From assembly GCA_905221615.1 (NCBI GenBank), contig CAJNDT010006182.1:301128-365127 (forward strand): a DNA stretch of 64,000 bases, in the 5' to 3' direction. Origin of the DNA: Symbiodinium sp. CCMP2592 (Eukaryota; Sar; Dinophyceae; Suessiales; Symbiodiniaceae). Of the stretch, positions 1 to 64,000 are shown piece after piece; position 1 is the first letter of the stretch; the number at the start of each line of letters is the position of its first letter. The position numbers were made by a program, and so were the translations under genes. The notes under the pieces are model-generated. The model was given only the letters and a program-made list of their open reading frames with translations, was not told the origin of the DNA and searched no databases.

Positions 1-3000
1 CCAGAGATGCCATGTTGTGGCGGCAGCTGCGGCTGTCGTAACATGCAATGGACAGAGACAACGTCATGGTAATCGTGAAATACCGGGAATAGCAGTGGAT
101 TTTTTGTGGTAATGGTCGTGACAGTGATGCTCAGAGCTATAGCGAAACAGGCCGTGATACAGACAGTATCCCAAAAGTAACGAGCGAAGCTGGCGCGTTT
201 GGGCAGTGGTGGTCCACTGTCGGAAGAACTGTGTGCACGGAAAGTTCTCGCATGAAGTGTTTAGGAAAGGTTCGTGCAAGCGCATTCTCTCGGCCTCAAT
301 CCTTCAACTTTGAGATGTCTTCCGAAATCCAACATCTTTCAAGACACGCTGTAGGCACTCGGGTCTCGGGTCCTGCCCAAGAGACAAAGTGCTGAAAGCC
401 GCAATCTTACTTCCGAGGCGGAGCCTCAGCTCGGACCTTGCCGCCAAACCTCCGGGAGGGGAGGCCGTCTTAAGGGAGCTGGGAAGTTTAGGGTTTAGGC
501 CGTCGAGGCTTTAGAGTTCCCTTATCGTTAGACTTAGGAGGCCCCTTCGGACTTGGGATCCAGCATCAGCTGAGAGCGCCGGTTTCGAGTTTGAACAAGC
601 ACAAAGACTTTTGGTCGAGCTGTTTTCAGAGATTCATTGAAATGTGCCAGAATTCGCACCTTCGCCAGGCTCAGATTCGGAGAAGCGTAGAAGATCTCAT
701 GCCCGACGAGCAGAAGGAGCGCAACACGCGTCCGGAGTGAAAGCTGCTGTTACACATTCGCTCAACGACGATCCACATGCCTGAGTTGCTGCTGTGGTGT
801 ATAGGCGCTCCTGCGCGTGATGGACAACCTCAACAGCCCATTCGTGTCCTTGACAGGCATGCTTGTGGAGCTCCGCCGTACAAGCCCGCTCATGTCTCTC
901 AATCTTTCGCTTGAAGGCCTTCGACACGAGCGCCTTGGGCGTGCGTCCCGCGGATCCTGCCCGGCACTCTGCAAGCAGCGAGGCACGGATGCCTTGGCGC
1001 CCTCAAGCTTCCCAGGTCGAGCGGGGCAGGAGGTCTTCACCACCTTCGTCGCCTTGGCCGTGCCCTCAATGAATCTACGCCTTAGCCTTAAGATTCTAAA
1101 GGACGAACCTGACCTGGGGCAGGTCATTGGCAGTGCTCCCATCCTCTTCACATCCTTGACTGGGATCGCAAAGGCCAGCCTGATATGCTCTCCGTCGAGG
1201 TGCAGCTCAAACGTTCCTAGACAGGTGTGCATGGCGGGCATGCTCGGGGGCGTTGTGTCGGTGCCAGTGCCCCAAGCATCGTGTTGTCTGCATGGGGCAG
1301 TTGGTCCGTGTTCGGATTCTGTCTTGCAGGGCTTGGATCAGGCCCTTGGACTTCATTTTCTCCATGCCACAACTTGTGAACATAGATCGCTATGCAAAAG
1401 CTATGACAGTTTGATGCCTTTCGGCATCTCTTTGGCATCTTGGCCCCCGCCTGGAATGCACCGCGTTGTAACAGTCGGAGCCCTGCGCGTTTGCTGAGGC
1501 TGCTGCTCTACTGTTGCTTCCCTGTCGGGGCCCTTCATTCGGTGAGCCCGAAGCTGCCAGAGATGGCGATGGTTGTTTTTTCCATCCATCTTCTTGTTGC
1601 GCCTTGCTACAGACCCCCCTCCAGTGTTGAGCACTGCCTTTTGAGATGTGTTCGGGTTGCCAGCAGTTAAACTCTCTTTCATGTTGTCCGTGTTTCACCG
1701 TCACGAAGCGCTGATTCATCTGAGAAGCCGATAGACAGGCCTTGCGCCTCTCCGGAGGCTGGAAAGCTTAGGCTTTAGGTGCCGAGGTTGGGCTTTAAAT
1801 CTTCAGACCCGACCCACCAGTCACGAACCCAAGCCGGACGTCGCATTCCAAACACAGGTCCTGATGATGCTTGGCTTCGGGCCTTCGCGGGTCGTGATGC
1901 CAAGTGCAGGGTGCGTGTATTGTCTAGGGCGGGCTTGGACTATTTGGGCAGGACTTGAGAAGGGCATGGCCTAGGACCTAGGACTTCTCTGGTAGACAAG
2001 GTCGGGCACACTGCCGAACTGCTAGCCGCCACATTATGTGAGAATTCGTCTCACCCAGGTAAAGCAGCGTGCTCTTGCCCTCTTCGCTTGGTGGCTGCTA
2101 GCCGGTAGGCCGAAGCAGCTTCCTCGGTTGAGCTTAGCAGGCGGTTCAGAGTTTCGAGGAGAGATGTGGGGTGTCCGGCTCACGGGGAGTGCTGTTACGA
2201 CTGTGCGAACTTGGGGTCACTATACTAGTCTGACCTTTTGCTGAGTTTTGGGGTTTGGGAATGTTTGGGGTGCAGAACTTTCAATCCAAAATCTTCGGAA
2301 CATATTTCAGTTGTGGGCCCTTAGGAGCTTAAGGCTTAGGTTCAGTTGTCGTGCTGTTGGCAGATGTAGTTCATGTCGCGGAACACCAAGGCCGACACCC
2401 GAAAAGGCGCCGCCAGGCAGGGTGGTGTAAGCACTAGAAGCGGTATAGCCCGCTGCATCAGCTGGTCGGTTCCATCTTCTTGTCTTCCAGTACAGGCTGA
2501 CGGCCGTCCGATTTGTAAGAGTTTGATATGGTGACTATCAACGCCAACCGAAACTAGCGGCTCGCAGCGTCGTGGCGACAACCACAAGCTGTTCCTTTAA
2601 GCTGCGTGCTGAAAGCCTCCAAGTATGGGACGGACGATGCTTCCATCGCAAAGCCTGCCGCAATGTACCCCTTGAGGAAGAGTCTGTTGTCGGTTGGCAA
2701 GGCTCCCAGCAGTTAATGCCGAGAAGTTCGTTTCTGTTGGACAGCGAGAAGTAGTTTCTCCGAAAATACAGCCCCGAGCCCACAGGCACAATAGTCGGGG
2801 CTGGGGGAGTGGAGCTTCCTGCATGTCTGCCATGCCGTCGCCGCGTGATCGGCCGCAAGATCGCCCAAGACCGCAAGTGGGCCGGTTTTGGGGGCTTCGG
2901 GGCTTCGGGCACGACCACGTCGATCCTCGAAAAACCCCCTTGTCCATCTGTATCTGACAGTGACGATGTGCCGATGCGCCGCAGGAATTTGCTGGCCAGT

Positions 3001-6000
3001 TTGCACGCAGCTTCGCCGGCAATGGCCAGGGCTGACAGTGAGTTCAGGGCCGCAGACTGCATTCAGATCTGTACATGTTGCGGTGGTGTGTAGTTGATGG
3101 TGAGCAGGGGCCGACAAACAACATGCGAGAAGTGGTATGTAGTGGTAGGAATGGTGACCTTACCGGCGTCGCAGCAGTAGCAGCAGCAGCTGCTTTCTGC
3201 CTACGCTGATGATGCTTCTCATGGTCATGATGCTTCTGATTTCTGTCTGCTTTCTTGGTGCTGATCCTGCCCCGAGGGCTCAGAAGTCAGCTCTGGTCCT
3301 GGATGCACGGGATCGAAGCCGTGGGCCCAGTATCGCATGGCTGCAGTTAGGAGCTCTGCTTCTGTAGGAGGAGTGCTGAAGTGGATTCTGAGACAGTGGA
3401 GGTCTCAGATGGTGAAGGGATCGGGGGGGGGTTGGAACAGACGTCAGGTTGTTTAGCTTCATGTTTTACGGATCTGATGTGGCATGGGCTTGACATTCAA
3501 ACGCTCGACCAGCCCTATGCTCTTGGCCCCATTTTGGTTTCTGCATTGCTGCAGCCCTGTGGTTAGGTGTTTGGAGTCTTGTGATTCCTTTGCGGCTCTT
3601 CCTAGCACGATTCCGACGTAAAGAGGTGAACAGAGGTGAAAAGACTCACCGGTTCAGCGGGTCTCGGACACTTCGGATGAGTCTTTGCGCTTATGTGCGT
3701 GGCTTGGGTTGAGCTCGAAAGTGTGTGCTTTAATCGCCGTTCACTTGCGTGGCAGAAGAGGCTGGAGAAACCAGGCTCCGGCCACTTCAAGTTTTGTCAA
3801 CTATGATGATATGCCTCACTCTTTTAGCAACCCGACTGCGAATTCCCCTGAGCTACGGGTCTGTTCCAGAGGTCCCAAAGCTGGAGAGGCTCCCGGAGAG
3901 GGCGTGCGGGGCACAGACTCGGCCATTTTTGGGTTCAGGGTTTTGGGCGTTTCGGGTTTACAGCGTAGGGATCAGGCTGGTTTAAGGCTCAGGGCTTAGG
4001 GTTCAGGGTTTACATTTAGCTAGGGTTTATCTTAGGAGTGTCAAGAGCTTTATGGACATGTTCTGCCTTTTTAGACACAGCATCGCCAAGGTGCGGGAGC
4101 TTCGAGAAGATCTGGCAGGCATCCACAAGCAGTTCCTCGGCTGACCAAGACAAGATTCCCATCTAGCGCATCAGAGATGAAGACGCCTGGCTACCTTTAT
4201 GGCCCTTTGGTGCCCGCAGGCTTGCCTTTCGGGCTTCCCCCATGGCTGAAGTATGCGCGACTGCATGGCACATGTTCAACTGCGTCAGCTTACATGGCAA
4301 GGGGCAAACAGTTTGCTCTCGGAAAGCTATTTTTCATGCATTTATGCCGTGGTCTCCTGCTCATCTGTGACGGTGTGTTGGGCAGCTTCTTCATGCAAGG
4401 ATTTAGTTCTGTGTTTGACGCAGCTGAAGGTGATAATGGAGATGTTGACTATGGTTATGCTGATTGCCAGTATTCAGCAAAGGGCATCGACAGCATGCAA
4501 ATCCGTCCGTGATCTGACTCCGAGAGTCTCACAAATTGGATGTTCTCAGTCTTGGTTCAGTTGTGCTTGAGGGTTTCAGGGTGGATCCTGCCTCGTTTGA
4601 TCCTAGAGCAGTCTTGCAGAAGAGTCTTGGTGGAGCCTCAAGGCTTGCACTCGCCCCATAGGAGCCTTAAAGCTCTGAATGTGTTTGCATTTTGATCCTT
4701 GTTGTGTTGCACCCTGCAGGATCTCGTAGTAGAGTCATGTGTAGCTAAGCTCCGGCTGCCAAACTTTGATCCTGAAGCCACTTGGATTTTCTGCTGCTGG
4801 CAGGCTCATTGCCAGCGAGACCCAGCTTTCCAGCAAATAACTTCACACCACGTTGCGATACTGCAACTCTGATTTGGCGTGCTCAGCAAGCCGCACCTAG
4901 AAGCCCTCATCCCTAAACCCGAAAGTCCCTCCATGAAGTCTTTGGAACTGCAGACCCTGCCTAAGCCCTCAAACCGCAATCCTGCCTAAACAGCCATGGG
5001 GGCCCTAAACCACGTCGAGAAGTCTCTCGTCTTTCTAAGGTTGTCGAGGGTCCTGGACGGTCAGGCCGAGCTTCAGGCGCTCTCTCGAGGGGGGTAGGGG
5101 GTCCCCCTTCTGTGGGGGAGAGCTTGTGGGGCGACTTTCTGCTTTTGTTGCTGCTGCTGATGTCCAAGAATGTGCATCCAGGCTACTGCAGTCCGTTTCA
5201 GAGCTTGGGGTTGTGCATAGACTACCAGAAAGCAGCCAGCCACTGCGACCTTGCTGGTGTTCTACGTCTTTGGCTTCGGGGCTACACGGACTGTTCTTTC
5301 CCAGCCCATGCGTGGCAAATTCATGTGACTGCCGTGACTGCCGTGCCTGCAGGCTTCCGTGCGCTCCCCAGTCTTTAGCTGTTGCGGGTGCAGGGCCGCC
5401 GCTGAGCATCTGACTTGCATCGCGAGCACGGCCTGAAGCAGAAACTGAAGCAAACCCAGGTGCTGAAAGCTCTGCTGGAACCTCCCACGGCTTTCGTGTG
5501 GTGCTCAGTGGCTTCAGGATGAAGGGATTGGCCAGGCGACGTGTGTGTGTGCTTCGCTTCGCTTCGCTCCGGCTGCAGCCAGGCCAACTGGCACCATCAC
5601 ACGGGCTGAGAGCTTAACCGGAGCGCAGTTGCGATTCGGAGCTGGGCAATGTCAGGGGTCGATTAACTGAAAGTCGGAGTTCAAGGTTGAAATTAAACTC
5701 GAACCTGCTAGTGTTCAAGGGGCCGAGGAGGCATCCCCAAGTGCTGGCAGCATGGGTCTTTAAGCCTCTAGAAGATGGTTTCGACGAGATTGTGCCGAAC
5801 ACAGTGGAGTTGAAAAGATAAAGCCGTTTAGGTCACGGAAAGAAAGAGGTGGAGCACACAACCCGTGATACGAAGAGGCCGCTCATCACTGTATTGACAT
5901 AGCGGCCAGAACGCTGGTATGGATGAACTGATGTGTTATACGTTTGTTGCATCAACCGAGAACCAACCGTGCCAGGTAACTGGCGGATCATGCTAGCACC

Positions 6001-6432
6001 CTGCTGCCGGCAAGCAGCACGACCGACCGCAGTTGACATATTGTTGCTCATAGGACACAGAGAGGTACTTAATCCATGTATCCGGCCTTCGGAGAGTGAT
6101 AAGTTTGCTTGAACGGTCCTGTACATCATAGCAACAAAAACATCCAAAATGTTGCATACGTATTTCTGTACAGAACGTGGGTCGAAATGGCTCTTCATGT
6201 TCAACCTTCGTACTGACCCCTTGTGACGTGTTGCAGTAGTTGCGTCGACGCAGATTATTCCCGTTAAAAGTTCCTGTAATGCCTGGCTCGGACAAAAAAA
6301 CCGCCCTGGAAGTCTGAGCTGCAGACCCTAACCTGTCCGAAGCCTCCACGACGCTCAGTGCCCACCGCCCAGGGGAGCGCGGGAACGAAAGCCCCAGCGG
6401 GCTCAGAGCCAAGGCGCGAAAACCGCTTTTAA

Positions 6433-6466
6433 GGTTTAGGGTTTAGGGTACCCTAAACCCTAAACC
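6433..6466. repeat. 34-bp perfect palindrome of head-to-head telomere repeats
   Basis: Two TTTAGGG-type heptamers in one orientation meet two in the opposite orientation at a central GTAC. The whole 34 bases equal their own reverse complement. TTTAGGG is the plant-type telomere repeat also reported from dinoflagellates. The arrangement is what a head-to-head join of short telomere tracts would leave, or a short foldback. Confidence 0.9.
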
Positions 6467-6642
6467 GTTCTGAACAACACACCGAAAGGGTAGGCAACGA
6501 CTAGACTCGAATCACAAGGGTCACGAGGCTTCGGAGCTGTCCGGATGGTTTAGGTTTCGGTGGTTTTTTTGTTGAAGAGGAGATGCAGTTTCACTATTAG
6601 GCACTGCAGGCTTTTGAGTCTCGAGGGTTTTGGCTTGGGGTC

Positions 6643-6954
6643 GTGTCTGTGGGCTTGGGGTTCCGGGATCAGGGTTGGCAGTGGCAGTGTTGGAGGCGTC
6701 GTCGCAGCAAAGGGAGCTTTAGTTCACCGCAGGCAGCAGTCGTGTTCCGTTGGTTTTCGACAGATGTGGATGCGTCGGACTTGCGGGTTGACATTTGCAG
6801 GACAGCGGCCCCAGGCTGGGACAGGTTTTTCCAGATTGTGCCGGATGGGAGAGCGCGCGTAAACGATTGGCCTGACTTTGCCAGGGTCGACTTTCGCCAG
6901 CAGCCTCGCCGGGCGTGCCTTGGCTGTCTCGATGTGCATGGTCAGAGAAGCTAA
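6643..6954 (+). CDS. Possible hypothetical exon, unrecognised
   Basis: An open frame of 103 codons whose second half (about 6745-6951) has a fairly protein-like composition, with Asp, Arg and aromatic residues spaced as in a folded domain, ending at TAA. I recognise no family, motif or neighbouring exon. Frames on the opposite strand are also open. It is listed only because its composition is less repeat-like than the surrounding frames. Confidence 0.15.
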   Translation: MSVGLGFRDQGWQWQCWRRRRSKGSFSSPQAAVVFRWFSTDVDASDLRVDICRTAAPGWDRFFQIVPDGRARVNDWPDFARVDFRQQPRRACLGCLDVHGQRS

Positions 6955-7911
6955 GCAACTAATTAAGTTCCATAGCAACACTGCGCCGGCACAGACCCTC
7001 CACGCACTGGAAGACCACACCAAGTCGCCTCTGCGGATCATCCGTCCTGGCGCCGCACTCCTGCGCCCTCGCTCACGCATGCACCTGGCACTTTGTGCCC
7101 CGACGTTGGAAACAAGCCCCAGATGTCTGAACGCATGTGCAGAATTGACGAGTGGATGGCCTGGGTTACACCAGGTGGTGATGACAGTGACGATGCTGGT
7201 GCTGATGATGGTGATGGCTTACTTCATCGGTCACTCGTCCTTTGCCAGCACCACCAGCACCAGGAGTAGCATCAGCAAGAAGCGAAACCAGTGGCAATGT
7301 TCGAAGGTTTGGAGCGTCAGCGCACAAAGCCTCCAAAGATCCTAACGAGGCACAGTTGACCCTCAGTGAAACCCCCGATTCGTGGTGTTCCCTCGAGGCA
7401 CCGGGACGGAAATCATCAGGTGCCCGGGGTTCGGGCGTATCTTCGGTCTTCAGCCAAGGTTTCCGGATGTTTTGGGCATTAGGGCTTCGGTGCATTTGGA
7501 GCGGCTTCGTGCTCGGGGTTCAGACACAAGAGCTGCTCCGGGGGCCCTCTGTTAGACTTTCATGTCTGAAGTCAGGGAGCCGAAGGTCTTGGACTCACGC
7601 TCAAAAGTCTTGCAACCTGAAGCCCACCACCAAAAGAGTCCTACAATACCCTTGCATTCGACGCCGAGTTTCCAACGGCCCTGCCCACTAGATAAATCTT
7701 GAAAGCCTGAGGCATAAACGATTCTGGGAGTGTGGCTAGGAGGGTTTGGGGTGCGGTCTGCAATTATGTGGCTTTAGGGCGCTGCAGGTTGGGCCGTGCG
7801 TGCTGGAATCAGTCCCGGAAGAGACCCCAGACAATGTGAGCCAACGCTTGCACCAGGAGAGCAGGAGAAGAGCATCTATGCCGCTCGGCAGCAGTATTGG
7901 CAATCGTTGCT

Positions 7912-8172
7912 GTTCCTCCTCCTGCTGCTGCTGCTGCCACTGGCGCTTCTGCTAGCGCTGCTGCTACTGCTACTACCACTACTACGACAACAACAACTAC
8001 AACAACTACTACTACTACTCCTGCTGCTGCTGCTACTACTACTACTACTACTACTACTACTGCCACCAGCACTACTGCCACTACTGCTGCTGCTACTCCT
8101 ACTCCTACTCCTTCTACTACTACTACTACTACTACTACTACGACGACTACTACTACCACCACCAGGCTGTTG
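7912..8172. repeat. Compound triplet repeat (CTG/CTA/ACT/ACC)n
   Basis: About 260 bases of imperfect triplets, mainly CTG, CTA, ACT and ACC, grading into each other with GCT and CTT interruptions. The tract produces long artificial open frames (poly-Leu, poly-Thr or poly-Ala on +; poly-Val or Ala on -), which I do not treat as genes. The strand read here is pyrimidine- and A-rich, so the other strand is the AGT/CAG strand. Confidence 0.9.
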
Positions 8173-11100
8173 CTGCTACTGCTGATGGCCGGGTTGCGCT
8201 CTCTATTTGTTTCCCTGTTACCACCTCCGTACACGTGTGTCGTGTGCCTTGCCCCCGTAATTTCAGGCTTGAGGTTGTGAGCCCAAAACCTCTTCTCCTC
8301 TGAGACCAGGCTGAATCCTCTACCAAACAGCGGTTCTTCTGCGAATCCGTAAGTCCGCCGCACAGCCCAGGAGAGTGCTCGAGACTTGAAGCTTCCTGGC
8401 CTAACCTTGGGTGTTGAATATTGAGGGCTTGGTCACAGGCTCGAAGCCTGCCGCCTGCGTGGCTTTGAGGTTTCCTTCGTCATCGGTGCTGAAGGCAAGT
8501 ATCAAGACGTAAAAAGCTATATAATATTACAGTGGTGTATAGCGGTGTCTTGAATTTTGCGGTCATTGTTTCGAGGCCCAACCTCCGTGCGTTAATCGCG
8601 GGTCCTTTAATTGAGGATCCTCTTTCAGAAGCTCCTTGCTGGTCTCAGGAAAGATGCCTTGCAGAGGCACGGGATGCTGGTATGGCGCATAAATCGTAGA
8701 AACTAGTCGAGCCATGTAGCCCTGGATTAGAAAAGGCAATTGTCAGCATCGCTGCTGAACAAGCATAGTACTCGCAAGAGCAACAACGCTCCGGGCACGT
8801 GCACTCATCAGCAGCAGTCGCCCCGCAACGCAGCAACATCAGCATGAGGGATGCTCTCAATGCTGAGGGGAGCGAGAAGACGGAACGAAGCACGGCATCA
8901 AGACCAAGAAGCAGCAACCTAGCCAGCAACAGCAGCAACAGGGCTGCGTCTAATGCCAGCATTGATTTCTGTGTGCTTCGACTGGTTCACACGATGGTAC
9001 ACTATGGATAGATGGTGGCTTCTGCACAGAGAGCACTTGCGGTACTGCCGATTTATGTCTATGCGTGTAGTCAGTGTAGTCAATGCATCCAGCAAGAAGA
9101 AATGCCACTAGCAGCAACCGACTGCATTCCTAAAGCCACGACGAAGATCACGACGACGGCTGCTGCTGCTGATTCTGCGATCAGTACCGCTAAAGCCGAA
9201 ATCGACACAGCCTCTGCCAAGTGCCACTGCCGACTGCCAGCGCCAACTGCGAAGAACGACGGTGCCGCCGAAAGCCCTGGAGCCCCCTTCATCCTAAAGC
9301 CTCCATGCAGCCGATGTGGTTTACCTGGACTTCCCATCGAACAGCTCAGGGTGTTTAGGCAAGGTTCTCCAGAATGACACTAGTCTATGTATATACATAC
9401 ATAATCAATCACATGTACATATTCGCTCGTGTGAACGCGTTAGTCGGTTGTGCATACAAGACAGGTCCACGACCACGCAGTTACGACTGCACGACGACAT
9501 GTCAGAAGCTAATGCAGTTGCCACCATTTGCATTGCATGCAGCGACTATGTGTCATGGCGATGGCAAAAGCGATTGCGAAAACGGAATGACAGTAGCGGC
9601 TGATCTTATGGAAAATTTGGTGGTGTCGCGACAATGAAGACAATGTTGATGATGCTGCATGAGTAGGAGCGTTGGTGATCTTGATGATGGTGGCGGTGGG
9701 ACGACGATCGTGGTGATGACTATGGGTTTATGATGTTGCCCACCAACCTTGATCGACAGCGATCTAGGGATGGGGGAGCACGTCACCTGTCCAGATCCGA
9801 TCGGGTGGCAGGTTATTCGATTTGGCAGAAGAGCACGAGCTTGAGATGTGGACGGCTCAGCCCAGCCCAGCAAGTACCGAAGTCTTCCGGTGCTCGAAAG
9901 TCTTCGATCGAGTCGGACCATTAGTCAGATAGTTCAAGACCTTGCGGTCAAAGCAGAGGATCCAAGCAGTGAAGTTCCACAGTCCTTGCAAACTTTCTTC
10001 CAAACCGGAAGAAGGACACTCTTTTGCACATGCACGTGGCTGCTGTAAGCCGCGGCCCTTGACGGAGTGCTGGCCGGCACGTCGACCGGACGTAGCTTCA
10101 GAGCTAGTGGCTGCTGCTAGAAGAATAGAACCTTACATGCGCAACGCGGCCTTCTCGCAATAGCTCAGTGTAGGCTCAAATCTGCGGCTTCGACCCCCGA
10201 GGCTTGAACCTAAGACTCCGCGACGCCGCGTCATACATCCAAGCCGAGGTCACAGCGAAAGGAGCGGCGACGGCGCAGTTGCCTGCACAAGGCCGGGAGC
10301 ACCAGAACAAGATGGGGGTGATGTGGTGATCGGGGGGTTGATAACAAGTGGAGTCCTTCTCTCTGACATCGTCCCAGAGGAGGCAAAGGAAGTCATGTTG
10401 TCTTGTTGACAGAACACGAATCTAGTGGTACCGGACCCCGTTATGGCCACTGCTGTTTTGATTCTTCTTGCTCGTGTTGTTTGCACGAAATGTCGCCTCA
10501 CTACGGCTCGTCATTCCTACGGTGGCGGCTGAGTTTGAAATTGACTCTGTGCATGTCGATAACGTCCTGTTGCATTCACATGATTGCTGCTACTGTTACC
10601 GTCGCGGTTGCTGCTGTTGTTGTCAACCAGCATGTCTTCGCCAGTACCCTACAGCCAGTGAAAGCTCCAGACACTAAAGCCTACGTACTGCCTACATTCT
10701 GCTGCTCCCAACAAAACTCTGATGCTGGGAACCCTGACCCGACATCTACAGTGTTTCCTGAAAGCCCTATACCTTAGTGAAAGACAAAGAAGGGCCAGGC
10801 TCTTGTGTCTTCTAAAGGCTCGGGTCCTTCAACTCAAAGTCCTCGAGCTCCCACCACCGAGAAGTTGACAAAGACAGATGTAAGCAAAGTGAGCTGAGCA
10901 CTGGAACTGTGGTAGCTGTGCATGGACCTGATGGTACTCTTCTCCCAGTTCCAAGTCTGCGAACCGAGGTCTCCGAGCTCTTCGCGAAAAAGAATCTGGA
11001 GATGACCGTCGACACGATCATGGCCGCCATGTGCTCAGAATTGGCGGCAGGTAGCTTTACAGCTGCTATCATAGTATTGATAAAGCACATCTGATCAGGA

Positions 11101-12860
11101 CACACCTTGATGTTTAGGGCTCTGGGTCTGCTGCTTGGCATCGTAGCTCCAAGCATTATGGCTGAGGGCTTGGGGAAACACTAAAGCTTATCCCGAGGGG
11201 TGTGTTCGCCTTTAGCTTCTGGAGGCAGCCGTTCTACATTGGGGCTTGCTTGACACTGCTTGATGCAGTGTTGCAACCAGGGACCTGCTCAGGAACCCGA
11301 GTTTGCAGCAATCCCCGTGCAACACCGGCGGAGACCTTCCTTCGTAAAGGGGGCCCCTCAGCAAGTTCGAAGAGTCTCCTGGGAGGCCGTGATCGCTCTG
11401 AATGCGCTCTTCATCGGCCTTTCGCAACTCTCCGTGCAGTGGTTGTGTTGCACAGCATTTGCAGTACCTGTGAGAGCCGGGCTTCCACAGGTTTCTCAAA
11501 CTGTGCACTTCCTGTGCGGCGTGAGAGAGTGGGTCACCATGTGCCGCCTCTTGACTGAGCCAAGGAGTGACATGGACACAGACGGCCACGTGGGTTGGAT
11601 GATCGCATCTCGGTGATGTCAGACATGCAAGTCTCACGGATGGCAACTGACCTCGGACTCATGCCAGGGAGGTTGAGGACGGAAGGAAGAGGCATTCAGC
11701 CAGGTACAGATTGAGCAGCTGGAAGACTCTGTGAGCACAATCACATGCCGGATATCATGAGGTGGATGGCATGTTCTCCGTGCTCTTCATCTTCGAGTCA
11801 CCATGATGCATTTAGAAGGCTGTCATGCAGACAGCTCCGGGTCGTGGAGCGGGTCCATAGACCCGAGTCGGCCTTGGCGGATGTACTGAGGGCAAAAAAA
11901 ACCTCAGGCCCCGAACTTCCCAAAATCGTCGCAGCAAGTCCCAGGGTGCGTTAATCATGTTTGACCGGGATTCTTCCGTTGGTTTGGGCTGATTTGGGTG
12001 GTTGGGGGGATGATGACGTTCAGGATTGGAATCACGCGTGCTGATATGATTCGATGCCTCATGATGGCACAGAAGGCGTGTACCTATTTTGCCTGGTGCT
12101 TTTGTTGGGTTTGTCTATGCTTTTGTTCTCTACATTTTCAGGGTTTTCGGGTTGGGGGATGCTGCTGCTGACGATGCCGCCGATGACCATGCTGATATGA
12201 GGCTTGTCCTTGGGGGTTTCCCGGGAGCTACTTTCGATTTCGGAGCTGCATTTGGAGCTTTGGGGGGGCGGGGCGGGGGAATGATGGCATGGATGCGAGT
12301 GGCCTCCTCAGCACCCCCGTGGATGCTGTCGGCCCATGCGGGCCTGCGAGAAGCAGGTACGAACAACCCGCCTTTTCAGTGTGCTGGTGGGCCGCGCTAA
12401 ACATTCTCTTCAACGTCAAGGCCCTTGCACTGTTCTACTTGAAGTTGCAGCATATGATCGAGGTTCTTGCGGGCTACTTGGGCATGTGCGTCGCGATGTT
12501 CGAGGTGATTTTCGCACATTTTGTGCTTTGTGCCCCGGTAGCTGAGGGAGCAAAGGGGTCAATTCGTTTTCGGAGGAGATCGTGGACTTCCTCGGCTTCA
12601 GCTAGGGTGTCCCCTGTTACTGCATGGATTGGCGGCCGCAGGTGGGACCGGCGAAAATACAGCCGGTGGCGGCGCCGACGTGATCACCGGGTGCCAAGAG
12701 GGACATCGGCATCAGGTGAGAAGGGCGAAGTTGAGTTTTCGGCGGGTGGCTCTCGAGATCCTCTTCGAGGTGGGGCTGCTGGCTGGCCTGCTCGCGCTGA
12801 GCAAGCGTCAGATGGATGGCGTGGTGGTGGCGGTGGTCAGCCGCCGGAGGTGAACGCTTC

Positions 12861-13722
12861 ATGGAGGCATTGTCTGAGTTGTGGGCCACCTTTGGTGGCG
12901 AGTTCGACGACGAGGGCGAGGAGGAGGCTGATCCCTGGGAGGCTTTCTACCAATTGCAACGACCGCGAAACCCTTTGAAGGCCTTCGGAAAGCTCCTTCG
13001 TCGACATGGCGGTGGCGAGCGACCGGCTCATGATGACCAGCGCCAGTGGGCCGGCTGGGGGGATTGGAGTGACTGGCAGTCGGGTGATGTGCCTGATTGG
13101 ACGGAGCCGAGCGATTGGGACTACGCTGGCGGCGCTTCCTGGCATGCCGCGCCGTGAGGACCTCTTGGTGCAGGATGGTGGCTGGACCGAGGTGGCGGCC
13201 AAGAAAGCTAAGGCTAGGGCCAAGAAGCAGGATGCTCCTGTCCGCCGGGTTCTGGCGGAGGAGCCAAAGCGACCACATCGACGAGGGCGAGCTGGCAAGG
13301 ATGGCACTTCCATGGCGCCTTTGGCGCCCACAGACTGGCAACCTCGAGCTGAGGACTGGGGGCCTTCGACCGTCTTGGCAAAGCGCTGCAGAGACGCCAT
13401 CGAGGCCACTGCTGAAAATGAGGAGGTTTCGGTGTTGGCTTATCCAACATGCGAGGATGAGCTGGAGCTTTTTCGGACTTTTGTGCAGGCTGCTCCTGTG
13501 GATGCATCGTTTGCCATGATCGTTCTGAAAGGGCACTTTGAGGCAGCCCGTGAGTCGTGCGCCGAGTTGACCTGGAAGGAGGTGCGGCTCCCGGGACTTT
13601 GGCGCGACCAGCTGAGGATTGCTTCTGCATGGCTCGGCTCTTATGACAATGGGTCTGCTCCTGCACTTACCTCAAAAGCCGTGCCGATCTCCCCGCCGAC
13701 GGTGCGGGGTGACACTTGTGTT
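12861..13722 (+). pseudogene. LINE ORF1, N-terminal part, frameshifted and interrupted
   Basis: The ATG at 12861 opens an acidic, Trp/Gly-rich segment that reads to about 13150. Coding then continues one frame over, starting with Arg-Glu-Asp and a stretch with the motif GWTEVAAKKAKARAKK, which is typical of the basic linker I recall in dinoflagellate LINE ORF1 proteins. This second frame stays open to 13722, exactly where a nested insertion begins. No RNA-binding domain is certain by eye. The product was presumably a nucleic-acid-binding ORF1 protein. One frameshift near 13150 and the insertion make it a dead copy. Confidence 0.65.
13712..13722 (+). repeat. Left 11-bp target-site duplication of nested element
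   Basis: ACACTTGTGTT occurs here and again at 14412-14422. Removing the DNA between them together with one copy brings two pieces of LINE ORF1 coding sequence next to each other. Confidence 0.75.
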
Positions 13723-14411
13723 ATGGTGTCCCGGTCCTGTTAACGTTATTATCTCGGGAAATAATAAATAATGGGATTATTTTGAAATTGCAGATGGAAT
13801 CGAGGCACTCAGGCAATCAAACAAGCAATGGGAAAACAATGGAAAACATGGGATTGGAATCCCGTGGCATTTTGACTTCAATGTTTCTCCGATTTGGTTG
13901 CAGGGTGCACTTGGCGTCTGATTTTGTTTCATTTTTCCATAGTTCCCGTGCGGCCCCGATCCATCTCATGTTTTTCACATTTTTGGTTCCATTTCTTTTC
14001 CATTTTTGGTTCCATTATGTTCCATTATTTTCCATTCTTTTTTGATTTTTTCCCCAAGCGCTTCAGGGAATTTGTGTTTTTTCCAGGATGGAGGCCACCT
14101 GGGACGGGGCCCAAATCCCACCCCCACGCAATGGAAAAACTTGGAAAACCAAACTCAGAATGCTGGTCCTGGGTGGTCCTTTTTTGAACCTGTCGCCCCT
14201 GATGCCCTGGCCCTGGCAGTTTGTGTTTGTTTGCGTTTGATTTATTTTTGTTTTTTTTTTCCATGTTTGGTGTCGTTTTTTTGTTGTTTTTTCCATTCCC
14301 TGTGTCGGTCCTGGTCTCTTGTTTTGATTTTTGGTTCCATTATTGTTTCATTCCTTTTCCATTTTTATTGTTCGTGGTTTTCATAGAGTTATCAGGCGAG
14401 GGGCCATCTTA
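13723..14411. mobile_element. Nested non-autonomous element in LINE ORF1 (MITE-like, T-rich)
   Basis: About 690 bases, strongly T-rich on + and very different from the GC-rich LINE around it. It has repeated blocks of TTTTCCATTTTTGGTTCCAT type and related GGAAAAC strings on the other strand. It is bounded by 11-bp direct repeats. The two ends form an imperfect inverted repeat: ATGG, CCC, CCTG and TAAC blocks match between 13723-13744 and the reverse complement of about 14389-14407. It encodes nothing recognisable. An 11-bp duplication with short imperfect TIRs would suit a Mutator-like non-autonomous DNA transposon, but that assignment is inference. Confidence 0.65.
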
Positions 14412-14422
14412 ACACTTGTGTT
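14412..14422 (+). repeat. Right 11-bp target-site duplication of nested element
   Basis: Second copy of ACACTTGTGTT. The LINE frame resumes at 14423 (Leu-Arg-Val-His) directly after it. Confidence 0.75.
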
Positions 14423-14928
14423 TTGAGAGTGCATGGGGATGCTTGCTTTTTCGACGATGGGCCCAGACTTTGGTCGGGAGGGTCCATGACACGTGGGCTT
14501 GGGAATTGGTCGACGGGCCAGCCGGCAAGTTGTTGGGGATCCAGGGCCTCGTCCGAGTTCCCCTGTCACAGGTCTCGGCTATGCTGGCTGCGAGCGGGAC
14601 CCTGTCAGAGAATGAGCGATGGTTCGTGCAGCCCTTGACGAAGAACCACTCTTTGCCCGACATCCCGGCCTTGATCACCGACTGGGTGCCGTGGGTTTCG
14701 GGAGAATCCTGGGATTCCTATGCGGCCCGCTGCGCCAAGCAGGCTCGTGGCTCGCCCTTTAGCATTGCGCGGGGCCAGCGCAACTTGGGCATAGGAAGGC
14801 CCATCACTCCTGAAGATGCGCCGGGCTCCAGGTTGGTTCGCAGAAGGTGGCGGATTACCTCACTTCCCCGCGATTGGGGCTTCGAGCAGTTGGAGACGCT
14901 GCTGCAGCAAGCCGGCTTCGTGGAGTAG
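14423..14928 (+). pseudogene. LINE ORF1, C-terminal part after the nested insertion
   Basis: Coding resumes after the target duplication and shifts frame near 14480. It then reads through a segment with DTWAWELVD, GLVRVPLSQV and ARGQRNLGIG-like strings to a TAG at about 14926. These strings are what I recall from the middle of the long dinoflagellate LINE polyprotein, upstream of its OTU domain. The function of this part is unknown. It has at least one frameshift and a terminal stop before the downstream OTU frame. Confidence 0.55.
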
Positions 14929-14961
14929 AGCCCGGTGGAGCTCCCGGAAAAACCCCCGGGT

Positions 14962-15857
14962 TATGGCCGAGATGGAGGTGACCATTGACTTCCGCGTCCT
15001 CTCCGACGGCACTTCTGACTTTGAGGTCACGAGGCTGGGTCGCAACCATGCGGGGGAGTCTGAGTCAAAAGCTTTGCCGACGGAGTGGAAGCAGCATCTC
15101 GGGCCGAAGCCCTCCCAAAAGGAGCGGAAGGAGAGCCGGCGATCTTCTCAGGCTCCTTCTGCTGTGCCGCCCGGCCCTGCTGTTGCTGGCGACAATGGGG
15201 ACGACTCGGCCACGACGGCCACCGATGATGCTATGGGCTCACAGGCTGCTGTGGCTGGCGAGCGGACCGATGATGGCAAAACTGCTGGGCTGGACTCCAA
15301 CGATGCTCCTTCGAAGAAGTCTCGCCCTTCTGCTGAGGCACTCCGGGGCGTCCCTTTGGGAATGCGCCTGCTGGACAAGAAAGCTGACGGAAACTGCTTG
15401 TTTCAGGCGGTGGGATGTATTGACCGACCAAGGGCGATCACGCCGCTCATGTACGGAGCTCCGTGCTCTGGCGGTGACACACCTCAGGCGTCATCGCAAA
15501 AACTTTGAAGTCTTCTGGAAGGGCGACTCGCCCGACGCCCAGGGCACGTGCATTGCCAGCCAAGGGTTCTCCGAGTACCTTACCAGATTAGCCCAACCGG
15601 GCGCCTGGGGAGGGAGTCTTGAACTCTCCGCCCTTGCGAATACGCTGGACCAGCCCATTTTCGTGGCAAGGCCTGACGATCAAGGACTCATGGTCTTCAA
15701 TCCTGCTGGCAAAGGTCGCGCTAAAAGTGTGTGGTTCGAAAAACGCCACTATCAGGCAGTGATTGGTGGGTCCATCCCCAAGGGTGATGTCTCGAACGCC
15801 AAGCCGGCGGTGATCGGCCTTGCGACTGATCGTGGGAGGCAGGACTCGTTCGGCTGA
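14962..15857 (+). pseudogene. OTU-like cysteine protease domain of the LINE, frameshifted
   Basis: A Lys/Ser-rich spacer leads into the OTU signature ADGNCLFQAVG at about 15385-15417, with the catalytic Asp, Gly, Asn and Cys in place. Immediately after it the frame slips by one, and the domain continues to AWGGSLELSALA (about 15600-15640) and the closing FEKRHYQAVIGG, which holds the expected catalytic His. The frame ends at 15857. OTU proteases remove ubiquitin-like tags. In LINEs their role is unproven, perhaps processing or protecting the retroelement protein. Apart from the slip near 15415 all three catalytic positions are kept, so decay is recent or slow. Confidence 0.8.
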
Positions 15858-15859
15858 GG

Positions 15860-16700
15860 AGCACTCTGTTCTTGGAGGCTGCACGCCCAGGTCCGCAAGT
15901 GCGCTGGTTGCGGCTCCTTCTTGCGCCGGCGATGGCGCTCTGGATCGCGATCTCGAGGCTGACTGCGAGGCTAAGCTTGTGTTGCCACCACCGCCTCCAG
16001 CTGGAAGGTCACAGCGTGCACAGGCCATCTGCGACAGGTGGCGACGGGCTTCGCCTTTTGTCTTTGGCAACAACATCATCTTTAAGTGCGAGTTCTGCCC
16101 CTACCAGCTGGAGTGCAAAACCCGAAACATTGCTTCTGGAGTGCGCCGCAAGCACTGCACTGCACACCATGAGGTGCCCAGGCTGACTGGAAGTGCCCTT
16201 TCTGCAGGTTCGGGCTCCCGCTTGGTACCAAGGAGTCTTTGTCCAAGAGTGTGTTTCAGATCGGCGTCCGTCGGCACCGGCTTGATGCTCATCCTGAGGT
16301 CCCGGTTGCTACATGGAAGGGCCGCAACATTTCGGTCAATGCGGGGCAGGGCGCTAAGCTCCGCCTTGCCAGCCGGCGCCGCAGGGCTTGACCAAACAGC
16401 CTCCTAAGGTCCCGAAGGATACCTTTGATGTGTTTCGGTGGCCACAGCTCCATCCACGACGGTGGCGGATCGCAAAGGCCAACAGGGCAAAGCTATCCAA
16501 GCCGCTGGCGTTGCGGCTCATGCACGCCTTTCGGTGCAAGCGCTGCGGGCGCTCTGACGACACGGCCGGAGCCGCAGGCAAACACTCGTGTGCCAGGTCC
16601 ACTGAGACCGCGCAGGCGCGCATCCAGCGCCAGGTGAAGCGGCTTAGACATCGAGGAGATGTGGTCCCGCACGCTCCCTCACGGCTTCACTTCCGATGAG
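15860..16700 (+). pseudogene. Zinc-finger region of the LINE
   Basis: At about 16087-16172 there is a C-x2-C pair (CEFCPY) followed by an H-x3-H-type pair (HCTAHH). Near 16190-16300, in another frame, a second finger has CPFC followed by HRLDAH. At about 16530-16595 there is CKRC followed by a His-Ser-Cys. Three Cys/His clusters in series between protease and endonuclease suggest nucleic-acid-binding fingers. The region is read in at least three different frames, so it is broken. Confidence 0.6.
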
Positions 16701-16759
16701 CATACCAAGTTGTTTGCACTTGCACGTGATTTTCTTTCGGGGGCCGCGCCATCGTCATC

Positions 16760-17420
16760 ATGAAGAATTTTGCTACCCTGAACGTTGGCAAGGGCGGAGC
16801 TGCCAAGCTCCCGGCTATCATCAACCTCTTCTGTGAGATGGGTGCTCATGTCATGGCTTTGCAGGAGATAGACCTGAATCCATTGAGTGCCCCAGGTGCG
16901 GTCAACATGTGCCGCCTTTTTGGTTTCTTCCTCTACTTGGGCGCTTTGGATGAGTCGAACATGCACAGGACCGCCATCCTCTCCAGCACTCCTGGTGTTC
17001 CCGTACAGCTTCATGTTTCCGATCCTGCTCGGGCCGGTGCCCCGTGCAAGATCCTTTTGGTTTCTCTTTGTGGTCACGCTTGGGATACGCAGCGTGCTAC
17101 TGATCATGCTTTTGCTGTCGTTGACTCCTGCTCTGCATGCTCCCGCCGCTGGCTGATCCTCGGCGACTTCAATGTTGAAGAGGAAGGAAGACCCCATGGC
17201 GGCCAGACTGGTTCGTGCTCGGCATCGGTGCCTCGAGGAGCCTTTTCTTTCGGAGGGCCCCTTGCCTCGTATACTTCTGCTGGTGGACGGCGAATTGATT
17301 ATGGCTGGGGCTCCTGGACTCTCCCTGCAGTGGAGACTTCTGTTGCAACGGGGGTGGCGGACCACGCGGCGGTCATGTATGGCTTCCAGCTGGGCGCTCC
17401 TCCTGGTTGTCAGGGCCCTC
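16760..17420 (+). pseudogene. APE-type endonuclease domain of the LINE
   Basis: From the ATG at 16760 the frame reads through the exonuclease-endonuclease-phosphatase fold: an N-terminal LNVGKGG strand, ALQEID with the metal-binding Glu, LILGDFNVEEE with the Asp and Asn, GGRRIDYGW, and VADHAAVMYGF with the closing Asp-His pair. All key residues of an apurinic-type LINE endonuclease are therefore present, and this piece is open without a break. It would nick target DNA for target-primed reverse transcription. The same frame continues to 18163 as the linker towards the RT. Confidence 0.85.
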
Positions 17421-19100
17421 CTCAAGTTCCTTGTGGCGCTCAGTCCGACGAGGTGCTCTCCGAGGCCGATTGGATGGCTGTGTGGGATGGTCGGCAGCAG
17501 GCTTTCGCTGATGCTGTTTCGGCCGTCGACGTCGATTTGGCGTGGAGCCTCCTTTCCTCTTCGGCGGAGGAGGTGCTCAACGCTCGGTGTAATGGCAGCC
17601 GCCCGGTTCCTCAGACTGGTGTTCCTCGTCATGTTCTGTGGGAGCCGAGGGGCGATGTTAAAGGGCACAAGGCTGCTTGGGTCAGGGAGAGTTTGTTGCT
17701 CACCACTCTTCAGCGGTTCCATCGGCGACTTCTGCATCTTCGACGAGGTCTTGGTGACTGCCGCTTGGTTGTGAAGATTCGTCGATCCCTTCTTTGGTTG
17801 GGCGAGGCCTTCCCGCAGGTGCTCCACTTTGTCGATGAGCCTGCTAGTGACGAGGCCCTGGCCGAGGTTGAGGTTCTCATTGCTGCCGAGGTCTCCCAGC
17901 AGAAGACCCAGGCTTTGCGCCGTTGGTGCGAGGACATCGGTGGTGATGTGCGTGCGCAGCGAGCCTGGGTCAAGCGCCGTGTTCGTGCTGAAGTCGAGGC
18001 TTCACGGCCTGCCGGCCCTCCTGCTGTTGCTCTTCGCCGTTCGGTGCATCCTGCTGTGGTGGTGCGCACGGCTGCTGCTGAGTGGGGTGAGCGCTGGAGG
18101 GGCATGCTGAGCGTGTCTTTGAGGCGTTGCCCCAGCGCCCTCCTGCTGCTTCGCTGGACTTGAGGTGCACTGGCTCCGAGCTTCGCGCCATCAACAAGGC
18201 TATGATTGGAAAGGCCTCCGGGCCCGACTCGCGGTCTCCTGGGACATTTTTGGGATGCCATGGCCACTTTGTGGCAGACCATCGCCTCTTCTGCCAGAGT
18301 CCCAGACATCTGGAGGAGGGCTCGGCTGCTGGACAAACCACGGGGCGGCTTTCGTCCTTTGAGCATCCTGTGCCTCGGCTGGCGCATCGGTGCTAAGTGG
18401 TTCCTCTCTCGACTGGTGGGTTTCTTCGTGGGTCGATCACCGGACCCTTGGAGGCTTGAAGGGCCGCTGCGTCAAGGACTCTTGGCTCAACTTCTGGCTG
18501 CTGCTGAGGATGATCACTTTGTGTTGGCCCAGGACTTGGAGAAGTTTTTCGACTCCATCCTGGTCGACCACTTGGGCATTGCTCTTCAGCGCTTGGGCGC
18601 CCCGCCCCAACTGCAGGCTCTCGTCGAGGCCTTCGAACTGCAGTGACCACTGGCGAATCTTTTCGAGGGATGGCACTTTGGGAGATCACTGGCTCCGGTG
18701 CACCCGTGGCATCGCAAAGGGATGCACTCTTTCTCCTTTGTTGGCGGCGGTGCTCATGGTGGGCTGGTCCTCGTGGGTCACTTCGGCTACTCCGACGGCT
18801 TCTGCTTTGTCATTTGTGGATGACCGCTACATGCTGTCGGGCTCTGCGGCAGAGCTCTCCTTGGCAGCGACGAGTTTGACAGGGCTTTGCTCTTCAAGTG
18901 CGACGGGGCAAAGTTCTTCGGTTACCCGCTCTACTGGGGTGCAGCTTGCTGCTGAGTTGGGCTACGAGCACAAGGTTTGCCTCCAGGCCCTGGGTGTCGT
19001 CATTTCCTTCGAGAACGGGTCGGCACCGACTCTCGCGGGCTTTTGCCTCCCTGAGGCCAGGCGGAGATCTTTGGTTGGAAGTGCGACCCCGTCTTCCAGC
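17420..19100 (+). pseudogene. Reverse transcriptase domain of the LINE, frameshifted
   Basis: After a linker, RT motifs appear in three frames: INKAMIGKASGPDS near 18190-18235 (finger region); RPLSILCLGWRI near 18355-18390; LAQDLEKFFDSI with the catalytic Asp near 18525-18560; RGIAKGCTLSPLLAAVL (primer-grip/GxPQG-equivalent region) near 18710-18760; and FVDDRYMLSG with the paired Asp near 18815-18845. Frameshifts lie near 18240, 18400-18420 and 18640, so the enzyme cannot be made from this copy. Order and spacing match a LINE reverse transcriptase. Confidence 0.85.
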
Positions 19101-20000
19101 GGCGTTGGGCCGTCCTCTCTGAGGTTCTTCGGCTCCACGGTCGACTTCGAGCGTGGCAAGAGACGGCTGCTCTCTCGGTTGCTTTGCGGCCGTGGCATCG
19201 CTTGCTGCCTGTCGCTCGGGATGTCCTGGCTGAATTGCAGTGGTGGACCGTCGATGGCTCCGAGATTAACCGCACTGACACTTTTGGGCACCACCGAACC
19301 TTCAGGTTGAACGTGGATGGCTCTGCTGTACTTTTTCAGTGGTTTGCTGGCTGGCACCGCCGCCTTGCTCTTCAACGGTGTGGTCGTGTTGCCAGGAGCT
19401 ACCGCAAAATGGAGACGAGCTCGCACGGGGATTGGACCTTCCTGGAGTTCCCCCTGGCTCTCTCGCTTTGTTTCAGGGTCACGTGAAGCACTTCGAGGAG
19501 TTTTCTCGTCCTGGCTGTCATGCTGCGCTGGCCACGGGATGCTCGACTTGGTGGCTGCAAGGCAGGCTTCACGCGCAGGGCCCGATCACCTGTCGGTGTG
19601 GATTGGCCGAGCCTAGTCGTCCCCACTTGATGTGGGTCTGTGAGGAGTTCAGGCACCTTGCTCCGGCGGTCGTGCCCGCGAACCGTCTTGAGGAACGGCT
19701 TCTCCCGAGATGCCCGAGCCGCCGTTGGTGCTGGACGTTACCGAGTTCCTCGACTCTCTTGCGGATGAGGTCCTCAGCCTCGTTCGGCCTCTTCTACGTG
19801 GTGGCGCTCTTCGGCGTCTTCTTCTTCGTTTCACGACGGCACCTTCTACTTGGGCTCTTGGCCTGCTGGTGAGGCGCCCTGTTCCTGGAGAGTTCTTTCG
19901 CGAACTTTTGTGTATGAGAGCTGTGGCTTACCCCGGCTCTCTGGATCTCCACCAGCTGGGACTCATGACTCAGTCATGTGGCATCCCGCTGTGTTTAATT
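19100..20000 (+). pseudogene. C-terminal region of the LINE with Cys/His knuckle
   Basis: Past the RT, one frame around 19575-19650 shows CRCGLAEPSRPHLMWVC, a C-x-C...H...C pattern like the knuckle near the C-terminus of many LINE proteins. A Val-Asp-Gly-Ser string near 19310 could be the start of a degraded RNase H-like segment, but I cannot confirm it. Coding resemblance fades before 20000. Confidence 0.45.
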
Positions 20001-20070
20001 TTAACGCTAGGCCGCCCGCCTCGGCTGCGGCAGGGCGAGGGGGCAGTCGATGTTTTTTTATGCTGCATAA

Positions 20071-20158
20071 AGGGGGGGAGGGGGGAGGGGGGGGGGGGGG
20101 GAGGGTGGGGCAGGGGGGGGGAGGGGGGGAGGGGGAGGGGGAGGGGAGGGGAAGCCGG
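20071..20158. repeat. G-rich tract at the 3' side of the LINE
   Basis: About 88 bases of almost pure G on +, broken by single A, T or C residues. It lies just past the last LINE-like sequence and may be the element's tail or an expanded microsatellite. It could form quadruplexes. Confidence 0.85.
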
Positions 20159-20229
20159 GCAAGTGAGGGTACCTGAGGTAACCGCCAAAACGCCTGGGCC
20201 TCTGGCCTCGGCGGATTAGTTTCGGGGGA

Positions 20230-20306
20230 ATGATGACGACATGATGATGACAACATTATGATGACGGCTTGATGATGACGACATGCTGATGACGACATGA
20301 TGACTG
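20230..20306. repeat. Degenerate GATGAC/ATGATG minisatellite
   Basis: Repeated ATGATGACGACATG-like units with small differences follow the G-rich tract. LINE insertions often end in simple repeats, so this may mark the element's 3' junction. Confidence 0.7.
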
Positions 20307-23300
20307 AAAGTTGTATGGACGGCAGGAGAAACTGTTGCGATGTGTCAGTGTGACAGCAGTGCACCCGCGAAATAAGGATTTCCCTGCGGCGCAACTGCTC
20401 GAAGCATTCCGATTTCGAAATTTCGAACTCCAAAGTTCGACCTCCCGAATCGATCCTGCCAAACCCGACACAAACATATCTCATCGCAGCAGTTTCTCCG
20501 ATCGTCCAGGCAAGTTTCAATCTTGTCGAGTCCCAAATTCATCGTGCCTGCCGGCATTTTCGTGATTTCCGATAAGTATGCCGTCTACACCGCACACTCG
20601 CAAGCAAACGCGTCCAAGTCCCAGCAAGGCTTTTTCCCCGATGCAGGTCCCTCTACTGGTAAATTCTGGACGCCGCCGTCAGGGTTGAGAGTGTAGGATT
20701 GGTAGGATCCCGCATCGCTAGGGGTGACAGATCCTCCACACCCTGATCCCTTCAACCGTTACCTCAAAAAAGCGTTTGCCAATGGCTTGCAGATAGGGAA
20801 GCACGGAAGAGCCCACAGCACCCATGCTAAACAAAAAGCCCTTAGCCCACAGCCGGAGTGAGACGTTCTAGGCTGGGCACGAAGATTGGCATACATGGCT
20901 GGAGACAGCAACTCGAACGAGGATGCTTTGTGGTTGCGTCCGGGCAATTTGAATGGGCTTTTGGTGTTGCGCAGGGCTACTAGGGACTCACGGGTTCAAA
21001 GAAAGTCGGTAGACGATGATTGAGGATGGAGAGCCGCGTAGTGTGAGCATGCTCTGCTGGATCATGGCCGATCGCATTTCGTTTACAAAGATTTAACATA
21101 CTCGCAGCCGCAGCAAGTTAGTCGTAGAAGCGATCTGAGCTCTGGATGTCCCAGAACCACACCCTCGTGCAACGACGCTTCCAGCAGTCACGCGATTTCG
21201 TGGCCATGACAACAATCTTAGGCATGATAGGAGTCAAGTATTTTTCTGAATTTGTGCAGACTCGACTCGATGTTTGGAAGGGAGAAAGGCGAGCGCTGCA
21301 TGGTCTGTTCGGGTCCAAGGCGGCCTAAACCTGGGGGGTTCTTCTGCACAAATGGTCGCTGGGTCCGCTAGGTTTTGTCCAGTATGGTGGAAACAGAAAC
21401 TGCAAGGGTAGTACAGTATTACTGTATTACTGTGCGGAGCCTCAGATCCTATCTTCCGCAAGCGTCGGCCCGTGAACCCTTAACTCTGACAGTTGGTTAC
21501 ACCAAGTTCAAGCCGTCATGAACCCTAAACTGTGGCTCTCTGAACCCTGGACCGCGGCAATGGCTTCGAATGTAGACGAGGCATTTCTTTGGGCCTTTCG
21601 CCTTTAGCAACTGCCGCCCGGCCGGTTCGATTGGTCTGTGATCATGGAGCGACGGAATCATGATGGAATGCTTTTTATGGTGAACATGCATGCATGCATG
21701 CAACGTTTCGGCTTGTAGATGTAGGCCACCGGCCTCGGGTTTCGGTTTGTGCCGACTTTCCAGGTTGCAGTATAGGATTATGAGCCTCAGGCTTTTGGGA
21801 GTCAAATGTCACCTTTTAGAGGCACTTCATGTCAACGTAGAGCCTCGTTGGAGTGCGCTGGGTTGTTGTGAACCTGCGTGAGCTCCGCGAAGGATCCTTG
21901 ACCCGAGCATCCAAGTCTTGCATGCTAAGCCACTGAATCTGCAACCCTCAGCACCCCAAGCTTCATTCCGGACGAAGCCAGAACCCCAAACCCAGAGCCC
22001 AAATGCTCCCGGCGCCTCCGTTTGCTTTTGAGGCTTTGATGCCTGTCTGATAATAACAGACCTTATCCAGCTCATCATACAGGTCACTATTCCAGGCGGG
22101 GCCTTTGCAAAAAGGGGTTGTTGCCTGCTGGAAATTCGGTGGCGCTCATGCATTACTACAGGGGAAGGATGGAATGTACAAGGATCGCACTGGCTTTGGG
22201 TCATAGTTGCCACAGCTCTCATGACTTGTCCTGTGGATCCGCAACAGTTGTCAAAAGCATGGAGTGGTGTCTAGGCCTTCATAGGCCTGTCTGTGTGCAA
22301 GAACTTGTCGGCACCTTGCTGCTGTCGAGCAACGAGCCCAAACCCCTGCCAGGAATATCCTTGGATGACGCGCCGCCAGCCTCCATCTTTCGAACGGTGC
22401 GCGTGATGGGGGGTGACAGAACTGAGAAGGATGTGAGGGCCCGGTACAGTTTTCAAGCTTGGCTTGGGGCAGGTCCGGCTTATCAAGATCGCCCGGGTGT
22501 TGAGACTCGTGAATATCGATGCCTCTGAGCTGCAGCTAAAGTTCGGCTGCGACGGGCGTGCAGTCAAGTGCTCGACGGTGGCTTCACACCGGAGTCGAGT
22601 GGACGTCCCGTGTTAGCCTTGGACGGATCTCCTCAGTGACAGAGGACTACATGACGTGGGCACCCAAGCCCTAGGATATTTGTTGGGGCACCTTTACACC
22701 ACAAGCCCAGGTCTTCAAAGACTTGATTCAGATGCCCGGCTGCAAGTGCATGTTATTTCGAGTCGCTGTGAAAAAGTGCAAGCCTTGGGACATGGATATC
22801 TTTTTTGTTTGGGGTTGGAGTTTGGGGATTGTGGCTGAGGTTGTCACCGTAGAGGTTGTTCTTGCGACCTTGCGTCCGAGCCCTTTGAGTAGGACGGCGG
22901 TTCTTACCGTCTTCGTCATGGTTTAGATGTAGATCGGTGAATTTTCTAACAGGGTGGAGCGAGTGTCGTGTCCGTCAGACTTGCTGCGGTCATTCTCGCT
23001 TGCTCGCTCATTGAAGGGAATGCTGCTTGCCAAACACCATCGCCGATGTCAGCATCTTCATCTTGCATCTTGACGCTCACCCATCTCGACCATAACGGGC
23101 AGGCAGAAGCTTTGTCACAGGTGCCAGCAGAAGTCATCGTATCAGTGGAGTCAGCACATGGACGAGCAGAAGCAGCCAGAGTCACAAATGTGAGCACATG
23201 CAGCGGCAGCATCAATAGGCATCACCATCGGGATCATCAACCGAAACAGTGCCTCAATAAGCACTTATCCCTGCAGCATCAGAGGAATCAGCTACGGCAC

Positions 23301-26300
23301 TGGTAGGGTCGGAGCCAGCACCAGTGCAAGCGAAATCAGCATCACCAGCAGAATCGGCCAGCACTCACAGCATCTTATTCCTTCCGCTCTCATGGTCTTG
23401 TCGGTACGATAACTTTGCTATCCTCTCTCAAACTTATCCTCCTCAGAGTTTCCTCTACCTCAGAATCCTGTCACCGAAACCCTCTCAGGATGATCCAAGG
23501 CTTCTCGATTGCAAACAGCTTGCCAGAGTAGCTACGGTTGATTCGGCTGACGGTGAGACTTCAAAGTCGAGGGCTGCGGGGTTCTACATGCTTCACGGCC
23601 TTAAAGTTGGTTTCGGATCAGGAAGTTCTGTTAGGTTCATTTTGGCGGCTTCCTTCGGGGCTTTGGGTTTGGGACAGAACTCCCACGTGGCTCAGGCATG
23701 CTGGGTGGAATCAGCACCTTGATGTGGTCCATGGTCTTCTTCGGGCTAATCTTGCGGCTTGCTCTGCAGTGGAAGATCGAGCTCAGGAATGGCTTTCAGC
23801 TGCTTCGGGTGTTGGCAATGAGGGGTTTTAGTTTTAGTGTCTTGAGAGGTGACGTGCTCGGAGGTTCAAGCGACTGAGGCCTTGGATTCGACGACCCGGC
23901 CAATAGCCGGATTCGTTCGTTCGCCCTCTCTCCGTCTCTCGCTTTGTAGTCCTCCCGCTGCCGCAGCACAGAAACCCGAAACCGCAAGCCTTAGGTACGT
24001 GGCAGCGCTTCTGTTTCGAGAGCTGCTCGGCCGGCGCAAGGAAGCGTCGCGGCCTCAGCGGACTCTGCTAGAGGATCCCGTAGCTCTCCAGCTCTCCACC
24101 CGTCAACGCCCGGAATGGTCATCCTTGTGTCATAATCTCGTCGTATTGTGTCGACTAAGAAGTTCTGTTCCAAAGGATCGAGAGATTTCGATGATTGTTG
24201 AACAGAACTAGCAGGTGCTGAAAGGCTCCACCAGAGAGCTGCTGCCCCTCTCAGGAAGCAATGAGACCTCCACTTACCATGAGCTGCTTTTTGTGGAGTT
24301 GCAGCTCCCGGGTTGACACTGATCCAGGCTCTAGGCTGTTTCGAACCCCAACGACAACTAGTAGCTAGTTGCTCGTTTGACCAAAGGTTACATGGGTCGA
24401 GGTGCTTCCGCAATTTCAGGGCTTGATCTCCTTCGGTCTCCGGATGTCCAGGGCCTGCACGGGATGGATTGACTGGAAGAGCCAAGCCCTTGGAGGAAAA
24501 ACGTCACGCCGTGGTTCAACTCGGTCCCGCGGTCAATGCTCCATGCTCGGACTGGAAAAGACCTTTTAGACTTTTGAGCTTCGGGCTTTGCAGCGGGTTT
24601 GCAATTACTTGGGTACTCGAAGAAAGCCTCCTCCGCTTCTTCAGTGGTGGTGACGGAACAGTAGTTTGCCTCCAGGCGCCAGCTCCCGAAGGCCAGACTC
24701 TGTATCGTTCTCATTGTAGTGGTCTTCAATGTCATTTCGGGCTCCTTGCAGGCCTGTTCTGAGTATCTGTGTCCCCCACGCAGACTCCGCTCTCCTAGGT
24801 ACTCCACCTTCAGATGCAGCTTTGGCGACTGTGCCATGGCTGTACCCAGAGCCCTCGAAGCAACGAAGCCCCTGGCGGCAACGCTGAGGCCCGAACTCTA
24901 CCCAGGCCCTTCTTGCAAGTAGCTGATCTCCACGTGCTGCCTCCAGCCGGAGTCAAGACGATAAAGCCTCCGAGGAATCGGCAGCTGTGAGTCATGAACG
25001 ACCCCGTGAATTGGGTAGTTGCTTCTATCAGGTGCGAACATCGCCGGCCAGCCAATTTTCGAGTTTGTGCAAGAGGAGTGAAGTCAGCTGGCTTCGGCCA
25101 TGTCCTTTCTGTGTTTGATGGATTGGCAAGCCTTTTTGCTTATGTATGTTGTGCGGTGAGATATCATCGGGCTAACGTGAAAGGGGGGGAGTGTTGTGCA
25201 GTTGGGGTACTAGATGTTCTGTTCAGACTCGTGAGCAAAGAACCGTGTGGTTCTTCGGCGAGATTTACTCGAAATCGGAGCCGGCTGTGATTCTAGACCA
25301 TGATCTTTGGTATCCTGGCCGGTTTCGGTCGTCAGATCACCCTCCAGCTCTACAACAAGACCATGGAACAAGACGCATTCTGGAACATGGGGAATGCCTC
25401 TGGCATCAAATATGAAATTAATATGTGTAGCAGCACATGTGGCGTGTACACCTCTGTATGTGTTGATCTTGATACATAAGAGGAGGCTGTGTCTGGGCTG
25501 CATTTTGAACATAGAATGCCCATGAAGCCCCAGAGCTCTCAATAAGTGGGGCTGAGCTTTAATCCAGAAGTCTCCAACCTTTCAAGCCCAATGGTGCGCA
25601 GGAGATGGGTGACAACAGCTGGTTCTTCAGCGCCCTGGCTTCACAAGACCTGCAAGCGATCCAGGACGGAGAAGTTGGGAGTTTCAGACTCTGAGACAGG
25701 TCTCAAAGCAAGCTTAGTGGCTTAACGCCTTAGGCCCTGCATCCAACACCTTTTTTGCCCAGACGCCGGAATTTTGGCTGTGAGGGGCTTGTGCCGGATC
25801 ATGGGTCTGCATGGGCTGAGGACAGTCCTCTAGACCCTGAAACATAGACATAGAGGCTGCCTGTGCCTTACGGCCTGCCGGCAACTGAGGTCTGATCTAC
25901 TGCTTGTTCATTTTTTCGATCACAATCGGGCTTTTCAATGCTGCCCGGCCGCGACAAGAGATGTACCTGGACGCACAGATCCCTGCACCTTAAGCCGCAA
26001 CACCTGTGACAGCTGAGACGGAAGTCAGGGCAAGCAGTTGGTCGTCGTGGGCTGTGCATTCGCAGTTGTTTGCGGAATTTGTTCCTCAAATTCTTCCAAG
26101 TACTACACCACATCTTCCAGGTTATCTCCGCCATTTTCGTCGAAAGCACGATGGCCCCTTGGCCTTAAACGACTCAACGCAATCCGACTTGCAGATTTCG
26201 TGTGAGAAGGGTTTTAAGTGGCTTTCGAGTGCATCAGGGATGCCGAATTTGAACACCAACAGTAAAGTCGCTGGGCCACCCGAGTATTAATGGCGGTGCT

Positions 26301-29099
26301 CCAGAATGATATGCTCAGGCTTGCGCACAACTTCAGGTATGCATCGAGAGAGGTATATAGTACCAGGTAGTCATTACGGCTTGACATCTGTATCCGTACG
26401 AATTGAATCGTTGACGAGCTATGCTGGGCTCTTCTTTCGTAGCAACGACGATAATATGCCGGGTCATGAGAACTTCAAAAATCTCGGAGACCTTGAATCA
26501 CATGTGCGTGCGGCAAGGGGTGTCTCATGCTGAACGTGTATTTACGAGTGCTTGCTCAACATGTCGCCCCGAAAGTGTGAACCTATCCCGATTCCCACAC
26601 AGAGGATGCCCATGAAAGCATGCGACATGTTTGTTTTTTTAATTCACCTGCACGTAGCGTGGAAAAGGTCGGGGGTCTAGGACTTAAGTACACTGATTGA
26701 GAGGCTAGGGTTTCGCTTCATGGCATTGCCGCTCTGTGTCTCTCTGTTCTGAGTTTTGTCGATAGGCCGAGAACGAAGATGAGGTTCTTTTAGACATTTC
26801 CTTGTCCATAACTCCAGTGCAGAAAGAAAACTGCTGGACCGTTGTCGGGGCTGAGGCAGCTGCGCAGAAGATGGCCCAGGCTGGGTACATCCGCAAAGCT
26901 GTTACTCGTACTCTGCTGCCTTCTGATGTACTTCTTTCACGCTCTGGCCTGTCCTCGACTTGCAGAGACGTTTAGAGAGAGTGGTTCGTGGAGGGTTTGG
27001 CTTCATCGAGGACAAGAAGTGCCGGGATTTGGGTTGTGAGGTTTTTCAAGATAACTGCACGACCGCTGCGGCTAAAAGATTTCTGCCTCGTGTTGTGGCT
27101 TCGCGGTTCGGAGCTTTCAGCCTGTTTGGTTGAGGGTTCGGGGTAGTTCGGATCGCTGATTGGAGATTCAGGCCTTCTGGTCTGGTGCAGGCTTGAGGTT
27201 TATTTTAGTTTTTGAGAGGTGCAGTGTCACTTTAAAACTGAGTCTGCATGCCCGAGATGCCCCGGTGCCTGTGTCCTCGTCCAAACCCGGCCTAACACAA
27301 CACGAGAATGCTAGAACATCCAGTCCGTGGTGATCTGCAGGAGAAGAAGCGCAAGCGCCATGCAGACGAGCACCTTCTCGCCTCACGGTGCCTCGGGTTT
27401 AGTGGGGTTTAACTGTCTACTCGCTTCAGGGTGTGTAGACGGGTCGGCTTTTCGGTTTCAGGCTTTGGGGGGGTCTCGTGTCGGTAAAACGGAGGGTAAT
27501 TCGACGTTTCAACTATTTACGGCTTGAGTTTCAATCTGGGGCTTATGATCTCGATGGCTCCGGAGCACAGGGTCCTTTAGAGAAAGTGATGCCCACACGG
27601 TTTAGGCTTACGGTTTCAGCGTTCAAGTCCGGAGGTTCGGGCTTGGAGTTCGCCTCGCAGAGCCGTTTCTTCTGGGAGACGACGTGCGCAAAGAGATGAA
27701 CATGAAGCTGCAACAGAAGCAGCTCTCCGTTCGCTCATCAATCTGCATCCCGAAGCCGTTGCACTTGGCTTTGAGACTTTGCCAACAAGCAGCACAGCCC
27801 TGCCGCTGAGGGTGACTCGGTTGATTACATGCATCCTGAAGCATTCGGAGCACGGCGCCTTGCACCACAAGTTTTCAGAGGCCCTTTGGCGAGGGACGTG
27901 GGGCTTTTCGGCTTTGCTTCGGCCTTGAAAAATGTGGCAGCGTTGGAAGTTCGCGGCAGGCGCGTGGTGTAAGGAATGCGGTAGGAGGTTTGTCCAACCA
28001 TGAAAACTAACACAGTGCTGCTTTTTCGGGCTTACGAGGAGCCCAGAAGCATGGTTTGCTAGGGACAGTTCTGCTGATTTGGGTCATGGAGTGGCTGGAA
28101 ATCTGTGTTTGCTTGTGCAGTCGGTGGATGAGCTCTTCGAGATCGAGGCAAGGCTGTACCAGAGTAGAAAACTCATACAGGCTCTGTTTGCGAGTAGTTC
28201 ACTAGCTGCACTTAGGGTCGGAATTCATATCGAGCTAAAAGATATGTGATGTTTCTGTTTCCAGAAGCCAGATGAAAATTTTTGTGCGACAGCATGACCA
28301 TTCACAGATCCCAGGCAGTTTCTAGAGCCCAGGCTTGTAATGGGCAGAGACAGAAATCGTAAAGCTAAACATTCCCGGCCGGTTCTCTTCCAGACGGTGC
28401 CACCAATTTCAATCAGGCCTTCCGGCTTTCAATGCCAAGATCATACAAGGAAATTCGAATTCGCATCCTTGCACCACTTTTGCCTAGATATAGAGGTGAC
28501 GAATGACTATGTCAAGCTTCTACAATTATCCTTGCACTGGAGAGCAGCCCCGGGTTTCATAGACACGCGCTGTGCTAACCTCAGAGGGCGGTGGAGGATC
28601 CAAATCTTGCGAAGGAATGGGTAGGTCTGGGTTTGGGCACAGAGCAGGCAAGAGCTAGGGCTAGTATGGACTGATGTTGGACCTCCGGTCAAAAAGTTGT
28701 GCACTAATTCTCAAGTTCAGAGCTTCCATCGACTCCCGTGCGGAGTCTCGGCCCGGAAACTGAAATATTTGAGATCTGAACAGGGCGCTTCGGGGGTTTA
28801 GGAGCCTTTGTCGCTGCAATCTGTGATCCATGTGGCACCCGGAGCTCGGAAAGCTGCACAGCCGCAGCTGGCCTTACTGAAAGGTTTGCTGAAATCATGT
28901 ACTCAATCATTTAAAGCCCTCAGGCCTTGCAGTCTAGCTGTCTTTGATGCTTCAGCGCGTGAAGGTGGCTCGGTCTGTTATCGACGAAGCCATCCAGGCA
29001 TTGCTCAGTTCAGGTTTGGGGTGTATAGTGTGGCAGCTTCGGGTTGCGGCAGTGGAGCTTTCTTTTGAAAAGGTAGGGGCCAGACGAGTGGCAGACTCG

Positions 29100-29258
29100 G
29101 GGACACACAACACACAGAACAAGTCCGGGACACACAAAACACACACACACAACACACACACACACAACACACACAACACACACAACACACACAACACACA
29201 CAACACACACAACACACACAACACACAACACACAGCACACAACACACACACACACAAT
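29100..29258. repeat. CA-rich microsatellite with CACAA periodicity
   Basis: About 155 bases of ACACACA interrupted by CAA, giving a repeating ACACACAAC pattern of roughly ten bases in the middle part. Artificial frames rich in Thr/His/Asn on + and Cys/Val on - arise from it. Confidence 0.9.
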
Positions 29259-30056
29259 GCACGCACAGACAAAACACTCTTACTTACTTGCCCACTTCGG
29301 TCGGAGGGCTCCCCACGTCCCACACACGCAAGTCTCACGCAACTCCGCAGTCTTGGCCTGTGAGGATCCGGTAGCCAAAGAGATCCTCGATGACCTGGCA
29401 CCCCGGCCCATCTATTTTGGCCAAGCCGAAGTGGCCGAAGGGATGAAGTCCGGGATTTCTAGTCTAGACCAGGGCCCCGTTTAAGTGTTCGTCACAACAG
29501 GATTCCTTTCATGATGCACCTTCAAAAACCTTAAAACCTCGAGGGAACCCTGATTCTCCCGAACTTGAAAACATGAAACCCTCAGGCGCCACGTGCTTGC
29601 GACCCCTCACCTGTCAGGTTGTTGTGTCTTCACTCTGCACAGTGAATTTCAATGGCATCATTTAGGCCTCTGTGTTAATGCCCTTGAACCCTGCAGGGAA
29701 GACCTGTGTTATTTCGACTCTGAATCATCCTGAGAAACCAAGACTGCAGATCTTGAGCACTACATCCTAAACCTAACCCCTTAGATTTCCAGTTCTAAAT
29801 CCATCAACACAAAGCCCCAGCTGAGGACATCAGCCCGCAAGATCGCACTCGACTTTCTGATATCTTTGACCCGGCCATGTCCTCAGCTGCACCGAAGGTT
29901 TCGCTGGGTTAGAAAATACATGTCGCCCGTGCAGGTTGTACATGATCTTTGCTTTTTGTCGGTGTGTAGGGTGGTAGTGATCAACCTTACCTGTTCTACG
30001 GCATGCCGAGCATGCCTCGTACATCAACTATCCAGCTTCTGCTGTATTGCCTTAGA

Positions 30057-30073
30057 CTACTACGACTACTACG

Positions 30074-30127
<54 letters not shown>
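30057..30127. repeat. (CTA)n triplet tract
   Basis: Roughly 23 triplets of CTA/ACT with two CGA interruptions near the start. It encodes poly-Tyr or poly-Leu in the artificial frames across it. Confidence 0.9.
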
Positions 30128-33100
30128 GCATCTGCTCCATGCACAATTGTTGGCCCATATCCTTCCTGTTCCGGAGGGGCCTCAACTAATGCAGTTCCAA
30201 GCGGTCCCCGCTGCTAGTAACAACCGCAGCCAGCGGCAGCTCTGAGAGGACAATGGTGGAACCATATCCTTGGCGGATGTCGCTGCAGGCAGAGTCTTCA
30301 GATACGGGCCATGTAGCCTTCAGGATTGAGGAGGACTAGCGGTCTTTATTGGGGTTTCGTCAGGCCCAGAGGAGTTGTCGGGGCTGCTGTTGCTTGCAAG
30401 CTCCAGACACCCCGACCGAGTATCGAAGTCATATGCACATGTTGGATGGGCACAAGGCAAAAGAGCGGTAACGTTTCCTGAGAAGACCCATCTAAAGAAT
30501 TCGTCGCAACCGTGAAACCGTTTGGCAAACTTGGCGATCGTCTAAGCATCGACAACAACAACACTAGCGGCTAGCCGTCATGACTGGTCGCAGGCTGGTC
30601 ATTTTCATTGGATGTTCATGCTCATGACAGCATCCGTGAGAAGCAGAGGCATCCGGCGGCTGCGTGGTGAGCCCCGACGCCGGGTCCTCAGCCGACAGGG
30701 CTGGTGTGTAAGATGGGTGGATACTCTCAAGCCCATCACCCTGCCAGGAGTTGGAGGATTCACAGTAGTGGGCTCTGGCCTTCCGGTTTTGAGCTGAGTG
30801 TCCTCGCTCTTACCAGTTCTCTTCGTACCACTCCCATTGCCCAGGGCTGCATTTTCTCATGGCTGTTCTGATTCGTACTTCGTTCTCCAAGATCAATGCA
30901 TTTGGAAGCATTCGGACATGATCTCGTGGGGTGAGCAACTCGAGTCGGTCTTAGGGGCACTGTATGTGTACACGTTTTGATCAATGTATGCATGTGTGCA
31001 TCTATGCATACAAAGAAGCTGCTCGTCTTGCTTTCTAGATGTGTTGGAGCCTTCCCGTATGTGCTACACGGGCCTTGCCAAGTTACATGAAGCTGTTTTC
31101 ACGTCACATTATCATTCATGTTTGTTCGGGTCGTCCGATGTGTTTAATCTGATGGTAGTGTGGGTCACCGAAATCCTCTTCGTGTTCTAGAAGGTTCGTG
31201 TTATACGTGCGACTAGAAACAGAAGAAACATCATGTTTGCTACCCAGAGCAATCTTTCTGCGTTGGTAAGTTCTGCCCTTCTTCACATTGTTTGAACATG
31301 TTTGAACTCTGGGCGTCCTTCGTATTTCTGGTTGTGTGGCATTCCGTCCTTCCACAGTTTTGTCCTTGCAGTCGCCGTTTCATTTGGCAGTATGAGAATG
31401 GTATTCTTGTTTTACGTTCTGCGGAATGTGCTGGAATGTAATAATCATTAGTCGCCGTCCTCAGTTTGAATTGGACATCAGAGGCAGCGACGTGTTTTCT
31501 TTATGTCACCAGCCAGAGCAGAGCTCCCCTTAGCAACGCCGAAGCTGAATAGCACCGAAGAGCTGTCAATGCTTCCAGAATTGAGCCCCTAATGAGAGGA
31601 GCACCGGGTTCGGACCTTCGGTTTCAAGGTTTCGGGTTGAGGAAAAATCAGGACGACTACGGCCAGTCCTGAAATTTCACAGCCAAAACGGAAGACTCAC
31701 ATTCTCAAGTAGGGTTTCGGAATTTCTAACTGATGGTACACGACTGATCGTCTTGGAATTTCTGGTCGGGTTGTCGGGGGAGTTTGTGGGTAGCCGAGGA
31801 AGCGACATCGTCTGTGTGGATCTTATGATTCGCTCGATGCAGGTGCTTGCTTGAAGTTCGGACTCCTCGGTTTCGGGCTGGGGACCCTCTAACCCAGGGT
31901 TAGGTTTGTGTGGTTTGGGCTTCAGGGGTTTACGGAGTGGTCCGGGTCGGCTTAAGATTTCGGAATTCCGGTCAGAGTTGGGAGTCTGACATTTTTTCAC
32001 CATGTGGAGTTTTTCAACAGAGTCATGAAGGCTCATAGAGTTGAAGCCTTGAAGGGTGGAGTCTTGTGTTAGCGGCATTTACAGGAAGTTTCTGGACTGG
32101 GTCTATTTTTACAGCTTTTCATCCACCCTCCTATGTTCCTAATCCCGGCCGCCAGGCTTTACTCTAGGTCTCAGGGCACGGACGACCACTCGGCGATACA
32201 GCCCTGGTGGAAGGGAAAGCTATCGCATGGGGCTCTGCAGACCCATGGACAGCCGTGAAGACCATGGGCTTGATAGCAACAAACACGAGCGAAATACTTG
32301 TTTATGATGACAATAACACCACGGGTTGCAATGGTGGCAGCACTAGCAGCTAGAATAGCAGCAGCAGTGGCAAAAAGGTCGGTGATGATCGCAGGTTTGG
32401 TTGTTGACAGTTCTGGTCCTATTCATGGTCATAGCAGTTGTAGAATGGTCAGAAATTAGTTCAAGACCGCAATGCTTGGGTACTAATGACGATGACGATG
32501 GGACTGAGTCGTGCTATCGTGATGGAATGATATCAAGCGGGGCTTGCAGCATTGCTGAGTGTATGTAGCTTGACGCTGTTGTGGATGTCCGTAACAAACG
32601 CCCCTATGAGTCGCCGTCAACTTGTCCTTGCTGGCATCATGGAGTGGTTCTGCCTCCCGCGGCCGCTTTTGATTTCTAAGCCCGATGTTCCATCTGGCAG
32701 GTGCAGATGTCGGATGTGTTGGCGCAGGTTGAGGCAAGAGACAAGTTGGGTTTCAGGAATCTCGGGTGTGAATTTGCACGCAAGGCGAATCGAGACTGCT
32801 TCAGCTTTCCCAACATCTTGCTAAGCATGGCTGCTCTTGTTCCAATGGAAATGAGAGTTTCGATTGACATGTTCAGGTTTTCTTCCCCGCCCCTCTAATG
32901 CCTCGACCAGCACCCAACAAATAGTTGCACGGCAAGTGCTGAAAGAAACCTGGTTCAGCAGCAGCAACACGGCAGTCTTCGCCACCAAGACCACAGCGCC
33001 AGCACCATCATCATCTTAATGATCATCAGTGCCGGCAGCATCTGTACCCTCATCCTTGCAGGGCGACCCGCCAGTGTCACCAGGTGCTTGTGAATCGGAA

Positions 33101-34339
33101 ATGATGCCTTCGACGAGGTGCCCCGGGCTGCGGTTGGTCAACTGAGGGCTCCCCCTGTTCGGGACGGCATCCTGCGGGTGTTGCACTCTAGGGGTAATGG
33201 TGTACAAACGTTTGTCCCAATGGTTGAGTCCGAGAGTTGTCTGCGGGGTGAAGGAGTGGTGCGTGAGCGAGTGAGCGAGTAAAGACAGGCAGACAGACAG
33301 AGAGACTGCGACAGCAGGAGCAACTCCGGAGTGCAGCGATCGCAGCCGGGCTGTTCGTCTTCCAACAATGGTCTCCTGAGAAGGTTTACCCCAGCAGTGT
33401 CTCTTGCATTCCTGGACCGTCTGGAGGAGGTGCACCTCTAATCTAAAACAGAGTTTGCAGGATGAGGTGCTCTGTTTTGGCACGATTCGGCCAGGCCAAC
33501 AAGCTGCAAAGATAGGTGCGCCGAGTGTTTTAGTTGCACCATGCAGAGACCCTGCTACAAGACTCCCGCAGAAATATTTCAGTCTCACGTAAGCCACAAA
33601 GTGGCTTCCGTTTTTCTTTTCCATTCTGGCAATGCTCGCCAGAGCGTGGGGCTACGCTTCTCCAACTTTGGGGGTGGATTTAATGTACTGCACCGCGGCT
33701 CCTGGGACTACCTCCTGGAGCCGGCATGTGCAGCTCCGATTCCGTCTTGATAATGACTACGAGAGCATCCGTAGCTGATGCTGTCGAAAGGCGCGAGTGC
33801 GACGGGATAGCTTTTTGGATGGTTCGCATCATGATGTGGATCGAGCAGCTTTTTGCCATGAGCATCTCGTTCGGGGGGCTTGACCTTGTTTGGGGCGGAT
33901 TCATTCCCATCCTAACATCTGAGACTCGATGTCGACACGATCCAACCCGAAACAGAGCGTAGCAAGCGCGAAGCCTGACCTGAGCCTCCACAAGGGAGAA
34001 GCTGAGAGCCTTCAATTCACGATGATTTCGAGATTAGTGGTGCTGATGATGAGGATGACGATGGCGGCATGAATTTGATGCCTGCGTCCCATCGATGTCA
34101 AGTATCATGTCGCCCTGCAATCCAGAGGGGGGGGGTTCGACCTCGACACAGGGATTGTAGCCGAAGCCGACGAATAAGAACAAAGATGGACTAACGACCA
34201 AAGCTTAACAGGCATCCGGCCTGCTAAGACGGTGCTGTCGAAGCGATTGGATATGACCTGCCGTGAAAGTATCTTGTCAATGGACAGTTCTGACGTCGCT
34301 CGGCTCGTTGGTGACCAGTAGCTTGCAGAATAGTAGTCG

Positions 34340-37300
34340 ATGCTGGTTTCCCCCTGCCGTTCCATCAACCTGGCACCTCTTCCAGCAAGATCCCATCTCC
34401 CTCGAATGGCTTTAAGAGGCACTTCGCGAGCCAAGCGAGTGGTGGTGATCGGTGCTGGCACAGCCGGCCTTTCTGTTGCCTCGTGTCTGAAATCACCCTC
34501 GGGTCGTAAGCAAGCGAAACAGCGAGACCCAGAGCCTCCGGACATCGAAGTCACCGTGGTCGAGGCTCGAGGCCGGCTGGGGGGACGAATTTGTACGGAG
34601 CACTTTGCCGATGGCTCAGCCGTGGATCTCGGTGCAGCATGGGTTCATGGTGCTTGCCGGTCGAATCCGGTAATGGCGATTGTGAGGGAGTGCGGAGCAA
34701 AACTCGTGGAGACTGATTGGGAGAACGACGTTCAATTTGAAGCTGTCGGTACTGAGACTGAGCCACACCCGAGCAAGCAGGTGGACGAGGTTGAGTTGAA
34801 GCGCTGCCACAAGCACTTCGAAGCACTTTGGCAGCTCTTCCGCATGAAGCAAAGTGCTGATCGGAGGGAGGCGAAGAAAGGGCCAATTGTGGATCAAAGC
34901 CTCATGACCACTTTGCGAGGCTTAAAATCGAAAGCCTTCAAAGGTATTGATGAGCTTGACAAGCGATCCCAGTTGCTGCTGCTCAGCGCAATATCGGGCG
35001 AGACAGAGCATGACTATGCCGCGACACCAGACGAACTGAGCTCAACTTGGTGGGACATCGATGATGAGTTTGATGGTGGACATGCCTTGTGGACGGCCGG
35101 GTATGAGCAGCTGATTGAGCATCTGGCCGCAGGCATCAAGGTAGTCCTCGATGCGCAGGTTGAGCGGATCGAGTGCTTCGCAGCGGATGCAAGTGGTGAT
35201 GGGACGGCCTGCACCGTGAGCTTGCGCGATGGCCGGAGGCTCGAAGCGGACTTCTGTGTCTGCACGTTACCTCTCGGCGTCCTGCAGCGGGATCCCGGGC
35301 TGCAACCACATGTTCGAAGGTGGGCTCTGGTTGACTCGTGAGCAGTGATCCGTGACACCATGACAGGCCCGAGAGAGGTCGAGAGGCTTAGCCGTAGCTT
35401 GCTAGTCCCCAGCATCATGCGAAGATGCGGTTCAAGCACCCACAACTTGAAGAGCAGAACCGCCAAGGACCAGGCAGCGCTTTTCAGGCCTCCCCTGCCA
35501 GAGGCAAAGGTTCAAGCCCTCGGACGGCTGGGTGTGGGAGTCTTGGAGAAGGTGGCTTTGAGGTTCGAGCATCACAGCTGGATTTAACATGTGTTCTTGC
35601 CTTATCCTTTCCTGCGTCTCCGATTGAGCTTGGGCATCGGGGTTGCGGGGCTCGGGGGGTGTTCGAATCCCTGAAGCCTTCATGAAGCGTCGAAAGGCGG
35701 TGTTTCTGGGAGAGCAAAGATGTGAAGCCTCACTGCATCTACCGGATACCGACCTCGGAGTCTCGGACTCTGCCGGCTGCCTGCGAATCGCCGAGCCTTG
35801 CACCGAATCTAGAGAGACGGGGAGCGGGGTTGTGTGACCGCACCCACCGAAGACTGCCAAGCCTACACAGCAAGGTACTGGGTCAGCCTCCGGCCTGTCA
35901 CCGGCAGCAATGTGTTGGTGGCGTATTTCGTCACTGGCGCGGGGCGGGTGATGGCCCGACTTCCGGAGGAGGAGGCTGTGAGCCGTGTGCTGGCGCTGCT
36001 GAAGCTCGGATATCAATTTCTTGTTTTCCCTTTCTCAGAGGTGTTCCTCTTGCTGCGCATCCCAATCCTGTATCCGCTTCAATTAGGATTGCTTATTTGA
36101 GCAACGGGTGCTGCAAGACCTGAAGATGGTGGTGCTGTAAGCAGACAGGCGATGGCATGGACAGCAAGAGTAAAGTAGACAAGCATGACACGGAGCTAAG
36201 GAAGTCGATGTTCCCCGCGGCGGAGGTGGATGCAGCGAATCTCCTGGAGGCGAAAAAGACGGCGCGCCTCGTTCTTCTTGGCACGGACGGGGCTTAGTGT
36301 TGTCTTCGCTGGGTCTCGAGTGTTTCCAGTTAGCACCTGACGGCCGGCAGCGCTGAACAAGAAAAAGGTCTAGGATCTGCAGCCCAGGTGGGCTGAGGAT
36401 GAGTGGTCTTGCGGGGGCTACTCCTTTCTGGCTGCCGCCTGGCTGGAACTTGGAGGTTTCAACGGGTGTGGAACTCGTTGTTGCAAGTATGGGGCTTGGC
36501 CTCCGTCTTACATTGTAAAATGAAAAGTTTGAAATCGCAGCACGGTGCAGCCCCCAAAGCCATTTTGGGTCTTGTTTCCGGTTCAGGCTCAAACCTGATT
36601 CGGGCCCCGATGAGTCTAGACTGTCTGGCAATGTTAGATCGCACATCTCAGTGTCCCAACTTATGCTGGATAAAATGTTTGCATTGTTGCATACGTACGT
36701 ATGGGCATATGTAGATCTATGCATGCACATGCATGCAAGATGCTTCATGAGTAGAGTGGGTGGAAGCGCATGAGCGCAGACTATCGCAGATGTGTGTCTG
36801 TGTCCGACGCCTCCCTTGAGGTTGGGGCGACAACGCAGGACAGGCACTCCCTGGCCGAGCCGGTGGGACCTCTCCATTTCGCTGGCGAAGCTACCCATGA
36901 CAGGTCCGACTATCACTGCCTTGTCGTGTTTTTTTTCGGTGTGTTTGCCCGTGCTGGCGGCTGTGCATCCATGTTCATACTGGTTTGCGCACCCATGCAA
37001 AAGCAAAAGACATACAGACAGACAGACAGACACACACACACACACAGACACACACACAGACACAGAGATACATTGAGACACAGAGAGAGAGAGAGAGAGA
37101 GAGAGAGGCGCGTGTACACACACACATACGCACATACACGAATAATTACATACATACGCACATACAGGCAGACATAAGTACATAAATATGTGCATGCATA
37201 CATAGAGGCACAGATGCACATGACCAAGGTTTCGACATGTACACATACTGAGCTACCGGGGTACCTGCACGGAGTGCATATCACAAACTTGTGAAGTTCC

Positions 37301-37426
37301 AGCCATGTCCCACCTAGTCTCACCAGGTATCCGGCCACCGTCCACGGCGCCTTGCTATCGGGTAGGCGTGCAGCAGCGGAGATCCTGGCGAAGCTGTCGA
37401 GCGAAGCCAAGGGCTATCCCAAGTAA
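34340..37426 (+). CDS. Flavin amine oxidase (polyamine oxidase/LSD1 type), at least 7 exons
   Basis: FAD-dependent amine oxidase. The N-terminus has the dinucleotide fold VVVIGAGTAGLS, then VVEARGRLGGR and DLGAAWVHG. The central CTLPLGVLQ is followed by RLGVGVLEKVALRF, whose Lys sits where the flavin-site lysine lies in this family. The C-terminus has LAEPVGPLHFAGEATH, joined to YPATVHGALLSG. Exon model: 34340-35290, 35468-35580, 35875-36003, 36201-36260, 36388-36430, 36821-36903, 37327-37426. Phases agree across all junctions, giving about 492 residues. Introns start with GA (35291, 35581), GC (36004, 36431), an unclear GG/GC (36261) and GT (36904), and end in AG. About 20 residues expected between exons 2 and 3 are missing, so a small exon or an earlier exon-3 start (about 35813) is likely. 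The start could also be ATG 34406; the extra 22 residues are Ser/Arg-rich and might be a targeting peptide. Substrate (polyamine or methyl-lysine) is not decided by sequence; no SWIRM or tower insertion is seen, favouring polyamine oxidase. Confidence 0.88.
37014..37108. repeat. CA/GA microsatellite in last amine oxidase intron
   Basis: ACAGACAGACACACAC grading into a run of GAGAGA on +, followed by CACATA-like DNA. It lies inside the intron 36904-37326. The long 387-codon frame on the minus strand (36083-37246) is a product of this repeat. Confidence 0.9.
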
Positions 37427-39028
37427 GAAAGTGCGCGGAGGGCTGGGGGGACGGCGCCAGGGAAGCCTCTTAAAGCCCAGGTCCAACAAGATATCCGACG
37501 TTGGGTCGCTCTTATGTTTATCGACTTGTGGATTTCAGGCCTCCAAGTCAGATTCTCATAGAAGCGTGAACGGGAGGTCAAGTCGCTTGCAGCCCATGGG
37601 CCCTACAGACACCCAAAGCGGACCACGATGGGCTCGCAGTCCTTGTCTTCGGACTGAAATTCGGATGGAAACCAGTATTCACTCTTCCCTGCCTCCCTCC
37701 CGCCCTGCCTCCCTGCCTTCCTCTGTGTCTCGCTCGCTCGCTCTCTCTCTCTCTCTGCCTCGATCTTTGTCTTCTTTCCTTTGTGTATGTAAATTTCATA
37801 CATACATATATGTGCCTATATTCGTGTGTGTATATATACATACAGGCCATGTAAAGAGCAATACACACCCGCAGCCTCTAAGACCGAAAGCCGAAGCTTG
37901 TTTCTGTTCGATGCCAGAGCTTATCATTCAGGGTACAGGGCCGTTAAGACTTCAGAAAGAAATTGGCATAAAGCACGCTTCAAGGTTTCCGGTGTTGAGC
38001 GTTGGGAGTTTCGATCCGCGAGCACCTTCTGAATGGACCTGCTGGATAGCCTTCAGGCTTGGCAGACACAGACCTTGCCCAAGCCTCGGCACCCGTGAGA
38101 TCCTTCGGGGCCATTAGAATAGAGTCGGCTTAAGCAGGGGTTTTGCGCAGCTTCCGCAGCGTTGCACACCAGCCTCGTCCCCAAAGACCACGAAGAGAAC
38201 TCCCTTCCTTCATCGTAACCGCATGGAAAGGGTGAGGCCAATGTTGGGCCATATGCTTGTGGACTAGCATATCAAGTTTAAATCAAGCACCGCATGCTTT
38301 GAAAGGGCTCGAAGCGGTTGAGGATGTCGGCTGTACTGCCTGCGCGCCGACACAAGAACAAGATTTTGGCACCTAGAGTGATGTCACACAGCTCTCCTGA
38401 GTGATTTGCATTGTGGTAAAGTGGGTCTCTTTCAAAGTGAGCATGTTCAGGCCCTCGTTTGTAGTCACAGTCTGTTGAGACGTATCTTGTGCCTGCTGTC
38501 AGTACAATCTTTTCAGAGCAGGCACGTTGCCTGAGTCCTGCGTCTGAATTCCATCTGGCATGCCGAGGGTTCGCTCGGGCAATCCTCCGCCGAGGCGTGA
38601 CGTCGTGGCGTCAGAACACTGGCTAGTATCAGCGATAGTGCTCTGTTGCTGTAGCTCTTCGTATGCTTACTTTGTTTATCAGCATGCACAGTGCAGCGAA
38701 CGTATAGAGTACAGAAAACCATGGTCCTCCCACAGAGAGGCCTAGGTCTGGAAGCTGTCACGGTGCTGCTTGGAGTGCTCAAAACTACTGAGAGCTTTGC
38801 ATCATCAAGATGCCCACGGAAAAGTTTAGGCGGTTCAGGTTCCTCAAGCAGTTCTCCGTGTGAAGCTGCTGTGCAACTACTGTATTGGTGTTCTTTCCTC
38901 GGTCCTAGGACATAGAAACAAAGCTAGTGCATGCGCATTTCATCTGCAACATTCTTTGGACTGCACGCCCATGGTAGCCTGCAGCATCCGGGGCCGATGA
39001 CGGCTTGAGGCACACCGATACGCCTAAG
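37427..39028. other. Intergenic DNA between amine oxidase and GNAT gene
   Basis: No coding sequence recognised. A CT-rich microsatellite (TCCC then CTCT) lies at about 37682-37760 and a TATACATA stretch at 37795-37845. Nothing like a promoter element is visible; dinoflagellate promoters are poorly defined. Confidence 0.6.
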
Positions 39029-39472
39029 ATGAGCTTAGTGGACCGCGCGGAAGTGGTCGAGTTACACTTCGAAGAGACATATCCCCTCCGTGAGCGTGTT
39101 CTTTGGCCCGGTCGACCAGACCTGGCAGCGCTCTCTTGCGATGCGCAAGGAAAGCACTTCGGCTTACGTTTGCTAAGTGAGGCACGCAACGAGCTTGTGT
39201 CAGTTGTGTCTGTATTTGCCAGTGATGATGGCCGGGAGGCGCAATTCAGAAAGTTTGCCACTGCGTCCGAGTATCAGGGTCAGGGTCTTGGGTCCAAGCT
39301 GCTACAGCATATCATCGAGGAAGCGAAACATCAGGGCGTTGAGCGGCTTTGGTGCGACGCCCGCACGGCTCAAGCTCATTTCTACAAGAAGCGGGGAATG
39401 CAGTCTGTGGATGGTGGCGCCACCTTCCTCAAGAGCGGTGTAGAATACGTTCGAATGGAAATGCGGCTCTGA
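39029..39472 (+). CDS. GNAT-family N-acetyltransferase, single exon, intact
   Basis: A 147-residue protein matching a compact GNAT domain, which transfers acetyl from acetyl-CoA to an amine. The diagnostic motif A is QFRKFATASEYQGQGLGSKL: a beta strand leading into the Q/RxxGxG/A pyrophosphate loop, here QGQGLG. It is followed by HIIEEAKHQGVERLWCDAR and a C-terminal AHFYKKRGM (motif B, with the Phe-Tyr and Arg-Gly-Met typical of the family). The end is VEYVRMEMRL, a usual closing strand. I chose ATG 39029 because the frame upstream has only a TTG. No intron interrupts it, which contrasts with its neighbours and could mean a retrocopied gene. The substrate is unknown; small GNATs of this kind often act on small molecules. 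Confidence 0.88.
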   Translation: MSLVDRAEVVELHFEETYPLRERVLWPGRPDLAALSCDAQGKHFGLRLLSEARNELVSVVSVFASDDGREAQFRKFATASEYQGQGLGSKLLQHIIEEAKHQGVERLWCDARTAQAHFYKKRGMQSVDGGATFLKSGVEYVRMEMRL

Positions 39473-40596
39473 GCCTTTTCGTCCTGCCGCACCTGTCGGG
39501 CCTGTATTCGGCAAGCGCACTGCCATTCAAAGTAAAGGGCAGCTATCATCACCTATCCGATCCGTGTGCCCGAGTGAGCAAAACTCGCTGTTGGTTTTGT
39601 TGCTATTGTTATTGCTCTTGTTCCGGTTCTTGTAGTGTTTGTGTTCCCTTTGTTCTTGTTGCTCTGGACTTCTTCGTCGCTCTCCTTCTCCTCATCCTTG
39701 TCCTGGCCGTCTTCCCCGTCCACGTAACTGTTGTCGCGATTGTCGCTGTTGTTACTCCGTTTGATACTATCTGTGGTCGTCGTCTTTGCTTGGTGTTGTT
39801 GGTGGTGGTGCTGCTGCTGGCGTGCTGGCGTGTAGGTTTGTGGGTGTGTCGGCTGTCGGTGTATCGGTGTATCGGTGTGTCGGTGTGTCGGTGTGTTGGT
39901 GTGTCGTGGCTGCTGCTGTTGTTGTGGTTGCTCTTGCTGCTGTTGTTGTTGTGGTACTGGCGAGGATTATGATTCTCATGACGCTGGTTTTTGCTGTAAT
40001 ATCCATGAGCCTCTATGGCATTTCAAGCTTGGCCAGGTGTTGGGACCGCCCTTTTCTTGGATGGCTGGGCCGGGCTCCTCAAACTTGAAGGGCCTGATAA
40101 TGTAAACGAGTTCCAGGACACTGCAGTTCTGCACTTCTTTGGCATTGCATGCCTGACCCAGGCGAAATATGTATGACGGAACTTGAATTTCAGGGCTGTG
40201 CTCTTGGAGCGATGCTTGCGACTAGATTCCATGGGCAGCAGTGCGCTGTGGCGGCATGTTGGCTTGCTTGGCATTACATGCTCTGTGCACGAGCTAGCAG
40301 CTAGCAACATAGGAGCCTGAATGGAGTATTACTTATTCTTGCCTGCTTTGTAGTTAGTTATAATAGGGTAGCTGTCAAGCCGCTTATGCCAGGTATTGTG
40401 CTGTGCAGTTACTGGTGGTTTCTATTCCTGGTAACGGATGATGGTGCCACGACGGGAAAGGTTTAACGCACCTATGCAATGAGAACAGGCAACCTTATCC
40501 TCGTCTATGCGCAAGTCAAGAACTGGAAGAGTCGAATCAAGTGGAAAATATGCCCAGGGCTGATTGTGCTATTCATGGAAAATATTTGCATTTACT
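39473..40596. other. Intergenic DNA with GT-rich minisatellite
   Basis: No gene recognised. From about 39790 to 39965 there is GTTGGTGGTGGTGCTGCTG-type DNA and a short minisatellite of GTGTCGGTGTGTCGGTGTAT pattern (39845-39905). Confidence 0.6.
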
Positions 40597-40983
40597 GTGG
40601 AGGGCCGACCTGGCGAAGCCAGAATTGCTTGTGTTTTGCGGGCCTTAAAATGGGGTCGCCCGACAGCCCCATAACTGTGCAGCTTTGAGATCGTACAAAG
40701 ACAGGGAATTTTTCCAGAGGTGACTCTAGCATCTCTGAACAGAGCCGATCAAGCCATGCCATGCAGAGTTATGGTATCGAGAAGGTCGGCCGGAACAGAT
40801 CATACAAGAGCGGCGGAATTTTCTGGAAGGCATCTCCACCAGATCTGAACAGGACTTCTTGAGCTGTGTAGATTTATGGTATCGAGAGGTGCGGCTGACG
40901 GTTCGGAATTTGTGCACGGTGCTTAACTCCAAAACCCCTCATGCACGACATGGGCTCACCTGGCTCTTGCCAGATTTTTTTTG

Positions 40984-41080
40984 CCACCAAGCGAAGCCAA
41001 ATTGCCTGGCTTGTTCGACTCCACAATTGGAGCGCGTGTGCTGCAGTTGGTCCGCATCCAAAGTGGACAACTCAGCAGTC
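40984..41080 (-). repeat. Inverted copy of a unit segment
   Basis: This roughly 90-base stretch is the near-exact reverse complement of 42180-42272 (shared strings include AAGCGAAGCCAAATTG, CACAATTGGAG and CTGCAGTTGGTCCGCA). It sits in unit 1 where units 2 and 3 have different DNA. Confidence 0.85.
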
Positions 41081-42443
41081 ACACGGTTTGGGGGCAATAC
41101 TAAGCCGAATGGCCAGGCAGGGTTGTGAATGGCCCTTTCTCGACCATGTCATTCACCCGCCCAGTGGCTGCAGACGAACCTCCTCGCCATTCCCTATCCC
41201 AAAGACCGGCGGAAGTGGGCTCAAGTGTAGTTGCTGCGTCTGCTAACGCTGTTGTGCTGCCTTCTGCTGTTCCTGCACTGCTGTAAGTGTTTTCTGAAAC
41301 GCTTGTATAAGTCCTGCTTCTCTTTGGCTTCTTGAAGCTGCTGAGTTCCTAATCTCCTCTGCTAGTGTCTGTATTCCTTGTAAGGTCTGTGCATTGATCT
41401 CTGCGAGCGCTTTCAATGCATCCTCCATTCCTTTTTGCTTCAAGGTTGCTGTACACTAGTGTGACTTTGCACTGCTTCCTGTTCACTTGCTTGTACTCTC
41501 CTTTCTTCTCTTGTTTTCCTTGGTGCTTTGAGGAGTTTCTAGTTCCAATGCTTGGATCAGAAGATGATTGTGGCTACATCTTAATAAAAGGTATCAAGAC
41601 CAATGAATTGCTTTTGGTTGGGTGTCTCTTTGCGCAGGTTGCATCCGCTGTCACAAACTCGGCCTTTGGAGGTCTTGCGCCTTAGCACGGACGGACAACA
41701 TCGCAACAGGCGCTTCAAGGGACTTTGTTGCTCAGCAAATTCCAGCACATCTCCGCGCAACACAGACTCGTGCCACCCCTCTACAACACAAGTCCGTGTA
41801 TTTTCTGATTTCGGACAGGATTCTGCGCCTGTTTGGAAAAAGTGTCATTTGATCTTTGGTGTTTTTCGGTCTGCCTCAAATGTTAGAAGTGCTTTTGAAT
41901 CAGGTTAGTGACCGCACTCGTTTTGTCTCGTTTCGTTTTGCTTCGAATGTTTTTCAGCTCAAGTGAAAGATGCACACTCTGTTTTTCTTGGAAGCGGACT
42001 TCGGCCTCGCCTGTGCAAGGTAGAAGTTAAGAGTTCTTCTGGAAGGCACCTGTGCCAAGAAAGCATCAAAGTTACCTGTTTGGACCAGATCCTATTTGTC
42101 CGAAAAGTCCGCCTGCAGCTCAAAGGTGGAAGTGTTCTAGCTGCTGTGTCTGGAACACCTGTTCGGCCACCAGTGCCGCCGATGTCCACTTTGGGTGCGG
42201 ACCAACTGCAGCACACGCGGCTCCAATTGTGGGGTAGAACAAGCTAAGCAATTTGGCTTCGCTTGAGTGGCCCCCCTCTGTTCTCTCATGTCTTTCACTT
42301 CTACAGGCAAGCTGTCTGTTGGAAATTCTTGTTCTTGGAGAATGATTTTTCCACACTGGATGCCTGCCTGTGGGCCGGTCGCCTTGATGTAGCAGTGTGT
42401 GTGGAATGCACGGGCTTGGCTTGGGCCCCAACATGCGAAATTC

Positions 42444-42581
42444 GCGACCCCAAAACAGGGGCCGCCAAGCGGCCCCGATTTTGGGGTCCTCTAGTTGCCA
42501 GTCAAAATATGTTAAAGGAGGTTGGCTGCATTTCGCGGCTCCTTTTCTGGGGCCGCGAGACGGCCCCATTTTTGGGGTCGC
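42444..42581. repeat. 138-bp foldback element inside repeat unit 1
   Basis: The ends are inverted: GCGACCCCAAAA then GGGGCC on the left against GGCCCC then TTTTTGGGGTCGC on the right. A smaller hairpin (GGCCGC-CAA-GCGGCC inside matching CCCCAAAA/TTTTGGGG arms) lies in the left half. It codes for nothing and resembles a tiny MITE or foldback. Confidence 0.75.
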
Positions 42582-44077
42582 AAGTGTGATTCCTGCACCC
42601 ACAGCGGCTGAATCTCGTCAGCTGTGCATGTCATTGATTGTATTGACTTTGGGGAGCGTCTGGTGGAGGACCGTTTGGAAGGTCGGAACTTGTCCAAAGC
42701 AGCTGTGTTGCTTGCCCTTAATGGTGCTGCAGCCAGCGGGGTGCAACTGTGGAGGGCCGACCTGGCGAAGCCAGAATTGCTTGTGTTTTGCGGGCCTTAA
42801 AATGGGGTCGCCCGACAGCCCCATAACTGTGCAGCTTTGAGATCGTACAAAGACAGGGAATTTTTCCAGAGGTGACTCTAGCATCTCTGAACAGAGATGC
42901 CATGCAGAGTTATGGTATCGAGAAGGTCGGCCGGAACAGATCATACAAGAGCGGCGGAATTTTCTGGAAGGCATCTCCACCAGATCTGAACAGGACTTCT
43001 TGAGCTGTGTAGAGTTATGGTATCGAGAGGTGCGGCTGACGGTTCGGAATTTGTGCACGTTGCTTAACTCCAAAACCCCTCATGCACGACATGGGCTCAC
43101 CTGGCTCTTGCCAGATTTTTTTTGCTCTTTTAGCAGAGACCCATTTGTAACATTCCTTGCCTCTGCCTTGCTTCTGGTTGCATTTGCTGTTGCTGGAACG
43201 GCTGTTGCGTCCCCTCAAACAGTCCGAACTGCACTTTTCGCTGCCGGAAGTTGCGCCTCTACTTCAATTTCTTTTTGCTCTCTGAGTCTGTGCGAGCGTC
43301 AAATCGGTTTTTTTTTTAAACTTTTGCAAGCAAACACCATTCTTTCCAATGCTTGGATTAGAAGATGATTGTGGCTACATCTTAATAAAAGGTATCAAGA
43401 CCAATGAATTGCTTTCTTGGTTGCGTGTGGACGGACAACATCGCAACAGGCGCTTCAAGGGGCTTTGTTGCTCAGCAAATTCCACCACATCTCCGCGCAA
43501 CACAGACCCGTGCCACTCCTCCGCAACACAGGTCCGTGTATTTTCTGATTTCGGACAGGATTCTGCGCCTGTTTGGAAAAAGTGTCATTTGATCTTTGGT
43601 GTTTGTTCGGTCTGCCTCAAATGTTAGTAAGTGCTTTTGAATCAGGTTAGTGACCGCACTCGTTTTCTCGTTTCGCCAAGAAAGCATCAAAGTTACCTGT
43701 TTGGACCAGATCCTATTTGTCCGAAAAGTCCGCCTGCAGCTCAAAGGTGGAAGTGTTTTAGCTGCTGTGTCTGGAACATCTGTGCGGCCACCAGTGCTCC
43801 GATGGTCCACTTTCGGGGCGGGACCCAACTGCAGCCCACAAACTCGGTGGCTCCACAATTGTGGGTTCGAAACAAGCAAGTAAACAATTGGGCTTCGCTT
43901 GGAGTGTCCCCCCTCTGATCTCATCATGTCTTCACGTCTACAGGCAAGCTATCTGTTGAAAATTCTTGTTCTTGGAGAATGATTTTTTCCACACTGGATG
44001 CCTGCCTGTGGCGGTTCCGCCTTGAATTTAGCAGTGGTGGAATTGCACGGGCTTGCTTGGGCCCCAACATGCTAATT

Positions 44078-44215
44078 CGCAGACCCCAAAACAGGCCGCC
44101 AAGCGGCCCCGATTTTGGGTCCTCTAGTTGCCCGTCAAAATGTGTTAAAGGAGGTTGGCTGCATTTCGCGGCTCCCTTTCTGGGGGCCGCGAGACGGCCC
44201 CAGTTTTGGGGTCGC
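44078..44215. repeat. Foldback element inside repeat unit 2
   Basis: Second copy of the foldback described at 42444-42581, with a few substitutions that weaken the pairing at the left end. Confidence 0.7.
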
Positions 44216-45395
44216 AAGTTTGATTCCTGCACCCACAGCGGCTGAATCTCGTCAGCTGTGCATGTCATTGATTGTATTGACTTTGGGGAGCGTCTGGTGG
44301 AGGCCCGTTTGGAAGGTCGGAACTTGTCCAAAGCAGCTGTGTTGCTTGCCCTTAATGGTGCTGCAGCCAGCGGAGTGCAACTGTGGAGGGCCGACCTGGC
44401 GAAGCCAGAATTGCTTGTGTTTTGCGGGCCTTAAAATGGGGTCGCCCGACAGCCCCATCACTGTGCAGCTTTGAGATCGTACAAAGACACGGAAATTTTT
44501 CCAGAGGTGACTCTAGCATTTCTGAACAGAGCAGATCAAGCCATGCAGAGTTATGGTATCGAGAAGGTCGGCCGGAACAGATCATACAAGAGCGGCGGAA
44601 TTTTCTGGAAGGCATCTCCACCAGATCTGAACAGGACTTCTTGCGCTGTGTAGAGTTATGGTATCGAGAGGTGCGGCTGACGGTTCGGAATTTGTGCACG
44701 GTGCTTAACTCCAAAACCCCTCATGCACGACATGGGCTCACCTGGCTCTTGCCAGATTTTTTTTGCTCTTTTAGCAGAGACCCATTTGTAACATTCCTTG
44801 CCTCTGCCTTGCTTCTGGTTGCATGTGCTGTTGCTGGAACGGCTGTTGCGTCCCCTCAAACAGTCCGAATTGCACTTTTCGCTGCCGGAAGTTGCGCCTT
44901 TATCTGTGCGAGCGTCAAATCAGGTTTTTTTTCAAAAACTTTTGCAAGCAAACACCATTCTTTCCAATGCTGATTAGAAGATGATTGTGCTACATCTTAA
45001 TAAAAGGTATCAAGACCAATGAATTGCTTTTTTGGTTGCGTGTCTCTTTGCGCAGGTTGCATCCACTGTCACAAACCTCGGCCTTCGGAGGTCTTGCGCC
45101 TCAGCACGGACGGACAACATCGCAACAGGCGCTTCAAGGGACTTTGTTGCTCAGCAAATTCCACCACATCTCCGCGCAACACAGACCCGTGCCACCCCCC
45201 CGCAACACAGGTCCGTGTATTTTCTGATTTCAGACAGGATTCTGCGACTGTTGGAAAAAAGTGTCATTTGATTTCTGTGAGGGCCGACCTGGCGAAGCAG
45301 AATTGCTTGTGTTTTGCGGGCCTCTTAAAATGGGTCGCCCGACAGACCCATAAACTGTGCGCTTGAGATCGTACAAAGAAGGGAATCCTAGGGCG

Positions 45396-47449
45396 CCCAA
45401 CGGCATGTAAATATCCATGCCGATACGAATGCTTACACTTGCCGTCGAAACGCATGGATCTTAAATTAAAATCCATCACTCATGTAATTTAGGAAAACAC
45501 ACACTTTTCGATTATTCTGCACATCGTTTGGCTAAGCATAACCTTATAACCCGGGCCCCCTGGAATCCCCACATTAAGTGCTTCTTCACCACAGTATGTC
45601 GATGTCATGCTATGCTGGGTAGCCCAATTGAAGTTTCACGTAGGGACCTTGCCAAAGAAACCCGGAAGCAAAGCCTTACTCCAAATAAGCTATAGCTGTA
45701 TCATATAAGTTGATCAAAGCCACATTCGTAAACAAAATCCTATGGGGTTGCTAGCTTAACCAAACCCTGCACAGCAAGCTTTACATCCCCAAGCCGAGGT
45801 CGAAAACTCGATCTACAATCACATTGCCGTGGGCAATATCTTCACTTCCTTAAGGAACCCTATGATACTTGCCCTGGCTATGTCCATAGATGGGAATGCC
45901 AAGCCTATAGTACTAAATTATCAGGTTGGCCCAGGCATGATGGAATTGCTGCAGCAGTCCTCTGGCTTTAGTGGCTTATACAGTATCGTTCAATGCAGAT
46001 CTACTTGTCGTTCCATATATAGTCTAAAAATATCTAAGTGTCTAGTGCTCAACCTTTAAGGAGCCAACACTGGGATGTGTGTATTCACTTGCAATACTTA
46101 CCTGTGCATGTTACGCACATATATTAGGATGTTACATGCATTCACACATACATGCATACAGATACTACGCATGCTCCATACATGGCGACGGCATAGTGGG
46201 GAGTGTCGCCATCGACAATGCTGAAGCCAGTGGTCCTCCTGATCTTGGCAAGGTCTCGCTGGCTCTTATTGGTGCCTCTACATCAGGGGGTTCTGTTAAT
46301 TGCATGCCCGATCGAGTTGTGCATGCTTGCATGGCATATATGTTGAGCAACATTGGAACCGTGCATGCAGAGACTTCGGCTTCCAGCTTATGCGCACTAC
46401 TGTGTGCGGACTGCATGAATGCATGTGTAACCTGTAGCTAGCTACGTAGCTGTGGGCAGTCAGGCATGTTGCGACGACTAAGCTGTGCGTCTAGTGGTCA
46501 GCATGACAAGCCTTGCGGAAGTATGGGCTTCACTGCCTGGACTGAAGGAGCGTGGGGCTTCCGGGCGGCTCGTTATCGGGCCTGTGAACCTTCAGCGGGC
46601 TGACTTGGACTTCAACTGGAATATCACAGGTCATGCCATTCTTTGGGTGGGAGTGAGACCAAGTGTGGACCCCATTGCCGATAGCGTGGGGGACTTCTTC
46701 CATATGACCCGGGTCAAAGGGGCCAAACCGGCTTCACGACACTTAGCTGTTAAGTTCTGCTGATCGATTGTGATGCGCGCAAATATGTTTCCAAAGAGTG
46801 CCTTGGCTAAGGAGACTTTTGTAAGGCTGCAGCGTGGAAAGTGCGGAACCTCATCACCATGTTCTGCGCGATACTAGTATGCATGATTTTGGAGCCTTTG
46901 CTCGCGTGGTCTTGATTGAGATAGCCTTGGGCCTTTAAACTTGCATACCCTGTACAACCCAGGATAGCGAAGAAACCACACCGGCCTCGCGAACCCAATA
47001 TCATTCGGCTTTATCAGCTGGTGGGAGTGCCAGTCCCTGAAGGCAAGGCTCTTACACAGACTTTTGCAAACCATATTGTGAAGTATATCTATATAATACC
47101 TAGATAGGTAAGCCAAACCCGAATTTCCCAGGTCGCAGTCCTCACCAATCCATCGACGATGCCCAGGCAGCCTGGGGAAACAGGGTATGAACTCGTCACG
47201 GTGGTGTGTGCATGGGGTCAGTTATTAAACGGATCACCTTTATATTACATAAATTTAATAGCCCATGTATGCTAATCTCATTGTATCGCAGGGAATGCCT
47301 ATCGCTGTCCACGTTCTAATCTGTCCCGTGCTACCTCGTAAACCCCTAAAAGTTAGCGGCAAGCCGGCAAAACCGTAACACCAAATCCTGGGCCAACTAT
47401 AGAGCTAAAGTACTCTATGCAAATTGGTGGTTGAGCTGTGGGGCCCTAG
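45396..47449. other. Intergenic or upstream-exon DNA
   Basis: No family recognised. Two + frames have protein-like composition and could be upstream exons of the next gene: about 46168-46438 (starts near Gly-Asp-Gly-Ile-Val) and about 46503-46763 (Thr-Ser-Leu-Ala-Glu-Val, 87 residues to TGA). A CATGCATACA-rich stretch lies at about 46110-46180. The first confident exon downstream starts straight after a CTAG acceptor at 47450, so at least one upstream exon must exist somewhere here if the model is right. Confidence 0.4.
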
Positions 47450-49885
47450 GTGCTTGAAGAGATTGGTGACGGTGAGGAAGGGGAAGAAGAATGTGCGACA
47501 GAGGATGACATGATTGATGAAGAGGTTGCCATGTCAGCTGTGGAAGCAAGTGGGGATGCAAGTGCTGAGTGTGTGGATGCCCACGCAACTGGGATCCCCG
47601 AGCCGGCCTTGACAGGTCCGCCGACAGCCGTTGTGCAGTCTGATACAGGTGAGAGTGTGGCTCATCCAGCTGTTCCGGTGCCCGTGACCGATGCTGTTGC
47701 ACCGGCTGCTGCAGTGCCAAGCTTGTTGCCCCCGCAGCAAAACCCACCCGGTGCACTTCAGCGCGTGTGCACCAGTGCCTTACTTTGCATTTACATAGGT
47801 AGGAATGTGATGTGCAACGGGTTTGCAGTGCACATGCATGTTCTGTTTAATGCAGAGCATGCGGAGCATGAGGTGATTCTATCACGACTTGTGCTTCAAC
47901 CATTGCCACCCCCCCGCCGAACCGACCACACCCTGGTCTCCGCCGTCATCCACGGAGAAGCTTCCTCTTCCTGCAGACAGGAAGCGAGCTATCCTGCAGG
48001 CTCTCGAGAGTGAGTGTGCAACCATTGAGATGCTGCTTAAGGCCAAAGGGGACTTAGCCGCGAAGAGGGCATTCGAAGCTGCCCGAGAGCGAGTGCCAGA
48101 GCCGAGTAGCTTGATTCAGCATTGAAGTGTTTGTTATAATGAGTGTTCAGCAGGCCCTGCTTGCTTGGCCCAGGTATGGGTGTCGACCATATCGACACGT
48201 ACCCCATGGACACCGGTGTGGCCGAGGATGTGTTGCAAGCTGCACGGATCGAAGTTCACCAGCGTGAACTGCAGCAGTCGGTGCAGGAAGAGTCTCAGCC
48301 AAAGCCAGAGCTTTCGGCTGATCTTCGTGGCACAACCTTGATTTTGGGGCAGGTGCGACCTGAACCGGAGCAGGGGGAGGCCGAAGACGACAACAGGACT
48401 GTTTACTTCGATGCCGAAGATTTGGCTTTCCCAGATGACAGTCGGGTCGCTTATGAGGAGCCAAAGCCCATTGAGCCTTCGGTGGCGACAGAGGAGCCAT
48501 CACATGAGAAGCCCAGTGAGACTTCGATGGCTATAGAGGAGCCGTCAGATGAGAAGCCCACTGAGCCTTTATTTGCTGCAGAGGAGCCGACAGATGATGA
48601 GCCATCAGATGAGGAGGCTAGCGAGGCTTCGGTGGCTATGGAGGAGCCGTCAGATGAGAAGCCCAGTGAGAATTTGGTGGCGACAGAGGATGCGCTTTTG
48701 GTGGCTGCAGAGGAGCCGACAAATGAGGAGCCATCAGATGAGGCTAGCGAGGCTTCGGTGGCTATGGAGGAGCCGTCAGATGAGAAGCCCAGTGAGAATT
48801 TGGTGGCGACAGAGGAGCCATCAGATGAGAAGCCCATTGAGCCGTCGGATGAGACACCCGACGAGCTTTCGGTGGCTACTGAGGAGCCAGCAGATGAGAA
48901 GCGCACTGAGCCTCCTTCTGAATCCAGAGGCTCAGTTCAGCCACCCCTTCCGATGCCCGCTTGTGCCCGACATTTGGCTGTTGTCAGCCCAGCCGAACAG
49001 AGTGCAGGCCAAGCAGCCAAGAAAGAATCTGGCAAAGGCCGCGGTAGGGGCCGTGGCAGATCCAAGAAAGGATCTGGCAAGGGCTGTGGTAGGGGTCGTG
49101 GCAGCTCCAAGAAACCTGGCAAGGGCCGTGGCAGATCCAACAAAGGATCTGGCAAGGGCCGCGGCAAGGGCCGTGGCAGAGGCTGTGGTGTAAAGGCCAG
49201 CAAGCCGTTGCCGAATGAGGAGGCCTTGGCGGGTGTGCCCACCCGCAGTCGTGGAAGAGGCCGTGGCCGTGGCCGTGGCAGTGAGGGGCCGGATGCCATG
49301 GCGTCTGAGGCCAATGGCCACGAGGAGGGTGATGACAAGCTGTGCAACCGCAAGAAGGGTGCTGTGCCAAAGACCAAGCCGAAGGCTGAGAAGCCTAAGA
49401 AGGGTTCCGAGGTTGAGGAGACGCGGAAGGGATCAGCAAAGGCCAAGTCGCGGAAGGCCAAGCCGAGCGATGATGAGGATACAGCTGCTCGCGGGGAGTG
49501 TGAAGAGGCAGAGCCCAAGCGCAAGAAGGGGAAGAGGGATCAGGAGGTTGTGGCGCCGGTTCCCAAGGAGTCCGTGCCCAATCGCAAGAAGGGGAAAAGG
49601 GCTCAGCCGGCCGAGGAGGCAGCCCCTGAGGCTGCCCCTAAGCGCAAGAGGGGCGCTGCTCAACCCGAGGAGGAGCTGACAGAAGAGCAGAAGCAGAAGA
49701 AGCAGCTGAAGAGCCGCAAGAGTTGTGCTTACCACTGGGCCCGCCTTAACGCCATCAACCTAGGGTTTTCAGAGGAGGAAGCCAAGAAGCAGGGTCAGGA
49801 GGTCTCTTGCCCAAACTGTTCTTGCATACCTATGTACAATTTGTGATCCTCTGTGTCGTTGATTGCTCAGGCTTACAAGGACACC
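47450..49885 (+). CDS. Acidic then Lys/Arg-rich low-complexity protein, N-terminal part of a multi-exon gene
   Basis: Exon 47450-47764 follows a CTAG acceptor and encodes a Glu-rich then Pro/Val/Ala-rich stretch. A Pro-rich segment with a short helical part (ADRKRAILQALESECATIEM) follows to 48105, with a frame slip at a run of seven C (47909-47915). A GT intron leads to the main exon 48174-49801. That exon encodes repeats of EEPSDEKPSE type (48478-48930), basic repeats of GSGKGRGRGRSKK type (about 49020-49200), further Lys-rich blocks, and the conserved end SRKSCAYHWARLNAINLGF. Then a GT-AG intron joins a 15-base exon 49871-49885 (AYKDT). Acidic-to-basic layout suggests a nuclear or nucleic-acid-associated protein; no enzyme domain is visible. 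I infer it is the N-terminal half of the methyltransferase-like gene starting at 51154, because this module order recurs in dinoflagellate proteins I recall, but exons between 49885 and 51154 are unresolved. Confidence 0.65.
48478..48930 (+). repeat. Coding repeat of EEPSDEKP-type units
   Basis: Imperfect units of GAGGAGCCGTCAGATGAGAAGC type within the large exon. A longer block of about 75 bases is directly duplicated almost unchanged at about 48614-48690 and 48739-48815. Being in-frame, copy number changes would lengthen or shorten an acidic tail without breaking the protein. Confidence 0.85.
49020..49200 (+). repeat. Coding repeat of Gly-Arg-Gly-Arg-Ser-Lys-Lys-type units
   Basis: Units of GGCAAGGGCCGTGGCAG type encode a Gly/Arg/Lys/Ser-rich basic region, similar in composition to RGG or histone-tail-like nucleic-acid-binding segments. 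Confidence 0.8.
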
Positions 49886-51153
49886 GTGTGAATGAGAAGA
49901 TGACGAGCCGATGCTGTGTGCTTACACACGGTGCTTGAGCTTCCGCTTCCTGGTATGTTGCAGGGCTGAACAGTCAACCTCTGCCAGCTATGATTTTCAG
50001 GGACTTGCGCAGGCTTCGTGAAGGGGGTATGGAGATGTGCAGCCAATCTCAATGGCAATCCGAACAGCGGCACTAGTGCTAGTACGTGCATGCCCACGTG
50101 CGGGCTTTGTGTGCTTCCGAAAAGAACAACTGTGGCTCTGCCTGCCTCTTCGTGTCTTGCGAAAGCTAGGAAGCATCACGACTGTGGCTGTGCACTCTTT
50201 GCAATATATATAATATCATTCAAGTGCAGCCATCAGCAGCTCTTATGCCAGGTGGTGCTGTGGATCTACATGCGTGGACTCCCCAAGCACTTTGCCAGAA
50301 CCCGTTGCTGTGCGCCAGCTGCTATGTGAAACGTGCTTGACTATTGGAAGAGCTCTAGCCTTCGACATGCAGGGCTTAGTGCTATAGAGCTGATGCATTC
50401 CCAACTCTGTTGCAGGTACTGGTTTCATCGCGGTTTTCTCTACTTGGTTCGAGGCCGGGGTTTGCATGATCTAGTGTAGCCTGGAAAAGCTAAGCCCGAA
50501 GTCTGACAAAAAACCGTAAACCTTAAGCCCTATACCCCATGCCTACAAGACTTGATTATACCGGTACAGGTCATACCCTTTCAGCCGTGCCCAAACCATA
50601 TAACTCCATAGACCACACCATAGAGTTGAAACGTCTTCTACATTGGGTATATCTTGAAAATCTAAAACCCTACCCGACACCTTATGTTATCATCAGCCCG
50701 TTACCCCTGGCCCTCAGCCCAAAGCCCTAAGCCCCTAAGCCCACCGTTGCTCCACAGGTGCCTCGTCCTCTTCGTGCTGGAGCACTCGTCGCTTCGACCT
50801 GTTTGCGGCTATGGCTTTCCGCAGGGAAGCTAAACTAGATGGTCCGCCCTCCCCGATGCAGTTACACATGTGCTGAGTACAACGATAAGCTGTGCTGATG
50901 CTGAAGTGGTTGCCTGAAATCCACAGCATTTTGCTCTAGTTAGTACCGGGGCTTTGATATATATAGCAGGGAACCGTCATGGACCGCGCGGCCCCTCCAA
51001 ACTCATCCCTGCTGTGTCGTCTCTTTGAAGTCGGGGCTCCGAAGGCTACTTGTCTGAAGGCAGATCACGGTTTGCAGCAGGTCGACTCGATGGTTTTTAA
51101 ACAGAGTTAGCTAAGGTGCTGATCGCAATCACATTGCTTCTCCAATGGAGTAG

Positions 51154-52382
51154 GCAACTGCCTGCAAAGAGATTTGATATGGTGGATCTTTTTGCAGGGA
51201 CTGCGAATGCTTCCAAATTTTGGCTGCCTGCCTTAATGCAGATAAAGGCTTGTGCTGTCCTGTCAATAAGAACTTGAGTGAAGGTTTGTCGTTTTGTTGA
51301 TGCAAGGTCAGCCCGAGGGTTTCGTGTGGCCACGATTGACATCAACCGGTCGCCTCACATGAACATGCTCTCTGATGCTGGCTTCTTGTGCTGTGCCTAG
51401 CTGCAGGCTGCTCGTTGTAGTGAAGCGCAACTCCAAAACCGATAGGCTACCTAATTCAGCTAAGGCTTGTGGTTTGGGTGGTGATGACAATGGGCCCAGC
51501 TTCCTTTGCTTTGATGGGGCCGGTATGCTCATCGTGGGGCTTGCCCAATAGAGCTACTTCCCGCCGCGATTACATCAATTGGCAAGGTGGTCAAGAGCTA
51601 CCGTATGTTGCCCAGGCAAATATCATGATCAGTCGGATGCTCGACTGCCCTCTATGCTCTTAAGTTGCATGTAGGGATTTACAGCACAGGGAGACGTTGT
51701 GGATGGACTGAGGTGTGTGCTTGTAATCCTAGTCTTGTTGGCTGTCCATGCGACCTTTGTCCTGGAGCATCCGATGTGCTCCTTGATCGTTCGACACTGC
51801 CGCTTCGAATGGCTCACTAACTCTGTGGCCTGGGTACCTTGTACGAAAGTTTAACATATTGCTACTCTCTTCCGAAATGTACTCTCTGAAAACATGAGCT
51901 GTGCCCGGCCAATATATACTGCAGGTTTATCGGCAGAACTTGTGGCTTATGTCATGGGGCAGTTCATCACCCAAGCGCACATCATTGTTTTCTAACTCCC
52001 CTCTGATCAAGCAAATGGATGCTGGTGTACTTTGCAAGTCAGACCGGCTGCGAAAGACTACGAGAAAGACTGTTCGCACTATGGCTACATATATGCATCA
52101 TTTATAATGTTCTCCGGTTTAATATGATGCAATAAATATGAAAGGTACTACTCTCAGCCTCTCAAGCTTAACCCGCTCAGGTCGGTTCAGGGGGAAAGAC
52201 GGCACCGACAAGTTCAGTGGAGCCAAGGAGCTGAAAGATTCAGGGCCACTCGGTCAGCAGGAGCTTCGACTTTGGGGATTATCGAGACCCTAAACCCTGA
52301 ACCCTAAACCCTACCTTACACTACTATTGCTACTACTACTACTACTACTACTGCTGCTATATACTACTACTACTACTACTAG

Positions 52383-52424
<42 letters not shown>

Positions 52425-52532
52425 TACTACTACTACTACTACTACTGCTACTACTGCGCCTGCTTCTGCTTCTGCTACTGCTTTTGCTAGCTAATATTAC
52501 TACTAGTATTCCTATTGTAACTACTACTACTA

Positions 52533-52563
<31 letters not shown>

Positions 52564-52923
52564 GCTACTACTACTACTACTACCACTACTACCCCCACCA
52601 CCACTACCGACCACCATGACTGCTACTCGCTACTCCTTCTGCTCTGCAAGTTCTGACTGAAAGAATGATGAGGAACCCCCGTCAAGGGTTTTGTAGCAGT
52701 AGTAGTAGTAGTAGTAGTAGTAGTAGTCGTAGTAGTAGTAGTAGGAGTAGTACTAGTACTAGTACGAGCAGCACTAGTAGTATAGTAAGTAGTGACAGTA
52801 GTCTATTAGTAGTAGTAGCAGTAGTAGTCGTAGTAGTAATAGTTCCAGTTGTAGTTTTGGTAGTAGCAATGGTTGTTAGTTGGTGCATATTCTAGCAGTA
52901 CTACTTCCACTAGTTAGTATATA

Positions 52924-52999
<76 letters not shown>

Positions 53000-53302
53000 C
53001 GTAGTAGATGAAGATGATGATGATGATGCTTTTAGGGGATGTTGTACTTTCTTTTCATCTGCCGCCTACAGGGAGGGTTGATGGTGAGACAACCCGGCGG
53101 CAGATGAAAAGAAAGTACACATAGTGGTAGTAGTAGTAGTAGCAGTAGTAGTCGTAGTAGATGAAGATGATGATGAAGAAGAAGATGATGATGATGCTTT
53201 AGGAACTCTAGGGGATGTTGTACTTTCTTTGCATCTGCCGCCTACAGGGAGGGTTGATGGTGAGACAACCCGGCGGCAGATGAAAAGAAAGTACACATAG
53301 TG

Positions 53303-53345
<43 letters not shown>

Positions 53346-54067
53346 CAGTAGTAGTCGTAGTAGATGAAGATGATGATGAAGAAGAAGAAGATGATGATGA
53401 TGATGCTTTAGGAACTTTAGGGGATGTTGTACTTTCTTTTCATCTGCCGCCTACAGGGAGGGTTGATGGTGAGACAACCCGGCGGCAGATGAAAAGAAAG
53501 TACACATAGTGGTAGTGGTAGTAGTAGTAGTAGTAGTAGAAGTAGTAGTAGAAGTAGTGGTAGTGGTAGTGGGCCGGGATTTATAGGGCTGGGGTTTTGC
53601 GGGATTCCGATCTTTAAGGCTGAGTGAGGGCATATGGTACATGTGCGATCAGGTTTATAGGGATTGGGTTGCTTGGTGTTGAAAGCGATGATTAGTGTTA
53701 TATCTTTCGGGCTTTATATTATTAGTGCACAATCAGGATTGTGGGTTCAGGGCTTTTGGCCTCCAACCTTCTTGACGTACCATGCAGGGTCTACCCCGTG
53801 CGCTTCTGCCAGAAGCTTTACCGTGCCTTCTTCGAGACGGAGATTGTCCATGATCGCAAGCATCTTCGGCACAAGAACTTTGTCGACCCTGGGAGAACAG
53901 ATCGTGAGATTTTCGAAGATATGGGTTTGGGCGATGTTTGGAGCGATGCCAATCTTGTCGCAGTATACTTTTATGCTCGCCAAAACAAATGGTTGGTCAT
54001 ACCGGATTCGTGGCTTGCAACCATAGAGAAGTTCGACAAAGAGTTGGATGCTAGAGTGCCTCGATAG
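51154..54067 (+). CDS. Cytosine-C5-methyltransferase-like domain protein, six exons
   Basis: Exon model: 51154-51222, 51307-51387, 51465-51640, 51733-51833, 51925-52055 (or 52067), 53788-54067, stop TAG. All phases match. Joined, the protein shows RFDMVDLFAGTANASKFW (like motif I, SAM loop, DLFxGxG), GFRVATIDIN (motif II acidic strand), FALMGPVCSSWGLPNRATS (like motif IV, with the Cys where the catalytic Cys of PPCQ would be), FVLEHPMCSLI (like motif VI, Glu kept but ENV is EHP), then WGSSSPKRTSLFSNS and YPVRFCQKLYRAFFE. The last exon ends in a domain rich in Trp/Asp I cannot name. No motif VIII/IX/X is clear, so methylation activity is uncertain. Introns start with GC (51223), GT (51388, 51834), TC/GA (ambiguous at 51641) and GA (52056). 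The last intron is 1.7 kb and filled with repeats. I recall this family as multicopy in dinoflagellates and possibly tied to retroelement-captured methyltransferases. Confidence 0.75.
52288..52313 (-). repeat. Interstitial telomere-like repeat (CCCTAAA)n
   Basis: Three near-perfect CCCTAAA heptamers (one CCCTGAA variant) lie inside the last intron of the methyltransferase-like gene, just before the triplet tract. Confidence 0.9.
52319..52607. repeat. (ACT)n triplet tract
   Basis: About 290 bases of ACT/CTA triplets with a GC-containing and TTAT interruption near 52445-52530. It is the complement of the (AGT)n tracts 90-400 bases downstream. Confidence 0.9.
52692..53000. repeat. (AGT)n triplet tracts
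   Basis: AGT/TAG triplets run 52692-52880 (imperfect) and 52926-53000 (nearly perfect), in the opposite sense to the ACT tract upstream. The long open frames here (poly-Ser or poly-Val) are artefacts. Confidence 0.9.
53001..53512. repeat. Three-copy minisatellite with a 23-bp hairpin
   Basis: Each unit has AGT triplets, a GATGAAGATGATGATG stretch, GGGGATGTT, then a 23-bp inverted repeat around a 29-base loop. Arms: 53044-53066 with 53096-53118 (perfect), 53220-53242 with 53272-53294 (one mismatch), and 53429-53451 with 53481-53503 (perfect). The arms read GTACTTTCTTTTCATCTGCC... and its complement. The loop carries a second GGGTTG/CAACCC pair. Unit spacing is 176 and 209 bases, differing by triplet number. 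Confidence 0.92.
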
Positions 54068-54845
54068 CAGCTAGGGTAGGGGCCCGAAACCCTTTGCAGA
54101 TCACAAATCCTAGCTGATGCCTTTGATGTGAGAACACAGCCGAGGTGAACCATTCAAAGCACTTGCGAGCGGAGTACAATGCACTGCTGACTTGATCGTG
54201 TCCTGCAAGGCCACCCAATACGCCCAAGGCTAGGCCCTAAATCCCGTACACCTACAAACCCTCTTTGTAGATTCCTTCGAAGCAGCCACCCAATGTTCCG
54301 AAGCAAACCCACCAATGAAAACCTAGCTATATATACCCTGGAAAAACTTTCCTATGCTATTCCCGATTAAGCTAGCAAACCCCAAGCCCGAAAAGCCCTG
54401 CCTGTTAGTTACTGGCACCCTGAACCCTAGACCCTAAAAGCCCTGAGCCCTAAACCCCACCCGATAAATCCAAAGCTAGGCCGAAGGGAAGTCAGGTGCC
54501 CTTATGCCGTGCAAGTGGCACAGGAAGGTGCTGACTCTAGGGTATAATTCGATTGCAATTCAGTGGCCCTCGGCAACCCTAACCGAAATCAGGTTCTTTA
54601 TGTGCAGAGTGACAGTCGACCAGAACCCCGTTGCCCCAAGAGTCTTTCATACTGGGTTTGGAATAGGCCAGCAGCATACCACAGCCGATTAGGTGCAGGG
54701 CCAGTCCTGGGTTAGATCGTGTACACATACTAATATACGGGCCCAATCCTTAAGGGTGCAGTCTTCATGCAGTACAGGATCACTCATGTTTTTTTGTAAA
54801 AGTCATGGAAATCTTGTTTTATGTAAACCGAGTGGAAAATACTGG

Positions 54846-54908
54846 CCGCAACTCTGGCGCAAATCGCCGCAACTCTGGCGCAAATCCCCGCAACTCTGGC
54901 GCAAATTG
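54846..54908 (+). repeat. 21-bp unit in three exact-phase copies
   Basis: CCGCAACTCTGGCGCAAAT plus two bases is repeated three times head to tail, differing only in the last two bases. It is flanked by a short inverted pair (AAAGTCATGGA at about 54798 and its complement at about 54911). Confidence 0.9.
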
Positions 54909-55568
54909 AAATCCATGACTTTAGGCTTTTGGCCACTGCTACTAATTCGGTAGCAGTCCCGGAAATTGCTTGGATCCGAGCACCCGGCGGCACGGTACTT
55001 CCAAAAGCACCGGAGCAGCACCCCTGCCTGAGATGTGTGCTTCTGAGCGAAACATGTATGACCATGTCGATCTGTGTGCATATGAGGATCAAGTTTTGTG
55101 TTTTGTCGGGCCGAATAGGCTTGCATGACGTCCTTAGAAAGCTTGAACCAAGCTGTGGGTACTGTTTGCAACTGGAGCCCAAGCATGTCCTTTGGGAACT
55201 TGGACGAAGCCGAGCTGGATGCAAGGCTTAGTGCTGCGTGGTTGCAGGTCTCTTGTTGCGGTTCGGGGCTTTGAGGAGTCATCGCACACGGTTGGTTTCA
55301 GGGTGTGAGATCTAGGCACTATTCAGGAGTATCCCTGCATCCCAAAAATGGGTCTTGCCATCCTACAGGTAGAGCACCCAGCACTAATATTTGTGGACGT
55401 AGAGCCGAGAAGGAAGCCATGCGAGCCCCCAAAGGGTCCCAGGTTAGTTACGCTGATGCCACCAAAAGCGGAGAAGTGCCAATAAATGTAATAGTTAATA
55501 CACTACCGCTGGAGGGAGGGAGAGGGCACCCACTCAGTATCGAGGGCCAAACCCAAACAACCAAGCAA

Positions 55569-55671
55569 GAGGGGGGGTAGGGGGGGGGTAGGGGGGGGGG
55601 GGGGGGGGGGGGGGGGGGTAGGGGGGGGTAGGGGGGGGGTTGGGGGGGGGTAGGGGGTAGAGGGTGGGTGT
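55569..55671. repeat. Long G tract with TAGGGGGGG units
   Basis: Over 100 bases made of G runs separated by TA or TT, including one unbroken run of about 30 G. The units look like telomere heptamers with expanded G. This is quadruplex-prone and a likely assembly weak point. Confidence 0.9.
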
Positions 55672-56782
55672 GTTTTCGTGGGTTTTGGGTGTTTTTTTGA
55701 GCGTTGTGCTCGTGCCCCCCCCCCTTTCTGAGTTCCGGCCCAAGGCCACCCAACCCCCCCTCCCTGGGCGTATTTTGGGGGGGTTGGGTTGCCTCTTTTT
55801 TTGCATCCAACACGACCAACAGCTAACGAGATGTGCTGTTTCCACCTCTTCAGGACTTGCCAGGAGATTGGACACAGGAGAGGGGAGAGCGAGAGAGAGA
55901 ACATCTAGACAGACACTAGCTTACATCTTGTAGTGATCACTTCGAAGCTGTCTTTTGTCTTGCAAGTTGTATTTATACATAGTATATGACAACTTACATA
56001 ACCTGCTCACCCCGTAAACCCCGATGTTGTGCTGAGTGCAGGCGAGCAGCCTGTCGAGTCCTGCATGTTAGGGTACCAAAGTAGGGTCAAGGACCTAGGG
56101 TGGGGTCATGACCAAATTCTTGCTCTAGCCCAATGACCTTTAGGCATGTGCCCAAACCCAACACTCAATGTCACTAGGATGATACTGTATCCCTTCAATG
56201 CCATGCTGTAGGACCTATGCAGGCAGTCTTGACTAAAATATTATAAGAAAATCTAAGTACTTGATACCACCTGCATGCATGAATTTTTCCCGGAGCTAGG
56301 GCTGCCGATTCTTGTTCATCGATCGATGTTGGGAATTGGATCGGTGTGAGAGGGTTCTTGGTCGCGATCTAGAAGATATGATTAGAGCGAGGCAATGCGA
56401 GTTCGGGCACAGCTAGAGTTCAGCCTCTGCAAACCAAAAGTCCCATCCCTGCCGAACAGCAAATTACCCAGCTAGAAGCACTTAATCCTGAAGCCCTAAG
56501 CCCTGCAACCTTCTAAAGCGCAAACCCCTCAGAGGTCTCCGAATCTTTTGTTCCAGAAACCATAAGTCCCCTCACCTAAACCTTTTTGCTTACTATTAAT
56601 ATATTTAAAGTACTAGTACTATTCGTATACGTACTAGTAGTACCACTGCTACTGCTACTGAACTATAGTTAACTGCTCCTGCAGCTGCCTCTTCGCTTCT
56701 GCTGCTACAACCGTTATCAATGGTGCTATCGAATATGCTAGTGCTAGCGATTTAACAATCTTTTCAAAATCTATGTTCCAAG

Positions 56783-59700
56783 GCTGCCAATGCAAGGCTC
56801 GCGTCCTTGCAGAGGATGATGGCCGGTGGAGCACCGGAGCCTGTGCCGCCGATGATTGCAGGACTTGTTGGGACAGGTAGTGTATGGTATGGCTGAGTGG
56901 CTCATGCATGTGTTCAGGAGTCCCAACGATGGCTTCGAATAGTGGTCAGTTCGTGGCCGGCTTGGCTGTTGGAAGTGTTGGGGGTGCTCCTCCTCCCCCT
57001 GCGATGACAAACACGCCCCCAAGCACAATTTCGAGGCCCTCCCCTTCCACGCCGTCTCCAAACCCTGTTGCTTCCAAGGGTTTTGTTCCTCTTGGGCCGG
57101 AAACACAAAAGATGCTGGCCCAATCGTCAAAGGAGTCGCTGCAAGCATGCCCCTCCAAAGATTCTCTAGCAGAGGCGAGTCTGGGAAGCGCCCTCACCGA
57201 AACCTGGCCGGATACACAGCCCCCCGAGCCAGCTGCCAGCCCATCCCCTTCCGGCCCACCAGGCTCAGTATCAACAGCTTCGCCAGCTAAGCCACCAGGC
57301 TCACCTTCCCCAGCTAAGCCAACCGGCCCGCCCCTGCAGTCCAAAGGAAAGGGGCACGGCATGCCTTTGAAACGACTATCCCCCAAGAAGCTGGGGTTTG
57401 TGCCGGCTTCCTCCATTGTTCAAAAGACTGCTGCAGTGAAAGCAAGTGCTGAACCCAAGCTGGAGGGCTACTGGAGGTCATGCTGCCTAAATCGGGATGT
57501 TTGCCCTTTGCCGTCGCAAACCTTAAGTCAATCTGTTCCTGCTTTGCAGGGTGCGACGCTATCTTCGGAACGATTCGAAGGGCGAGGCCAAATGTTCCAA
57601 GGAGATGTTGGAGCTGGGGAACACTCCGGATGGTCGTTGCTGAACTGCATGCAATTTTAAGTCTCGCGCTTCTTTATGTGGGTAGGCTGCAATGTGTCCT
57701 ACATATGCAGCGCAGATGTGCTTCGAATCATCATCATTCATCACCATCAGATCACCATGCAATGGTGAAAACCACGTATAATTATAGAGAGAACTGTTCA
57801 TACCTCAGGTGAGAAGATTCGGCAGCTGTTGGTGGAGAAAGGAAGCTTTGACAAGGTGGAGCTTGTTGTCAAGCAGTGGCAGGAGAGGAAGAAGACGGAA
57901 GAGGTCGCAGGAGGCTATGTCACCAAGAAGTGGTTGATGGACAACAAGTCATACACACAGTATCTTGAATGCACAAGCATGTGTAGCTAGCTATATTCTA
58001 TCTGCATCATCTCAACACCTGTAGATGTGTTGTCACGTTAGGACAATGGCTGACAATGCCTTCAAGTGGGCAGCCCCTCGCGGCAGATGCCGCAAGAATA
58101 TCATCACAGGAGAGGAGGAAGCGGACATTCCCCTTGATGAGAAGTGGCAGGTCAAGAAGGAGCAAGGCCAGCGTCTGGAGTTCGAGACCGGATGCGAAAT
58201 GGATGTGTCTTGCTTTCACTGATCATCACGCATGTAGCCAGCTAGCTTTTACCATGTGTGCAAAAGACGAAAAGGAGAAAGAGAGAGAGGGAGACAAAGA
58301 GATGCAGAGAGAGTGGGAGATGTGAACGACACAGAACACACACTAGAATACACGCATGGCTCATGTACATTCACTCACTCGTTCGCTCACCCAGGATCCG
58401 AATGGCAGCCTGCTTGAAGAGACGGGCTTCTCTGGTGAGGATCATCTCCAGGATTTCGCAGGCAGCTCTGAGGCTCTGCCTGCGGTGTCAGTCGCGGCTG
58501 CACAAGCCGGGGCTTCCTTCAAGTCCCTAATCTGAAATCCCAGGAGCACTTCGTGTAAGCTGCCCTTGAAAACCCCCTAAAGTTCGTCTAAGGTTGTGCT
58601 TCCCGGCACTGCAGCAGAATGTCTCACCGGCCTCCATACTCCCCAGCTTTCTTACTGTGCTTGGACGAAAGCTAGACAATGGTGAGGAGGCCAAGGACTC
58701 CACGTGTGTATAGGTCTTTGATATCATTCAGGGCTGTGGTTTTGGGGTTTTCTAAGGTCTATAGGTGAAGTCTGGCCTTAGTCTATACATATTTCTACTT
58801 TCAGCTAGGTCTACACATGGGTAGTTGTCAAAACTCTAGTACCGGTACCTATATTTTGTGTACTCGAAATTTATAGGCACTGTACTATAACAAGGAACGA
58901 AGAGGGGACCATGTTTTGACAACCACCCATGTGAGAACCGTTTATACACTATACATACCACAACTTATATCTAACAGTATGTACTTGATAACTATTGTGC
59001 TATATAAGTTAATGTCATATAGACATCTATCTATGTATACATATATGTTGTTTATATTATATGCATATACATGTACCTTAGCAGCAGGGTTTGGACTGCA
59101 TCGCAGGACAAGTGTCTTGCTCTGAAGACGGCCAGGTCGGAGTCGTCACTTGTAAGCAACTAGGTTATGTACACAATGAACGACGCGCAATTGTAGGAGA
59201 AGACCTCTGGCCTGTTCTACCTAGGATTGCGAACGACATGACGAAGTCCCTGGAAAGCCTCCAAAAGATCTATGATGAACTGCTGAAGAAGCAGGCTTTG
59301 GCAGCAACTGCCACGACGGAAGACGAGCTAACCAAGATGACTGGCTGAAGTACCACAGGATGTTTAGAATGTTTGAAGACGTTGATCTGGAGTCCCTGCA
59401 ACAGAAACCTCTAAGGATCGAGGCCGAGATCGTCTCCAATTATGTGGCTGCGACCAAGGAAGACCTAGCCTTCAACAATTTTCTCCAACGATCTAAGCAA
59501 CCAGGCTTCAATTACTGGAGACTCCCAACCTACCCCATGCTGCTTCCTGCTCAGGAGCCTGAAGGGCAAGAGTACCGCGACACCCGCGCCAGCTTCCAAA
59601 CACAAAGGTGCGATCCGCCCGAAAGCTAAAGGTAAAGCTGCAAACAAGGCTGGTGATGCTGAAGAGGGCAAAACCAAGCCGACCCCGAAACGAGGGGCCA

Positions 59701-61517
59701 GCAAAGCTGCTCCCAAGAAGGGTGGAAAGAAACCCCGAGCCAGCTGATGCTGCTTTGGGTAGATGTGGATCATAGTGTGTTGCCAAGGCATGCTTTAGCT
59801 GCTATTGCTAGTGTGTGCGCCAAATTACTTACCGTGTGTGTTGCCTAGCCATGTACACATGTTACAAAGACGGGTATGTGCATCAAGTGTGCATATCATG
59901 CAAGCACATGCCAAGGCTCACTGCTTCCAGCGACCACATGTGGTGCGTAGTGCCACTGTGCGTTAATTAGTCATGTGGGGCTAGCCGACTGCAGAGTGGC
60001 TCTCGAAAAAGGCGGTCCTTCTTCGTGCGAGGGTCTATACGGCTATACGTCGTACCGGGATGCTGACTTGTACACCATGCGCAGGTACTGGAACCATGGA
60101 TTGGGCTTATGGTGCCTTGTCTATATATGGCCCACTGCTCCTCAAAACCTGGCACTTAAAATCAAACACGTGTACTATATGTAGTCTGTACTATCCGCTA
60201 TACCGGCAAAGCCTTAATTAATATTGCAACGAAACCCAATGACAACTCTAGCTGCTATCCTGTACCACCCTTCACCCCTTATGAACCCTAGTTGAACCCT
60301 AAACCCCTACGACAGGAGACCTCGTCTGGCTTACATAATTAGATCCGAGTTGTGGACTATATATCCCAGACAGGAATTCTGCAAGACATGCACATATCGA
60401 TGATCATATTACCTAGCCCCTAAACCCCGTAAACCCCCTAAACCCTATCTTGTAAAGAAGCCCATACTTGCCTGCTCCAACAGGCAAGCCCGAAGAGTCG
60501 GAGTCATCATCGGATGACCTGTTCGACGAGCTGCTTGAAGGGATCAGTGGTGGTGCTCCTTGTCGAAATACGTTTCGACAAGTACTGCAATGTTCGTTTC
60601 GTAAGCTTTTGGAACTAGCCAAGGTCGACTCTTGTGCAAGAGTTACTCGTCTTGCCAGCAAAGCTGAAAAGAAGCTACGTCGAGCAGGTGTGCATTTCAA
60701 ATTAACATAGGACCACATGTACCGTCTATAGAATCTTGAACCGAGTGTTGCAATCGCTATCTTGTGAAGGTGGACGGGACCCGATGTTGGAACGACTGGC
60801 CCGGTGTGCACGGGGTGGGAAAGGCAATGCTTGCCGCAATCTTCACCGAATGCTGGCCGATGACAAGCTGTCACTACCTGTGTCTGTCTCCATAATCGAT
60901 GTTCCGATTAAAGAATTGAAACATAGACGAGAACGAGTTGTCGGCTGGCCGGTGCTCCGGTTGTCGAGTTGGGCCCGGTGTGCTCTGGCTCGCGGTGGGG
61001 AAATGTTACTTGCTGGACACTGCTTAGAAGATGAGCATGCTTGGCGAGCAGAACTGCGAGGATTTTGGGCCAAGTATTCCTGCATAGATGGTGGACATCC
61101 ACTCTTCTCCAGTGAAATAGACCCTTCTTGTACAGTACCCTTTATGGTGCATGGTGATGAAGGGCGAGGACGAAACAAACAACCTCTGTTATCGGTTTCG
61201 TTTCAAGGGGTTCTGTCCCACTACGGAAGCCATCGAGTGAACATGTCAGGGTTCCCCAGCTGCACTTCCGAGTACATAGCACGGTTGTTACACAAGTTGG
61301 CCGATGACACAGTCTGATACATTCCTGGCTTCCAGCTGTACTATCTGAGGCACTCATTCTGCAGCCGACTGCTGTATGCTTGCTTCCCAGCGCAGTGCTA
61401 TGCCGAGGACGATGCGAGCCTCTACGCACTACTAGATGATTTGTCGGTGGACTGCTTGTCTCTGTTCCAGTCTGGGCTAGAAGAACCTGGGCATTATATG
61501 ATAGGACAATCCCCAAC

Positions 61518-61549
<32 letters not shown>

Positions 61550-63711
61550 CCCTAAGCCCTAAACTCACATAAGTTCCGCATTGAAGGGCTATCATTGACC
61601 TGTGGCCCAAACCCCCAACCGTGCCTGAATAACATACTCAGGTGATATGGTGCTATACGTAGAAGTATATGTTGATGGCGCCCGAAACTCTGAACCCTGA
61701 AATCCTACTAGCTGCTAAAGGTGCCTCCGCATCGGGTTTCTGATGATGTTACTGAATTGATAGTGGCCCCTAGGTTGAATTTCTGGACAAGACCTACAAG
61801 ATCCATTTTGCTTATCTGGGGTGCAAAGGTGATTGGCCTTGGTTGCGGAAAGCCTGTGCTCTAGAGCCTGGGTGGAGCTCGAAGCGTCTGTGCTTTTTGT
61901 GCGAGCAAGAGGCTGGGCTTTAAGGTATGTCCTCGATCTAACCCTATTATAATAGGTATATATATAATATTATATATTATGTAATTAATATGTATATATA
62001 ATATAATTAATAGACCTCGTTGATCCCTTATAGGCTTGGTATGATCTTACTGCAGCTTCAGCTCTGCGAACAACCTGGACACCAGAAAATCCTGGAGCAC
62101 ACCCGTGGATGCCTCACGCTTACAGCCCTCTTCGAAACATACCCGGTGGGGACAACTGGCTCCGAATACGGATCGATCCAGCACATACCTATGCAATTCA
62201 AGGGTGGGGATCCACCCTGGCAACCTCATCCTTGATACTGGTTTGTCATCTAGGAATGGCAGAAGGAAGATCTATCAACCGCCGCCTCGACTACTTGCTT
62301 AGGTCTTTCAAGCACTGGTGCAGCAACAACGGCAAAACCACCAGCCTGAACTGCATCACGCTGGAGAAGTTAAAGATGAAGTCGATGCCAGACCTGATTA
62401 CAGTTTGTCTGGGATACATATTCTAAATCTACATAGGGGCTTGTAAACGACTCGGTAAGGCATCGAGGGTGTGTCAGGTAGAAGCTTAATTAATTCCCGA
62501 TGTTTTAATTGTTCTAGTGCCTCAATTTCACATTTCCCAACCCTGAGTTTTGTGAGATATTGTATGCGATCCGGGTGCTTCCATGAGTCGGAGTCAGAGA
62601 AGCTGTGTTTTTGGTTATGAAGTTCTGCCTTCAATCTGTCTAATTATCTATTCTACACATCTACATAGCTCTCTCCTTACATCTATCCTACCTATGCACC
62701 TACTGATCCATCCATCCCTCCGTCGATCACAATATTGTTGATGCTGTCGAGGCTGAACTACTTCCCCATGGGGATCGGGAAGGGCTTCGACACAATCCTG
62801 CTGCTGGAATGGCTTCAGGACTTTCTGCGGACAGCAGATGCTGAAAGCTTGGACTCTTGGCTTCTGTGTGCGTATGTAAATATGCAGTCTAATTAATGGC
62901 ATGCCTGGGTTTTGCAAGTTGAATCTACAAGTAGTCGAAGTCTGCACTTCAGAGCAGCCAGGATCAAGGGCATCGCAATTTGTTCGATGTGCTGGTTTGG
63001 ACGATCGAGAGCACTAACAACTTCTTCAAGCCTTTCTATGGAAGGGGGATTTGGATCCCCAGCACCGTTGCCTCCGATCTGGTGTCTCATGGCTATAACA
63101 TGCTCGTAACTCGGCCGAATCGTCACAATTCGAAACTTCTAAGAGGGGGGCTGCAGGTGATTGAGTTTGATAAAGTGTAGTCAGGCAGAAACTATATAGT
63201 TTTCGATAGATCTGTAAAGCACACTCCCCCTTAGAAATGCTAGGAGGGCTATGGTTACTTGGTGGCGCTTTGCGTGCAGCGACGCTGGGCGCTTTTTAAG
63301 CTGAAGCCGAAGATTCACATGCAGGCTCACCTTATGACTCTCGGCATCTGAAACGTAGCATATATGTTTCTACTAGTTTGGAAAGATCGACGATGCTCGG
63401 AATGCTCGAAATTTCATACCAAATTATAAGGCGTGAACTCGAGTTACAGCTGCCTAAAGGCCACATCATGAACATTTTGTGCTCCCTGGCGTACTTAGAA
63501 TGTCACATTAATTCTTGCTGGTAAACACAGAGTGAATCCCATTCCGTTTCAACGACCTAGCTAAGGCATGGCCTGTTGGTCAGACGAGGATTTCATAGGA
63601 CGTGTATCGCGGATCTCGAGGCGCCAATCGACAGCGAAAGTGGCAATCAGAACCACAAGGGTGTGTCTTATTTTGTATAAGAAGCTCTGGGACCGAGAAG
63701 TTCCGTACTGA
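56783..63711 (+). CDS. Large intron-rich dinoflagellate protein of unknown function (about 18 exons)
   Basis: Function unknown. Exon model: 56783-56876, 56918-57476, 57550-57632, 57809-57959, 58042-58204, 58395-~58527, ~59198-59335, 59359-59496, 59555-59736, 60484-60685, 60732-61250, 61350-61482, 61774-61911, 62034-~62392, 62752-~62870, 62962-63090, 63247-~63336, 63566-63711 (TGA). Phases agree at most junctions. Order of parts: Ala/Pro-rich N-terminus; a helical unit KIRQLLVEKGSFDKVELVVK followed by GGYVTKKWLMDNKSYTQ; RKNIITGEEEADIPLDEKW; a Lys-rich nuclear-signal-like linker (59600-59736); an acidic SESSSDDLFDELLE; then a large core with HGDEGRGRNKQP, KGDWPWLRKA, CFLCEQ, IDPAHTYAIQGWG and KPKIHMQAH. 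The start lies upstream of 56783, since that exon follows an AG acceptor. Donors are GT, GC and GA. Two candidate introns are only 23 (59336) and 41 (56877) bases, so local borders may be wrong. I recall this as a multicopy family in Symbiodinium; a transposase-like origin is possible but unproven. Confidence 0.75.
60413..60452 (-). repeat. Interstitial telomere-like repeats
   Basis: CCCCTAAACCCCGTAAACCCCCTAAACCC-type heptamers in the intron before the core domain. A similar cluster lies at 60284-60310. Confidence 0.85.
61520..61548. repeat. (TA)n dinucleotide tract in intron
   Basis: About 14 TA units inside the intron between exons 61350-61482 and 61774-61911, followed directly by CCCTAAGCCCTAAAC. 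Confidence 0.9.
61940..62014. other. AT-only intron segment before a 3' splice site
   Basis: About 75 bases of almost pure A and T (TATATAATATTAT, TAATTAATATGT) precede the CTTATAG acceptor at 62033. This is the most AT-rich stretch of the window. Confidence 0.8.
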
Positions 63712-64000
63712 AGCAGTGCCGCCCTGGTGGAAAAAAAGCTGAGGGTGTGGCAGTGGCCACAGGATGTACAGGTCGATGTAGCCAGTCCAGAGAGGTTCGG
63801 GGTTTGGGCAAGGAACCTATATATGATATCATAGCCGTAGAAGTTTCTGACTATATAGGCCGAACAGCTAGCCCACTGACTTTGACAGGTTTACCGTGAA
63901 CCCCCAAGTTAGCCAATCGGGCGCTTCCCATATGCTTGGACTTGTCATTTATTATTCTAGTGTTCTGAGCGAGTGGCCTGGCTTATAAGAAGCAGTTACC
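63712..64000. other. Downstream DNA, nothing recognised
   Basis: After the TGA at 63709-63711 I see no further coding sequence. No canonical polyadenylation signal is obvious, which is not unusual for dinoflagellates. Confidence 0.5.

Follow-up and report, generated by a model that had tools for sequence, protein, structure and literature searches.

The window analysed here, a stretch of 64,000 nucleotides from Symbiodinium sp. CCMP2592 (contig CAJNDT010006182.1), carries a gene of many exons, apparently complete and of transposase type, whose product is RAG1-like in its predicted shape. This product is very probably a DDE transposase of the RAG1/Transib/CACTA superfamily, belonging to a lineage that is found here in dinoflagellates only, wherever the source is named.

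A profile of 14 homologues, including P0030 (Cladocopium), P0004, P0009 and P0015, was aligned with positions 56700-63800 by dynamic-programming spliced alignment, in which GT/GC/GA...AG introns were allowed and frameshifts and stops were penalised. The alignment scored 1284.9 and ran through 17 exons, needing neither a frameshift nor an in-frame stop. This is nine times the scores (122-141) of seven controls given equal freedom, namely the reverse complement of the region (140.2, with the same splice freedom), three other 7.1-kb segments of the window (137.2, 139.1 and 138.1) and three shuffled sequences (140.7, 131.3 and 122.2). The joined gene model, which was partly set by hand, comprises 21 exons at 56816-63711 on the forward strand (Table 1), and its 3,417 nt encode 1,138 amino acids and a TGA, without internal stops. 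All 20 introns end in AG, with 11 GT, seven GA and two GC donors, and the G+C content is 54% in exons and 44% in introns. The first-pass annotation had described an apparently intact, in-phase gene of about 18 exons at 56783..63711, and these results bear it out: the exon number is close (21 in the joined model, 17 and 18 in alignments) and the end is identical, whereas the model starts 33 bases inside the claimed start. The motifs that it reported (HGDEGRGR, KGDWPWLRKA, CxxC as CFLC, and DPAHT) are all present, and the Lys-rich linker and acidic patch lie ahead of the core, as it had placed them. By tblastn with 28 relatives (E 0.01), no further copies were found in the window outside the gene.

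Table 1. Exons and motifs of the joined gene model, in window coordinates
Feature	Position	Strand	Remarks
Exons 1-2, Pro/Ser-rich N-terminal tail, presumably disordered	56816-56876, 56918-57476	+	Open, in phase; exon 1, start codon and exon 2 end hand-set
Exons 3-5, conserved N-terminal module VRRYLRND...CSKEMLELGNTPDGR...MADNAFKWAAPRGRCRKN..GEEEADIPLDEKW	57550-57635, 57809-57959, 58042-58204	+	Spliced-profile alignment
Exons 6-10, linker	58395-58522, 58593-58695, 59107-59144, 59225-59338, 59416-59517	+	Exon 10 end hand-set
Exon 11, Lys/Ala-rich linker	59555..59721	+	In phase with both neighbours; boundaries hand-set
Exon 12, acidic patch SESSSDDLFDELLEGISG	60484..60549	+	End according to P0008; P0005 and P0004 place it elsewhere
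Exon 13, start of transposase core	60770..61250	+	First catalytic Asp (predicted): HGDEGRGR 61150-61173, Asp codon 61156-61158
Exon 14, HSFCSRLLYACFPAQCYA..., RNase H fold helix (predicted)	61350..61482	+	Spliced alignment, joined model
Exon 15	61774..61911	+	Second catalytic Asp (predicted): GDWPWL 61828-61845, Asp codon 61831-61833; putative zinc ligands CFLC 61891-61902
Exon 16, IDPAHT motif 62172-62189	62034..62383	+	In large insertion between second Asp and Glu
Exons 17-18, helical insertion (predicted)	62752-62851, 62962-63105	+	Spliced alignment; P0005 ends exon 17 at 62836
Exons 19-20, putative zinc ligands HxxxH (HMQAH 63316-63330)	63244-63335, 63386-63480	+	Exon 19 donor hand-set from P0007
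Exon 21, C-terminus and TGA	63566..63711	+	Third catalytic acid (predicted): SDEDFIGR 63580-63603, Glu codon 63586-63588

The splicing of the model is predicted from sequence, the exon boundaries being taken from homology alignment. Exons 1 and 11, the exon 19 donor and the ends of exons 2, 10 and 21 were set by hand, and certainty is lowest for exons 1, 2 and 11, the point at which exon 10 ends and the junction of exons 19 and 20. All remaining boundaries were taken from the profile alignment and from alignments with single homologues, two sources which disagree in places; the ends of exons 9, 10 and 12 vary with the homologue used singly, and the starts of exons 7-10 agree between P0005 and P0008, as does that of exon 6 between P0005 and P0004. 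The HxxxH motif was lost in the automatic spliced alignment because another donor was picked for exon 19; this donor was replaced by hand from P0007, and the assignment of HMQAH in the window hangs on it.

The public protein P0005 (Symbiodinium sp. CCMP2592, 482 aa) aligns over 18 exons with 480 of its 482 residues identical (100% at 57811-57960 and 97.5% at 58085-58204); it is the public protein of the present locus or of its allele. It is without the exon parts carrying HGDEGRGR, GDWPWL, CxxC, DPAHT and DEDF, that is, most of the catalytic motifs, and runs through HMQAH into a stop. Among the regions ahead of the core, the module of exons 3-5 is perhaps DNA- or partner-binding. In P0030, too, a Lys-rich stretch takes the place of exon 11 in the order of parts, and the acidic motif of exon 12 recurs in P0004 and P0008, with diverged versions in P0009, P0015, P0029 and P0030.

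The fold was computed for a full-length relative, P0002; the structure alignment (A3) contained 32 of the 36 homologues, without P0004, P0005, P0008 and P0009. In this model the D, D and E lie in an RNase H core, with D189 (the Asp of HGDEGRGR) in strand 181-192, D290 (the exon 15 Asp) after strand 276-289 and E572 (the Glu of SDEDFIGR) in helix 569-582. D290, C310 and C313 correspond to the Asp and CxxC of exon 15, and hhalign pairs them with an Asp and a CxxC of RAG1. C310-x2-C313 and H540-x3-H544, represented in the window by CFLC and HMQAH, are almost invariant in a count over 27 rows (the window and 26 of the 36 homologues; the other ten were omitted as partial or faulty gene models), and the Asp and His of IDPAHT are conserved in all 24 rows that have those columns. 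All catalytic and zinc-binding motif residues are kept in the window protein. The superfamily signature has been given as C(2)C and H(3-4)H between the second D and the last E (PMC12730594). The structures nearest to the P0002 model are RAG1, ProtoRAG and Transib, followed by the P element; the match to RAG1 spans P0002 residues 27-611 (about 457 residues, identity about 12%), and the 37 best structure-comparison rows (VIA) are transposases or RAG1 without exception. The predicted fold of the whole core, as modelled on this relative, is thus RAG1-like, and together with the D-D-CxxC-HxxxH-E signature it favours the RNase-H-fold or transposase-like character suggested by the first-pass annotation.

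Family and profile searches recovered no recognisable RAG1 sequence in Pfam or among PDB sequences, and the pairwise hhalign comparison alone is suggestive. The window core matched no Pfam family at E<=10. Eight weak matches, one member each, were obtained with 18 members (WDR47_COR 0.0094, the best, zf-RNPHF 0.012, Dimer_Tnp_hAT 0.027 and five others), and three weak matches with nine proteins; the RAG1 family was matched by none of these query sets. An ordinary cellular enzyme family, which the first-pass annotation had named as the finding that would speak against it, was looked for, and Pfam yielded nothing for the core and scattered, weak matches for relatives. Profile searches of PDB sequences gave no RAG1 chain or Transib up to E 10; their sole match was RSC8, with best E values of 0.0016 and 0.0082 over some 65-75 positions in the zinc region, and a relationship to this chromatin-remodelling protein was rejected, the match being taken as chance or zinc-site likeness.

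One search gave 28 protein clusters of homologues and a second a further eight, fragments among them, and the named sources are Symbiodinium, Cladocopium and Durusdinium. Strain CCMP2592 has two different members, P0005 and P0019, so that the multicopy nature proposed at first pass holds in outline only. Proteins of the family are now labelled 'unnamed protein product' in coral-symbiont genomes. Forty pattern matches in viral contigs and 586 in prokaryote genomes included none confirmed as a relative, and among predicted viral structures no match reached E<=0.001, a hAT-type protein of Pandoravirus coming nearest with E 0.062. Among the literature matches listed (titles and abstract starts), there was no description of the present family or of a RAG1-like dinoflagellate gene.

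Terminal repeats and target duplications were sought in the window, where the right flank extends 289 bases beyond the stop codon, and none was convincing; exact inverted matches of 54500-57004 with 63690-64000 are at most 11 bases long, and the right end may fall beyond the window. With such a flank, the mobile origin put forward at first pass stays conjectural, and its interpretation as a whole is partly supported. The most likely history of the gene is that it was spread by a DNA transposon whose transposase it encoded. Two or more subunits would bind the element ends through the N-terminal module, and in the core Asp709, Asp804 and Glu1098 would coordinate two Mg2+ ions. The enzyme would then nick the DNA at the element ends and join these ends to a new target, possibly through a DNA hairpin intermediate, by analogy with RAG1 and Transib.

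Several other readings have to be weighed. CACTA/EnSpm had been the first identity, taken from the motifs; it was dropped as such because its profile score lies within the null, one comparison is out of register and no Pfam model matched, and it is kept as a rival. It is conceivable, if somewhat doubtful, that the family belongs with CACTA/EnSpm (or Chapaev, Mirage or Plavaka), and that the RAG1 match reflects no more than a superfamily fold common to both and the absence of CACTA from the solved structures. Indeed, the CACTA model also matches RAG1 first, so the RAG1 match alone cannot separate the two. However, the hhalign score against CACTA (25 of 120 listed proteins), 27.0 and in register, does not exceed the null maximum of 27.4 (40 column permutations), whereas that against RAG1, 31.8, exceeds its own null and is in register over the second Asp and CxxC, at a low probability (8%) and with one RAG1 sequence used; earlier RAG1 alignments gave P of 0.051 and 0.01. 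The CACTA comparison with alignment A2 was out of register (E 0.19), and PF02992 (Transposase_21) and PF13960 (DUF4218) were unmatched up to E 10 with the core and 18 members, or E 1 with nine proteins. In addition, the first and second Asp are separated by 101 residues in P0002 and by 108 in RAG1. The match to RAG1 chains runs from about residue 441-480 in the case of the P0002 model and from about 533-566 in that of the CACTA model, an unequal comparison because of the poor quality of the latter (pLDDT 66.9, with the N-terminus under 50). By profile and fold RAG1 thus fits better than CACTA, with weak scores and that poor model.

A former transposase that the host has kept for a task in the cell, for instance in rearranging or repairing DNA, is likewise possible, though we consider it the less probable outcome. 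Twenty introns, a long N-terminal module shared with a Cladocopium relative, the short end branch of the window copy (0.12, in a tree of the 27-row set minus P0007, P0010 and P0015) and the absence of visible terminal repeats, which the short flank is insufficient to exclude, would agree with domestication; however, in the core the window copy is just 30-38% identical with the relatives of its own group that are named as Cladocopium or Durusdinium, and different members occur within one genus and one strain, a picture closer to a mobile family than to a single conserved gene. A recent pseudogene, its exons joinable only through the permitted non-standard donors, is improbable: GA or GC donors in nine of the 20 introns, hand-chosen junctions and the motif-poor P0005 would suit it, but no frameshift is needed, equally free controls score far lower and the catalytic and zinc residues are retained. 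Moreover, annotation of the group to which Symbiodinium belongs is altered to admit GA donors (PMC8045281), and a table row in PMC7789003 gives GC|GA-AG introns as 25.3%, 51.8% and 74.0% in three of seven genomes compared. Another RNase H-fold nuclease or a cellular zinc protein with superficial transposase likeness, as the RSC8 match might hint, is very improbable, given that the RAG1 match covers nearly the whole P0002 model and that transposases or RAG1 fill all the best structure rows.

The transposase reading leads to a broader proposal, which we advance tentatively: dinoflagellates may carry a diverse, transcribed and catalytically intact RAG1-like lineage, closer to RAG1/Transib than to CACTA, with N-terminal modules of its own. 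RAG1 is the enzyme that rearranges antibody genes, and the origin of RAG, hence of adaptive immunity, has been traced through RAG1-like and Transib transposons, mainly of animals, with one alga reported. If true, the proposal would extend RAG1-type recombinases to alveolates and offer an enzyme that might rearrange DNA, or spread intron-like elements, in dinoflagellate genomes. A dinoflagellate RAG1-fold branch would also give a new outgroup and an age test for the domain layout of the fold, and an enzyme class name for the unnamed coral-symbiont proteins would serve mobile DNA annotation and activity tests.

Compared with known systems, Transib (HzTransib) differs in giving no sequence match in the PDB searches, and the terminal repeats and target duplications of such an element were not found in the window with its 289-base right flank. 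CACTA/EnSpm shares the superfamily signature, a CxxC 18-20 residues after the second Asp and H-x3-H, but differs in the absence of a Pfam match, an hhalign score not above the null and a shorter RAG1 match of its model. AanRAGL of Aureococcus is a reported RAG1-like transposon of a unicellular alga (PMC9435367, whose main text does not contain the word 'dinoflagellate'). RAG1 and ProtoRAG differ in having H-x4-H in place of H-x3-H and in their N-terminus. No RAG2-like partner gene was seen in 47001-56800, where six-frame Pfam searches gave no match of any kind at E<=0.1 (short exons may escape, and 289 bases lie downstream). At an identity of about 12% and without a RAG1 Pfam match, the present family shares with RAG1 and ProtoRAG the predicted fold, the D-D-E layout, the paired His before the Glu and a CxxC 19-20 residues after the second Asp.

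The reading follows the + strand of the region, and controls were run because splicing with free GT, GC or GA donors could thread past stops in random DNA. The true region gave a spliced alignment score of 1284.9 with 0 frameshifts and 0 stops, and in the same alignment the reverse complement, three other segments of the window and three shuffles scored 122-141. GA donors are allowed in annotation pipelines for Symbiodinium's group, according to an excerpt of PMC8045281. The joined model has 21 exons and encodes a 1,138-residue protein ending with TGA at 63709-63711. It combines the spliced alignment with junctions from the homologous proteins P0005, P0008 and P0004 and some junctions set by hand; the ends of exons 9, 10 and 12 differ between the alignments of these homologues. 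The G+C content is 54% in exons versus 44% in introns. Within a long intron, positions 58814-58933 hold a 21-nt inverted repeat (95% complementary, arms 78 nt apart), which resembles a small intron-borne element.

The motifs singled out by the first-pass annotation (HGDEGRGR, GDWPWL, CxxC and DPAHT) all fall within the core of the joined protein. The acidic patch preceding the core is kept in P0004 and P0008.

Layout of the protein encoded by the 21-exon model
Feature	Residues	Remark
Pro/Ser-rich region	1-207	
N-terminal module	208 to about 321	also in Cladocopium P0030; partly in P0004, P0009, P0015
Linker, then Lys-rich stretch, then acidic patch		after N-terminal module
Core	starts near 580	
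HGDEGRGR	707-714	core
GDWPWL	803-808	core
CFLC	824-827	core
IDPAHT	877-882	core
HMQAH	1053-1057	after IDPAHT
SDEDFIGR	1096-1103	after HMQAH

A homologue from Symbiodinium sp. CCMP2592, P0019, shows by eye an N-terminal GIY-YIG-type nuclease likeness at residues about 60-150 (VFKIGFTHNPAFRW...), fused to the transposase core; this stretch has no Pfam match.

A profile of 27 cores (26 homologues and the window protein) matched the RAG1 core with an hhalign score of 31.8 (P 0.0043, probability 8%), the best of 60 shuffles reaching 25.2. The alignment pairs GTKGDWPWL...ICHRC of the family with GTGYDEKLV...ICTLC of RAG1, the latter holding the second catalytic Asp and zinc CxxC of RAG1; at the sequence level this is a weak match, but one that falls on the correct residues. 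Against 25 CACTA transposases the same profile scored 27.0, in register, and did not exceed the null maximum of 27.4. With the broader structure alignment A3 the score for RAG1 was 29.0 (at most 24.5 in 100 shuffles, and 20.3 with the sequence reversed) and that for CACTA was 27.9; CACTA compared with RAG1 scored 17.2. In a separate profile comparison, A3 yielded E 0.051 with RAG1 and E 0.069 with CACTA, and another family alignment, A2, matched CACTA out of register (E 0.19). RAG1 was not recovered by HMMER searches of Pfam and PDB sequences.

One genus and one strain hold different members, and a 24-row tree splits into one group of 9 rows and one of 15 (midpoint root for drawing only; the long row P0031 leaves part unsure), both of which point to a mobile family. 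That a transposase-derived gene has instead been domesticated by the host seems to us rather unlikely, with the 20 introns, the intact reading frame and the short end branch (0.12) speaking in its favour. No exact inverted match longer than 11 bases joins the two flanks, the right flank within the window being only 289 bases. No RAG2-like neighbour was seen upstream by Pfam search of six frames (47001-56800). Just upstream of the gene, 56590-56706 has three weak blastn matches about 4 kb upstream, at about 52377-52760 (74-81% over 52-105 bases, one inverted), and is a diverged repeat. At 55560-55680 lies a G-rich tract in which TA or TT steps recur every 9-11 bases.

A protein search with a join of the core exons matched 28 protein clusters (E<=0.001), none with a listed Pfam domain; some of them are Symbiodinium, Durusdinium and Cladocopium entries named 'unnamed protein product'. 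P0005 (482 aa, Symbiodinium sp. CCMP2592, on a 354,128-base contig) is identical to the window gene at 480 of 482 residues over 18 exons in spliced alignment and, judged by this identity, is the product of the locus or its allele; an excerpt of PMC8045281 gives CCMP2592 as an S. tridacnidorum strain. As annotated, P0005 lacks HGDEGRGR, GDWPWL, CxxC, DPAHT and DEDF, and therefore most of the enzyme core is hidden by the public annotation. P0008 (Symbiodinium microadriaticum) is named 'OGG1, partial', yet is collinear with the window gene; the name is probably an error.

Among the papers listed by literature searches, titles and opening abstracts describe neither dinoflagellate RAG1-like genes nor this family. 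A 2022 paper on RAG-like transposons, as excerpted, describes one from the alga Aureococcus and, in its supplement, fragments of RAG1L from 'several other primitive eukaryotes' (PMC9435367). Dinoflagellates might be among the latter.

Elsewhere in the window, 14982-19307 (+) looks like a LINE-type retroelement with an OTU domain (OTU protease, E 3.9e-10; endonuclease/exonuclease/phosphatase, E 1.4e-8), both matches being followed by a frame that carries an FVDD motif and matches no Pfam family. A frame at 34337-35338 (+) matches Flavin-containing amine oxidase (PF01593, E 4.8e-29). The 567-aa frame at 48143-49843 (+), whose repeats are rich in Glu/Pro/Ser and whose tail is rich in Arg/Gly/Lys, has no Pfam match at E<=0.01.

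In the transposase candidate, a putative CxxC/HxxxH zinc site may tie the catalytic core to a large helical insertion, and the N-terminal module and linkers may recognise DNA ends or partners. For RAG1 and Transib, a two-metal chemistry of nicking followed by 3'-hydroxyl attack is established. By analogy with both, three acids would hold two metal ions, water attack would nick a single strand at the end of the element, after which the free 3' hydroxyl would attack the opposite strand or the target.
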